Of a DNA stretch of 64,000 bases, positions 1 through 64,000 are shown one piece after another. The position numbers were made by a program, and so were the translations under genes. The stretch comes from Strobilurus pachycystidiatus (taxonomy: Eukaryota > Basidiomycota > Agaricomycetes > Agaricales > Physalacriaceae), in assembly GCA_019915135.1 (NCBI GenBank), contig JAHLMK010000031.1, positions 186,001-250,000 on the forward strand, written 5' to 3'. Position 1 is the stretch's first letter, and each line of letters begins with the position of its first letter. A model generated the notes under the pieces. It saw only the letters and a program-made list of their open reading frames with translations. It was not told the DNA's origin and searched no databases.

Positions 1-2490
1 CAAGCGAGTCCATTGGCATGTGAGGCTCTCGTGGAGGTATTTGGCGGGTATTGAGACTGATTCGCGAGGTAAGTGCATGTTCAACCGGACCATATGATCG
101 AAATCACCTAGATAACAGTGTGTTCGTATACGCTAACCAAGGTTTGCATGTTTAGGGAGGTCCATGAAAGAATGAACAGGGACGGAACGCACCTTTACCC
201 AGCAAGAAACACGTGGCGAGAGGCACAAAACTCGAAGAGTCTACAAGGTTCGCCACAAACGCTATCAGAGCAATAATGCTCGTGATTGCGCCATTATTCA
301 CTGTCAGAACCATGAGCTTGTTGATGAGACTGTTTGTTCTGCGAGCCCAAGATTAGTTGGGCATCGACGGTCGACGGTAAAGAGACCATGTACCGAGCAT
401 GTCCAGACTTTCGATTGTGAAGGTAGTAGCACATGCTCGCTGTGATAAGCGTGTCCGTGACGGCAACGGTAGCAAAGCATGCTGAGACGAGGCGCACTTG
501 AGGATGTGCTGGGTGAAGCAGTCTATATGATGTGTGATTGATATGTCGCACGGATGAAACCCAGACTTAACCTACCCAATAATGCCCACGACTGCGTGAA
601 GGTACTAGTGAGTATACACGGTCAATCGACAGGAAAGACTTACTGACCTAAGGACATCGCAAGCTGTGAGGCTGACAGTAGACACTGTACGAAGGCGACG
701 AGATCAGGAATCGTCGACGTTCAGTGGTGGGAGTTGACAGACTATTATCCCTAGAAGCCAGATGTTCTTGTCACTCACTGTTGACCACGTAGGAATGAGC
801 ATCGTAGCAGGCATAGGCAACAGTTGCAAGACTTACTAACATATACTCTCCATGCAAAGAACCTGCGCAGACGTTACATGATAGCGGCAGTCGTCGAGTA
901 TCGACTTACATCTGGATGATAGTACCCGCTATTCCCTGCCAAATATAGTCAGTGATCATTCGAGTGCTGAAGAATGCGGCACGGACGTTTGTTATAGCTG
1001 GAGCCTACACAAGGTGGGAGGTTGAGCTGTTCGGAACAAGGTGGGCAGCGAACGAACTCACATTGAGACTCCTGCACGATAACATGAGCAAGTATCTTAC
1101 CCAGTTCAAGACGACTCACCACACAAGCCCATGCGCGAGCTCGCTTGTGTCGCTCTCGTGTTCGATCAGATAGTAAAAGATTGCATGCGAGTTCAGGAAT
1201 TGCATGAACGTCTCCAGTAGCCTGCTGGCGCCTCAGTGTTCCGATCGTGTATGCTTAGAAGCGGAGTTACCAGACAAGAATAACCTGGACACGAGTCAGA
1301 CAATCTCTCACACGACGAAAGGCGATGGAAGCGCACCATGCCCTTAATCCACTGGGCATCTCTTTTGTAGCGAGAGAAATAGTAGTACAGCTGGAGACAC
1401 GTCAGCCCATAGATCCTGGCAGCATACGAGTCAACTTTGGCTATCAACTCGAGACGGAAGTACGCACGGTGTGGCGATCATAAAGCCAACGAGGAGGACG
1501 CCGAAGGTCGCGTACGGGGGGGACATCGTTGTTGGGCTCCATCTTGGGGTACCCAACACTCACGCTATATGTATGGTCTCGAACCATGTACATTGTCATC
1601 AAAGTCCTGATACATCAGAATTGATCAGAATTCGAAGTGCGAAGATGATGCGCGGAGGCCTGAGACCTGATGGCTGGTCTCGCCACAAGGCGAAATGGCC
1701 TAATTATGGCCTATCTTGGGAACAACAAGACGGATTCCATGACAACGAGCTCATCTCGTGGTTAAAGCTAAGTTGCAGTGTGCGGTGGGCGCGACGCACG
1801 TCAAAGCGAGGTCGCAAGATGCCACGACGAGAGCCGGGTCAGCCGAAAGTCAATCTTACGTTGAGAATAGGGCTCCCTGATCCACTCCCACTCATTCATT
1901 CTCTACATATTGACGTTAGACTGGATCTTCCATCCTGATGGATCAGTTCCAACTTGACACTGACAGGTCCCACCAAAATCATCCGAGAACTGTGGGGTGT
2001 CAAGGCATACTATTGGAGCCAAAGTGCCTCAGATCCTTACAACATGTGAAAGTCGTCAATACTCAGCGGCAAATACCAGAAACGACTTGTACTTAGTCTG
2101 TACTGTACTACATGATAATTTGAATAATTTCAAGCGTCTTGTTGTTGTTGTTACACGGCAATAGCCCACGTCTTAGTCCCTGCAAATCATAGTCCGTAAG
2201 GTAGTGTAACGTAGGTAACATAAAAGCGTAAATGAAAGGCGTATCGTGTCCAGTACGAATTCGAAGCGGATAGCATGTCTGTGGTACAAAAATCAAAAGA
2301 CCGGCGGCCAGCCCGTCCATGCGGGAAGAACAGAGAGTCCGCGCGTATGTGCGCATGGGTATCGATACAACAGTGTCTGGCGTCCAAAAGCGTCCAAGGA
2401 AGGTCCGTGCGTATTGTACAGTGAATGCGAAGGAAAATCATCATGACCCGTCAATGGTCATCGTCCGTGAAAACGAAGTGCGTGCGCATC
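1..2490. other. Intergenic, no supported gene
   Basis: I see only short, overlapping open frames on both strands with no recognisable domain and no consistent splice structure. No tRNA boxes A and B were found in tRNA-like spacing. It is probably intergenic or decayed sequence. Confidence 0.5.
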
Positions 2491-2892
2491 CTAGAGTCCC
2501 CTCACCTCCCAAGTATCCCCCATATCGGTCCTCTTCACCAGCCGATACCTCCCCAACACCTGATGGTCTCGATACATTCTCCCCATCAGTGTTCTCAGAC
2601 CGTCAAGGACATCCCCAACGCGTACGTATCCCGGTCCATCACGCGCAATCACGACATGGACGTCCCATTCCGGTGATTCGACGACAAGGGCAATGGACGG
2701 GAGGAATGGAAGCGTCGCTGGTTCGTTGAGTCGTTGCGAGGTTTGCGGGTGAGGGTAAGGAATCTCGCCGCACAATGCGGGGTGCAGAAGGACAGGTACA
2801 TCGACCTGCGATGGCAAAGCGATGGTCGGGTGCTTATGCTGGCAGCGAAGGGTAGAGGAAGGGTAGCTCGGTATGTCTCTGCCACCGCCCAT
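2491..2892 (-). CDS. DUF6699-like small protein (tentative)
   Basis: This is a 133-residue frame read from the ATG at 2892. It contains LLHPAL, then a LNEPATLPFLPSIALV block, an EWDVHVV block and a VRVGDVLDGL block, ending near RYRLVKRTD. That order resembles the basidiomycete DUF6699 family, whose function is unknown. The frame continues upstream of 2892 without another ATG, so the start is a guess. It ends soon after the last conserved block, which fits a complete short domain or a clipped gene. The call rests on motif memory and was not checked by search. Confidence 0.42.
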   Translation of the reverse strand: MGGGRDIPSYPSSTLRCQHKHPTIALPSQVDVPVLLHPALCGEIPYPHPQTSQRLNEPATLPFLPSIALVVESPEWDVHVVIARDGPGYVRVGDVLDGLRTLMGRMYRDHQVLGRYRLVKRTDMGDTWEVRGL

Positions 2893-4358
2893 GATGCAAC
2901 GTCGCCGGCGCGTGTGGTATGAGATTGGGGAAAAGAAGGTTTGCTCCCTGTCAGCGAGGGGAATCGACAAAGGTCTCGATGATGGCGGTTATATAGCAAA
3001 TCGCTGTACCAAGCGCCCGTCGGCGAGTTAGCACCGGCTTGGGCTGGGGAAGGGTACCTGTCTGCTGTATGTAATCCTTGTAGGTGGCCGATCTCAGTTA
3101 ACGGCGATGCGTGCCCTGCGCATGACTGCAAGGGATTCATTGGTCGTCATAGGGAACGAGATGGGCGGAATGACATGAATATACAGTGTACTTTGGGCCA
3201 GCGATAAGAATCGGGATGAATGTAGCAAGACTGGACGCACTTTGTAGTTTTTTTGTTCGTTGCGATGCCTTCAGACACCGCATCCAGGATGAGGACGGCC
3301 GCAGTTGTTGGAGCGTCGGGCGCTGGAACGTTTCTCAGAGATACGGCGCATAGCCATGGAGTGCTTGAGCAACGGCGGTGTTGAGGGGGAAGGAGCGGCC
3401 CTAAGCTACTAAAAGATATCGGTAATGGCACAGGACGTATAATCGAAGGACGCACCAGGTATCCGGGAATCGTCCCAGCTTAGCCAGGACCGTGTCTTTC
3501 GGGACGTGTTTTCTTCATGCAGCAGTGCCGGACTTGTGCCACAGTCTAAAACGATTGAGACCCTTGACATCGATAGAGACACGAACAGCTGCTCACCATT
3601 TGCTTCCCAAGGAGACACGGCCGTAGCCATGGCCCGCTGCTGTCGCTGTCCGTATTCGGAGAAGCCAAGGGCGCTCAGTGCAGGTGCACAAAAAGGCAGT
3701 GTAGTCGTGGCTCGTTCAATGCCGCTGATGTCGCATTGGTGGATAGCAACAACAGCAGTTCGGTGCCAGGGGAAAGGACAGTAGCGTTGGGAGACTTATA
3801 CGGAAGTATAGAGCTTGTGATTAGTGCCCTGGAGTGAGGTGATAAAGGTCTCGCTCGACGCTGAGAAAACACGTGTGTCGGGTGGTGGCAGGAGGCAACA
3901 TTGTTCGGCACAATCGGGCCGTGTTCCGCATCTTCATGCGCAACCAGTCGCCTCAGTTCTATGCCCGCCTTCATGTCCACTGACTGGTGCAAAAGCGCAT
4001 GCCATGTCCAATCAAATAACGGCCCATTAGGACGTCTGGTACAGATTCTCGCCCGAGCACTGGGTATTCAACTGCATATCCGAACACGACGGCAAACTTG
4101 AAGAGACATGGATGTTCCAGTACACGTCAAGGCGCCAGAAACGACATGACGCTATGGAATTTGTTTCATGCTTCTGCTATATCTGTGGACTTCTTTGAGA
4201 TCCCGCGCTCAAAATGCCGCTGCCTCCATCGCAGTTCCATTAGCTTCCCATTCTTTCGTGGACCCACATCATCACTGCCGTCACTGGACCGTGGCATTCT
4301 TGGGCTGCATGGCAGGCATTGACAGTCGCCGCTTCAACTCCCTCTTGTCCCACACGAC
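2893..4358. other. Intergenic, nothing supported
   Basis: Short frames lie on both strands, none with a recognisable domain or a credible exon chain. The right end should hold the promoter of the gene starting at 4359. Confidence 0.45.
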
Positions 4359-5716
4359 ATGTATCCGAGACAGTCGAACACAGGCAATTGGAGACAACAT
4401 CCACAACGCTCAGCGGCGCCGAGTCGTGATCCTCCCGATCGTGACATCAAGGAAGGCCTGCTCTCAGCCAGTATCGAGACCATCCCTGTGCCTTCCATCG
4501 ATGCCCGCTCTGCGATAAACGCCGACATCACTGATGTTCGATGTATTGGATCGTATAACTGGTTGGAGGAATCAACAGAGGCGGAGCCTACCATTCTTGT
4601 TCCAGGTGTGTACCCCTACTACACCAGCCGATACTATACTCATTCTCATTTCGATACGACAGGCTCACCCCCCGAATGGCAGAACGATCTAAATCCATAT
4701 AAGGTCTCCCCAGACGAAGGCTACAGCTTCGTAGACCAAAACGGATTCCGGATGCCCAAGGCCGTCCTGCTCCCTCTCATGGCTGCCGTCGACGTTCTGC
4801 AGAAGCAAGACGACTCCCAATCCAAACCATTCGACTGGTCCACCGTCGACGTTGTCACGGACCGTAATGGTCTGCGCAAGCTCCTCAGGTGGATCAGGGG
4901 CGGGACAGACGAAAGAAGCCAGAAAGAATTCAGGATCGATACGCAGCTTGCTGGTGGGACGACGGTGCTCCTCAATCGTTGGGAGAAGCGCTACCGGGAA
5001 CAGGCAAATGGTTTTACGTTCGGACATAATTTTGAGGCCAGGACCACGAAACCGGCGAAGGGGTGCCAGGGATCTACGGGGCATCATAGGATCGTCACCT
5101 ATGTAAGTCTTAACGGGTTTGATCTGAGCCATAATATTGACATTTCCTGCAGGACCTCGACGGACTCAAGATGGTCGTCCGCTTCGAAGTCGATGCTTGT
5201 CTTCCTCCGGTTCAGGACGATGACCTCGCAGCAGCGCTCTCAGCTGTCAGTCTCGAGAGCTTTGCACCCGCTCCCTATATTCATTCTACGATCAAAGTGA
5301 CGGACAACCAGAAATTGCGCATCAAATGTGGTGGTCCGCCCCTCGTCGACCAAAGTGCCATCGTAGAGTTGTCCACAGTATCGAGGAAGCGCCTCCCGTC
5401 GTATCATTGGGCCGAGATTTACCCTCAAGTCTATCTTTCGAACACTCCACGTCACTTTCTTGGTATCCATGACCGAGGGGTGTTCAGCGAGTGCCGGAAG
5501 AAGAGGACAGACAGCATGGACGAGAAAATCTCGCTGGCGGAGGACCTGAGGAAGCTGAGGGTGGTTCTGGAGACTATTCAGGAGATTGTGGTTGAGTCCG
5601 GAAAGGAAGGCAGGTTGAGCCTTGTGCGGGACGGGGCGGATATTCATGTTTACTGCCGCGAAAGCGAGGACAGTTGTTTGCCGGAAGAGTATTTGGAAAA
5701 GTTCGAGATCATCTAG
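4359..5716 (+). CDS. Conserved fungal protein of unknown function, two exons
   Basis: Exon 1 is 4359-5102 and exon 2 is 5153-5716. The 50 nt intron (GTAAGT...CTGCAG, phase 0) gives a protein of 435 residues. Conserved-looking blocks in order are TILVPGVYP (about residue 78), PYKVSPDEGYSFVDQNGFRMP, WSTVDVVTDRNGLRKLLRWI, TTVLLNRWEKRY, FGHNFE, TGHHRIVTY and, just past the splice, DLDGLKMVVRFEVDACLP. The VTDRNGLRKLLRW and HHRIV...DLDG...VVRFEVDA pattern is common in basidiomycete proteins. These are often labelled geranylgeranyl pyrophosphate synthetase in databases. I see no DDxxD prenyl-diphosphate motif, so that label is not supported here. The start at 4359 is the first ATG of the open frame. 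An additional 5' exon is possible. Confidence 0.78.
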
Positions 5717-6146
5717 TCAGTCTTGTATTACGAGCCAATGCGTACGATAATGAAAAGCATACAGTTTCACGATTCCTCCTAAGTACGTTGACGAAGACTA
5801 CATTCACCGTATTACTACTCCAAAAAACTCACGCGATCAAGTCGACTCGGACTGATGTTCAAATTATCTACTTACTATCAGCGCAATTCCTTGTCTTTCG
5901 ATACAGTCCTGACGTGGCTGAGGACGCGCAATTGCACTTCGCTTCGAAGTGGCGCGTGTGTTTGCCTATGTTAGGTTCTGACCTTTCTTCTTCCCCTCAT
6001 TTGCCTCGCGATGCCAGCGCCGCCAGCTCCCGGAACGCGCCCACCATCCCATCCTAGTCGACCAGGTACAAACCAATGCGGACCCTGGACGGCGCAGAGC
6101 AGGCCATGGACCGGACAGTCGCGTCGAGCTGGGAACGGCCGTCACG
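5717..6146. other. Intergenic
   Basis: No supported gene. Pyrimidine-rich stretches near 5,985-6,000 could be remnants of the MSH4 upstream region. Confidence 0.4.
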
Positions 6147-6245
6147 ATGCCAGCTACCGTCGCTATCCTGGAGGGCCGCGGCATTCCGCGCGAAGTTGGC
6201 ATGGCTGCCTTGGATAAGCATACGGGGCGCGTCATGCTCGTCCAG
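6147..6245 (+). pseudogene. MSH4 N-terminal exon fragment
   Basis: The frame reads VAILEGRGIPREVGMAAL followed by DKHTGRVMLVQ and ends exactly at a GTACGT donor (6246). MSH4 proteins, which are meiotic MutS homologues acting in crossover formation, carry a matching EGRG...EVGMAA-D segment near their N-terminus. It is normally followed by a conserved exon with a TYVKTL-like block. I cannot find that exon downstream, nor any MutS ATPase core, so this is an isolated fragment. It sits in a cluster of gene fragments between 6.1 and 7.7 kb. The family assignment rests on about 33 residues. Confidence 0.5.
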
Positions 6246-6779
6246 GTACGTTACGACACGTCTTCGAGGCGTGTCCTGACCTCGGAATGCAGGTCGCGGT
6301 TTGAGTGCTTTGTCTGGGTCGCCATCACCATCTCGACAGTTGAACCCACACATTTGCGCGCGTCGGCATTTTGGCTTGTCAGCGCCTACAGGATCGGATC
6401 GAGGCTCGGGATCGTCTCACGCCAGACAGTAAACGGACGCGGTAGGAATCGCGCTAGGCTTTGGAGCGACGCGGAGGTGCGTCTGGACTCTGGAATGGGA
6501 TCGTCTCAGGCTGAATAGGATAGCATACAGCTGTAGGGGAGTTTGTCGCGCCAGCTTACCTTCGCGGCAACTGAGAAGGGATCACATCGAGTCGCAGTAC
6601 AAGGATTTGACTAGAACGCCGAACGGACGTTGTTCTTGGACTTGGACTGCAACGGCCAGCAAAACGAGCCCAGCAGAATCGCGCTTCCACAGACGCGGAG
6701 TCCAGATACGCAAACGAACAGACACAACTTACATCGCTCGCCGACCAAGGAACGACCTCTATCCAGTCACACACACAAC

Positions 6780-7640
6780 ATGGACACGTCCTCCCATGAA
6801 CCGACAGCGGGAACGAAAGACGCGGCAGCGCGGACAAAAGACGCAGCAGCGCCCGGATCAGACGCAGGAGACTGGAAACTAAACCGAGCAGGAGCACGCG
6901 CGGCACTGCTTGATGGGCTTCCGGGGACGCAGGTCGAGGCCGAGGGCAGGCTGTGAGTGTTTTCGCGATCTATTTCATTATTCCGGCTTTCTTCCCTGCT
7001 ATACCGCATCTCTTCCACTCCCGCCTGTTACTTCACATTCGCTCACGATCCCTGTGCAGGATGGACCTCGTATTCTACTGCATCGGGACCCTGGACCTAC
7101 TCGACGCCCTCCCCGAAACCAGCGCAGAGGAGAAGGAGGGATGGAGGGACTGGGTGTGGGCGCAGTATGATCGGGAGATGGGTGTATCGGGGGCGGGGCG
7201 TGGCATGCACCGTGAATTGAGGGGTGGGGCGTGATGACGGCGGCGGATTCGATAACGACGCCAGCGATTGATTACACCGGGATCCGTCTTCAATGCCAGC
7301 GCTTGGCAGCTCCCGCTCTCACCACCACACCTTATCATGACATACACTGCGTTGCTGACACTCGGGATGCTGCGGGAGCGGTAGAGGGACTGGGTGTGGG
7401 AAAAGTGTGATCGTGAGATGGGGGAAGAAGGGGCAGGGCGGGGGGCAGGGGGTGACGACGGGCGTGGATCGTAGTGCGGCAGGTAGCAGTGTGATGGCGG
7501 CGAGATCGACTTCACCGGGATCCCTCTTCGCTAGCACTCTGCCCCTCCCGCTATCCCCGCCCCACCTCATAAGGACATACACCGCACTGCTCACACTCGG
7601 GATGCTGTGGGACCGTTCGACAGGGAAAGTGGGTTTGACC
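6780..7640 (+). pseudogene. Geranylgeranyltransferase-I beta-subunit fragment with duplicated internal segment
   Basis: A first exon from the ATG at 6780 ends in a KLNRAGARAALLDGLPGTQVE block at a GTGAGT donor (6954). After an intron of about 107 nt ending in GTGCAG, the frame resumes with MDLVFYCIGTLDLLDALP and EGWRDWVWAQY. Both blocks match the N-terminus of CDC43/GGTase-I beta, the subunit that binds CaaX substrates. The reading then degenerates. A later segment of the same family, PHLIMTYTALLTLGML, is present near 7310-7375 and again, as PHLIRTYTALLTLGML, near 7560-7608, so it was tandemly duplicated. No zinc-site core or C-terminus is present. Traces of the same flank appear near 58.7 kb beside NLR-B. 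Confidence 0.6.
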
Positions 7641-8634
7641 CGCGGGGGGTGGGGGACTCATCCCCCAATCCCAATCACCACACTCGGAAGGCGATCTCCG
7701 AACGTGATACTGCGGCGTTGCCGTGGCGTGGATGCTGCGCGGGTCCGGGTCCGGGTGGTGCATCGACGCCGCGGCGGCATTGCGGTACGTGCGCCTGTGC
7801 CGGGCGTGGGGCGGTGGGTATGGGCAGCAGCCGGGCGCGGAGGGACATGGTGGGTTGACGTATGTGGCGTTGGCGGTGCAGTAGGGGGTCGTAGCATCAC
7901 TGATGTAGCATAGATCAGCATAGTTTCATAGGTTGAAGTTAGCTCGTTTAGTCGCCTACCATCATCTCGCATTTGTCTTATTGCAGAATTTCACTTGGAC
8001 CACTCCAGCGGGGATGTGGCTTTTGTAGGAGGGGGGAGCGGTGGGTGAGGTCTTTTTGGACGCAGAGTGGAAAGCAATGCTGTGCTGGCTGGTGAGCCTG
8101 CAGCACCCAACGGAGGGCGGGTGCAGGGGCCGGACGAACAACAATGTGGATATGTGTTGTTGTTTGGGTCCGGGGTTTGTGGCGTGTTTGGGGTATTTGG
8201 CCCTGTCTTCCTCTTTCTCTTCCAGCTCTCCTGCCCCACCCCGCACCCAGCTCCTCTCTGTCCCTGAGCTCACATCCCTCACTGCCTCCCTCAATTCCGC
8301 TACAGCGGGCTTGCCAAGGTCCAGGTGAAAGCACGGATCCCTATCATACCTACTTGGGGCTGGCTGCTTGTGATTTGAGTGATGGTGTGGGGTGTTGATG
8401 TGCAAGTCAAGGGTGGGGGTGAGCATTGGGATAAGTGGTTGGTTAGCGTTAGCTGTATTTAGTCCTACATTTCATACTCAATCACAATGAATTCAATGGT
8501 ACATACCTGTGGAAATTGTCTGATTTGTTATTCATCCAATATGATAATAGTTTCAAACAATAAAGTACATTGTACAAGTCATTCAAATATTCAAATCCCA
8601 GTACTTATATTTAAAACATAATTGCAAATTGTTC
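7641..8634. other. NLR-A 3' flank, no gene
   Basis: GC-rich, low-complexity sequence shared in inverted form with the flank of NLR-B (about 58.25-58.8 kb). Frames are short and overlapping. The last 150 bases next to NLR-A are AT-rich and probably hold its polyadenylation region on the minus strand. Confidence 0.5.
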
Positions 8635-10416
8635 CTATTCTGAGGAATCTGTCTCCAAGAGCTTCTGTCTTGCTTCAAGTATCTCTGCATCTGCATCTTT
8701 TCCCAGACAACGGTATGTGTCTGCAAGACTGGCTAATGCATTGAGCGTAGCTGGGTGACGCTCTCCCAGAATCACCTTTCTTGCCTCAAGCACATCTTTC
8801 TCAAGTACCTCTGCCTCTGCATATTTCCCTTGACGGCGATATGTACTTGCAAGATTGGCCATTACATGGAGCGTGTCTGGGTGACGCTCTCCCAGAATCA
8901 CCTTGCGTGCTTCAAGCACCTCTCTCTCAAGTACCTCTGCCTCTGCATATTTCCCTTGATGACGATATGTACTTGCAAGATTGGCCATTACATGGAGCGT
9001 GTCTGGGTGACGCTCTCCCAGAATCACCTTGCGTGCTTCAAGCACCTCTCTCTCAAGTACCTCTGCCTCTGCATATTTCCCTTGATGACGATATGTACTT
9101 GCAAGATTGGTCATTGCAGTCAGCGTGTCTGGGTGACGCTCTCCCAGAATCACCTTGCGTGCTTCAAGCACCTCTCTCTCAAGTACCTCTGCCTCTGCAT
9201 ATTTCCCTCGATGACAATATGTAACTGCAAGATTGGCCATTGCAGTCAGCGTGTCTGGGTGACGCTCTCCCAGAATCACCTTGCGTGCTTCAAGCACCTC
9301 TCTCTCAAGTATCTCTGCCTTTGCATATTTCCCTTGATGACGATATGTAACTGCAAGATTGGCCATTGCCCAGAGCGTTTCTGGGTGACGCTCCCCCAGA
9401 ATCACCTTGCTTGCTTCAAGCACCTTTCTCTCAAATACCTCTGCCTCTGCATATTTCCCTTGATGACGATATGTAACTGCAAGCCTGGCCATCGCCCAGA
9501 GCGTTTCTGGGTGACGCTCTCCCAGAATCACCTTGCTTGCTTCAAGCACCTTTCTCTCAAATACCTCTGCCTCTGCATATTTCCCTTGATGACGATATGT
9601 ACTTGCAAGATTGGCCATTACACGGAGCGTGTCTAGGTGACGCTCTCCCAGAATCACCTTGCGTGCTTCAAGCACCTCTCTCACAAGTACCTCTGCCTCT
9701 GCATATTTCCCTTGATAACGATATGTACTTGCAAGATTGGCCATTGCCCTCAGTGTGTCTGGATGACGCTCTCCCAAAATCTCCTTGCGTGCTTCAAGCT
9801 CCTCTCTCTCAAGTACCTCTGCCTCCACATATTTCCCTTGATCACAATATGTACATGCAAGATGTGCCATTGCATCGAGCGTGTCAGGGTGACGCTCTCC
9901 CAATATCACCTTGCGTGCTTCAAGCACCTCTCTCTCAAGTTCCGCTGCCTCTGCATATTTCCCTTGATGACGATATGTACTTGCAAGATTGGCCATTGCA
10001 TCAAGCATATCTGGGTGATGCTCTCCCAAAATCTCCTTTCTTGCTTCAAGCACCTCTCTCACAAGTACCTCTGCCTCTGCATATTTCCCTTGATCACAAT
10101 ATGTACTTGCAAGATTGGCCATTACACCGAGCGTGTCAGGGTGATGCTCTCCCAATATCACCTTGCTTACTTCAAGCACCTCTCTCTCAAGTACTTCTGC
10201 CTCTACAAAGTTCCTTTGATGACAAAATGTAACTGCAAGATTGGCCATTGCACTAAGCGTACCTGGGTGACGCTCTCCCAGAAGCACCTTGCGTGCTTCA
10301 AGCACCTCTCTCTCAAGTACTTCTGCCTCTACAAATTTTCCTTGATGACCAAATGTAACGGCAAGATTGGCCGTTGCAGTGAGTGTATCCAAATGACGCT
10401 CTCCCAATAATTTCAT
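8635..10416 (-). repeat. TPR array of NLR-A, 14 units of 126 bp
   Basis: Each unit encodes 42 residues with core TYRHQGKYAEAEVLE, EVLEARKV and ILGERHPDTL, the kinesin-light-chain TPR pattern. I count 14 units, the last one divergent and ending the protein. Units 10-13 (counted from the N-terminal side) are almost identical, while units 1-5 are more diverged. That indicates recent unequal exchange or gene conversion in the C-terminal half. The repeats leave long open frames on the opposite strand that are not genes. Confidence 0.92.
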
Positions 10417-12083
10417 TTTGGTCTGTACTACTTGTTGCAATAGTGATTCCTCTGCAGCCCATTTTCCAGCATCTCCATAAAGAAATGCTACAGCTTCATA
10501 TATATATATCAGACTGATGTTTTCATCCCAACTATGTATAGCATGTGGAAGAATATATCTCCGAAGAGCATATGAGGTAGATGAGTTGTCCCATGGCATA
10601 CCACGACTGAGTATAAGAAGTGCTGTCTGCTTTACTTCAAGATGAGGAAGTGCTATAGTGTATGTCACACATTCATGAATGACAGAATGAAATGAAAGCA
10701 AATCACTTTCAGGTGCATATGTAGCAAGAGAAAGTTTGACTATCTCATCAACTGCTTCATCAACAGAGCAACAAGAGATATTGTCCAAAAGCTTCTGTAT
10801 GGTAGTTGAGACTGTTTCATCACCTAAAAGTTCAAGCTCAGAAGAGTTCTCTGCAGCATTGCGCAGCATAGCAATGGGAATATCAGCATAGAGATAGAAG
10901 GAGCACAAGTGCATGATGAGCTTTGCATTATCTGAGAGTTGCTCAAAGCTAAGAAGGAATGCACCAAGAGTACTCTGTGAATAGTGATCTATGCTCTGTT
11001 GTGCTTTAGAGTCAAGAAGCTCTTTGCGACGGTCTTTAAAACGCTCAAGATAGTCTGAAATAGAGCAAGTGGTGTGAGAAGCAATATAACTCCCGGCTAT
11101 GGCAATTGGTAAGGCATGATATGCAAAAGCCTCAATAATGTCTCTGGCAGCTGTATGATCATTGGATTTAGCTCGTGACAGTAGCATTGTAATTGCGGCA
11201 TCAGGCTCAAGGTCATGGACAAGAATATCACAACTCTTAGATGCATATTCATGAATCTCAATATTACGACTTGTAATGATCACATTGCCATGATTAGAAG
11301 AGGGGAGAAAGGGTGATAAATCAAGTGCAGGATCGTCTGCATTGTCAAAGATGACAAGCCAGTTCTCTGGAGTACCATTCAAATAGCTGTGGAGAGATTG
11401 TTGAAGTTGCTCTGTAACAAGTTTGTCCTGCTGGGCAAGTTTTTCATTTGAACTAGCATTGACAAAGATAACATCGGAGAAGCTATATAAGCACAATTAG
11501 CTGTAGATTAATGAGTGAAAGAAAATATATACATACTTTGCTTGATTCTCTTTTACAAATTTTGTCACTATTTGTGTCTTCCCTGTGCCACCTTTCGCGA
11601 CCAGTGTTGCTACACGCTTCTTCTTCTCAACTGGCTTTACTAGTGCTCCCCTCACCCTTTCAATAATAGCCTCATCATCAATTGAATCATCCAACTTCCA
11701 GGATTGCCCTGGTGATGCAAGGATCCCCAAATCCTGATCTGTGCCAACTAACAGTACACAAAGCTTTGAAGCCCGTGGAAGACAGGCAACAAGATTCCTG
11801 TCCATGATGTTGGTAACAATGAGCAGGAGCCCAGGCCTTGAGAAAATAGCAGAGCGGGCGGGCCCAAGTTCAGCTGCACCACTGAACAATTTGAGATCTG
11901 ACTCAAGACGCTCCTTGGAGCTTGCATTCACATAGTGAACACCTGAGAAGCTGACAATAACTAATGAGATTTGGCACATTAGAAAAACCACACTGCATAC
12001 CGTGTTCCAAAATCTCTAACAAATATATTCAGAATAGACTCCATACGGGTGGATGATGCCTCTCCTCCAATGAGTGCCGCCAC

Positions 12084-12087
12084 ACGC
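12084..12087. repeat. Target-site duplication, left copy (ACGC)
   Basis: ACGC sits directly left of the LTR 5' TG and again directly right of the LTR 3' CA (28673-28676). Removing one copy restores exon 4 of NLR-A to the 326 nt seen in NLR-B. That supports a 4 bp duplication. Confidence 0.85.
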
Positions 12088-13788
12088 TGATACGCATTGT
12101 AGAATCCTAGTGCCAGAACCAGGGAATTTTGCGATTCCTGTAGGAGTCTATGCCAGGACTTCCAGTCACAGCACAACGACCAGAGAGACACACGGAGAAA
12201 CTACCTTAACGCAGGCAAGTCTCCAGGGACCAGGACTAAGGGATACGCGCCTTTAGGACGCGGTATGATCGACCGATCATACTCCTTAACTCCGAATATC
12301 ATTATCCAAGCGTTGTACTCTTAAAACCAGGAGTTAATTCAACCGTGTCGGTCATGCAACGACAAGTGCCTACCAGAAATAGCACTACGGAAAGTACCCA
12401 GGCAGGAGATACTCTACCAAGAAGGCTCAAGGAGTTTACTCGTGCTAAGTCAGAACTCGCGCGATCAAGAATAGATCAAAGGAGAAGATCTCTCTTCCGG
12501 GCCATGGCGCCTTCGGAATAGTGATCTCCGCTCCGACGCCCCGCACCAAAGAAAACGGACTTCGATCCGCCGCCGCCGATCACTAAAGATAGACCTGGCT
12601 AAAAGGCCCGATCATGGACCTTGTACCTCACTGGAACTCACATATTGATGTGGCGTCACTGAGTGTCGAAAACGAATCACCTTCCAAGCGCTAAGGATAA
12701 AGCCCAACCAACGCCTAAGACACGAAAGAACTCGTTAAGGAGTTTTGCCAAGACAAGCGGAACCTCGGGAGACAGAAATAGACTTAAGGAAGAGCCAGAC
12801 CGGTGGTGTGGCGCACTTGGCGCTGACCAAGTGTTCAGTCTTCTCCCGGGTCGGCTGTTTCGAACAGGGATAGCCAATCAGGACGCTAGTACAGAATGAC
12901 TCGACCTCCGAGAGGCCCGACGAGTAGTAAACCCGCTTACAGTACAGAATAGTAGGAATAGTATAAAAGGCCAGCAAGTGCCAGTAGATAGGTAGCTTAG
13001 TGCCCCCACAGTATCCGCTAGTAATACGCAGTCGCTGTAGTGAATCTAACTCGAGTTTCGGCTCAACTTACTCTGAATTTGAGAGAACCCAAAAGACCTT
13101 GAAAGCCCCAAAAAGACCTTAGAACCATTTAGGCGATATCAGGTGTTAGCAAACTCCTTGAAGAACTCATAGGTTCCTATCCTCCAAGTCACTAAGACCA
13201 TACCAAACGACACCACTTGGCGTTAGACCCTTGTGTTCGTTAGAAGGCCGGGTTGCAAGTAGTTCTGCCTTGCAATCACGCTCTGTTGTGAAGTATTCGC
13301 CTTTGAGGAGTTTAGTTGAGTTTGAACGAGTGTTGTTATCGTCTGAAACACCTTACGGAATCTTTGGTCCCAGTCCAAGACACTAGAAGTTTGGTTTAAA
13401 GACAAGGAAATCGCCTTACTTGGTAGCAGTCCAGTAGCATAAACACCTACGGTAGCGGCCTGCCATAAGACAATCACCTTGTATAAAAGAACGATCAATA
13501 AGAAGGAGCTACATTGCCTCGCGCTGTTTAAGGTCTCCGTGCGTTGTGACTTCGGCCTACGACTTTCAGATTATCTTGTTCGACTTTGTGAATCAATCTC
13601 CCTACACCCCCTAAAACTACTCGAACGCAAGTTCGTAATACATCTCTATTGTTCCAATACCAAAAGTACTTGTTCCTTTGAACAACTACACCAGCCTCGC
13701 TCCCACAAGGAGTATTAGTGAGATATAAGGATAGATAGGATAGATTTCATAGTCCCTTTTTAGAGGTCTATTTCGAACGTGCATATCA
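12088..13788 (+). repeat. 5' LTR (1,701 bp)
   Basis: It begins TGATACGCATTG and ends GTGCATATCA. TATA-box candidates are at 12962-12969 and 13482-13489 (TATAAAAG in both). The second would leave an R-U5 of under 300 bp. It carries a 7 bp tandem duplication at about 12224-12236 (CCAGGGA then CCAGGA) that the 3' LTR lacks. I assign no protein to the short frames inside. Confidence 0.95.
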
Positions 13789-13793
13789 TATTT

Positions 13794-13811
13794 TGGAGCC
13801 CACCGCGAGGG
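13794..13811 (+). promoter_or_regulatory. Candidate primer binding site
   Basis: TGGAGCCCACCGCGAGG starts five bases after the 5' LTR. It begins with TGG, as expected for pairing with a tRNA 3' CCA end. The implied tRNA acceptor would start GCCCACC. I did not identify the tRNA. Confidence 0.5.
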
Positions 13812-14356
13812 GGTGATATATTTTGATTTCAACGAAACCTACCAAGGCGTCTGCGAAGTCTTAAATTCCAAACAACGACCTGGCTGCTAGGAACTCTGAA
13901 CGTTATACCAACAGTCAGAACCAAGCAAAACCGCCACCACCAAAAGCAAAACCAGTCATTGCAGGATCATCAAGTCCTACAAACTCTGGGATAGCAAGTC
14001 GGCTTCGAACCAAACGACCTACAGCCGGATCTCTCTTCAACGGAACTCCCCAAGAAGTTGCTGCAGCTCAAAGGCGTTTAGCGAACCCGTCAACACCAAA
14101 GTCCAAAAAGTCGAAACGTGGAACAAAAGTACCACCGACGCCCCAAGCATCTACTAGGAGAAGAGCTACTTCAGATCCTGAAACACCTTCGCGAGCTACT
14201 ACCAGCCAAAGGCGATCTTCAGCCTCCGAAATCTCGCCTAGTTCTACGAGCTCCACACCTTTTGGAAGTCCTCTAACTAGTTTAGAAGACGACGACAGTT
14301 TACCACCGATTCCTACGTTTATTAACTTCGGAAACTCCAACCCACGAACCAACACT

Positions 14357-15718
14357 ATGCCCGCAATGGCTGCCGTTAGAAAGTTAATCCCTTCTGACGA
14401 ACTCAGTGATGAGGCAAAAGCAGAAATCAAGGACAAAAAGGTTCCTATACCTTTCTCCAACAACGCCCCCAAATGCAAAGGCAAAACTGGAGAAGATATT
14501 AGGGAATTCTTCGCGACTTGTGACTGGATCTTCGATGTCTCGAACGTCAAGGAACAAGGAACCAAAATGGAGATGGCTGCCTTCTACGCAGGCCATGAAC
14601 AGAGGAAACGCTGGCACCGACATGCAGACTATGCAAAAGGTGTTTGGGCAGACTTCAAGGAATCAATTTTAGCCTCCTACTCGAAGGGTAAGAACGATCC
14701 GGAGTATGTCCCTAGCGACCTCAAGGACGCTTTGGAACCTTACATCTCCCGGCCTGTTAATAACAAACAGTATTGGGAAGCGTTCTCGCGCGAAGTTCTC
14801 CATATCCTGGAAGCTTTGATTCAGAGTGGAGAAGTAACCAACAAAGGTGCTATTGAGTATATAAAGTCCTCCCTTACGGAAGGAATCTGGCACAATGTCC
14901 TAGGAGATCTGAGGCAGGAAGTGTTGAAGACAGCAGTCGCTGGAACTACTCCAACGTATGATTTTACCTTGGATCAAGTAGCCAAGGCAGTCTCCAATTA
15001 CTTCCTCACGGACAAATGGGTATCTGGTCCCCCAACCACGAACGCGTTTTCCAGGGACTTAGTCCCTATGCCAACGTCGCGGGTCAAGACCGAGGAATTG
15101 GACGAATACCTGAACCGTATAGCCTCCCTCCAGGACGTTATCCAGAAAGGAGAGAAAGATCGAGAGGAATCTAGAAAGAATGATCAGAAACTCTTGACGG
15201 CAGTCCTGGAGAGTCTGCAGAGGACCAACATTCAAGGTCTGCGTTCACAAGGCTATATACAAGAAACACCTAGTGTGTATTTACAAACTCCAATGAATGG
15301 CGTTTCGCTTCCGACCAATCTGCCTAACGGGATCTATAAGACTCCGCAAGGTGCGATTCCTCCAGGCAACAAGTTTGTAGTAAACGATGGAAGATGTTAT
15401 TTCTGCCGGGATGTGGGGCATATAATCGCCAATTGTCCGGTGAAAGAAATGTGTGAAACCCAAGGTCATATATTCAAACCAGGGGGGACAAACATCTACC
15501 ACTTACAAAATGGACAGCCCATTCAAAGGACCAATGCGAAGCAACCGCTAAGTCCTTGGGAACAGGTACAGAAATACCAGCAAGAAAATGCAACCAAGGT
15601 CTCCGCGTTCCAATCCCAAGAAGATGAATTCGCGCCGGATCCTTCGGTATATATGCAAATGACTCCCCAGGAAAGCGAGTTCAGTAGTGAACCATTTTCG
15701 GGTTTCGGCAAGGCTTGA
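14357..15718 (+). CDS. gag: Gag-like protein with CCHC zinc knuckle
   Basis: From the first ATG this is 453 residues. It holds a helical capsid-like region with FREWCDWIFDV-type composition (the segment reads IREFFATCDWIFDV, then WADFKESIL) and, near residue 350, a CYFCRDVGHIIANC zinc knuckle (C-x2-C-x4-H-x4-C) for RNA binding. The frame stays open upstream to a stop at 13862-13864 and adds about 164 basic, Ser/Pro-rich codons with no ATG. The real N-terminus may therefore use a non-AUG codon or a spliced leader exon. The stop codon overlaps the next start as TGATG (15716-15720). Confidence 0.85.
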   Translation: MPAMAAVRKLIPSDELSDEAKAEIKDKKVPIPFSNNAPKCKGKTGEDIREFFATCDWIFDVSNVKEQGTKMEMAAFYAGHEQRKRWHRHADYAKGVWADFKESILASYSKGKNDPEYVPSDLKDALEPYISRPVNNKQYWEAFSREVLHILEALIQSGEVTNKGAIEYIKSSLTEGIWHNVLGDLRQEVLKTAVAGTTPTYDFTLDQVAKAVSNYFLTDKWVSGPPTTNAFSRDLVPMPTSRVKTEELDEYLNRIASLQDVIQKGEKDREESRKNDQKLLTAVLESLQRTNIQGLRSQGYIQETPSVYLQTPMNGVSLPTNLPNGIYKTPQGAIPPGNKFVVNDGRCYFCRDVGHIIANCPVKEMCETQGHIFKPGGTNIYHLQNGQPIQRTNAKQPLSPWEQVQKYQQENATKVSAFQSQEDEFAPDPSVYMQMTPQESEFSSEPFSGFGKA

Positions 15719-16893
15719 TGAAGGAAGGAGTGCCTAGTGCACAGACTCCTCCGGAGAGCCAGTTGACTGTTCAAACTCGACAAAGTAATAAAGATAATCA
15801 TTCCAAACCGGTTTCAACACCGGAAAAGACAAAAATACCTTGGCCTCGGGACCGGGTCTCCGTGGTAATACCTCCTAAAGCCCCGGTACCGCCAAAGGTA
15901 ACCTTCACTAAACCTGAAGTCACCCAAGAAATACCTCCTGTGGATCAGGAAATTCTTGAGGAGATTCTGGCTATGGAAGAACCTGCGCCTGCAGTGCAGC
16001 CTAAGGTAGATTCAACTCTACCTTCGAGTACACCAACGAGCCAGAAGACCTTACACCCTCAGCAGAAGGTCAAAAGTTTCCAACGCCGCAGCTTAGCGGA
16101 AGAGTTGCTACACAAGAATCCGAGCTGGAGAGAAGCATGGAAGTTCTTACTTCCGGAAGCTCTCTTAGCAACGAATCCTCCGTGGCAGCAAAGCATATCG
16201 GACTTCATTAGAAAACGAAATGCGCCGGTTTCGGTACTCCAACAGGAAGAATTGACCGAAACGGTACAAGACGACTACCAACCGGAGTTATACTCAGTTA
16301 ACTTACAAGCACGAGACAACTTGCCGATTGGAGGAATTGTAGTTCACGATGCGGTGGAACAGTTCATAAACCTCACTGGAGGACAATATACTGGACCATT
16401 CCACATGACTACGGGAAACATTGCACCAGAAAACGCTGATCTAAGGACTTTCTGGCCTATGATAAACCGCAACGGAAAGAAGGAAAGTCTCATTGACGGG
16501 GGTTCTCAAATCGCCTCAATCTCGCTGAAAGCTGCGTTGGAACTAGGGGTTTCTTATGATCCCAACTTCAAAATAACCATGGAAAGCGCGGATAAAGGAC
16601 GGACTAGTACACTTGGGTTAGCCCGCAATGTACCCTTCGACTTCGAAGGGATTGTGTACTACCTCCAGTTGCATGTTCTGGAGGACCCCGCCTATGAAGT
16701 CCTATTAGGTAGACCATTCGAGATTGTATCCAATCTGGTAATTACGAACTTGTCCAATGGAAACGCCTTGGGGACTCTGACAGATAATACCAATGGCAAG
16801 AAGTTGACCATACCGTCGTACCGACGAGGACAAATACCTAGGCATATGTTACCACCGGGGCAACAGGGTTTTCACCTGGACTCAAGGAAGTAG
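15718..16893 (+). CDS. Retropepsin-type protease ORF
   Basis: The ATG at 15718 overlaps the gag stop (TGATG), giving 391 residues. A proline- and charge-rich N-terminal half precedes an aspartic protease domain. The catalytic motif reads SLIDGGSQIASIS (about 16,485-16,520), that is D-G-G-S rather than the usual D-T/S-G. The flap side has VLEDPAYEVLLGRPF, matching the ILGRxF hydrophobic-Gly motif of retropepsins. The final part overlaps the pol frame by 52 nt in the -1 relation and holds a GGGTTTT slippery heptamer. It probably supplies PR alone by termination at 16893, and PR-Pol by frameshifting. Confidence 0.82.
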   Translation: MKEGVPSAQTPPESQLTVQTRQSNKDNHSKPVSTPEKTKIPWPRDRVSVVIPPKAPVPPKVTFTKPEVTQEIPPVDQEILEEILAMEEPAPAVQPKVDSTLPSSTPTSQKTLHPQQKVKSFQRRSLAEELLHKNPSWREAWKFLLPEALLATNPPWQQSISDFIRKRNAPVSVLQQEELTETVQDDYQPELYSVNLQARDNLPIGGIVVHDAVEQFINLTGGQYTGPFHMTTGNIAPENADLRTFWPMINRNGKKESLIDGGSQIASISLKAALELGVSYDPNFKITMESADKGRTSTLGLARNVPFDFEGIVYYLQLHVLEDPAYEVLLGRPFEIVSNLVITNLSNGNALGTLTDNTNGKKLTIPSYRRGQIPRHMLPPGQQGFHLDSRK

Positions 16894-19800
16894 GAAACGC
16901 CTACGGAGAGGCGGTGTTGATCCTGGAAAGATCACCTAATGGTAATGTAGAAGTCAAGCAAACATGGGTACCAGGAGAAAATGAAGCACACTTCCGAGAA
17001 GGAGCCTTAACCTCCCTCTACCTGAAGAAATCTCCTGCATACATAGACAAGGCGGCAAAAAGCCTTAGGCAACAACATGCCTTTATGAAAGCCTCTACGG
17101 TACCGGGAACCGTCCCAGCTAGCCTGGTAACGCCTCGGGGTTTATTGAAAGAAATCAACACCACCAAGGTACAAGGATTTCGAAAGGTGTTTAACATAAA
17201 GGGAATTGCCGAAGATCAAGAACGAACTAAGTCCCACGCCACAGTAACCATGAATCTCTTCTATGGGGTACCCCAGGAGTTGCACAAATCATTCTCAGAA
17301 CTTTCAGTGATGCTACCTAAAGATTATGTGACGGAAGCACAGGACAAGTTCCTGGAGTTGGAAAGTCAACGTCCAGTACGAGGCGTGTTCGCCGGGAAAA
17401 AGTATAAACCGATGGCGCTGAAAACCAAAGCCCATCTGGGGACTCTACCCGAAGAATTCAGGATCAAACGACATATCAAAGGCGATCCTCTAGCAGGAAT
17501 GCCTGAACTCAGTCCAGATCCCCCGTCCTTCGTACCAACTGGAAGGTATACTGCGGAAAGACGTGAACAACTACAAGCGGACCACCCTGGAGATTTTCTG
17601 ACTTCGGTGGAAAGACGAATCGTAGACCAACTTATGTGTGGACAGAATGCGGGATTCGCCTGGGAGGAAATGGAAAAAGGACATTTTGACCCAGAGTACT
17701 TTCCACCTGTCGATATACCCGTTATTCCACATACTCCGTGGGTGTTAAGAAACATACCTATACCCCCAGGAATCTACGATGAAGTCTGTAAGATAATCAA
17801 GCACAAACTAGACTCAGGCGTATATGAACCTTCGAACTCTTCATATCGCTCAAGGTGGTTCTGTGTAGTGAAAAAGGATGGCAAGAAACTCCGTTTGGTA
17901 CATAGCTTGGAACCTCTTAACGCGGTAACCATCGCACATTCGGGGTTGCCTCCTGCTACAGAGGAGTTAGCTGAAGCGTTCGCAGGAAGAGCCTGTGGAG
18001 GTACCCTGGACCTGTATGTCGGGTATGATGAACGGCTACTGGCCACTGCCTCTCGCGATATGACTACCTTCTCAACACCTTACGGTGCTTTACGATTAAA
18101 GACTTTACCTATGGGATGGACCAATTCGGTTCCGATATTTCACGACGACGTTACAACCATTCTAATGGATGAGATACCGGCGTTCACAAGACCTTACATC
18201 GATGATGTACCTGTCCGTGGTCCAGCCACTAGATATGTACAGCCGGATGGAAGTTATGAAACGCTTCCGGGGCATCCAGAAGTTAGGCGCTTTGTCTGGG
18301 AACACCTTCTAAATATGAATCGTATTATACAACGAATGAAATATGCCGGAGGCACTTTTTCTGGACATAAAGCCATCATATGTGCGGAAGAAATAGTAGT
18401 CGTAGGACATGTCTGCACTTATGAAGGAAGGAAACCGGCAGAAGAAAGAGTTAAGGTGATTTCTGATTGGCCACCTTGCAAGGCACTGACCGAAGTCAGA
18501 GCTTTCCTAGGGACCGCGGGGATCTTCAGGGCCTTCGTGAAAGACTACTCGAAGAAAGCCTTACCTCTTACCCGGTTGACTAAGGACATAACGAAGTTTC
18601 AATGGACGGATATTGAACAAGCTAGTATGGACCTCCTCAAGGAAGCAGTTAGGACTTGTCCGATGCTAAAACCCTTGAATTACGAATGGTCCACTCCGAT
18701 CACCTTGTCGGTAGATACTTCTTACCAAGCGGTAGGATATTACCTATCCCAAGTAGATCCGGATGACCCGAAGAAAAGATACTATGCCAAGTTCATGTCT
18801 TTAACACTGAACGACCGAGAAGCCAGGTACTCCCAAGCAAAGAGGGAATTGTTTGGTCTGTTCCGGGCATTGTCCGCGTGTAAGTACTATCTCCTAGGTT
18901 GTAGAAAACTAGAGATTGAAACAGATGCTAAGTACATCAAAGGGATGCTGTCGAATATTGACTCCCTAGCCAATGCCAACCTACAAAGATGGGCAGAGGA
19001 GATTTTGATGTACCATTTCAAGCTTATACACGTACCAGGAAAAGTCCATGGTCCAGACGGTCTTAGCCGCCGTCCTGCTTCGGAGAACGACGAAGTAATA
19101 CCCAGACCCGCTCAAGGGGATGAGGACGATCGAATCAATAGCTTTGAATATCAAGAACCTGAGGACCTTCCGACCGAAGACAAACCCCTGGAGTTTGAGA
19201 CATTCAGATATGATATCGATACTAGGGGAGGCTACAGTCAGGAAATAGCTAGAGGTCCCTTGCCAAAGCATATGAAAGTATCTAAGGCGATCAGGACCTC
19301 CGCGTTAACTGGTATCAAGGACATTGAGGAGTGGATGGAGATCGAGGAGTTCCCTAGCTTAGTAAAAAGCAAGCGAGAACGCCTTTGGGAAAATAGGTTG
19401 CCGGATCTCCAGCCACACTTGGTTGGGAGTAAAGTCCAGGAGGATGAGGACTTCGAAAAATGGAGTCAGGACTTTTCAATGAGACACGAGAAACTATATA
19501 GATCTCACTTAGATGGAAATCTCCGCCGGGTACTCCTCCCGAAGGAAAGGATTCCGATTTGTAAAGCTATGCATGACAGAGCTGGTCATAAAGGTCAGTA
19601 CTCGGTGCTTCAGCTACTTACCAAACGGTTCTGGTGGCCAGGGATGGAGGTAGACATACGGTGGTATGTGCGATCTTGCCTTATATGTCAAAAGAGACAG
19701 AAACGAAACATAAAGATAGCGCCAACCATCACCTCTACACCTGGGATATTCGAGAGGGCCTACATAGACACCTTCCGAATGCCCAAGGCCGGGGAACATT

Positions 19801-20753
19801 CAGCCAAAAAGAAACAACCATCCAAGTGGGCTGGGTTCAACGCGGTTACCGTGGCAAGGTGTGGTCTGACAGGTTGGCCAGAAGCCAAAGCTCTCCGAGA
19901 GGAGACAGCGGAAACACTGGGAGAATGGATCTTTGAGGACATTCTCTGCCGCTGGGGCTGCATCAAGGAGATTGTAACGGACAATGGCCCAGCTATCAAG
20001 AAAGCCCTTAGACACATAGAGGAGAAATATGGCATCACGGGTATCCTGATTACCGCCTATAACAAACAGGCAAATGGTAAAGTCGAAAGAGGACATTGGG
20101 ATATTCGCCAGTCACTCTTTAAAGTGTGTAAAGGAAATCCGGAACATTGGCCGGAGTATCTACACGAAGTCCTATGGGCAGAACGAATCACTATCAAAAG
20201 GAGTATAGGAACTTCTCCCTTCCATGCTGTAACGGGCTGTGAACCTATAATGCCTATGGACCTGGTGGAGATTACTTGGCTGGTGGACATGCCAGATCAC
20301 CTTGTATCGCACTCGGATTTGGTTGCACTCCGAGCAAGGCAGTTAATAAAACACAAAGGCGATACGGCAAGGTTAAAGTCTAAAGTCCTTCTGAACAAGC
20401 AGAAGGCAGCGGAGAAGTTCATGGAGGAATTCAACAACAGCATTCCGTGTTATGTATTCAAAACAGGTGAATTAGTGTTAGTACGAAACACCCGGATTGA
20501 AGCCGAAATGAACGCCAAGTTTAAAGAACGCTTTATGGGACCTTTTGCGGTGGTTTCCAGGACATCCGCAGGGAATTATGTGGTATGTGAGCTGGATGGC
20601 ACCATCTGGAGGGATAAGATAGCTCAATTTCGAGTAATCCCCTTCGTAGCCAGAAGGGACCCTATTGCTTTAGGAGAAACATTCTTCTCTAGGCTTAGGC
20701 GTATCAGTCGCGGAGTCGGAAAAGCGTTGGATATGATTGCGAAAACTACTTAG
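16842..20753 (+). CDS. pol: Pol: reverse transcriptase, RNase H, integrase
   Basis: The frame is open from 16842 with no early ATG (the first Met codon is near 17,090), as expected if it is entered by a -1 shift from the protease. RT blocks are SRWFCVVKKDGKKLRLV, GTLDLYVGYDE, TPYGALRLKTLPMGWTNS and the catalytic YIDD near 18,196. RNase H carries LSVDTSYQAVGYYLSQ, KRELFGLFRAL and IETDAKYIKGML. Integrase has an HHCC zinc site ending CLICQK and a DDE triad at YIDTFRMP, IVTDNGPAI and GKVERGHWDIRQ. A GPF-type (GPY/F) C-terminal module follows near 20,540. The order and motifs are those of a Ty3/gypsy polymerase with every catalytic residue present. No chromodomain was seen. Confidence 0.95.
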   Translation, partial: AYVTTGATGFSPGLKEVGNAYGEAVLILERSPNGNVEVKQTWVPGENEAHFREGALTSLYLKKSPAYIDKAAKSLRQQHAFMKASTVPGTVPASLVTPRGLLKEINTTKVQGFRKVFNIKGIAEDQERTKSHATVTMNLFYGVPQELHKSFSELSVMLPKDYVTEAQDKFLELESQRPVRGVFAGKKYKPMALKTKAHLGTLPEEFRIKRHIKGDPLAGMPELSPDPPSFVPTGRYTAERREQLQADHPGDFLTSVERRIVDQLMCGQNAGFAWEEMEKGHFDPEYFPPVDIPVIPHTPWVLRNIPIPPGIYDEVCKIIKHKLDSGVYEPSNSSYRSRWFCVVKKDGKKLRLVHSLEPLNAVTIAHSGLPPATEELAEAFAGRACGGTLDLYVGYDERLLATASRDMTTFSTPYGALRLKTLPMGWTNSVPIFHDDVTTILMDEIPAFTRPYIDDVPVRGPATRYVQPDGSYETLPGHPEVRRFVWEHLLNMNRIIQRMKYAGGTFSGHKAIICAEEIVVVGHVCTYEGRKPAEERVKVISDWPPCKALTEVRAFLGTAGIFRAFVKDYSKKALPLTRLTKDITKFQWTDIEQASMDLLKEAVRTCPMLKPLNYEWSTPITLSVDTSYQAVGYYLSQVDPDDPKKRYYAKFMSLTLNDREARYSQAKRELFGLFRALSACKYYLLGCRKLEIETDAKYIKGMLSNIDSLANANLQRWAEEILMYHFKLIHVPGKVHGPDGLSRRPASENDEVIPRPAQGDEDDRINSFEYQEPEDLPTEDKPLEFETFRYDIDTRGGYSQEIARGPLPKHMKVSKAIRTSALTGIKDIEEWMEIEEFPSLVKSKRERLWENRLPDLQPHLVGSKVQEDEDFEKWSQDFSMRHEKLYRSHLDGNLRRVLLPKERIPICKAMHDRAGHKGQYSVLQLLTKRFWWPGMEVDIRWYVRSCLICQKRQKRNIKIAPTITSTPGIFERAYIDTFRMPKAGEHSAKKKQPSKWAGFNAVTVARCGLTGWPEAKALREETAETLGEWIFEDILCRWGCIKEIVTDNGPAIKKALRHIEEKYGITGILITAYNKQANGKVERGHWDIRQSLFKVCKGNPEHWPEYLHEVLWAERITIKRSIGTSPFHAVTGCEPIMPMDLVEITWLVDMPDHLVSHSDLVALRARQLIKHKGDTARLKSKVLLNKQKAAEKFMEEFNNSIPCYVFKTGELVLVRNTRIEAEMNAKFKERFMGPFAVVSRTSAGNYVVCELDGTIWRDKIAQFRVIPFVARRDPIALGETFFSRLRRISRGVGKALDMIAKTT
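16866..16872 (+). promoter_or_regulatory. Putative -1 ribosomal frameshift heptamer G GGT TTT
   Basis: In the protease frame the codons CAG GGT TTT create X-XXY-YYZ with X=G, Y=T, Z=T. The site lies inside the 16842-16893 overlap with the pol frame, and the pol frame is -1 relative to protease. A short hairpin (CGCCT at 16898-16902 pairing with AGGCG at 16909-16913) lies 25 nt downstream, farther than the usual 5-9 nt spacer. A longer pseudoknot was not evaluated. Confidence 0.6.
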
Positions 20754-21235
20754 ATCAAAAAGTAGTAACGAAGAGGCCGTACCAAAAAGATTTGGATGCA
20801 AATGACAGTTAAGGATGCAAGACTGGCAGCAGAGGTACTCGAACCGGCGCTCGGGTTTGAAACCAAGTCCGAGGCAAGGCGCTCAGCCGTTGAGCCAGTG
20901 GTGTCCGAAATCTAGCAAGTGCTCTGGCAGGATGACGGGGACGTCATCAGAAAAAGTAAGAAGGGAATAGAGGGACAATGGTCCCATTTATTCTAAAAGA
21001 CTATAATTTCGAAATAAAAATGAAATTTTGGGCTCTAAATACGGTACATGAGACCTTCGTAACGAGGAAATGGAAAGAAAAAGGGTCATAGCCCCTTGAG
21101 ACTATGACGCACGACTCGGGCAGGGCTGTGCCCGGCTACGAACGAGAAAGCTTAAAGGTGATGAGCAACGAAGGTGATGCACGAAGCGAAGAAAAGAAGC
21201 CTGGGCAAGTCCACGCACCTTCAACCGCACCCACC
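20754..21235. other. Pol 3' untranslated spacer and promoter region of accessory gene 1
   Basis: No ORF of substance. It contains the minus-strand tRNA-like segment listed separately, then an A-rich stretch near 21,000 and the leader of the gene that starts at 21236. Confidence 0.55.
20834..20897 (-). other. tRNA-like / Pol III promoter-like segment
   Basis: On the minus strand TGGCTCAACGG (20897-20887) matches box A, and GGTTCGAGTACC (20845-20834) matches box B. About 41 nt separate them. The D-arm GCTC-loop-GAGC pairs perfectly, but I could not form the anticodon, T and acceptor stems. It is more like a tRNA-derived relic or SINE-type head than a functional tRNA. Confidence 0.35.
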
Positions 21236-23297
21236 ATGTCGTCGCCAACACCAGAGGTCGCCCCGGAGAACAAAGTGCGTCTCCACCAACAAGGCACAGC
21301 AGGGAGGCGAACTAACTTACCTAAAGGAGAAGTCGCCCACCCCTGCGAACGAAAAGGAGGCCTCCCCAGAGGAAGAGCGCGTCGAAAAGGCTGTCAAGGT
21401 AAGCCAGACGTGACAGGGAAAAAGAAAAAGAACGGCTAAAAACGAGTCAAAACAGGTAGACGCGCGTCCCGAGGAACTACCTGATGCAAGGCCGTTGTTC
21501 GACTATAGCGGGTTCCTCCTGAACAACCGCGTACCAGTCGGATTGCGAGCAGCGGGTATAGACCTGGCGTTAGCACAGGAGCTGTCGGCAACGCCGGAGC
21601 GTACCAGAAAAATTCTGGAGGGACATGGCTACAAGACCTACCGTGCCGATGCCGTCTTCTGGACGGAATTTCAGGATGTGCTCGAGACGCTAGACGCCGC
21701 CATCGACTCACCTCTGGAACGCGTCGAAACCGCCCTCACTCGGGCCCTCGATCAAGTGGAACTCGATCCAAAGAATAACGAACCGCCGGCGCCTCACTTT
21801 CTAGGTAACCCCCGCGCTCGGCCAGACATAGCCCTCGAACTCGAGGAAGACGACGCGCAAGTCGTATTTCTCGTGCCCGAGCAGCTCTGGTCCTTCGTAC
21901 CACGAACGGAGGTAGCGGAGGAATTCTGGGGTCGACTGATCCCGGCACTCAAGGACGCCCGCACCTCCCAGCCCGTCTATTTCTCCTTCCGCCACATCCT
22001 GGACCTTCTGATTGAAGAAGTGGCGACGCTCAGCCAGCTTCAGCTTTTCACGAAAGAAGAAGCCGCGCCGGAAGCCGCAGGACGCGACGAGAAGGAGGGC
22101 GATCAGGGCGAAGACGGGGAACGTGTGGGAACGCCGCTGCGAACGATGCAGGATTTGGCCGCCGAGGAAGGCAGTGACCAGGAAGAAGACGAGCTGGCAA
22201 CGAAATCCCCCACACCTGTAGCCACGCGGCCCCGTCCCCAACCAAAGCCCCACTCACCAGCCAAAACCATGAAGGCAGTGGAAGTCCCCGCCGCCAAACG
22301 ACACATGGCGAAGAAAGGGCTTGGGCCCAAGACAGTTTACAAGTACGTGGTTAAACGATTCGTGGCGCCGTTATACCCTCCTAACACCCGAATCAGGCCC
22401 AAAGTCATCGCCAAGGTCGAACCACGAGACAAGGAACCTTCGGAGGTCGAGGAGGACGCCGAAGGAGAAACCGAGGCCGAAGAAGGAACGACGGAAGCCT
22501 CCAGCAAGATGACCAGGCGCGTTCCCCTGTACGACGACGACGCGCACTGTCTCGCCTGTGAGCAGCGTAGCGTCGTATGCACATTCAACCGGATGCGCTC
22601 GAGCGACCGCGGGAACAAGACCAGCTGCGACCAATGTTCCCTGAGTCGGGGAATCTACGGTCCGTGCCTGCTCGTCTGGGACCGGGAGCCAAAGGCGCCA
22701 ACTTGGATGAGTCTCGATGGGCGTCTTCGGGCCAAGTTGCAGAAACTGGCGCAGCCGCTGGTCAGCGACAAGAAGATCTCGAGCGCGCGTTATGTCTACC
22801 CTGCGCGTCGAGGAACGGCCGTCAAGTCGGAAGTGCAGGAGAAGAAAGAGGCAACGGCGCAGTCAAAGAAGCGTCGGAGAGATGTCGAGGAAGATAGCGA
22901 GGTCGAGGTGGTCGAACCCCCGAAGAAGAAGGAGAAGGGGAAGGCCAAGGCGAAGCGAGCCCCGACCCCGGTACCGGACGACGACGACGACGATGAACTC
23001 GAGGAGATCGAAGCCCCGCGCGCACGCCGAGAGTCGACGCGTCGCGTCTCTCTCATGTCGCCCCTCCGCCTCGTCACGGAGAAAGAGAAGGCTGAGCAGG
23101 ACAAGAAGCGAAGGGCCGCCAACGCAGGCGAAGGATCTTCGCGCCACACCGGCGCGCCAACCTCATCCGCGCGCGACTTCCTCCCCTCGATGGATCAACA
23201 AGAAGTCACCGACCGGGTCAACCTGATCCTGTCGTGGTACTTCACGTTGCCGCCCACTGCGCAGAAGAAGGTCAGGGAGATCATCGGCAAGAAGTAG
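21236..23297 (+). CDS. Retroelement accessory gene 1: spliced, Zn2Cys6-like protein
   Basis: Exons are 21236-21274, 21327-21398 and 21456-23297. The introns (52 and 57 nt, both phase 0) start GTGCGT and GTAAGC, and the first has an ACTAAC branch site. The ATG context CACCATGTCG is strong. The protein is 650 residues. The N-terminal half has helical, acidic segments such as YFSFRHILDLLIEEVATL. Near residue 402 lies a cluster C-x2-C-x6-C-x15-C-x2-C-x9-C, close to a fungal Zn2Cys6 binuclear cluster but with longer spacers. A disordered tail follows with basic KKKEKGKAKAKR-type and poly-Asp stretches, so a nuclear, nucleic-acid-related role is plausible. It lies in sense orientation 483 nt after pol. 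An AATAAA at 23407-23412 may end its transcript. I do not recognise the family. Confidence 0.75.
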
Positions 23298-23836
23298 GAC
23301 TTCGTCGCGGACAGTTTTCCCTTCGCCGCCGCCGCCTGGCTTTCTTAGAACAATTTACGAACATTTTATCTACATGTACATCTACCGCACGCACCCGCCC
23401 GACAACAATAAAATCCGCTTTTCATTAAAAACAAGTGTGATGTTTATTTGAAGAAAGAAAAGGACCTCGAGACCTAAGGTGCTAAGGCAAAAACGCCTTA
23501 AAAAGCCAAGTCCAGGCAGGGCAAACTTCTCAAAAGTCAAGAGGAGTTTCGAATAAAGTGTAAGGGAAATACAAGCGTGTATAAAAGCGAACTAAGGAGA
23601 AATTCTATAGGACCTGGCTAAGTAGACTAAACGACTAAGGTCTTTTATAGACTAAGGTGGTTAGACTTAGACGAGTAAAGGAGTTTCTATGAGGAAATAA
23701 GACTAAAAACGATTCCAATCCGGACCCACTGGGAGACGCGCTAAGCGTTCGTAGAAGAAACCCGAAGACCTAACATCAAGAATCATGATATAGTTCTCCA
23801 GGAGTTCGTAGTCCAGTGCAGAGGCGTTGGACCAGT
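23298..23836. other. Convergent 3' region between accessory genes
   Basis: AT-rich sequence between the 3' end of accessory gene 1 and the 3' end of the antisense accessory gene 2. It holds an AATAAA (23407-23412) and an internal copy of the polypurine-tract motif (23530-23546). No coding signal was seen. Confidence 0.55.
23530..23546 (+). repeat. Internal copy of the polypurine-tract motif
   Basis: TCAAAAGTCAAGAGGAG is identical over 17 bases to the motif directly before the 3' LTR (26961-26977). It could be a central polypurine tract or the relic of an older element end. Confidence 0.55.
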
Positions 23837-24821
23837 CTATTTCCCAGAAGGATGGAGTGACAAAAGACAAATGCTCATCGGCTCGCTACAAGCACAGAAG
23901 TTACAAGGTGTGCGAAGCGTGGGAAGGAGTTGACGAACGGTGTTCGAAGGAACTTCAACGTGGGGAGCCAAACGCCTAAGTCGAGTAGGTCGCATCAAGG
24001 CTCCCAACTTAGGAAAACCATACAAGGCAGAATTCGCTCGCTGGAACTCCGGCCACCACTTCATAACGGTTACGATGGACGGAGGCGTTTGATCGTATTG
24101 AACAGGGAGGATCCGCAAGGCGTTTGGATCGATAATCAACTCGCGAAGAGTGGAATCGAATCCCATATAACCACCGAAGGTGGATTCCACCTGGAAGCAA
24201 TAATCAGACAAGGCGGTTCTGGAGAAGGTGTTTGCGCACCATGAACCGGGGAATAATGTCCTTCATCAAGTCGGGATGCACGCCCGGTATGTCCAGCAAA
24301 CCATACCCAAGGAAGTTATCAAGGGCGAAACCGTCGAGGGTCCTTCCATTGACGGCTCGGAACCAGGACTTACAGAGCTCCACGGCTCCGTAGTACAAGG
24401 GAAAGAAGTACCGGCGAAAGCCAAGGTAAATGACGGGGTTTTCGTAGAAGGCGGGATCCCACATATACGCCAGACGACGCTGGAGAGGAAGTAAGCAGGC
24501 ATAAGGGCCTAAGGCGTTGTTACGCACCAAGGTATACAACAAATACCGCAGGGACGGGACATCCAAAGGCTTCCCTTCACCAAAATGAAGCACTGGCTCT
24601 TCTAAGGCAGCTACCGCCGCAGTATCGTCAACCGTGGAGAGAGTACCGTCGTCATAGCGGATAACGATGCTGAATCGCCGAGCGAAGGTATACAATTCCA
24701 AGGCGCTGGTCAAGGCCAATTCGCCAAGTAGGGCCTCGAGCTCCTCCGGAGCAGGTTGGTTGTGCAAAGGGATGCCGCGAAGGCGAGTGTCAGAAAACGA
24801 AGGAAGAATCGGGATAGGCAT
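23837..24821 (-). CDS. Retroelement accessory gene 2: antisense, spliced, unknown function
   Basis: Exon 1 is 24821-24240 and exon 2 is 24190-23837. The 49 nt intron (GTGCGC...CTGAT...TTCCAG, phase 0) joins two frames that are both open only around it. The protein is 311 residues. The start ATG at 24821 has good context (ACCGCCATG), and a TATA box (CTATAAAAACGCC) sits about 35 nt upstream. The first half is acidic-hydrophobic with ALTSALELYTFARRFSIVIRY and LRYLLYTLVRNNALGPYACL. Aromatic-rich YLGFRRYFFPLYYG follows. No signal peptide, transmembrane anchor or known domain was recognised. It is transcribed against gag-pol, head-to-tail with accessory gene 3. The last 50 codons are less convincing and may hide another intron. 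Confidence 0.68.
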
Positions 24822-25272
24822 GGCGGTTATGGCAAAACCAGAAGCAACGCTGGCGTTTTTATAGAGTACCGGGACCGCCGTGACGATTCAAGGAAAAGGA
24901 AGAAATAGCTTAAGCGAGTCTAGGAATAAAGCTTAAGCTACTCCGAAGACCATTAAAGAGACCTAGGCGCTGTAAAAACTTAGGATGAACGATTCGACGA
25001 AGGTGATCGGGAATTCCCGATCGAACTTACTTAGTTGATGAAGGCGATCATTGGACTTAAGAAGGATCGCCGGAGTTCTAACGGATCGCGCCAAAGGGTA
25101 AAAACAAGGGTAGTCGTGTTGAGACGGCTGTGTACTAAAGTAGCTACGGGAAACAAAGTGCTACCGGACCTACAAGGGATAAAACGAAATCCGAAGCCAG
25201 TGTAAACATGAAAGGAGAAAGAGCTAGACGACTGGCTAAGACTTGGAGGAGGTTGAGACCACCTTTAGGAAA
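24822..25272. other. Spacer between antisense accessory genes 2 and 3
   Basis: It holds the minus-strand promoter of accessory gene 2 (TATA at 24856-24863) and, further right, the 3' end region of accessory gene 3. No coding signal was seen. Confidence 0.55.
24856..24863 (-). promoter_or_regulatory. TATA box of accessory gene 2
   Basis: TATAAAAA on the minus strand lies about 35 nt before the ATG at 24821. The 13 bases CTATAAAAACGCC are identical to those upstream of accessory gene 3. Confidence 0.6.
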
Positions 25273-26780
25273 CTACTGGGCTTGGTCCACTCCGTCTAAG
25301 GCGGAAATATACAAATCCCGAGTCGACAAAACGAACTGAATACGACCCCGGATCTCATTGTAAGACGAGATAATGTCGTGGCGGTATTGACGCTCCAACT
25401 GGAGAAGTCCCGGCGAAATATTGGGATCATCCACACCGGCCAAGCGGGTCATGCGCTTGTGAACCTGTGTCAAGGCGGCCTGCAAACCGTTGATATACTG
25501 GGGCGCTAATATCCAAGGAGTCAGAAAGGAGAAAGACAGATCAAAGTAACAGGACGTACCCGCATCCAATTGCTTGAGCAAGACCGGCTCGATCATAAAG
25601 GTCGAAGGACGAGCAGCCTTAGCGGCGCGGCGAGAAAGGTCGTCGGGGAGCTTGCGCTTAGGAGGAAGTTCCTGACCGTTGAGGGATCCCAAGGTTTGCA
25701 TGGCGCGCTGATAAACACGGGCGTTAACGTCCATCTTGGGTAGGGCAGCAAAAGGAAGATAACGCACAGAAGTGCTCTAAAGGGGAATCCCAATCAGAAC
25801 CAAGTAAAGGCAAAAAGACCAAGAGTAATAAACGACTCACCGCTTCCGCCTCTTTGAAAAGGTTGTTGGACAAGGACATCTGTTGGAAGAAATCAGCCAG
25901 TTGAAGGCGAAGGGCTATAAAGGAATTGAGCGTACGTTCTCACCAACGACAATCACGGACTCCTCACCGTCGGTGTCGGCTTCTGCAACATCGTCAGCCC
26001 AATCAAAATACTCGCGCTTGAAGAATCGCGCACGGCCATCGGCATCCATGTCGATGTCTTCTTCCGCCTGTTTCTCCATAGCGTCGGTGATAACTTCAGG
26101 AGATTTCTTGCTTTTTCCCTGTGAAGAGGTAAGGCGTTAAGAAAGACCTAATGAACAAGTATGACAAACCTTGACCTTGGGGTCCGGTTTAACGAAGACG
26201 TTGGTCGGATGCATGGGATGATCAGCAGGCAAAGGCTGGAACTGCGCGTTCGACATCTTCTTGGCGGTGTTCACCAAAGGTTGGAAGATGTGCGCGATGT
26301 GGTGCGAAGGCGTTTGAGGATGAATGCCAAGGAGATGAAGCGTCAATCCGAGATAGTTCTTGACGTTGTGGAAGAACAAGACAAGGTCGGATGGGACCTT
26401 CGAGTCGGAAGGAACGGACTTGATGTCGGTGTTGGCCATCTAGGAGGAATTAAGGAAACGACGACAGGCACGAAGGATAAAAAGGGACACACCAAGACCG
26501 CCTCCATGATTTTGTCGACCTGCTCGGTGATCTGCTTGGAAAGTTCCATGTTGAGGCAGGCCTTTTTGATGTCGAGACGGTTGAGGCGAGGGAGAGCCAT
26601 CGACATGCGAAGCCCGAGGACCGTAAAGGTGTCCGGGGTGGTCGCAGGAGGATCGTATTCCACGGAATAGGCGAGGACGGCGACGGAAGCGTCCTTGTGA
26701 GTGGCGATCTCCTTCGCGGAAGGAAGGTAAGGGACCGAAGGCAAAAGACGAGCGCAGGAAGTCCAGGATTTGGGAGCCAT
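25273..26780 (-). CDS. Retroelement accessory gene 3: antisense, five exons, unknown function
   Basis: Exons are 26780-26493, 26439-26170, 26118-25936, 25879-25841 and 25776-25273. The four introns (53, 51, 56 and 64 nt) are all phase 0, with donors GTGTGT, GTTTGT, GTACGC and GTGAGT and acceptors TAG, CAG, CAG and TAG. The protein is 427 residues. It starts MAPKSW, has a helical segment ELSKQITEQVDKIMEAVL at the first junction, an acidic middle (EEDIDMDADG, EADTDGEE) and a basic KRKLPDDLSRRAAKAAR stretch. A C-terminal part follows with FLTPWILAPQYINGLQAAL and a coiled-coil-like region. I recognise no domain. The consistent phase and open frames across four introns make the exon chain credible. 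It has its own TATA box 47 nt upstream of the ATG and runs antisense to gag-pol. Confidence 0.7.
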
Positions 26781-26826
26781 GTCGAAGGAAAGTAAGGATG
26801 AAAACGCCCAGGAGATAAAACAGGCG

Positions 26827-26834
26827 TTTTTATA
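26827..26834 (-). promoter_or_regulatory. TATA box of accessory gene 3
   Basis: TATAAAAA on the minus strand lies about 47 nt before the ATG at 26780, inside the 13-mer CTATAAAAACGCC shared with accessory gene 2. Confidence 0.6.
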
Positions 26835-26960
26835 GGCGAGCAAGGTGAAAATTGCCAAGGACCTTGATAAAGATAGAACGGCAAAAGGTCTGGGGCTTTG
26901 CACCAAGGCAGAAGGAATAAGCGTTTTTCGCGATACTACTAGGATGTCGGGGACGACATT

Positions 26961-26978
26961 TCAAAAGTCAAGAGGAGA
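26961..26978 (+). promoter_or_regulatory. Polypurine tract before the 3' LTR
   Basis: TCAAAAGTCAAGAGGAGA ends immediately at the 3' LTR TG. Its purine-rich end AAGAGGAGA fits a plus-strand primer site. Confidence 0.7.
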
Positions 26979-28672
26979 TGATACGCATTGTAGAATCCTA
27001 GTGCCAGAACCAGGGAATTTTGCGATTCCTGTAGGAGTCTATGCCAGGACTTCCAGTCACAGCACAACGACCAGAGAGACACACGGAGAAACTACCTTAA
27101 CGCAGGCAAGTCTCCAGGACTAAGGGATACGCGCCTTTAGGACGCGGTATGATCGACCGATCATACTCCTTAACTCCGAATATCATTATCCAAGCGTTGT
27201 ACTCTTAAAACCAGGAGTTAATTCAACCGTGTCGGTCATGCAACGACAAGTGCCTACCAGAAATAGCACTACGGAAAGTACCCAGGCAGGAGATACTCTA
27301 CCAAGAAGGCTCAAGGAGTTTACTCGTGCTAAGTCAGAACTCGCGCGATCAAGAATAGATCAAAGGAGAAGATCTCTCTTCCGGGCCATGGCGCCTTCGG
27401 AATAGTGATCTCCGCTCCGACGCCCCGCACCAAAGAAAACGGACTTCGATCCGCCGCCGCCGATCACTAAAGATAGACCTGGCTAAAAGGCCCGATCATG
27501 GACCTTGTACCTCACTGGAACTCACATATTGATGTGGCGTCACTGAGTGTCGAAAACGAATCACCTTCCAAGCGCTAAGGATAAAGCCCAACCAACGCCT
27601 AAGACACGAAAGAACTCGTTAAGGAGTTTTGCCAAGACAAGCGGAACCTCGGGAGACAGAAATAGACTTAAGGAAGAGCCAGACCGGTGGTGTGGCGCAC
27701 TTGGCGCTGACCAAGTGTTCAGTCTTCTCCCGGGTCGGCTGTTTCGAACAGGGATAGCCAATCAGGACGCTAGTACAGAATGACTCGACCTCCGAGAGGC
27801 CCGACGAGTAGTAAACCCGCTTACAGTACAGAATAGTAGGAATAGTATAAAAGGCCAGCAAGTGCCAGTAGATAGGTAGCTTAGTGCCCCCACAGTATCC
27901 GCTAGTAATACGCAGTCGCTGTAGTGAATCTAACTCGAGTTTCGGCTCAACTTACTCTGAATTTGAGAGAACCCAAAAGACCTTGAAAGCCCCAAAAAGA
28001 CCTTAGAACCATTTAGGCGATATCAGGTGTTAGCAAACTCCTTGAAGAACTCATAGGTTCCTATCCTCCAAGTCACTAAGACCATACCAAACGACACCAC
28101 TTGGCGTTAGACCCTTGTGTTCGTTAGAAGGCCGGGTTGCAAGTAGTTCTGCCTTGCAATCACGCTCTGTTGTGAAGTATTCGCCTTTGAGGAGTTTAGT
28201 TGAGTTTGAACGAGTGTTGTTATCGTCTGAAACACCTTACGGAATCTTTGGTCCCAGTCCAAGACACTAGAAGTTTGGTTTAAAGACAAGGAAATCGCCT
28301 TACTTGGTAGCAGTCCAGTAGCATAAACACCTACGGTAGCGGCCTGCCATAAGACAATCACCTTGTATAAAAGAACGATCAATAAGAAGGAGCTACATTG
28401 CCTCGCGCTGTTTAAGGTCTCCGTGCGTTGTGACTTCGGCCTACGACTTTCAGATTATCTTGTTCGACTTTGTGAATCAATCTCCCTACACCCCCTAAAA
28501 CTACTCGAACGCAAGTTCGTAATACATCTCTATTGTTCCAATACCAAAAGTACTTGTTCCTTTGAACAACTACACCAGCCTCGCTCCCACAAGGAGTATT
28601 AGTGAGATATAAGGATAGATAGGATAGATTTCATAGTCCCTTTTTAGAGGTCTATTTCGAACGTGCATATCA
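26979..28672 (+). repeat. 3' LTR (1,694 bp)
   Basis: I found it identical to the 5' LTR wherever compared, apart from lacking the 7 bp tandem duplication. It ends GTGCATATCA followed by the ACGC target duplication. Confidence 0.95.
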
Positions 28673-28676
28673 ACGC
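28673..28676. repeat. Target-site duplication, right copy (ACGC)
   Basis: It matches 12084-12087. The sequence to its right continues exon 4 of NLR-A on the minus strand. Confidence 0.85.
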
Positions 28677-30338
28677 GAGGAAAAGATGGCTTTGAGCCGC
28701 AGAAGCATGTCATCCCGCCCCTCGAAGTACTCTGAGGGAGATGGGCACGGAAGGAGGCCGAGTGGTCGAGTAGTATGATGAGGAATGACTGTTGTAGTGA
28801 TCCATGCATGTATGTTGCGGATCATCTTTGTTTGCTCATCCTGTGCCCCATCAATCTTGGCGAGTACCTTTCGATTATGTGCGCCGTCAATGCGCGCATA
28901 CACAGTTTGGTTACTCTGGACTCAAAATCAACTTGTGTGCAAGCAAACCCAATATGTGCGTACCTGGAGGACATACAATGTCTTCCACAACTTGTTTGCA
29001 AGTTCGTCACCTCTCTGCTTGAGGTCATCGCGGTCCAAGCCAACGGCAATGAAGTTCTTGTTGTTGAACTCGCTCCAGGCAAGAAAGACCTCCACGAGTG
29101 TGTCCTCAAGCGGCTTGAATGCGGCAAACGTGTCGGATGGAAGGTCCTGGATCTGGGCTTCATGTGCAAACACGGCCATGAATGTAGAAAGCGTCCCGAG
29201 CGCTGTCATCAAACGTGCCCACGACTCTCGGCACTCTTGGTATTTCTGCAAATGAAATAATCTGGATTCAGAGGCAAGGATGCGAAGGATAAAGAGCCAC
29301 GTACGTCCACAACTTTGATGAGATGTGTAACAATGCCTGCCACTGCCTTGATGACGGGGAGATTCTCGGCAATCTCGGCCGCCTCTTTGAGGATGTTCAC
29401 GCAGACGGAGGCATTGTCGACGTTGATGACGCCACTGGTTGCCTTAGCCAGCTTCTGGAGCATCGCTTTGGCTTTGTCTGAGACTGACGGTTGACTGGTG
29501 GACGGCGCCAGGTGAGCGGTCGATGGCGCCGGGTGAGCGGTCGATGGCGCCGGGTGAGAGGTTGATGGCGGCAAATGAGTGGCAGATGCTGGAGACAGCG
29601 AGGCGGGCATCGATGGAGCGAATGTGCCCCCCGGAGTCTGCTGTTGGAGTATCGGAGACGGGGAAGGCGAGGCGGCGGGAGATGCAGATGGCAAGGGGAT
29701 GGGAGACGAGATCGGCATAGGGCCGGACATCGGAGCCGGCGACAAAGTGGAAGATGGAGGAGACATAACGTTGGGAGACGGAGATGGCATGATGACGGGA
29801 GACGGAGATTGTGAAAAGCTGGGAGAAGAGAGAAACATAGGGTTGGCAAACGAAGATAGCATAGGGTTGGGAGACGGAGAAGGCGAACGGCTCGAAGCGG
29901 GAGACGGAGACAGCATAGGGATAACAGAAGAAAGGTTGGAAGAGGGAGATGGAACGGGGTTGGGAGACGGAGACGGCATATGAATGTGAGAGGTGGATGG
30001 CATAGTGTTGGGAGACGGGGCTGGCAAAGAGCCGTGAGACGGAGACGGAGACGGGTTGGTAGAGCGAGATGAGCGGGCTGGCCGCTTCATTTTTGATTTG
30101 AAGCGAGAGAAGACAGAAGGTGCTGATTGAATATCAGACAGCAATTGCTGGATGACGGAGAGAGAGGCAAACCTTTCTTATCAGTCTCCCCTTTGGCCTG
30201 GGCAGGAGGGACGACGACATCGTCCGATTGGTGTTCAGAAAGCGCCGTGGAAGGAGCAGGGCTCTTCGATCGACTCCGCAGATTCAACGAGAGACGATCG
30301 CGCCAACCGCGCTTGCGTTCTGCAGTATTGCTGTCCAT

Positions 30339-31540
30339 GGTCGTTCTGTTGTTGTGACTGTTCGGTATCAAGGAGCGTCGAACGTGTATTCCACGCTGTC
30401 TCCGGCAATCCTGGGTCCGTGTATTGATTGATTGACAGAATGTAACACGTTGATGTCACACTGATCCTTTCCTCCACCATCGGGTCTCGGCACATTTCGT
30501 TCCGCTTTCGCCGTCATCCTACTCAGGTGGACTTGAGTGGTGATTTTGTTTTCTCTTCGGCGTGAGCGACGCATACTATCTGCCCAGCGCTGTCGCTCAC
30601 AGCATCCGCCAATCCTCTCCGCTGTGGAGGCGTCCATTCTTTCTGACACACAGCACGCTGACGCCCGTGCCCTTCCTCTCACAGGCCACCGCCAATTCCA
30701 ATCTTTGCCGCGCATCACCCCAAATGTCCGCGGCGACGGCAGGACGAGGACTGTCTTCTCAGCAAGCCGCCTCCTCCGCCGTCTACCGTTCCTCGACCTT
30801 CACCCAATCGAAACAACTCTCGCAGACGCCTCCTAGGTACCGACAGCTGCTACCCTCGCATTCACAGAACACGAACCGGCCCATGACACGTCGGAGATGG
30901 TGCCGCACAGCGTGCGTTCGCTTGTTTCCTCTTTACCATCATCTCCGAACGCGACCCCGAAAGCAGAATGACATCTGAGAGACGAAACATACTGACAGGC
31001 GCCGCGAAGAAATGGACGACGGAAGCATGGAGGTGCGCGTATTTGCTTCTGATTTCGTTTCATTCGTGGACGGAGGCGACTCATACCGCCACTCTTGTCT
31101 CCTTCGTTCGCTCGACGCTCTCTTCTCTCTGTCCCGACTCCTCACCGATGCCTCTTCCCTCGTTCCTCCTCCCCCTCTCACCTCATCGCAATCCCTCCCC
31201 CTCCTCGGACCTCGTCAACGCCCCTCGCCCCCCTCTCTCCCTCCCCTTCCCTCACCCTCCCTCCCTCCAACCCTCCTCCCCAGGAGCGACGGGACATGGA
31301 GAATATAATCTGGCTTATGACCTGCATGCATAGCGTAATTTAGCACAGCGGCGTGTCCAGACTGCAAGCCCTCAGCGCGTACAGGTGTTGTTGGGAAGGC
31401 GTCTGTGGGGGTGGGGACGATTGTGAGTCAGTCAATCGGTGGCTTTGATGGACAGGGTGGTGTCTTGGTGTGGCGCTCGACGTTCGACCCGTCTCTACCT
31501 CTCCTCTCTCACGCTCGCTCTCTCCTCCTCGCTTGTTCCT
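30339..31540 (-). promoter_or_regulatory. NLR promoter/leader module, copy A
   Basis: About 1.2 kb upstream of NLR-A matches, in inverted orientation, 52.31-53.59 kb upstream of NLR-B. Shared pieces include a CACTGATCCTTTCC motif, a GCGTGAGCGACGCATACTAT block near 30,560, a pyrimidine-rich tract (31,160-31,285) and the GCGCTCGACGTTCGACC block. Short frames inside belong to no recognised protein. Confidence 0.65.
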
Positions 31541-31839
31541 ATACATGTAGTTGCAAGCTGGAGCCGCTTGATCCGTGCGTTCTTTCAATGCACAACTTTG
31601 AAAACCCAAATTGTACACATCCAAGCACGAGAGAGCTATCGCTGACTCGTCTCAAGTGAAGTAATCCTATGAATCCCGAATAGAGCCCTGGAACACCATA
31701 ATGTAGGTCAGGCGTCCGCGTCCTTGACCGTTAGCAAGTGTTTGGTTTCCAGTCCCTTCCACCTGCGGGTGCTGCGTCTTTCTCTCCTGCTTGTTCTGCG
31801 CCGGGATGATTCAACAAACATGTCACACGCATGCCTGAC

Positions 31840-33060
31840 TAATGTCACACTGATCCTTGCTTGTCTCCTCATCATCGGGCCCGGACGCGATTTCGACAGC
31901 GAAGAAGACTTCACGGAGCGCATGGCTGATAGAGGCCATGCTCATAGAGAAGGAATAAACGGCCACAGACGCAGGCTTGGAGGTGCGTGTTGCGTTTTCC
32001 TATATCAACTCGTCCCTCCAAGCGACGTACGCAACCATCTATCTGTTCGTGCTGCACTTCCTCCTCTACATTTACATACCTCCGCCTCTCTGTCGATTTG
32101 TCTGCTTCGTTGGGCGCAAGCGACACACATTTATTTGTAAATGCACATACGCTCTTTGATCTGTTTCTTTTCCACTGCTGGGCGGGTACATCCCATCCAT
32201 CTTTGTCCCGATTCTTTATCCTCTACATTTGCCGTTGCTTACGCCAAACTCGTGGTAGCTCTCTTTCTCCCACACCCGCTTCATTGCAAATATCAAAACA
32301 CAGTCGCGCGGCGGCTCGAGGAGGACCACTTTCCTGCCTTGGGAAACCTCCGCCGCCACCGCATTCGCCACACCAAACACAGTCGTCGGCCCAGCCCTAC
32401 GATTCCAACAATGCCTCTCCCGATCAGATCAGATGGAACTAGGAACCATTCGTTGACCGCAGACTTCTTCCACACGCTTGGACTAGGATTGGGTGAAGGG
32501 ATATACGAAGCAGAGCAACACATCGTACGTTTGCTTTCCCTTCCGTTTTGCCATCACCTTCGAACGCGACTCCGACAGAACGTATAACTTGAAGGACGCA
32601 ATGCACTGAAAGGCGACAGGGATATAGAATATTGAGAAAACAAAAGCGGGGGAATGATCCCGAACAGACATTGCCTTCGGGGTGCGTGATGTCCTTTTGT
32701 CCACGTTTACTCCCTGGACTGTCAGCGATGCATATGCGCGTACGCTCGCACCATCTGTTCTTATCCTGCCTTGCTTTTCTACAAGTGGCACATATGGCAT
32801 CCATCCGTCTCTGGCCGCTTTCCCAGTTCGCCGTACTTTTCACTCTCGTCCCTTTCACCTCTGTTGTCACTCTGCATTCCGCATCCAGCCTCCAACTCAC
32901 ATTTGCTCGCAGCCCACCGACCACCGCAAGAAACACGGCGTGACGAGAACGACTTTCAGGCACGCCTTTCTACGATGGGTCTTTCTGTCGGCTACAGTGA
33001 ACGCACTGTGAAAAGAGGCAGGATGCCGCTGCATAGAGCGCGAGCAGGTCTGGAACAATC
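31840..33060 (-). repeat. Second, diverged copy of the NLR promoter module (A')
   Basis: Pieces of the module recur in the same order farther from NLR-A: GTCACACTGATCCTTG near 31,845 and CCATCACCTTCGAACGCGAC near 32,550 (compare 30,937). No NLR coding exon follows, so this is a promoter duplicate or the remnant of a lost gene. Confidence 0.5.
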
Positions 33061-36000
33061 ATGACATCCATCGCCATGCGCGTCATATCTAAGTGGGATC
33101 CGGTAGATGCGCTCGCCATCAGGAATCCTCGGGCACTCGAATCTCTTGTCGCTTCCAGGTGCTCATGACAGACCTTTTAAATTATGCGTCCCTCGACTGC
33201 TCGGCAGCCCTCCAATTGTGTCTCGGCTCATGCCACTCGAAGGACGACCGGATTGTCATCATTGAGCTCTGTGACGACATCCACATTGACATTGTCCAGC
33301 TCGCCAACTCTTGATTCTTCAGCGGCGTATTTGATGATTTTACTGTCAACATTGCCTACATCACCAACGAAGATGGGACAGCCCTTGGGACATACGTAGG
33401 GAAGAACGTTCGGGGAGTGCAGGTCAGATCTTTCCAGTCTATCCTCTGTACAATGCTCGTCGTTCCCAGTCGTTCCTTCCCCCCACCTCCGTACGTGACT
33501 TCTACCGTTACAATGGCATCCAATTCCACTCACTTTGGCAACGAATACTACTGCCCCATTCTTGTCCTCCGCGTCTACAGCCTCACTCATTTGGAGCAAT
33601 GGAAGTGGGACATTCGGGAGTCCGATGACCATACCCGACATTTCTATCATCGACCACGCGTTCACCACGGATGTCGCGACGCCATGTCTACGATGAAACT
33701 GAGGCATAGTCATACGATCGGATCCGATACTGCAATCTAGGTGCATGGCCGCAACCCTCAGTGCGTTTCTCGAAATGTAACGTACTTCCATTTGCTCATG
33801 CATCTCCTGCACAGGTCGGCGTCTAGTAGCTCGAGCACTCGATACAGCAATGTTTTACGTTCTGGTCTTGTCCTCGGTCATGTGTTAATGCTAAGGCGCC
33901 CTCGGGCGGTATGCATAGAAGTATCTGTAAGAGCCCCGGAACACGCGTGAGAGCTCCAAGATCTCGCTGCAGGCCAGCATACATTCTAGCGCCGTGGCTT
34001 CCTTTAGCGGTTAGAGCCTCGACCCCTTCGGTATTTTTACTACCGTAAGTACTTGCGCACTGACAGTGATTGAATTGCAAACATTACTCGAATCGTGATC
34101 TATTTCAAGTTGAGATGCCATCATCAGCATCATCACCTGTGGCGATGAGGTGAGTATAGCATGATCATGGCCGAACAGCATCATTCGATGTCCTCCCTTC
34201 TCTATGCATGGGAGTATTGTTAGCCATCTGAACAGAAGGTACGCCTTACCGTCGCTTGACAGTGCGGCCACACGATCACGCAAGTATTAGAGGCCCTGTG
34301 GTATCGCTAACCGTCCGAGTCTCACGCAATACACCCTGCCATTTGTTCTGGTGAACCAGTTCATCAGATTTCCATGATCCGCCCAATGTTGGGATCTCTG
34401 GTCCGGACACTGCTTTTGCTAGGATGGACCGGCAAATTCAGTGGGATCCGGTTCTCATCACCCATCACGCTTGGGGAATGATAATCACCGAGAGTGCGAT
34501 CTCGATTGCGCGTGATAATGGAGAAAATGGAATTCCCCTGATGTGGATCATCATGATGCGCCCTCACGAGCAGCCCTAGCCGGAAGGAATAATGCGTACA
34601 CTTCTCACTTCGAGCTTCGGTCGCTGCTATGCTTTACGGCGATTGGCTGGTGAGGGGATACTGAGCGGTTGTAGCGTTACCCTGACCCTGGAGCCACAAA
34701 TAACATGGGATTCTTGCGGGGTTCTCAGGCGCATAAGTAATTCATACCAGCAGATTGAATGCGCAGCGAGTTCCCCCGTGAATGCATATCAGCTGTCACT
34801 TTCACTTCTGCATGCAGACTTGGAAGGCAGCAACAGAACGCGTTTACCAGGACAAAAGGTGGCGCATCAGAATGCTGAAAGTTCGGTTCTTTAGCGCCAA
34901 TGAAAAGATCCTTCCGGTCGTTATCGTGGAACCTCTTGCGTCATGCATGTTTCCGACATTCTGGCGCGCCCCTTGGTCAGCGTCGTTTCGCGGTGCTCGC
35001 GGAGAATTCCACGGCCGTCATCGAGAAGTATAGATGGTTCGGAGGTTGCCCGATGGCGCATCTTATGGTGCATCCCAGCTTAGTGATGGATCAATGTGAT
35101 AGTCAGTTATCGTTATCATTGAGACTTGACATGGCATTCACCTCGGGCTTAGCAGCGGGAAAGGAATGGTTTCGACGATAGGGTCACATCTAAACCCCCG
35201 TGCATTGTATCAGGCGGCGACATACCGGCCGAGGGGCTGTCATTACACGGGGTCCGGCCCATCTTCCGACTCTTGCGAAGTTGCACACAAAGGCCGCCTA
35301 CCCAAATCAACCCGAAAGAGGGCAATAATGATGTTGATCACTGACTCTGTCCCTTCACAGGCAGATCACGGGAATGCACTACCATTCAACGACCTACTAC
35401 ATTGCCAAAACGGCCCAACAAGGCGAGACAAGAGATACAAAGGTGTAACTGTGGGGTCACACGGGCACGACGGAGACTTGACTCAACATGGACTCGAGCT
35501 GGAGAGGAACGTCTCATTAGAATGAAATGTTCTGTCTGTCTTCGGGTCAATGGAGTGAAATTGTAGATTTTCTGTGTGCCTTACCTATTCTGCCGGCGTG
35601 GACCATCTACCTGGTACATATCGAGATGTCTGGTCGTCAGAGTACTTTTAGAACTGCCGATGAAGCTAAACGCCACAATCTGGATACACTGTTGGCGTGG
35701 TCCCATGAGTTCGTCACTGTTTATGTGGAGACAATCACCGGTCATGCTGACTGAAGCACATTCGAGCGAGATGGGACGCTCCATACGCATTGACGGCAGA
35801 CCAGAGCGTAGACATGGCGCATGCGTAGTGCATCGCACGGTCGAGCTGCGATCCAACCTCGTTCCGCTGACTGGCCACTGTGAGAATGCAACAGAAAACT
35901 GCCTCTGGAAGTATTTGATGCGAATCGGAAAGACTCACTGACAACTACAGAGCGCGAGAGTGGGTCCCCAACAATCGGCGACGTCGGCTGAGTCGCTACA

Positions 36001-39000
36001 CAACTAATCTTAGCAGGATTCAGCGGCGTGCCTACCTCCATATGATGATAATCACCAGTATGAACACGTCGTCCATTTCTCAGTAGCCGTTGTGGAACCT
36101 ACTCTGAGCCAAGAAGGCACGGAAGAACCGTTCTGGGCGTCGTGTCCCAGTTCTCCAAGTGCCCGGCTCTTTGAGGCTTCCTTAATCGCGTCGGTGTCCG
36201 AGGGTACCACAGAGAACTTTCAGGGGAGCCAGATGCCCGCCGCCTGAGACGTCTTTACGTGGAAGGAAGCCTCATTCGAGGTGCGGCGGGAGTAAATGAA
36301 ACGCAGAAAGATTTTGCGGTGCCTGCTGGCGCTTTTGACTATGTAGGCAAAGCGACAAAAAGGCAGGACCCGCCGGCTCGCATTCGAGTGACATGGAAGA
36401 TCTCCAAACCGTCGATGGCAAAGACTCTGTCAGTGATAAGCAGCCTGTTGGTCAAATCCTGGTGTTCCGTCGCTAGGTGCCCGAAAAGAGCGATTGTGGG
36501 TGCGGATGAGGAAGACCTAATAAATAGGATCAAGATTAAAATTAGGAGCACAGGTCTGACGCCGGAGGCGACATCCTGGCGTAATTTGGACTGGTTCGCA
36601 GATCCTTTGTTACGGTCGTGTTGGACATGCCAGATGATCCTTTGGAGATTCTCACACTTCTACAACGGACGGCCCATTTCCATGTTGCGCTTCCCGCGCC
36701 CCATTTCCGAATCTATGTTAGAGACTCAATTGAGAACTGATCAGAACAAGTGTAAGCTTCGTGACATGGTGTGTGTACCTTCTGAACCTACAAGTTGTCT
36801 AGGCCGTGCAGCGGGTAGAGATGCCAACTATGCAACCAGGTCCATCGTCGGTGATGAGTCGATGATCGCCTACAAGGATGAGCGGATTGTCAATTGTTGG
36901 CGGAGATGGCTCTGAGTAATACGATTCCTTCCTTTTCTTCTAGACGCTAGCCATCTTGACTCGAGCCAGCATATGGATACTCGTTCTGAATAAAGATAAA
37001 ACCTGAGTCCCGGGAGATACTCCTGAGATGAACACCAGTCAGTAGCCACAAACTGAGCTGGAAACCATTTAGCGGGCGAAACAAGGAGACGTTGGGAACG
37101 GCTTGCCCGGTGGCATTATCAAAGATAGATAGCGGCGCCCAGTAATTGCCGATACCGTTCAAGTGTCTCGAGATGAAATACAACTCTTCGCCTAACTGGG
37201 GGAGGTTGTACATATAGCGGGACGCCTAGTACCCATGAGACATGTAGACACCCCGTGTCAAGCCGGGGTCTGGCAGACGCGAGGTCGCGAAGGTGTCATT
37301 GGACCATTTTGAAGCAAGTACCGTGTCGTACAATACGAAGCGGATGGAAACGGTTGGACTTACTTCGAGGTATACGGGCATCGTTCAACGCGCCAGTGAC
37401 GTGTATGGTTTCAGTGAGTGCCTGTACTAGACACGAACGGTCAGGTCGAATCCTGCGTCAACATCTCAACAGCCTCTATGACTCACCCCTGCATGTAGCG
37501 TAGGCGCCCGCCCGCCTCCAATCTGCCTCGGAAATGGATGAGCGTCGAGGACAAAAAGACCTCGCTGGCAATCAAAGCTGAGTCCGAAAAAGGAGAAGCC
37601 GCCCCCGGCGCGCAACAATCAATCAGTGGCAGTGAGCATTCGGATCACGAGGCCCGACAAAACAAATTCCAATTGTTATGATTGACATCGCAAGCCAGGG
37701 TCCTAGACTTTTGCTTTGCCCTCAGACGGTTTCGGAGTTCGACAAGCAACTCAGGTCTTTACTGCCTAGGTCCCGAAGGGTCTGAATGTGCTACACGATC
37801 ACGCGTATGGAGGAGGCGTATCTCCACTGGTACGGAGTAGCGGCGTCCCGCGGTGCTTTGACAGCTCTCAGCCATCCACATCGAGGGGATGATATGCGTC
37901 GTGGGTCAATCCATCCATCGCCGAGTTCCCCTCGATCATGATCGCGCACCCCCTACTATCAACTCCTTCGCGATCGTGGCACCCAGCAGTGGAACATCAT
38001 ACCTACACCTTAATCTTATCTCCATTGCACGCTATGATGCAGATGAGGATGTTCTGGCTTTCGAGGCTATGTCTGTAAACCCTTTCTTTCTGACCGAGCG
38101 CCCACTGTACTAGTATTGTACGTCCGCGGGGGTAACGGGATCACGTTAGAACTTAGTTAGCGGCTGTCGCACTCGCGAGCGCAAGGGATGGGTATCGCTG
38201 AGAGCGTGTAACATCCTCTGCCATTCAACTCCCTCAGCTCGACCCGCGTCTGTCGCTCCACCCAAAATAACGAAGGACTTATTGTATAGCTTCGACTCTG
38301 AGTACTACCAACTGGCACGGCTTTTTGTCAGTTCGCCACAATGAATACTCGCCGAGGCACGCCTGGAATCTGTTGCTTATCGGGCCATCCATCAAGCTTT
38401 GACATGCTTCCATGTCGACGTCTCGGCGCGTCTCCCCCATTGATGAGACGATGTGCGATGTGCGATGTCAGTCAATCAGCTCGTGAGCACGGAGGAGATC
38501 CGCTATTCATGATGGCCCAGGGCCTCGTGCTAACTATCTCCTACATCGTTCCATCGCCCAACACCTCGTTCGTTTGAGCAGTCGCTCGAAACACAAAACA
38601 AAAGTTGATTTCGACCGTTAATGGGGCTCTGCTCCAGTATAATAAGGTTCTGACTCAAATACAGGAGGAGATAACTTTTACACACAATTCGAGACATGGA
38701 AGCTCACTTTGAAACCATCTACGTTCGGGACGTCCCACGCTTCGTGCATGTGGTCAGCTACCACATACGAGATGGTGGAGGCTTCGCCGTTGCGACAGAA
38801 TGTGGGTATACAGGAGGTATTCGGGTACAAACCCGCATAGACTTGCCGACTGACTGACAACTGTTAATTAAGGGAAAGGTACGAGCGGGAAGTATACCGT
38901 CCTGCGGGAAGCATATCCATCACGGCTGTCCATCGTCCAGGACCAGGAGGCAGTGAGCGTAAATCTCTGATGGTCAACAAATTGATCTGGGAAAGTAATT

Positions 39001-40952
39001 GGAGCTGTAGAGCTACTGGTAGTAGGACCGCCTGCGTTCCTGCTTGAATGAGTCAAATGCTAACAGAACAAAGGACGACAGGATGCACGTACTGGGAAGA
39101 AACGTCCAAGAGGGAGTACGAGTCGAGTTGAGACATGATGATGATGATGATCAACCCACCGGGATGCTATGAGTGAGCTTCGCTTGATGCTGATCGGACG
39201 CGGGCGAGCTGATGATTTCGGGAGAACATCAGCTCGTTCGTCTGTTGGATCAGTCGTTTACACAGAGACAGGCGGCCTCGGAGAGGTACAGACCTAATAC
39301 TAGCAGAAGGAGGACGTGCCGCGCTCCCACTGCGGGCACGATGCCCTCGGGTGAGGAGATATTGTGGAGCACAGGACTAGCACTCCGGAGGACACAAGGT
39401 TGGAATAAGCGCGAGGGACCAGGAGATAAGCGCGAGAGCTGCAGACGCGACACGATCAGTACACAGGATATGATGGTAAATCCGGGGGTGATGATTGTGC
39501 ACTCGCGCGCAAATCCTGATTATCCTCATGTCATTGTTAGTGAGGCCGGTAGGATTGGCGTGGGCGCGGATGCTGGAATGAACGGAAGCGGGGATGGTGG
39601 CGCGTTGAGGCTCGGGCCCGCCCTTGGGCTTTTGGCGAGTACACGCATACGAGGGCGGAGCTCGCTAGAGCAGGACTCGGTATTCGAAACGATCTGTTTA
39701 TGATATGATTATCATTATCACCATGATCATCGAGGGCTTGAAAGATACTATTACCTTGGATATTGAGATGGGAAGGGTGGACGTCGTACTCGCTTCGGAG
39801 GGATGCCCTGCCCGGAGACCGGACCCCGAAACGGATACTATATTGGGACAAAACACGGTGCATGCGAATACCGAGAGACGAGACAAGAAGCTCAAAAGGA
39901 CGCGACACAATCAGAAAGGCTATGCGCGTGGGGACGTGACCGTAAATCCTGATTTGGGAGGGGGGGATGGATGGATGCGCGGTGGTGATATGATGCACGG
40001 ACGTCTTGTACGTTTACAGCACAGGGAGATGATACCAGACGCGTCTATCTCTTCCAGCCCCTGGACCTAATGAATGAAGGTCATTGACGTATACTGAGAG
40101 CACGTAAACCGGAGCTAAAGCATAAGCACCATCAACAATCATATCATCAATGACCCGCGACGAGTCACCACATGGCGACAAACCTTGAGCTGTATGTGGC
40201 ACTGCTGTTGAGAATTGAATGGGAGTCCGAGAGCCGGGTTTCGGATGTTGGGCCGGGTGGGTCGATGGGCAGAGGAAGGATTGAGCGTGTGTAAGTAATT
40301 GAAGTGGGGACGGACCTCGAGTACCCCAGAAAGTGGTGGAAATGAATACGGACGGAAAACGGAGAATTCCGAGAAGACGGACACAGAAGGGGAGGGGAGT
40401 ATGGTACGGGAAGGGTGTCGCACAATCACCCATCAGAGGCCGAAATCTGTTGGCTGTCCACCTTCGCGTTGGGAAGTGTGAAGGAATGGACAGGATCATC
40501 TTGTGGGTACGGCGGGAATGATGACACCGCACCCAGAGAAGCATGAATGGAACCAGAGGAAAGAATGCATAGTGATGTTATGTGGACGAGGGCTCTCACG
40601 GGACAAGCGCCCAGGTACGCAGACGAGATGGAACAGCAGTTAGGGGTATTTTTGGGGAAGGTGCTTGACCAGCAGAGAAAGCACAGAGCCTGCGCGTCGA
40701 ACGGTGGGACTGCCGAACCACAGCAACAAATGATATACAGGGCACGGCTGATGGAGGAGTTGGGATCTGGGACGGAGATTGCGGCCGAGCCCTGGGTGGC
40801 GGAGCTGGAATTATTTTCGCGCAAACCAAACCGAGCGCGTGCATCGCCGTGGTTTGTTCACATCAAAGGCAGAGGCGTTGGCTGCTGATCCGTGATACGC
40901 TGATGCCCAGGTCCGCTCGCTGAATTGTTCTTATACTTTGGCTTTGATCCAG
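33061..40952. other. Gene-poor region, nothing supported
   Basis: Frames of up to about 218 codons exist (for example 36259-36915 plus and 33228-33812 minus), but none shows a domain, credible introns or coding-like composition. Short segments such as 38,678-39,056 (minus) and 36,947-37,213 (minus) read somewhat protein-like and may be gene relics. No tRNA, rRNA or transposon ends were found. Confidence 0.5.
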
Positions 40953-41969
40953 ATGAGAGACCACACCCAGCCAGCCGCCCAGGATCTGCCCCGCAGCGAC
41001 ACCAGCGACGACGTCGAGCACGAGCACGACGACGAGCGGCCCACTTCGCGCCACAACGACGCCCCCGGCAAGCAGCACGCAACAGCAATCGACCCAGCGC
41101 TTGTGGTGAGTCCCGTTCCCAGCCTTGCCCATCTTTTCTGACGCCTGTCCTAGAAGCCAGCGTCAAATCCATACCCACCAAGCTATCAGACGCCACAAAC
41201 AATGCCGCACCGCGTCGAACCATACCCGCGCCGGCGTCCGTCCCCGCCGCCCATCGCGACGCTCGGCGGGCCACGCACGCCGCCGCCGTACTACCCGCCG
41301 CCCTCGTCCTACCAGCCATACCCAGCGCCGCCTCCGCACCACGCTCCCCACGGCTACTACGACCTGCCGTCCTCGCACCCGTCGTCTCTGCACCACATGC
41401 ACCACGCGCACCCCGCGGCATACCCGCCGCCGCCGCACCCGTCGTCGATCGTGTACACCGAGGACGCATCCACAAAACTGTCGGACCGCGTCCGCCGCAG
41501 GTGCTTCAACTGCTGCACCACCGACACCTCCACGTGGCGCCGCTCCAACCTCTCGCCCGGCAAGGTCCTCTGCAACAAGTGCGGCCTCTTCGAGCGCACC
41601 CACTCCCGCCCGCGCCCCGAGCAGTTCCCGCACAAGCGCGGCCCGCTCGCAGGCAGCGCCCTCGCACAGCGCGCAGAGTACCACCACGCGTCCCCGCACA
41701 TGCCCATGCGCACCCCGCCGTCCCACAATACCCCGCCCTCGCTCTCCCATCCGCTCCCGCCGCCGCCGCCGCCCCCAGGCATGTACGCCGGCCCGACACT
41801 CCCGCCCTTCTCCACCGTCGACAAGCGGCCCTATACCCCGCACTCGTACTCCCGGGACCCATCCCCGCCCAGGTCAGACTGGAACGGCGTCCAGGAGCGG
41901 CAGTGGTCCCCGCCACCCACGCTTGTGAAAGAAAAGGAAGACAAAGACGACAAGGCGCCTTCTGTTTGA
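40953..41969 (+). CDS. GATA-type zinc-finger transcription factor
   Basis: Exon 1 is 40953-41105 and exon 2 is 41154-41969. The 48 nt intron (GTGAGT...CTGAC...CCTAG, phase 0) gives 322 residues. The N-terminus is acidic and His-rich, followed by a long Pro/Tyr/His-rich region. The single GATA finger is CFNC then, after 19 residues, CNKCGLFERTHSRPRP, with a basic tail. The 19-residue spacer with a SPGK turn is typical of a basidiomycete subgroup and is longer than the 17-18 of classic GATA factors. The C-terminal third is Pro-rich, including eight consecutive prolines, and probably a disordered activation region. It is a nuclear DNA-binding protein; targets cannot be inferred. Confidence 0.88.
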
Positions 41970-42454
41970 TTTTATCTGTACCCTTCGTATTTATCCCGTG
42001 CTCTCATCTTGCTCTCTATTGCAGTTGAACTGTTTGTACTACTATTACCCTTTTCTTGACTGCAATTTCAGAACTGTTTTGCTTCACGCGACGTTACACG
42101 ATCGCAGTCCTTCCCATCAACGCGTTTGATTTTCCAATCCCTCCTCATCAAGGAAGCCTGATCCGGCGGGTAGATCATTAAATGACGCCTCACAACTGAT
42201 GCAGGGTACGGGAAATCACAGGCAGCACGCCCTATAGCGCTGTCGCGAGAAGGAAATACACAATGGTCTCTATTTGTAAGGGGCGGGGCAGGACAAGGCA
42301 AGCGTTGATGTGCCACACCTCGGTGTCGAGAACAAGTCACACTCTATAAGGGCGTCTTGTAGCAGGACAAGGTCTTGGTGAGCGCAAGTGTTGATCGTCA
42401 CATGTTACTTCCAGACCGTTCAACTCACAGTATTTATCCCAGGTGGACTCACTG
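41970..42454. other. Intergenic between GATA factor and peroxidase
   Basis: A T-rich 3' untranslated-like stretch follows the GATA gene, then unremarkable sequence. No coding signal was seen. Confidence 0.5.
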
Positions 42455-42772
42455 TGTATGGCCGCTATTCAAAATCAAGATTGAGCGGGGATGAACGGAT
42501 TAGACGCCACAGCGCTCACGGAACCGAAATCGAAGGAGCATTCTTTGATAGTAGTCTCTGGCTGCAGTGTACTTGGGTGAAACAGACTTGGACGGTATAA
42601 GAGGCCCTCTATGCTGATTTTGTGCATGGGCGCTATTCAGAATCGTGATTGAGCTGGGGAGGAACGGATCAGACGTCACAGCGCTCAGGAGCATTATTTG
42701 ATGGTAATCTTCGGCTGCAGTGAGTTTGGGCCGGGTGACACTTACTTGGACGGTATAAGAGGCACTCTATGC
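42455..42772 (+). promoter_or_regulatory. Tandemly duplicated peroxidase promoter
   Basis: Two imperfect copies (42455-42614 and 42621-42772) share GGGCGCTATTCA-like starts, CACAGCGCTCA, CGGCTGCAGTG-like blocks and end with GACGGTATAAGAGGC and CTCTATGC. Each has its own TATAAG, at 42596-42601 and 42754-42759. The second lies 41 nt before the peroxidase ATG. Confidence 0.65.
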
Positions 42773-42794
42773 CCCTCTGCCACTAACCATCATC

Positions 42795-43574
42795 ATGAAA
42801 CCCATTCCTTTCTCACCCACTCCGAGGCAGCACGACCTCAACGGCCATGACTTTATTCCACCACGTCCTGGGGACAGTCGCACAGTTTGTCCTGGGTTGA
42901 ATACAATGGCGAACCACGGATACATGTAGGCCTCTCCTCTTTCTGTAATGCACCGCCGTCTCACACTCCTCTATAGCCAGCGCGACGGTCGCAAAGTGAC
43001 GATATCCAACCTCATCACCGGCTTGCGCGCATGCTACGGCCTCTCCACGTCGCTTGCCGCCCTGCTCAGCATCCTCGGGATGCTCGCAATCGGCCACCTC
43101 TGGTCTGCCGACCTCTTCAAGTTTGGTCGCCACAACCGAATAGAGCACGATGCCTCGCTCGTCCATCTAGACACGCCACGAGGACATCGATTCGCGCCTA
43201 TTGAGGTACAGGATGACCTCGTTGACGCGCTGGCGGGTGACATTCAGAGTGAGGCTCCAGACCCCATCTCCGGCGTCGAGGACTTTGCCCGCATGCGGAT
43301 CCGCCGCGAGCGGAGCTCCCCGCCGCTCGGCTCCCTTCGGGAAATTTTCCCTAATGTGGAAGCTGCGTCACTGCTTGAGGTATTCGGGAAGCTCGGGCAA
43401 GATGAACGGCCAGGGAGGAATGTCCGTCTCTCCGTGCTACGGACGTTCTTGGGAGAGGAGCGGTTGCCGGATGGATGGAAGCCGGATCATGTTAATACGA
43501 TTTCGGACACGTTGAGGCGGACTGGTGAATTGAAGGAGGCGGTAGAAAGGATGAGAAAGAATAAGGTAGAATAA
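42795..43574 (+). CDS. Heme-thiolate peroxidase (chloroperoxidase/unspecific-peroxygenase family)
   Basis: Exon 1 is 42795-42925 and exon 2 is 42977-43574, with a 51 nt phase-2 intron (GTAGGC...CTATAG) and 242 residues. The proximal motif reads VCPGLNTMANHGYI, where the Cys of the PCP-type motif is the axial heme ligand. The splice joins HGYI to QRDGR. The EHD motif with the catalytic Glu occurs as RIEHDASLVH. The length fits short family members. I see no N-terminal signal peptide, unlike most secreted members, so it may be intracellular or an upstream signal exon may be missing. Likely chemistry is peroxide-dependent oxidation or oxygenation of organic substrates. A tandemly duplicated promoter lies directly upstream. 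Confidence 0.86.
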
Positions 43575-44265
43575 TGAAAAGTAGCTCTGGTATAGCGCAA
43601 GTAGCAAATGCACCCTGTAGGTGGCGCAACGCCCGCCCAATCAATGATATGGCATCAGACAAGCCTCGGATCGGATATCCGGACCTCACTCCCGGTCATT
43701 CATGGCAGTCGTTGACGCGTCTTACTGCCTCCCACTACGCAAGTACTCACTTCTGTCTACGTTCAAACCGATCTCTGGGCGTCCTTCTGTGTAGAGTTCC
43801 ATTTCCAAATTGAGCCTCTCTCCTTCTTTGTCCCGCCCGATGCTGACGCTCGTAGTAGCCGCGCGACCTCCTCATCGTTTGCCCACTTCGTAAGTCTCTT
43901 AGCTGTAGCTGCTACTCTCTTACTATCTATGTCACACTTTCATGAATTACATCGCACTAGTCTTCGTCCCAAGATCTTTGGGTGATGCTCGTCAGGTGTA
44001 CCCGCCGTCCGTGCTACAGGTAGCAATCGGACATGCTCTGCGATTGCTTGGACCACCCGCGTTCACGGAGCTTTTAGTCTCCATGACGAAAGCTCTCCGT
44101 CTGCTGTGGGAGTGATCCAGCCATTGAAGATCCTTAGCTGATCAGTTTGACGGATATAGAACAATTGTTATTTTGTGGGTGCAAATACTTCAACGGTCGT
44201 GAGTATCTCTACTGTTTCTCCTCTCACCACCACCCCCACTCCCACGCCACTTCCTTCTCGCTGAC
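43575..44265. other. Intergenic
   Basis: No supported gene. A pyrimidine-rich leader (CACCACCCCCACTCCCAC region) precedes the ATG at 44266. Confidence 0.45.
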
Positions 44266-45058
44266 ATGTTTTGGTCCAACTATGATATCGCGCCTTTCCA
44301 AATCTCCCTACCAAGCAAAGACAAGCATCGGCCCTACACTCTCGATGTCCGGCCGAAAGCAATGTATGCCGCTGTCGGGGACGTCTCGTTTGGGCAGCTT
44401 AAAGGCATCGTGAAGCTCATCCCCGTCCCCGTACCCCCCTCTTCCAAGCGCAAGCTCGAGATTGAAAGCCGGAAGAAACTCCTTCAAAGGGCACGTCTCG
44501 AGATTGAGATCCTCAAACGCATCCGTGGATGCTCCCCATTTCTCGTCGAATGCATTTTCACTACCTGGCACAGGTGCCACAAAGATTCCAAGATCAAGAA
44601 GATTGCTTGCATGGTCACGGTGAGCCAACAGTGCCGTGTTGTGGCGCCACACTGACCTGTGCATACAGACTCCGTACCAGATGACTCTTGGAGACTATCT
44701 GACCAGATCAGAGGATCCGTTTCACTTTGAGAGGATGCAACACATCTCCACCGAAATTGTAAGTGTTGACGTTGTGGATGGGTGATACACGTGTTGACGG
44801 GATTGCGGATGTGGCTGTCAGCTTCTTGGACTTGATGCTCTTCACTCACGGAACATTGTGCATGGCAATCTCAAGATAGAGAGCATCATGCTTGACCACG
44901 GCCATGTACGCATCACCTATTTCTCTTCCAGTGGCATCTACCACCAGATGACAAAGCAATCATCTGGGTTTGACTTGTACGCTTTTGGTGTCGTACTGTG
45001 GTTCCTAGTGACAAGGTCAATCTCCCCCAACTGGAAGGTCCTTAAAGTAATCCAGTAG
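44266..45058 (+). CDS. Degenerate protein-kinase-like protein (pseudokinase or decaying gene)
   Basis: Exons are 44266-44619, 44669-44758 and 44822 to at least 45009. The introns are 49 and 63 nt, both phase 0, with GTGAGC/ATACAG and GTAAGT/TGTCAG. The N-lobe part has a helix LLQRARLEIEILKRIR resembling alpha-C. The C-lobe reads GLDALHSRNIVHGNLKIES, where HGN replaces HRD and I find no DFG. FDLYAFGVVLWFLV then matches the DVWSFGVVLWEL region. Loss of both catalytic aspartates argues against kinase activity. The frame stops at 45058. A possible later exon around 45,280-45,400 (YPESRPSVRELFLYGL) resembles a kinase C-terminus, so the 3' model is open. Confidence 0.6.
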
Positions 45059-45849
45059 CAATTCAGATGCTCTAACAGACCTTCAGGAACACCTCAACTT
45101 ACGCTTTTGTCCGATCAACTCACAACTTTTGATCGACCTCAGAGAGAGCTCGACTGAGATGCAGGCAGACTCAGCTTGAAGGTGATATCAGGTTCATGAC
45201 TTGTTATTTGACAAGGCTAGTTGTTCTGCAAGCACTTGCCGTGTAGTTCTAAGAACTGATGAGAACTTGTAGCTCTTGATATCCTACCCGGAGTCCAGAC
45301 CATCTGTCAGGGAGCTGTTTTTGTATGGACTCTTTGACCTTGACATGCCTTCTGTTCGACAGAGTTATGAACAACAGGCACTCGGGGGTCCGTACGATTC
45401 TACCCGCAATTCTTGGACTTCGAGTTGACCAAAGACCCGTTCTAGATATTGAGTACCATCGGGACGCAGCTGGTGACAAGGTCATGACTATCCGCAATAT
45501 GAAGGATGTTGTGCCAACCAAGTCCTAGAGTCCTGAGATTTCTAGCCTGATGGACAATCAAGTTGCTTCCGTTTCTATATCTACCAATGACATCTAAAGC
45601 ACATCCACCAATGTAATATACATCAGAGCATTTACGATTCAAAACTTCACAGATATAAGTATGAGTCCAGATCAGAGAAGACCAAACAAGACGTTGACTA
45701 GAAATGGTGCTCAACACGCGGCCAACAGCACTGAGCATACCGACTACTTTACGCATCAAAATGGGGTCCGGGATCCGGGATCTTGATGACGCATGTGTCG
45801 TTGACCCGCAATATAGACAGCTGTTTTGCCGACGTTTTTGGGGTACAGG
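45059..45849. other. Kinase-like gene 3' part or remnant, otherwise empty
   Basis: It contains a segment near 45,280-45,400 that resembles a kinase C-lobe end in one frame. Apart from that I see no coding signal. Confidence 0.4.
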
Positions 45850-45926
45850 GCTTTTAAATATTGTTGATCAAATGCGGTCGATTGCCGAAAGAAATTGAAA
45901 AATGCGAGAAATTCAATAAATTCATT
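45850..45926. repeat. Left arm of a 77 bp inverted repeat
   Basis: It is the reverse complement, at roughly 90 percent identity, of 46508-46584, with 581 bp between. Both include a TTTAAATATTG TATA-like core and a GAATTTATTGAATTTC-type segment. Confidence 0.75.
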
Positions 45927-46507
45927 CACTGCTTACCGCCACTGTCTCCGACGATCTTGATGCATGATTGTGCTTAGAAACCTCAAGGCCATGTCTGGGC
46001 CTAGCTTAGACAGGCTTGTTTCCCTGTTTTTGCATGAGTTAGGTATCGTACCTTTGGACCGTCATTCTGGCCAATGCCACGCATGAGCACCGGCTCAGTA
46101 CCTCCGTGAATATCTCATGTACCTCCGTGACTATCTGAGGACTCACCCATGGCTTCTACAAGTAACTCTAGAGGTATTGCAGCACACGGAGAGTGGTTGA
46201 ACAGGCCATGATGCATGCTCGCGTCCAGTACATCCTGCCATGTTCTTGAAATGCCAGCTAGCATACCCACCACGCCTCCACGACCTCGGTAAACTGATAT
46301 ACAATGTAAAGGGGCTTGATCCAAGCTGGGAAGTGCCCGGTGGTAGCCCTAAGCAAGCTCAAACAACAGAGTTGCATCAACGCGCGTCGTGGACTATTCA
46401 CTTCTTTTGGGACCCCAACGGACCTTCCTCGTGCCACCCAACTCTCTAGTATGTCTATACAGCTATTTACTACATGTATGGAAGCAATATATGCCAAGCT
46501 CTCACTA

Positions 46508-46584
46508 GAATGAATTTATTGAATTTCTTGTCTTTTTCAATTTCTTTCGGCGATTGACCGCATTCGGTCAACAATATTTAAAAG
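46508..46584. repeat. Right arm of the 77 bp inverted repeat
   Basis: It ends 16 bp before the ATG of the broken BTB gene, so it is also that gene's proximal promoter. The 581 bp between the arms holds no recognised protein. Confidence 0.75.
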
Positions 46585-46600
46585 CCAGGTCGACGAAGAT

Positions 46601-47609
46601 ATGTGTGCCTCTAAACGCCAAAGGACCGATGATGTGGGAAACACTCCTTACACTTGTAGCACTGCTCTTTGGTTGGACGACGGCAACATCATCCTCGTTA
46701 GTGCACAGTCCAAAGCGTTCAAAGTCCATCGCAGTGTTCTGGCAATGCAGTCCGACTTCTTCAAGGACATGTTGAAACTTGGGCGCCCCGAAGCAGAGAG
46801 TGAAGTCTCCAATGCAGACAATCCTTCGGTGCTTGTTCTTCTCGTAACCGACCATAGCGATGATTTGCTGTATTTTCTGCAATACCTCAATATCCCCAAG
46901 TACGTCTATCATTCCCCGCCCAATCATGTACCAAGCAATCTCTTCATAGCTACTTCAAAACCGGCACGTGCACTCCGTACAAGCAGTCATCCGGAATGCT
47001 TTTCATGGCGACAAAATACCTATGCCAGAGTCTTTGTGCGGAGATCATCAAGCACCTGTACCTCATCTACCCCCCCCCCCCCCCAAAAGTCAAAGGAGAC
47101 ACTATGTTTCAATCCCCAACCCCCTCTTGTTCTACAGTGAAATGTACAGAACCATGGCGTCCTCGCTATCCGTATGGCACGCGAGAACGCCGTACCCGAA
47201 ATTCTGCCGGTGGCCTTTTACTACGCCGCCAACATACCGCCCCAGATCTATGTCAATTTGAAACCTGCCTTGTCTTTGGACGATAGAGGTCGTTTGATGG
47301 TTGGCCGTCAGAAGCTTTCGGTGATGCCATTTGAGGTGGCCTGGCAGCACATTCTTAACTGGGACATTGAACAAGGCGGGTGCGAGGATCGGGACTGTCA
47401 GAGCACCTGATGGTCCACAGGCTGCCGGGCTCAATTTGATGCCGCACGAGGAATTTGCGAACCAAGTGGCCGCCGCAGAGGAGGAACCAGACGGATCATT
47501 GTGCAAAGAGTGCTTTGACGAGTGAGAGCATGCCGAGAAGGCGGCTTATGACGATGCTTGGGCTGATCTTCCTGCGTGTTTTGGCTTAGATGTCTGGCCG
47601 GAAAAATGA
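46601..47609 (+). pseudogene. BTB/POZ-domain protein, broken copy
   Basis: The BTB start is clear: WLDDGNIILVSAQSKAFKVH then RSVLAMQSDFFKDML. A phase-2 intron (46900-46949) occurs at the same place as in the two intact paralogues. ATKYLCQSLCAEIIKHLY follows. The frame is then lost around a run of 15 cytosines (47070-47084) and regained as VLAIRMARENAVPEILPVAFYY. It is lost again after 47,407 and regained as GLNLMPHEEFANQ, then hits an in-frame TGA near 47,523 before AWADLPACFGLDVWPEK. At least three lesions make it a pseudogene. The homopolymer could in part be a sequencing error. Confidence 0.82.
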
Positions 47610-47919
47610 TTGGTGTCTGCTGTTTAGAGACAGGAATTCTTAACTTTCAGTCGTCCTCACTCAATGCTAGCATTTGCTTTGTAGCATGTTTGTTTTTCTT
47701 GTATTGTGAGAGTTGGGAAGTCCAGTGGCGTGAAATATTTACTCGTTGCTCGATGTATATACTCAGCCAATTACTCAGTACTCAAACCGCGTCTGAATCA
47801 GCCAAACCAGAATTTGAAGGATTGAAATGCGGACATTACATAATTCATCATCTCAAGATCTCGTGACCGCAACAACTCTTTCTGCAACCGCCACCTACTG
47901 ACACTGTCAGTGTATCGGC
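47610..47919. other. Intergenic between BTB copies
   Basis: A T-rich 3' region of the broken copy and the promoter of the next BTB gene. No coding signal was seen. Confidence 0.5.
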
Positions 47920-48981
47920 ATGGAGCAGGCACCTGAAGACGGGCCACGGCCCCCCAAGCGCCCGCGCTTCTCAGATCAAGATGGCACCCAATACGATACG
48001 CAATCCTCCGACTTCTGGTTCGACGACGGAAACATCATTCTCATCAGCGCACAAAAAACCGCATTCCGCGTCCACCGCGGCATCCTCACGAAGAATTCCG
48101 AGTTTTTTCGCGATATGTTTCAACTCGGTGTCCCGGAGCCTTCTCCCATGGAGAAGGAATGCACCAAGCTTCCGCTGACCGACTCCACTGACGAGTTGAG
48201 GCTATTTTTGCATGTTTTTTATACCGTCGGGTGGGTACTCGCGTTCTGTCTCCCTACTTGCCTTAACCGGCATCATAGATACTTTTATCCTGGCGCGTCT
48301 TCCACTCCCCTCAATCAGCTCGCGTGTATCCTTCAGCTAGCAACCAAATACCTTTGCCAGTCACTCCGCGCTGACGTGATCCGCCATCTCGAGAGAATTT
48401 TCCCCTCTCGCCGCGATCTCCTCGTGAAGGGGCTGGAACTTCTCTCTGGCAGCCCCCGTGACGTACATCGTCGGCGGCGAGAGGATGCCTTCCTGGCCAT
48501 TAGCATAGCCAGAGAGAATGGCATATCTTCCATCCTCCCGGCCGCCTTTTATACGGCCGCGACGGTGAACCCGACACCGCCTCTTCTTTCCCAGCTGTCC
48601 CGGGAGGATGAACGCCGCCTTCTCCTCGGACGCATCAAATTACTCGAAAATGCACACTCAATTGCCTGGGGACATCTCTCTACTAGTGGCTGGCACGATT
48701 GTGAAGCTGACGACCCCGATCCATGCAGACAGGCTCGCTGGGACGCGCTGCTGTCCATCACAGGTCTGGTACCAGTCACCGGCCTTGGTTGCGGACTCGA
48801 TCTGTTCTTGCTTCCGGAGATACATCAAAGACAGGAATGGCGATTGGATGAGGGGGATGAAGGAGGTCAGATGTGCAGAGGGTGCTACCAGGAATGGAAA
48901 AGGGCGGAAATCCATGGCTACGATGTTGTGTGGAAAATGATTCCGCGTATGTTTGATCTGGAGCCTTGGCCTAAACAGTAG
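47920..48981 (+). CDS. BTB/POZ-domain protein, copy 2
   Basis: The BTB domain is at residues about 25-110, with DFWFDDGNIILISAQKTAFR, VHRGILTKNSEFFRDMF and a TDSTDELRLFLHVFY end. ATKYLCQSLRADVIRHLERI follows. The rest is typical of basidiomycete BTB proteins, with a C-rich MCRGCYQEWK near the end and a terminal LEPWPKQ. The unspliced frame is 353 residues. A 48 nt intron at 48231-48278 (GTGGGT...CTTAAC...CATAG, phase 2) matches the intron of the neighbouring copies and leaves 337 residues. Because it is a multiple of three without a stop, both forms are translatable. Such proteins form protein-interaction or ubiquitin-ligase adaptors in other systems; the role here is unknown. Confidence 0.85.
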   Translation: MEQAPEDGPRPPKRPRFSDQDGTQYDTQSSDFWFDDGNIILISAQKTAFRVHRGILTKNSEFFRDMFQLGVPEPSPMEKECTKLPLTDSTDELRLFLHVFYTVGWVLAFCLPTCLNRHHRYFYPGASSTPLNQLACILQLATKYLCQSLRADVIRHLERIFPSRRDLLVKGLELLSGSPRDVHRRRREDAFLAISIARENGISSILPAAFYTAATVNPTPPLLSQLSREDERRLLLGRIKLLENAHSIAWGHLSTSGWHDCEADDPDPCRQARWDALLSITGLVPVTGLGCGLDLFLLPEIHQRQEWRLDEGDEGGQMCRGCYQEWKRAEIHGYDVVWKMIPRMFDLEPWPKQ

Positions 48982-49328
48982 TTTTTTTCTCTCGTATCGA
49001 GGCGGCTGTGATAAGTACATCATTTATGTCCTTGGGCACCCTTTTATGCACCTCCCAGTCCGTTTAGCGTGTGCTCTGGTGTATTAGCCAACGAATTCCA
49101 GCTTTTGTTTTCGTCTCAAGCCGGTATCTTCTTGCTTTGCGAGCCCATGAACATGCGTTGTAATCTTCAAGCCTCAAGCGTGTGTTTGCCTCACGACTCT
49201 TCGAACGGGTTATTTCTGTTGCAGATGGCGAGTACAATGAGTCTGACAGTGGCGTCACTGAAACCGCCTTTGGTCTCGTGATCGTGACAGCTCTCTGTCC
49301 ACGACTACCACCGCGATTTTACTTCTAG
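48982..49328. other. Intergenic between BTB copies 2 and 3
   Basis: No coding signal. It holds the 3' end of copy 2 and the promoter of copy 3. Confidence 0.5.
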
Positions 49329-50392
49329 ATGGAGCAAACACCCGACGAACCCCAACGTCCCTCCAAACGCGTGCGCATTTCCGACGATGAAGACTCGCAG
49401 CAATACAATACAGAAGACACCGACTTCTGGTTCGAGGATGGAAACATCATTCTCATCAGCGCCGCAAAAAGGGCATTTCGCGTCCACCGCGGCGTCCTCA
49501 CGCGGAATTCCGAGTTCTTTCGCGACGTGTTCAAGCTCGGAGTACCCACCTTGGAGACGGAGCAGAGACTTGTTTTGACGGACTCCACTGACGATTTGAC
49601 GCATTTTCTTCACGTTTTGTATACCATCGGGTCAGTGGCTTTATCTGGACTGCGCACATCTCTGACAGGGGATTTCTTCCCAGGTATTTCTTTCCGGGTA
49701 CGACTCGCACGCCCGTCGATCACCTCGCGTGCATCCTCCGCATGGCCACAAAATATCTCTGTCAAACCATTCGCGCAGACGTCATTCGCCACCTCGAACA
49801 CATATTTCCCTCCCGACGCGACTTGCTCCTGAAAGGACTCGCACTTGTCCCCGAGCCACTCGGTTCCTGCTCCCCCGGCACCCTACCACTCGGTCGCGAA
49901 AGCGCCTTCCTAGCCATACAAACAGCGAGGGAAAACGACATATCGTCTTTTCTCCCTGCGGCATTTTACGTCGCCGCGACTCTCGAACTCACAGACGAGC
50001 GTCTCGAGCATCTGTCCCGCGAGGATGAGCGCCGGCTCCTCCGCGGCCGCTCGCGCATACAAGGGGAGGTCGGGAGAGTCGCGCAGAAGCATGTGACCAC
50101 CTACGACTGGGAGGACTGCGAGTTTGATTCCGATTCATGCCGCCGTGCGTTCATGAGGATCATGGGCAACACTGCGCGCATCTGTGGTCAACCCCACATC
50201 GACCTCTTCCTCCACCCATGTGGGATCTCTGCCGATTATACTGTCTTGACTGAAATGGGCGATGATGACGAGGAGAGAATATGTGCTGAGTGCTTTTCTT
50301 GGTGGAAGGACAGAGAGCGCCTTGCGTATGATCAGCTCTGGGAAGAGATACCTGCACACTTCGAACTAGAGCCTTGGCCGAAGAACAGCTAG
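49329..50392 (+). CDS. BTB/POZ-domain protein, copy 3
   Basis: Exon 1 is 49329-49630 and exon 2 is 49684-50392. The 53 nt phase-2 intron (GTCAGT...CTGAC...CCCAG) gives 336 residues. The BTB core is DFWFEDGNIILISAAKRAFR, VHRGVLTRNSEFFRDVF and LTDSTDDLTHFLHVLY. ATKYLCQTIRADVIRHLEHI and an acidic C-terminus with ICAECFSWWKDRE and LEPWPKN follow. It is the closest relative of copy 2 and lies 347 bp downstream of it on the same strand. That fits local tandem duplication. It is intact. Confidence 0.88.
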
Positions 50393-50960
50393 TACGCTCT
50401 GCTCTTGATTGAACATTGAGTAATGGTCTCATGCTCCAGAATCGCTCGTGAATGCTCTCATGATAATAACAGCCTCTATTTCTATCAGGTACGTTGTCTT
50501 GTATCCTGCTCCTGTACTTGTGGTTCCTAATTGGCTCAGTACACCGTGTATTTCTTTCGGCATTACTCGTTGTATCTTCTTTCTTTCCACTGCCTTAACT
50601 GGTTTTCGTTCGTCTTGTCACTATGTATGAGGCGCAGGGGATTTTCGTCGTCCGAAGACTCGTTAGAAACGGGAGAAACAAGATGGGCATGCGATAGTGA
50701 CCCATAACAGGATAGTCAAGCAAACTTTCGCGTCCCACAGACCAGTCGGGCCTTCACATACGCTGTAAAATCAACGCGACTAGAAAGGTTTGCGATTCAG
50801 CAAGGCCCTTTCCAGAATACTGAGATCGTAATCCGACAAATGATTTGAAACAATAGTAGGTGACAGTATGTATAAACACAACAGCAGATCTACGTCGTAT
50901 CAGTGTATGATGTACAACAACAAGAAGCAAGCGAGTATCGTATGATAGGCCGTGATAAAA
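50393..50960. other. Convergent intergenic region
   Basis: It lies between the 3' ends of BTB copy 3 and ROT1. It is T-rich and has no coding signal. Confidence 0.5.
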
Positions 50961-51782
50961 TTAGACGTGGAGCACGAGCGCGCTCACCACAGAGATCAGC
51001 GCCATGGTCAACGAGGTCGGGCCCACCATTGTGGCCTGCGCGTCACTCCTCACTCTCAACGGTTCCCCCCTTGCTCCAATCGAGGTGTCCGCGGGCTGAG
51101 TCACACTCCTCAACTGCTGTAGCGGCAGCATATTCGGGCTCGTCGAGTACTGCTTGAACGGCGCATAATACGTGCCGTCAAACTTCTGCATCGTCAGCAC
51201 GTATCCCTGGTCCGTGCTCTGCGCGATGGTCCACCAGTTCACGACAATGGTGTCGTTGTTTCCCTCTATGAGGTTGGACACCGCGGCGCAGGACTTCTGG
51301 ACCTGCTGGTATCCGTCGCCGTTGGGGAAGAGGAACATGGTGCCGTTGAGCTCGTTGGTGAAGTGCCCGTGCTGCCAGAGGAGGTAGCCGGTTATGCAGG
51401 TTGGGTCGGTGGCGTTGGAGACGAAGGAATATTGGGCGTATTCGTACCAGCCGTCATCGGTGCTATCGTCACATGGAATTAGTGCCTAGAGAAGGACCAG
51501 GAGCGCAGGACCCACAAGGAGACAGATACGCCCGCGGTGGAGGGGTATGTGAAGCGCTCTTGAGCCGGATTTGCAAAGCCCTGTACGTCGTCAGACTCCA
51601 ACATCATACGGCCCAGCCAAGAGAAGACGCACCGGTCCCGTAATGACATGCATAGCGCCCGTGGACCACGTCCCCGTTAGAGAAGTGATGTTGTGCTGGC
51701 GGTCGTACACGATGTCCGCGCCCGTGTTCTGCGCCAGCACGGACGTCGCCAAGCCCAGAAGGGAGAAAAGGGTCGTAATCAT
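50961..51782 (-). CDS. ROT1-like endoplasmic-reticulum chaperone
   Basis: Exons are 51782-51633, 51580-51516 and 51462-50961. The introns are 52 nt (phase 0, CTGAC branch) and 53 nt (phase 2), giving 238 residues. A signal peptide MITTLFSLLGLATSVLA is followed by DIVYDRQHNITSLTGTWSTG, VITGP, GFANPAQERFTYPSTAGVSV, the spliced FTDDGWYE and a GDGYQQVQKSCAAVSN block. STSPNMLPLQQLR and a hydrophobic C-terminal segment end it. This is the ROT1 family order. ROT1 in yeast is an essential ER membrane protein that helps glycoprotein folding and cell-wall beta-1,6-glucan synthesis. N-glycosylation sequons are present, as expected. I see no defect. Confidence 0.9.
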
Positions 51783-52309
51783 CGAAAAGAAAGGAAAGTG
51801 CAGGCGCTGGTGATGGGAAAGAGCAACTCAATACTAACGGCTTGGTTGGCATCTGGTTATCCCACGCTGGCGGTCATGCCCGCGCCGACGGCAGGATAAA
51901 ATATCTCATCAATTTCTCTCTGTACAAAAGCGCACTGATTCTAATACACCACAACTGACTCTCTACCAATATTGGGCGGCACGGACGCGTCAAGTACGTG
52001 ATGCGGATGGATCGCCGACGATCGCGTCGGGGCCTATTGGTAATTTCATAGAGCTCTTTCAGGGAACAAGCGGACACCTGCGTAACCGCTGCGTACAATG
52101 GTCGCGTCAGGACTTACTAACAATAGAGGACACGGTCGCCTTACTTTCGTTATTCATAAAATTCCCCCCACTTTATACTCTCGTGCTTGCAGAGACTGGT
52201 GTGTACATTTTCGTTCCTCAGAGTCGTGCCTTGACTAACGTTCGGATGAATGTCCCTATGGCCCGGTTCCATGCTCTTCATAGTGTTGCAAGCTACAACT
52301 TGAAGAACA
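51783..52309. other. ROT1 promoter region and spacer
   Basis: It holds the minus-strand ROT1 promoter and 5' leader and about 400 bases without coding signal, up to the edge of the inverted duplication. Confidence 0.45.
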
Positions 52310-53588
52310 TAATACTACAAGCGAGGAGGAGAGAGCGAGTGAGAGAGTGGAGAGTTAGAGACCGGTCGAACGTCGAGCGCCACATCAAGACATCACCCTA
52401 TCCATCACAGAACACTAATCGACTCACATAACGATCGTGCACAATTCCACAGACGCCCTCCAATTGTACGCGCTTATCGAATCTGTTGCACGAAGGTTCG
52501 CGGGCCGGACACGCCGCTGTCCAGAATTGTGCTACTGGTGCAGGTCGTAAGGGAGATTGTATTCTTGATAGCCATCTTCCTGGGGAGGAGAGTGAGAAGG
52601 AGGTAGGGTGAGGGAAGGGAAAGAAGCGAGTGAGAGCGGGAGAGCTGGATACGGGAGGAGTAGGGGGGCGAGGGGCGTTGACGAGGTCCGAGGAAGGGGA
52701 GGGAGTGCGATGAGATGAGATGGGAGGGGGAGGAGGAACGAGGGAAGAGGCGTCGGTGAGGAGTCTGGAGAGAACAGAGAGAGGAGAGCGTCGAGCGAAC
52801 GAGGGAGATAAGAGTTGCGGTATGAGTCGCCTCCGCCCGCGAGAAACGAAATCAAAGAAAATACACGCACCCTATGCTTCTGTCTTCCATTGCTTCGTGG
52901 CGCATCTCCGTAGGTTTCGTCTCTCGGATGTTATTGTGCTTTTGGGGTCGCGTCCGGAGATGATGGGTCGCGTTGAGAGATGATGGCAGAAAGGAAACAA
53001 GCGAACGCACGCTGTGCGGCACCATTTCCGACGTGTCATGGGCCGGTTCGTGTTCTGTAAATGCGAGGGTAGCAGCTGTCGGTACCTGGGAGGCGTCTGC
53101 GAGAGTTGTTTCGATTGGGTGAAGGTCGAGGAACGGTAGACGGCGGAGGAGGCGGCTTGCTGACAAGACAGTCCCCGTCCTGCCGTCGCCGCGGACATTT
53201 GGGGTGATGCGCGGCACAGATTGGAATTGGTGGTGGCCTGTGAGAGGAAGCGCACGGGCGTCAGCGTGCTGTGTGTCAGAAAGAATGGACGCCTCTACAG
53301 CGGAGATGATTGGAGAATGCTGTGAGCGACAGCGCAGATAGTATGCGTCGCTCACGCCGCACGGAATGAATGAAGAGAAAACAATATCACGCACCTTGAA
53401 GCCTACCTTTGCGTGATAACGGCGAAAGCGGGGCAAAAGTTGCCGATGGTGGAGGAAAGGATCAGTGTGACATCAGCGTGTTACATTCTGTCAATCAATC
53501 AATACACGGACCCAGGATTGCCGGAGACAGCGTGGAACACACGCTTCGACACTCCTTGATACCGAACAGTCACAACCACAGAACGACC
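52310..53588 (+). promoter_or_regulatory. NLR promoter/leader module, copy B
   Basis: This is the counterpart of 30.34-31.54 kb. It includes a purine-rich tract (52,570-52,745), CGTCCGGAGATGATGG near 52,950 and TATGCGTCGCTCACGCCGCA near 53,341, ending in the leader before the NLR-B ATG. Confidence 0.65.
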
Positions 53589-56500
53589 ATGGACAGCAAT
53601 ACTGCAGAACGCAAGCGCGGTTGGCGCGATCGTCTCTCGTTGAATGTGCGGAGTCGATCGAAGAGCCCTGCTCCTTCCACAGCACTTTCTGAACGCCAAT
53701 CGGACGATGTCGTCGTCCCTCCTGCCCAGGCCAAAGGGGAGACAGATAAGAAAGGTTTGCCTCTCTCTCCGTCTTCCAGCAATTGCTGTCTGATATTCAA
53801 TCAGCACCTTCTGTCTTCTCTCGCCTCAAATCGAAAATGAAGCGGCCAGCCCGCTCATCTCGCTCTACCAACCCGTCTCCGTCTCCGTCTCACGGCTCTT
53901 TGTCAGCCCCGTCTTTCAGTACCACCTCTCTCACCCATATTCCGTCTCCGTCTCCCGACCCCGTTCCATCTCCGTCTTCCAACCTTTCTTCTGTTATCCC
54001 TATGCTGTCTCCGTCTCCCGCTTCGAACCATTCGCCTTCTCCGTCTCCCAACCCTATGCTGTCTCCGTCTCCCAACCCTATGCTGCTCTCGTCTCCCAGC
54101 CTTTCACGATCTCCGTCTCCCGTCATCATGCCATCTCCGTCTCCCAACGCTATGTCTCCTCCATCTTCCACCTCGTCGCCGGCTCCGTTGTCCGGCCCTA
54201 TGCCGTTCTCGTCTCCCATCCCTTTGCCGATCTCGTCTCCCATCCCCTTGCCATCTGCATCTCCCGCCGCCTCGCCTTCCCCTTCTCCGATCCTCCAACA
54301 GCAGACTCCGGGGGGCACATTCGCTCCATTGATGCCCGCCTCGCTGTCTCCAGCATCTGCCACTGAATCGTTGCCATCGACCTCTCACCCGGCGCCATCG
54401 ACCGCTCACCCGGCGTCATCTACCGCTCACCCGGCGCCATCGAGCGCTGTCCCGGCGCCGTCCGCCAGTCAACCGTCAGTCTCAGACAAAGCCAAAGCGA
54501 TGCTCCAGAAGCTGGCTAAGGCAACCAGTGGCGTCATCAACGTCGACAATGCCGCCGTCTGCGTGAACGTCCTTAAAGAGGCGGCTGAGATTGCCGAGAA
54601 TCTCCCCGTCATCAAGGCAGTGGCAGGCATTGTTACGCATCTCATCAAAGTTGTGGACGTACGTGGCTCGTTTATTCTTTGCATCGTTGCCTCTGATTCC
54701 GTATTAATTCATCTGCAGGAATACCAAGAGTGCCGCGAGTCGTGGGCGCGCTTGATGACAGCGCTCGGGACGCTTTCTACATTCATGGCCGTGTTTGCAC
54801 ATGAAGCCCAGATCCAGGACCTCCCATCTGACACGTTTGCCGCATTCAAGCCGCTTGAGGACACGCTTGTGGAGATCTTTCTCGCCTGGAGCAAGTTCAA
54901 CGACAAGAACTTCATTGCCGTCGGCTTGGATCGCGATGATTTCAAGCAGAGAGGTGACGAACTCACAAACAAGTTGTGGAAGACATTGTATGTCCTCCAG
55001 GTAAGCACATATTGGGTTTGCTGTGCACATGAGTTGATTTTGAGGCCAGAGTAACCAAACTGTGTACGCGCGCATTGACAGTGCACATAACCGAAAGGTA
55101 CTTGCCAAGATGGATGGGGCACAGGACGAGCAGACCAAGATGATCCGCGACATACATGTGTGGATGAGTACAACAGTGACTTCTTGTCATACTACTCAAC
55201 CGCTCGGCCTCCTTCCATGCCCATCTCCCTCAGAGTACTTTGAGGGGCGAGATGACATGCTTCTGCGGCTCACAGGCATCTTCTCCTCGCGTGTGGTGAC
55301 GCTCCTTGGAGGAGAGGCGTCCTCATCCCGTATGGAGTCTATTCTCAATATGTTTGTCAGAGAATGTGGAATGTGGTATGTAGTGTATTCTCTCAGTGTG
55401 CCAAATCTCATTCTTCACGACCAGCTTCTCAGGTGTTCACTATGTGAATGCAAGCTCCAAGGAGCGTCTTGAGGCAGATCTCAAGCTGTTCAGTGGTGCA
55501 GCTGAACTTGGTCCTGCCCGCTCTGCTATTTGTTCAAGGCCTGGGCTTCTGCTCATTGTTACCAACATCATGGACAGGAATTTTCTTGCCTGTCTTCCAC
55601 GCTCTCTTGAGCTTTGCATATTATTATGTGGCACAGATCAGACCTTGGAGATGTCTGCGTCACCGGGACAATCCTGGAAGTTGGATGAATCTGTTGATGA
55701 TGAGGTTATCATTGAACGGGTGAGAGGAGCACTGGTGGAGCCTGAGAAGAAAAGGCGTGTGGCAACATTGGTGGCAAAAGGTGGCACGGGGAAGACACAG
55801 ATAGTGACAAAATTTGTAAAAGAAAATCAAGCAAGGTATGTATGTATTTTCTTTCACTCATTGATTCAGAGCTAATTGTGATTATATAGCTTCTCTGATG
55901 TTATCTTTGTCAATGCTAGCTCAAGTGAAAAACTTACACAGCAAGACAAGATTGTTGCAGAGCAACTTCAACAATCTCTCCACAGCTATTTGAATGGTAC
56001 TCCAGAGAACTGGCTTGTCATCTTTGACAATGCAGATGATCCTGCCCTTGATTTATCACCCTTTCTCCCCTCTTCTAATCATGGCAATGTGATCATTACA
56101 AGCCGTAATATTGAGATTTGTGAGCATGCATCCAAGAATTGTGATATTCTTGTTCATGACCTTGAGCCTGATGCTGCAATTACAATGCTACTTTCACGAG
56201 CCAAATCCAATGATTATACAGCTGCCAGAAACGTTGTTGAGACTTTTGCATATCATGCTTTACCAATTGCCATAGCTGGTGGTTATATTGCTTCTCACAC
56301 CACTTGCTCTATTACAAGCTATCTTAAGCGTTTTAAAGACCGTCGCAAAGAGCTTCTTGACTCTAAAGCACAACAGAGCATAGATCGCTATTCACAAAGT
56401 ACTCTTGGTGCATTCCTTCTTAGCTTTGAGCAACTTTCAGATAATGCAAAGCTTATCATGCAGTTGTGCTCTTTCTATCTCTATGCTGATATTCCCATTG

Positions 56501-58233
56501 CCATGCTTTGCAATGCTGCAGAGAACTCTTCTGAGCTTGCTCTTTTGGGTGATGAAGCAGTCTCAACAATTGTGATGGATCATTTAGAAAAGTTTGCTCT
56601 ATGCTCTGTTGATGAAGCAGTTGATGAGATCATCAAGCTTTCTCTTGGTATATATGCACCGGATAGTGATTTACTTTCATTTCATCCTGTCATTCATGAA
56701 TGTGTGCTATATACTATAGCTTTTCCTCATTCTGAAGTGAAGCAGACAGCACTTATTGTATCTAGTCGTGGTATGCCTTGGGATAGCTCATCTACTTCAT
56801 ATGCTCTTCGAAGATATATTCTTCCACATGCCACACATAGTTGGGAGGACAATATCAGTTTGATATATACATGTGAAGCCTTGGCATTGCTTTATACAGA
56901 TGCCGGAAAATGGGCTGCAGAGGAATCACTACGACGACGGATAGTAGATGTCCAAATAAAGATTCTGGGAAAAGACAACCTAAAAACGCTTACTGCGATG
57001 ACCTATCTTGCAGCTACATATCACCACCAAGGGAAATATGCAGAGGCAGAGGTACTTAAGAGAGAGGTGCTTGAAGCAAGTAAGGTGATTCTGGGAAAGC
57101 GTCACCCAGGCACGCTTAGTGCAATGGCCAATCTTGCAAGTACATATCGTCATCAAGGAGAATATGCAGAGGCAGAGGTACTTGGGAGAGAGGTGCTTGA
57201 AGCATGCAAGGTGATTCTGGGAGAGCGTCACCCAGATACGCTGACTGCAATGGCCAATCTTGCAAGTACATATTGTGAACAAGGAAAATATGCAAAGGCA
57301 GATGTACTTGAGAAAGAAGTGCTTGAAGCACGCAAGGTGATTCTGGGAAAGCGTCATCCAGACACGCTTCGTTCAATGGCCAGTCTTGCAAGTACATATA
57401 ATTATCAAGGGAAATATGCAGAAGCAGAGATACTTGGAAAAGAGGTGCTTGATGCAAGCAAGGTGATTCTAGGAGTGAGTCACCCAAACACAATTATTGC
57501 AATGGGCAATCTTGCAAGTACATATTGTCATCAAGGAGAATATGCAGAGGCAGAGGTACTTGAGAGAGAGGTGCTTGAAGCATGCAAGGTGATTCTGGGA
57601 GAGCGTCACCCAGATACGCTGACTGCAATGGCCAATCTTGCAAGTACATATTGTGAACAAGGAAAATATGCAGAGACAGATGTACTTGAGACAGAAGTGC
57701 TTGAAGCACGCAAGGTGATTCTGGGAAAGCGTCATCCAGACACGCTTTGTTCAATGGCCAATCTTGCAAGTACATATAATTATCAAGGGAAATATGCAGA
57801 AGCAGAGATACTTGGAAAAGAGGTGCTTGATGCAAGCAAGGTGATTCTAGGAGTGAGTCACCCAAACACAATTACTGCAATGGGCAATCTTGCAAGTACA
57901 TATTGTCATCAAGGAGAATATGCAGAGGCAGAGGTACTTGAGAGAGAGGTGCTTGAAGCAAGGAAGGTAATTCTGGGAGAGCGTCACCCTGCTACACTTA
58001 GGATAATGGCCAATCTTGCATTCACATACTATTGTCAAGAAAAATATGCAAAGGCAGAAGTGCTTGAGAAAGAGGTGCTTGAAGGAAGACAGGTGATTCT
58101 GGGAGAGAATCACCCCAATACGCTTGAGACAATGGCCAATCTTGCAGTTATATACCGTTGTCTGGAAAAATATGCGGATGCAGAAATACTTGAAGCAAGG
58201 CAGACGCTCTTACAGACAGAAACCCCAGATTAG
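53589..58233 (+). CDS. NLR-B: intact NLR with P-loop-less plus catalytic NTPase units and TPRs
   Basis: Exons are 53589-53754, 53805-54658, 54719-55000, 55050-55375, 55425-55835 and 55890-58233. Introns are 49-60 nt, and the protein is 1,460 residues. Residues about 75-280 are Ser/Pro-rich repeats (SPSPSPNPM type). A helical domain follows (DKAKAMLQKLAKATSG, NLPVIKAVAGIVTHLIKVVD). From about residue 500 comes an NTPase-like unit with LLGGEASSSRM where a P-loop is expected. A catalytic NB-ARC follows: P-loop AKGGTGKTQ near 660, Walker B LVIFDNADD near 721, VIITSRN, and HALPIAIAG near 800. Ten TPRs run from about 1037 to the end. Genes of this class sense ligands through TPRs and oligomerise through NB-ARC. 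I do not recognise the N-terminal effector domain, and ligand and output are unknown. Confidence 0.9.
56961..58233 (+). repeat. TPR array of NLR-B, 10 units with a 378 bp higher-order repeat
   Basis: Ten 42-residue units share the YCEQGKYAKADVLE/EVLEARKV/ILGKRHPDTL pattern. Units 3-5 and 6-8 are nearly identical, so a three-unit (378 bp) block was duplicated in tandem. The array differs in unit number and order from that of NLR-A. Confidence 0.9.
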
Positions 58234-59151
58234 GAACAATTTGCAATTACATTGTAAATATATATACTAAAATTTGAATTTGTGCAATGTACTGCTCACA
58301 TTGGCTAGATAATGAGTCAGACAATCTCTACAGGTATGTATTTGTAAATTCATCATGAAAGGTAGGACTAAATACAGCTAACGCTCAAAAACAATAACAT
58401 GTGCCGGCATCCTTGTTTGTCCGGCCCATGCATCTACCCTTGGTGGGGTGCTGTAGGCTTACCAGCCCCTGACTGCAGTGTTTTCTTCCTCCCTGCATCC
58501 TTTAGGAGCTCCTCATCCCTCCCCGCCAAAGCCCCGCCCTCCACATTCCAGCCAACTCCACATGCATCAGTCCATCATGTCCCCCCCTGCGCCTGGCTGA
58601 TTGTGTGTCTATGCATCACCCGGGACCGGATCACAAAATGGAAGTGTGGTGATTGTGGGCGAGTGGAGAATTTCTCATCCTTTGCCATCCTTTCCTGTCG
58701 TATGGGTCAAGCCCACCCTTTTCTGCCAAATGAGCCCCACAGCATGGTGCAGTGTATCGGGAGAGCAAAGAGGGATCCCGGTGTAGTTGATCTCACCGGA
58801 CAACAATCCATGCCCGCCCGCATCAAGCTGGTACTTATCTCACTGTGACTCCTTCGCCAACATGCCATAGAGTAGTAAGTAGTTGTGCGGTATGTGTATG
58901 TGCATATATTTTGACGTGGCCCATTCATTGCGGGAGCATAGCACATCCCAACAAGCCTGGCACTTACTCAAAGGTTCACACCTTGAATCAGGCAGTCGTA
59001 AGGTCATTATACAAAGAGTTCCAATATGTAGTCAGTACAGATGTAATATGAACAACAAAAAGGGAAAGAAAGGATTATAAGTTACGGAGATAAATACTAA
59101 AAGAAAAGGATACTGCGGCATAGAACAGGAGTGTCAAATATATCCTGCCAC
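58234..59151. other. NLR-B 3' flank
   Basis: An AT-rich polyadenylation region is followed by sequence homologous, in inverted form, to 7.48-8.45 kb. That includes a decayed piece of the GGTase-I beta flank around 58.63-58.81 kb. Beyond 58.82 kb I see nothing coding. Confidence 0.5.
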
Positions 59152-59622
59152 TTATACATCTTGCCTGTTCTCATTGATTTCCACCCTCTCCTCCCACGCC
59201 TTTGCATCAACCACGGCCTCGAGGTCCACCGGCGTAGCAGGCAGCACGCTCGGGCTCGCGCTGTGTGAGTACGTTGTACCCCGGTGGATATCCCGGCCCC
59301 TTCCTCTCTCACCCGAAGCAGACGAAACAGAGCGTGACAGCCTCTCCCTCGACGGACTCCACATCGGTGCCCTCTCCAACTCTCTCTCCATCCTCGACCT
59401 CGAGCGCCTAGACCGCGCCTCCCGATGCGGATACTCCTCCTCTCTACTCGGCGAGCGCGTTGTCCGGCCGCGTCTTGCTGCAGGTAAATCAGTAGTCAGC
59501 TCCTCACCCCCTACAACCCCAACCTCCCAACTCCTCTCCCACACCTCCCGCACACCCCACCTCCTCTCTCCAAACACCTCCTCACCACCCCCCGTTCCCC
59601 CTGTTCCCCCACTCCCCCCCAC
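59152..59622 (-). CDS. Possible C-terminal part of an Arg/Ser-rich protein
   Basis: An open frame of about 156 codons ends at 59152. It has SRRSRSRMERELERAP, SPSRERLSRSVSSASG and an acidic DLEAVVDAKAWEERVEI tail. The upstream side is Gly-rich and runs into the purine-rich repeat beginning near 59.76 kb. If real, the gene is therefore truncated at its 5' end. No domain was recognised. Confidence 0.3.
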   Translation of the reverse strand: MGGSGGTGGTGGGEEVFGERRWGVREVWERSWEVGVVGGEELTTDLPAARRGRTTRSPSREEEYPHREARSRRSRSRMERELERAPMWSPSRERLSRSVSSASGERGRGRDIHRGTTYSHSASPSVLPATPVDLEAVVDAKAWEERVEINENRQDV

Positions 59623-59759
59623 AAGAGAGATATCCCCATGCCGGATCCTGAAATCAGGCGCGGCTCAAACGCGTCGGCGAGCGGGAGCCGGCCTTGAAGA
59701 AGATGACGCCGGCGGCTTTGAGGGCGTGGTGGTGGTGGGGCCGGAGGAAGAGCTCCGGC

Positions 59760-60920
59760 GCGTGCGTAAGTGAAAGAGGGTGAGGGAAGGGAAGGAGGGG
59801 GGGGGGGGGGGGCGGGTGTTGATGAGCGAGGAGTAGGGAGGGGGAGGGGCGTTGACGAGGTCCGAGGAGGGGGAGGGAGTGCGATGCGGTGGGAGAGAAA
59901 AGGCGTTGGTGACCCAGATTAGGAGAGTCGTCCTCTCGTCCTGCTGCCGACGCCGCGGAGTGTTTGACTCTGAAGCCGACGGAAGGGCAACTTTCGTTCC
60001 TGGTCCCGTTCCTGCTGCCGCGTCCTTCGTTCCCGCGGTTGCCGTGTCCATGTGGGTGACTGTCTGGTAGTTTGTCCATGGAGGGTGGTGTCTGGTAGTT
60101 GGTTGGCGCGGTCTGTGGGTGCTAGTCGGATCGACGCGGCGGTGGATGCTTCGCCGGCGGGGTAGCTCGGGCCGTCGTAGTCGTGGTAGTAGCTCAACCC
60201 GCTTCACAATAAATTTTGTTCCCGACTTGGTCTGATCCCGCCGAACGTCGTGGAAAGTCGATAAACTCTCCGCGGCTGTCTGCCACAGAAAGTCATCGGT
60301 CGTTTGCCGGCTCCGTTTGGATTTCCTGCTCCTGCGTACTGCGAGGATTGGAGGTCGGAATGTGGTGGAGGGACTGATTGCGGTTTGCTTTAATCCGAGG
60401 CGAGGGATTTGTCCTCGTCGCGGCGCCGGGTGTTTGCAGTGAAGGGCGTCGATGATTGGTGAGGGCTGCGAGGAGAATGAGATTAGTATGTTGACGACGG
60501 GTAAGAAGGCAAATGACTGGCAAAAGGAGACTGCGAGGCGAGTGGATGTATGCGCTACTCGGTGAAGGGCAGCGAAGTAAAAAATCGTTGAGCGTACGTA
60601 TAAATGACCGGATATATGCGTCGCGCACGCCGCACGAGAGAAACGAAACGAAAGCAAATACACGTACCCTCACGTTCAGGTATGTCAGGGTAGATAACCT
60701 CGTCTCAAACCTTGCCATCTCTGTCGCCTTTCCGTGCATGCCGTCCTCGTATGATACTGTCCTGTCAAAATCGCGTTCAAAAGTGATGGCGGACGGAAAA
60801 GAAAACAAACGTACGTTGAAGGCCCTCGCCAATCCCAATTCGAGCGCGTCGTTTCTGAGTCCGAACCCGATGCCGGCGTGTGACGCCTTCAATCGCTATG
60901 AATGCGATGGCGGTGGGAGC
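59760..60920 (+). repeat. NLR promoter module, copy C
   Basis: It repeats the order seen at 52.6-53.4 kb. A purine tract with an uninterrupted G-run near 59,797-59,813 is followed by TTGACGAGGTCCGAGG near 59,851, then GCGTCGCGCACGCCGCACGA near 60,618. No NLR exon follows. Confidence 0.5.
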
Positions 60921-60929
60921 GAGATCCGG

Positions 60930-62115
60930 GACGAAGGCAGAGAAGAATAGTGGATGGCGATGGTGGTGGTGTCGGCCGCGGGACGGGAAAGTCGTCCTAA
61001 TCGCGCCGCCGTCGAGTGTTTGGTTCGAAGCGCGTTCGTTATGGGAGCGGGGCTGGAAAGGATAATGTTAGTATGTGGATGAGATGCTGGGAAGGAGAGG
61101 GGATTTAGGGAAAGCGTACGCAGAGATGCGCGGATATCGCCCCATGAACGAGTGAATGCACGCACCATGCCCACGTTTGTCGGCGTTCATTCTCGTCTCT
61201 CCCTGCGTCCATCATACCATTTCTCCGGCGCCTATCCGTGCGTTTCGTCCCTCGGATGACACTATGCCGTCGACGTCGCGTTGACGACTGATGTTGCCGC
61301 TCCCAGAAGGAGCGGACACACGTCTGATTGGGCTCCCATATCCGACGTGTGTGGTATGCCAGTTCATGCTCTGTCAAGGCGATGGAAGGAGCTGTTGGGA
61401 TTGGGCGAGTGATTGTTTCGATTGGGCGAAGGCGGGGAGGAGTAGACGGCTATGGTGGGTATTGGCACAAAGCGTAAAGCCGTCATCGTCCTGCCGCCGC
61501 CGCGGGGTGTTTGCGTTGAAGCTCGGGAGGGGATGGGATTGTCCTTGGTGGGCTGTTAGAGAATGAAAACGGGCGTCAGTGTCTTGTGAGAGAGATGGAG
61601 AATGGATGAGTCGGCCCGCGAAAGAACTGCGGAGTGGACGCGCGGCAGCGGAGAGGACGGGGGGATGTGGTGAGCGTACGCGCCGTGCAGGTATGCGTGG
61701 TTCACGCTGCAGGATCCGAAAAGAACGAAAAGAAAATCACGCACCCCACGTCAAGGTCTGCTCTGCTTCAGATCGTCCCTCCTGCTTCCTTCCCGTCGTG
61801 CAGCGCGATGCGTTGTCGCGTCCGAGCTCCATGCCGGATCGAAGGTGGTTGTTGTGGGAGGAAGGAAGGAAGCCGATCAGGGTCACATCAGAGTTTGCCT
61901 TTCGACGTACCTTGATCTCTCACAACGACGACGACCACAGGACGACGATATGCACAGTCGGCGCGATAGGTCCCCGTCGAATTCGTTTCACGCGCGGAGT
62001 CGACACGCCTGCCCTTCAAGTTTCTCTCGTCGAACAGGCATAGGTCCAGTTTGCTCCCAGACCCGATTGCCGATTGCGACTCGCGCGACCTCCTCGCATA
62101 AAGGCGACCCATCAC
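60930..62115 (+). repeat. NLR promoter module, copy D, with relic of exon 1
   Basis: Blocks matching copy B recur: CGTTTCGTCCCTCGGATGA near 61,240, CGATTGGGCGAAGGCGGGGA near 61,419 and TATGCGTGGTTCACGCTGCA near 61,692. A stretch at 61,920-62,010 resembles the leader and first exon of the NLR genes (CGCGGAGTCGACACGCC) but is not open over the expected length. Confidence 0.5.
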
Positions 62116-63699
62116 ACTGATTAGCCTGTTGGCAGTGTACGCCGTTTGTCCCTACCCTCGAAGTTCCTGGAACCGATTATATCGCTAGTTGACATCTGGG
62201 CCGTTTCGTATTCCACATACACAATTGCTTTTGATCTTGTCAGGATCTTCTAGTCATGGTCCCCAATTAGTCTTTCTCCCTAGAGACTGGCTCCATGGCA
62301 GTGCGGCTCGAGCTCACGAGGACCTCGCCATCGAAGCGGTACGCCATCGAACGTGAGCCCTACGGTGGGGTGCTACACGATGTGTGCCATGACGACTCGT
62401 CATCCTGCCAGAACGCGCAAGGTTCAAAGTGAATGTTTTCTTCGTTTGTTTCACTGGCCGAAAACTGATGTGCTTCGCTGGATAGCATGACTTGTATGCA
62501 TTTCCTGGGTCGATACTTCATTTGGAGTACCTATCTACACCAGGTCGCTGTCTCGACGCGCCGCGCGAGCTTTTCGTCCCGGCGTGCTGTGCGCAAAGCT
62601 CCAGGTGAGTAACATATGTCGCTCTCTGTTTGTGGTGCCATCAATTTGCTTTCAGGATTCACAACGCCTTACGAGCGCGTTCATTTGAGCGGGCGCGAAA
62701 AACTCGCGCGCAATTGTGCAGGCGTTGATTATGGTAGGTTCGTCTTGGACAAACCAGATCCCATTCACTCATTCGGCAGTGCTCAGACGTTCCTTTTCTA
62801 CGCGACGTACGCGTATGTTGAAAATTTATCCGAACGCCTAACCCGTATCCTGGACCCAGCCGTGCATGGTGGGAAGTTAGCGCTACCGTCTCGAGGAGGC
62901 CTACTGTTGTCGAGTAGGTGCATTCTCGTCTGTCTTTCACGGGCTGTTACCGTGGAGTCATGCAACCTTGATCTTCCTGAGCAGGTCCAATAAATCTCGC
63001 GCTGTATCTTCCTCTTGGTTGCTAAACCCGACGAGATAGAAATCTCGACATGCGGAGGCCAATTGTGGGATGACGCTCTAGTACAGGTGCGTCGTTTCCC
63101 TTCCCGCTTTTGGATCCGGGAGATGTGGGCGTGTAGGATCATCGACGGTGCCCCGTGCGGTATGTATACGCGGTAAGCGAATCTGGTCGCGCATTTAGCT
63201 TATTCTCACAGTAGATCTCGAACTCGCGCGCTTCGTGGACCCGGCGGCGGACGGGCTCGAGGAGAGCAAAGATATTGCGACGAATCTGGCTGTCTACCAT
63301 CTTCGGAACCAGTCAAGTATGCCTTTATCGTTTATCGCACTTGCTGTTAGCGTGTGGTGAACTGCGCTAATGATACTATGAAATCTCTTTCCTCCGTCTC
63401 TTCTCCTTCTCGCGTCGATGGTGCGATGGCGCATCGTAATGATATTCCGAGGCGTCAGCTGTGAACGAACTTGAACCAACGACCGGACCATTTGTGATGG
63501 CTCCCGCCGGGTCTGTTCGAGTTCATCTTTTCTGTCTGCTTTAAGCATTCTTTCTCGGGGTCTCGTCCGTCCGAGACCGGAGGCAGTGATGGTGGCTGTA
63601 TGGTGGGAGAAACCCAGAGATCAGTGTGACACAGCCGTAACGTCTGATAGCACATCTTGACAGCAAACCACGACGACCACAGCACGACTCAGCACAACC
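62116..63699. other. Unassigned region before NLR-C, with possible decayed exons
   Basis: Some pieces look exon-like, for example an intron-like GTGAGT...TTTCAG at about 62,606-62,655. A coding-like stretch DLELARFVDPAADGLEESKD lies near 63,215-63,275. I cannot join them into a gene. The last 150 bases resemble the NLR leader. Confidence 0.35.
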
Positions 63700-64000
63700 A
63701 TGGATACGAATGCCGCTGAAAGCAAGCGCGGTGGGCGCGCTCGCTTCTCGTTGAATCGGCTCACGCGGAGTCGACAGGATAGCCGCGCTCCTCCCGCAGT
63801 GCCCTCCGACCGCCCCGCGGGTGACGAGATAGCCATCGTCACCCATCCCAAGCAGACCGAAGGGAGGCAAGACAAGAAAAGTGCGTCTTCGATTGATAAC
63901 CCGGCAATTGGTTTGACATTAGTCCAGCAAAATCGTTCCTCTCCGTACCAATGCCGAAATGGCGCCGGTCGGACCGCTCATCTGGTTCTCACGCCAACAG
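63700..64000 (+). CDS. NLR-C: 5' end of a third NLR family member, cut by window end
   Basis: Exon 1 (63700-63880) is 181 nt and ends in phase 1 after QDKK, like exon 1 of NLR-A and NLR-B. It starts MDTNAAESKRGGRARFSLN, compared with MDSNTAERKRGWRDRLSLN in NLR-B. A 47 nt intron (GTGCGT...TTGACAT...TCCAG) leads to exon 2 at 63928 with KWRRSDRSSGSHAN, parallel to KMKRPARSSRSTN. The rest lies outside the window, so its integrity is unknown. Confidence 0.75.
   Translation, partial: MDTNAAESKRGGRARFSLNRLTRSRQDSRAPPAVPSDRPAGDEIAIVTHPKQTEGRQDKKSASSIDNPAIGLTLVQQNRSSPYQCRNGAGRTAHLVLTPT

What the first reader, a model, noticed from the sequence alone, without database searches (positions are those of the whole stretch)
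12088..28672. A 16.6 kb LTR retrotransposon carrying three additional intron-containing genes
Between a complete Ty3-type pol and the 3' LTR lie about 6.2 kb with one sense and two antisense genes. Together they have seven introns whose removal keeps each frame open. A retrotransposon that passes through full-length genomic RNA should lose introns in sense genes unless the genomic RNA escapes splicing. Introns in antisense genes survive because their splice sites are inert in the genomic strand. The sense gene keeps two introns, which implies regulated splicing of the genomic transcript or separate transcription. I know of no described fungal element with this cargo.
Basis: partly seen in the sequence, partly recalled or inferred. 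Interest (0 to 1): 0.88.

Follow-up and report, generated by a model that had tools for sequence, protein, structure and literature searches.

The report
Fungal retrotransposon with three passenger genes
This fungal jumping gene carries three extra intron-bearing genes that related element families in the same genome also carry, keeps their introns although it copies itself through RNA, swaps whole versions of one of them between near-identical copies, and has a duplicated second-strand primer tract exactly where its sense and antisense genes meet.

Summary
The finding holds and grows. The element (12088-28672) has near-identical LTRs, a 4-bp target duplication and a Ty3-type pol. Between pol and the 3' LTR lie one sense gene (S, 650 aa, 2 introns) and two antisense genes (A, 322 aa, 3 introns; B, 409 aa, 5 introns): ten introns, not seven. 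They are not host genes trapped once: both A and B lie antisense downstream of 68 of 96 RT loci of three element families, and one more diverged locus has the same layout. Between families 1 and 2 all 13 exons differ in length by multiples of three, 9 of 10 introns do not, and all 10 intron phases agree. No copy read has lost S intron 1 (28 of 28 loci); two spliced junctions tested genome-wide gave 0 matches. Two unexpected features: (1) S is a swappable cassette: copies about 95-100% alike in gag, pol, A and LTR carry S proteins only 36-86% alike; (2) the 3' polypurine tract has an exact internal copy between S and A, with a different shared sequence in each of three families: probably a second plus-strand start. 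Protein functions are unknown. Some family-2 copies lack A and B, so these are not strictly needed in cis.

The parts
12084..12087 (.). target-site duplication ACGC, left copy (right copy 28673-28676)
12088..13788 (+). 5' LTR
13794..13810 (+). probable primer binding site (TGG...); its 14-nt core has 136 matches in the genome, among them the same place in other copies; the tRNA was not identified
   Evidence: sequence
13865..15718 (+). gag ORF (617 aa stop to stop) with a CCHC knuckle below the Pfam cut-off
15691..16893 (+). ORF with a weak aspartyl-protease match (E 0.016)
16842..20753 (+). pol: RT, RNase H, integrase (1303 aa stop to stop)
21236..23297 (+). gene S, 650 aa; exons 21236-21274, 21327-21398, 21456-23297; introns 52 and 57 nt, both phase 0
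21170..22404 (+). block of S (leader, both introns, N-terminal part) replaced in S2-type copies; in S3-type copies 21222-23347 is replaced
23530..23546 (+). internal polypurine tract, exact 17-nt copy of the 3' PPT
23703..24821 (-). gene A, 322 aa; exons 24528-24821, 24240-24479, 23939-24190, 23703-23885; introns 48, 49, 53 nt, all phase 0
24857..24863 (-). TATAAAA, 42 nt before the start codon of A
25273..26780 (-). gene B, 409 aa; exons 26493-26780, 26170-26439, 25936-26118, 25841-25879, 25560-25776, 25273-25505; introns 53, 51, 56, 64, 54 nt
26828..26834 (-). TATAAAA, 54 nt before the start codon of B
26961..26977 (+). 3' polypurine tract
26979..28672 (+). 3' LTR

Best explanation
A Ty3-type LTR retrotransposon lineage that acquired a three-gene accessory module (sense S; antisense A and B) before its families split, and has kept it as its own genes. 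Shown: architecture, conservation across families, retained introns, S cassette exchange, duplicated polypurine tract. Inferred: (1) A and B are transcribed from their own promoters on the antisense strand and spliced; their introns are inert in the genomic RNA. (2) S is spliced in an mRNA, while the genomic RNA that is packaged is unspliced at S; complex retroviruses, Cer1 and Ogre-type elements face the same problem. (3) Plus-strand DNA starts at two sites, the 3' PPT and the internal PPT between S and A, so the long element is finished in two segments. (4) Recombination between co-packaged genomes swaps S versions between otherwise near-identical copies. (5) S is a nuclear regulator of the element's own cycle, perhaps of genomic-RNA handling, in the role of CERV or Rev; this last step is a guess at about 0.3.
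For: LTRs, duplication, pol. Both A and B antisense within 14 kb downstream of 15 of 19 family-1, 35 of 55 family-2 and 18 of 22 family-3 RT loci. Exon lengths, intron phases, dN/dS below 1. Intron 1 of S in 28 of 28 loci (about 26 separate elements) that hold it, spliced junctions 0 and 0, one unspliced junction 19. TATA boxes 39-55 nt before 4 of 6 A or B start codons in three families. S cassette: gag start 97.5-99.9%, pol 96.5-99.7%, A exons 95.6-100%, LTR about 99%, but the N part of S 73-77% or without alignment; synonymous divergence 0.7-1.4 in that part against 0.06-0.25 in the C-terminal part (S1 against S2). Internal PPT: the only 17-mer found twice in 13789-26978; 36 genome matches forming 16 pairs, 15 of them 3.38-3.44 kb apart, with 4 singles and 0 control matches; families 2 and 3 each have their own shared version. 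Six cysteines kept in 9 of 9 aligned S proteins.
Against: No RNA evidence. 17 of 55 family-2 RT loci lack detectable A and B, and the one read (L064) has B exon 1 close behind pol, so S, A and most of B must be deleted there although its RT lies in a 1323-aa open frame. So the module is dispensable in cis. S, A and B match nothing informative. S1, S2, S2-S3 and f2 S have no TATA box within 200 nt of S in f1, f2 or the S3 copy; f2 A and f3 B have none either. S matches the Pfam Zn cluster only at E 0.44 in one of four members. The S structure model is poor (mean pLDDT 45.6).
Confidence: 0.7

Rival explanations
1. Host genes captured once and carried passively by a few copies (transduction, as in maize Bs1).
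For: Multi-exon genes look host-like; A and B have no known element relatives.
Against: The same three genes in the same order in at least three families whose cargo proteins are only 28-63% alike, with purifying selection and conserved intron phases. Of 80 A and 82 B places listed by hand are not within 14 kb downstream of a scored RT; some of these lie beside family-1 S fragments or LTRs, the rest were not examined.
Confidence: 0.05
2. The antisense A-B block, perhaps with S, is the remnant of another mobile element that inserted into the ancestor just downstream of its original PPT and 3' LTR; the internal tract is the relic of the old 3' end.
For: The internal tract lies between S and the antisense block and equals the 3' PPT. 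Cargo in a separate, opposite block.
Against: A relic would drift, whereas internal and terminal tracts share a different exact sequence in each of families 1, 2 and 3. No LTR-like sequence follows the internal tract in the contexts printed, though I did not search for one. This rival explains origin, not present maintenance, and could be true together with the best explanation.
Confidence: 0.2
3. Passenger module: selfish or neutral genes riding in the element without helping it; deletion derivatives do as well or better.
For: 17 of 55 family-2 RT loci without detectable A and B; the deleted copy read has its RT in a 1323-aa open frame. Cargo diverges much more than RT: S 37%, A 50%, B 63% against RT about 94% between families 1 and 2.
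Against: dN/dS 0.15-0.52 over long divergence (saturated dS) and intact frames in many copies. Deleted copies could be helped in trans, as non-autonomous elements are.
Confidence: 0.2
4. S is an allelic specificity or exclusion factor acting between copies of the element: variants are kept by rarity advantage and re-shuffled by recombination.
For: Old S variants sit in young, near-identical copies; the variable part is N-terminal, with the cysteine part constant between S1 and S2.
Against: S1 against S2 shows dN/dS 0.1-0.2 in the variable part, not positive selection; three or four versions are few; simple recombination with old lineages would give the same picture without any selection.
Confidence: 0.12

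Closest known systems
Boty / BcGypsy1 of Botrytis cinerea with the additional antisense gene brtn (Zhao et al. 2011; seen as a reference and in passages of PMC8365987 and PMC7264820)
   Same: Fungal Ty3-type LTR element with an extra antisense gene.
   Different: One additional ORF named there against three genes here; no sense S gene, cassette exchange or internal tract mentioned in the passages seen. Sequences were not compared.
Plant LTR retrotransposons with additional ORFs: Grande gene23, RIRE2, Retand, PvRetro13 (review PMC7264820, passages)
   Same: [quoted passage not shown] for Grande, transcription from an internal promoter; sense extra ORFs expressed by splicing in Bagy2.
   Different: The word intron does not occur in that review's text; here ten introns, both orientations, three families in one genome.
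Cer1 of C. elegans with CERV (PMC10309623, passages)
   Same: Extra nuclear protein with a cysteine-rich region, made from a spliced mRNA of an element whose genomic RNA must stay unspliced; CERV is needed for export of that RNA.
   Different: No sequence relation tested; CERV acts in a nematode; export by S is a guess.
Bdelloid rotifer LTR elements with varied ORF3 (PMC5408684, passages); giant elements such as Burro, Ogre, Terminons (PMC6431247, passages)
   Same: Large elements with modular extra ORFs exchanged between lineages; ORF3 messages spliced.
   Different: There different ORF types are exchanged; here versions of one gene are swapped inside one family. Antisense multi-intron pairs were not mentioned in the passages seen.
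Central polypurine tract of lentiviruses and PPT2 of Ty1 (recalled, no call)
   Same: A second copy of the PPT as an extra plus-strand start.
   Different: Here it lies at about three quarters of the internal region, at the border between sense and antisense genes, in a Ty3-type fungal element.

Membership tests
Ty3-type LTR retrotransposon | two LTRs with TG..CA ends and a target duplication | tested here: met
Ty3-type LTR retrotransposon | pol order RT, RNase H, integrase with nearest relation to Ty3 | tested here: met
   Ty3 Gag-Pol E 3.9e-38; integrase match at residues 902-1135, downstream of RT-RNase H at 313-744; no tree was made
Ty3-type LTR retrotransposon | primer binding site and polypurine tract at the LTR edges | tested here: inconclusive
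   both present by sequence; tRNA not identified
[quoted passage not shown]
   A and B in 68 of 96 RT loci of families 1-3 by proximity
LTR element with antisense additional ORF (aORF-3R) | transcribed from its own promoter | not testable with these tools
   TATA boxes only
Zn(2)Cys(6) transcription factor (S) | six-cysteine binuclear cluster found by the Pfam model | tested here: not met
   Zn_clus E 0.44 in 1 of 4 members; six cysteines C-x2-C-x6-C-x15-C-x2-C-x9-C in the window protein, kept in 9 of 9; spacing differs from the classical one (recalled)
CERV/Rev-like RNA export factor (S) | needed for export of unspliced genomic RNA | not testable with these tools
   analogy only
Second (central) polypurine tract | internal exact copy of the 3' PPT, maintained | tested here: met
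   three families, each with its own shared sequence
Second (central) polypurine tract | primes plus-strand DNA | not testable with these tools
   needs cDNA intermediates

The most novel reading that the evidence does not exclude
A retroelement with a multi-allelic control locus: S versions as old as the split between element families are shuffled by recombination among otherwise near-identical copies, and serve as a matching or exclusion system between elements (or between elements and host), while S and the second polypurine tract divide the element into a sense half and an independently transcribed antisense half whose introns survive RNA passage.
Probability: 0.12. Interest if true: 0.9.

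Novelty: new variant of a known kind. Interest (0 to 1): 0.7.

Why it matters
Introns are usually taken as the mark of genes that have not passed through RNA. Here ten introns are kept in genes that travel only by reverse transcription, two of them in the sense strand, over a divergence that leaves the cargo proteins 28-63% alike. That makes a general question testable in a fungus: how does a retroelement keep its packaged RNA unspliced while splicing the mRNA of its own gene? The S cassette gives a natural set of recombinants for measuring template switching, and the co-varying internal polypurine tract gives a clear prediction about second-strand synthesis in a long Ty3-type element.

Tried and rejected
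Rejected: one-off capture of host genes. Rejected: the 29-nt third intron of B in my first model; 15 of 15 family-1 rows have the same sequence, and a 56-nt phase-0 intron restores agreement with family 2. The protein search and Pfam/PDB scans for B, the tblastn scan (41) and the B dN/dS (65) used the first B model, 9 residues longer.

Led nowhere: homology searches with alignments of B, A and S in the large protein database (I cannot tell how many fungi it holds), Pfam, PDB, viral contigs for B (41), AlphaFold model of S exon 3 (95, mean pLDDT 45.6, pTM 0.24) and its Foldseek search (99, 15 matches at E up to 10, none at 0.001 or less). A possible link between S version and LTR sequence was looked for: LTRs of different S groups differ by about 1%, little more than within groups, so no link is seen. 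tRNA scan of the window: none (94). The family-3 S model has one intron with a non-AG end as I bounded it and is provisional; family 4 (L063) was only read in six frames (52). An alignment for folding A (98) was poor and the second folding job was not used. Organism not identified; no other fungal genome could be searched.

Limits: own-genome counts are lower bounds (one search scored 40 of 210 candidates, 70 of 83, 116 of 291). In one search the N-terminal figure of L039 (28 codons) is left out of the quoted range, and the S3 copy (L051) is quoted by protein identity only.
Full report
What is there. The window lies in a 51.8-Mb genome of 61 contigs. The element spans 12088-28672 with LTRs of 1701 and 1694 bp that differ only by one 7-bp gap. 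In 11 LTR pairs of this family the two LTRs differ by 0-7 substitutions in about 1695 bases; 10 of 11 pairs show a complete 4-bp duplication, the eleventh is cut by the contig end; all have the form NCGN. Pol matches Ty3 Gag-Pol. Pfam sees RNase H, the integrase zinc domain and a weak CCHC knuckle and protease, but no RT or integrase-core model.

The cargo genes. S (650 aa, 2 introns) is sense; A (322 aa, 3 introns) and B (409 aa, 5 introns) are antisense. The test of reality is comparison with family 2 (L061): 13 of 13 exons differ by multiples of three or not at all, 9 of 10 introns differ by other amounts, 10 of 10 intron phases agree, and dN/dS is 0.15 (A), 0.20 (B, first model) and 0.52 (S), with dS near saturation. 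Family 3 (L062) has the same order and orientation and the same number of introns in A and B; one intron of A has another phase there, and its S model is provisional.

Not a single capture. Own-genome searches gave 107 S, 132 A and 145 B matches, exon by exon. Of 116 RT matches, 96 belong to three families (RT identity to the window 98-100%, 89-94%, 79-83%). Both A and B lie antisense within 14 kb downstream in 15 of 19, 35 of 55 and 18 of 22 of them; among the 20 more distant RT matches (42-56%) none has both and one has A. A fourth, more diverged locus (L063) again has B, A and an S-like gene in the same layout. Against a strict need for the cargo: 17 of 55 family-2 RT loci have neither A nor B detected; at least three of these keep S, and the one whose downstream region I read (L064) has B exon 1 close behind pol. 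I could not read its junction.

Cargo diverges much faster than pol. Between families 1 and 2 RT is about 94% identical while B is 63%, A 50%, S 37%; between 1 and 3, 83% against 32, 28 and 28%. Part of this could be exchange of pol.

Introns and RNA passage. Introns in A and B are inert in genomic RNA. Those in S are not, yet intron 1 is present in 28 of 28 loci that hold it (27 by pattern, L038 by eye; about 26 separate elements, as L045/L046 and L055/L061 are the same ones; three further loci do not hold the region). Genome-wide, the spliced junctions of family 1 and family 2 give 0 matches at up to 3 mismatches, while the unspliced family-2 junction gives 19. The spliced patterns were not made for the S2 and S3 versions. 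So packaged RNA is rarely or never spliced there, or spliced RNA is not copied.

The S cassette. Copies sorted by S version: S1 (window type), S2 (86% identical protein over the last exon, in two sub-types), S3 (36-37%). Around S the copies are near-identical: gag start 97.5-99.9%, pol 96.5-99.7%, A exons 95.6-100%, LTR differing by about 1% between groups; the spacer before S is 88.8-94.6% and the stretch after it 90-99% outside S1 copies. Inside S, S2 copies drop to 73-77% between about 21170 and 22404 and return to 93-98%; S3 copies have no DNA alignment from 21222 to 23347 apart from 58 bases. Synonymous divergence in the N part is 0.7-1.4 against 0.06-0.25 in the C part for S1 against S2. 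S3 is found at four loci only, and the next relatives are 38% or less. Old variants in young copies mean recombination. dN/dS of 0.1-0.2 in the variable part speaks against fast adaptive change between S1 and S2.

A second polypurine tract. The 17 nt before the 3' LTR (26961-26977) recur exactly at 23530-23546, between the stop codons of S and A; this is the only 17-mer found twice in the internal region. Of 20 family-1 loci covering the place, 19 have the 15-nt core, whatever their S version; L052, a degenerate copy, does not, and L038 has one extra A. Genome-wide there are 36 exact matches and none to the reversed control; they form 16 pairs, 15 of them 3.38-3.44 kb apart and one 7.9 kb apart, and 4 singles. 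Family 2 has its own sequence at both places (15 nt shared; internal copy in 8 of 8 loci, terminal copy in the 2 loci that reach it), and family 3 its own 15 nt at both places in the one locus read. Different families keep different but internally matching tracts, the pattern expected if both are read by the same RNase H. That it primes plus-strand DNA is inference.

What the proteins do. Nothing informative was found by sequence or structure. S is charged, with six cysteines kept in 9 of 9 proteins, spaced C-x2-C-x6-C-x15-C-x2-C-x9-C in the window protein. CERV of Cer1, a nuclear protein with a cysteine-rich region needed for export of unspliced genomic RNA, is the closest functional analogy (PMC10309623, passages). 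TATA boxes stand 39-55 nt before four of six A or B start codons, in line with separate antisense transcription as in Grande (PMC7264820, passages).

Prior art. Ten searches of the open-access library showed no LTR element with this gene set. Nearest in print are Boty with brtn, plant antisense ORFs, bdelloid ORF3s and giant elements. Subscription papers were not searched, and repeat libraries of fungal genomes, where such elements may lie unnamed, were not available.

Noticed in passing
window 8635-12087 and 28677-30600, minus strand: The element sits inside the coding sequence of a host gene with TPR repeats and a weak NB-ARC match (NLR-like): with the element and one duplication copy left out, one frame runs on across the site. 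The insertion looks young (identical LTRs).
   Followed up: partly
11 LTR pairs, L001-L028: All target duplications are NCGN (ACGC, ACGG, GCGG, GCGT, CCGT), suggesting insertion centred on CpG; no background test was made.
   Followed up: partly
L009/L014 (C27): The flanks of this family-1 copy read as the exon 1-intron 1 border of gene A, so it inserted into another copy of the same element.
   Followed up: no
L064, C4:401900-408000: Next to the cargo-deleted family-2 element lies a different pol-like ORF with a chromodomain-like end and a large 954-aa open frame.
   Followed up: no
L005, L022: LTRs without gag or B sequence in 1.5 kb on either side: probably solo LTRs.
   Followed up: no
genome: The primer-site core CCTCGCGGTGGGCT has 136 matches, also near pol of families 2, 3 and more distant ones: a primer site shared by many Ty3-type families here.
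   Followed up: no
L063, C3:2544500-2548000: Fourth, diverged version of the B-A-S module; its S-like protein has five cysteines, lacking the second C-x2-C pair; its RT was not found.
   Followed up: partly
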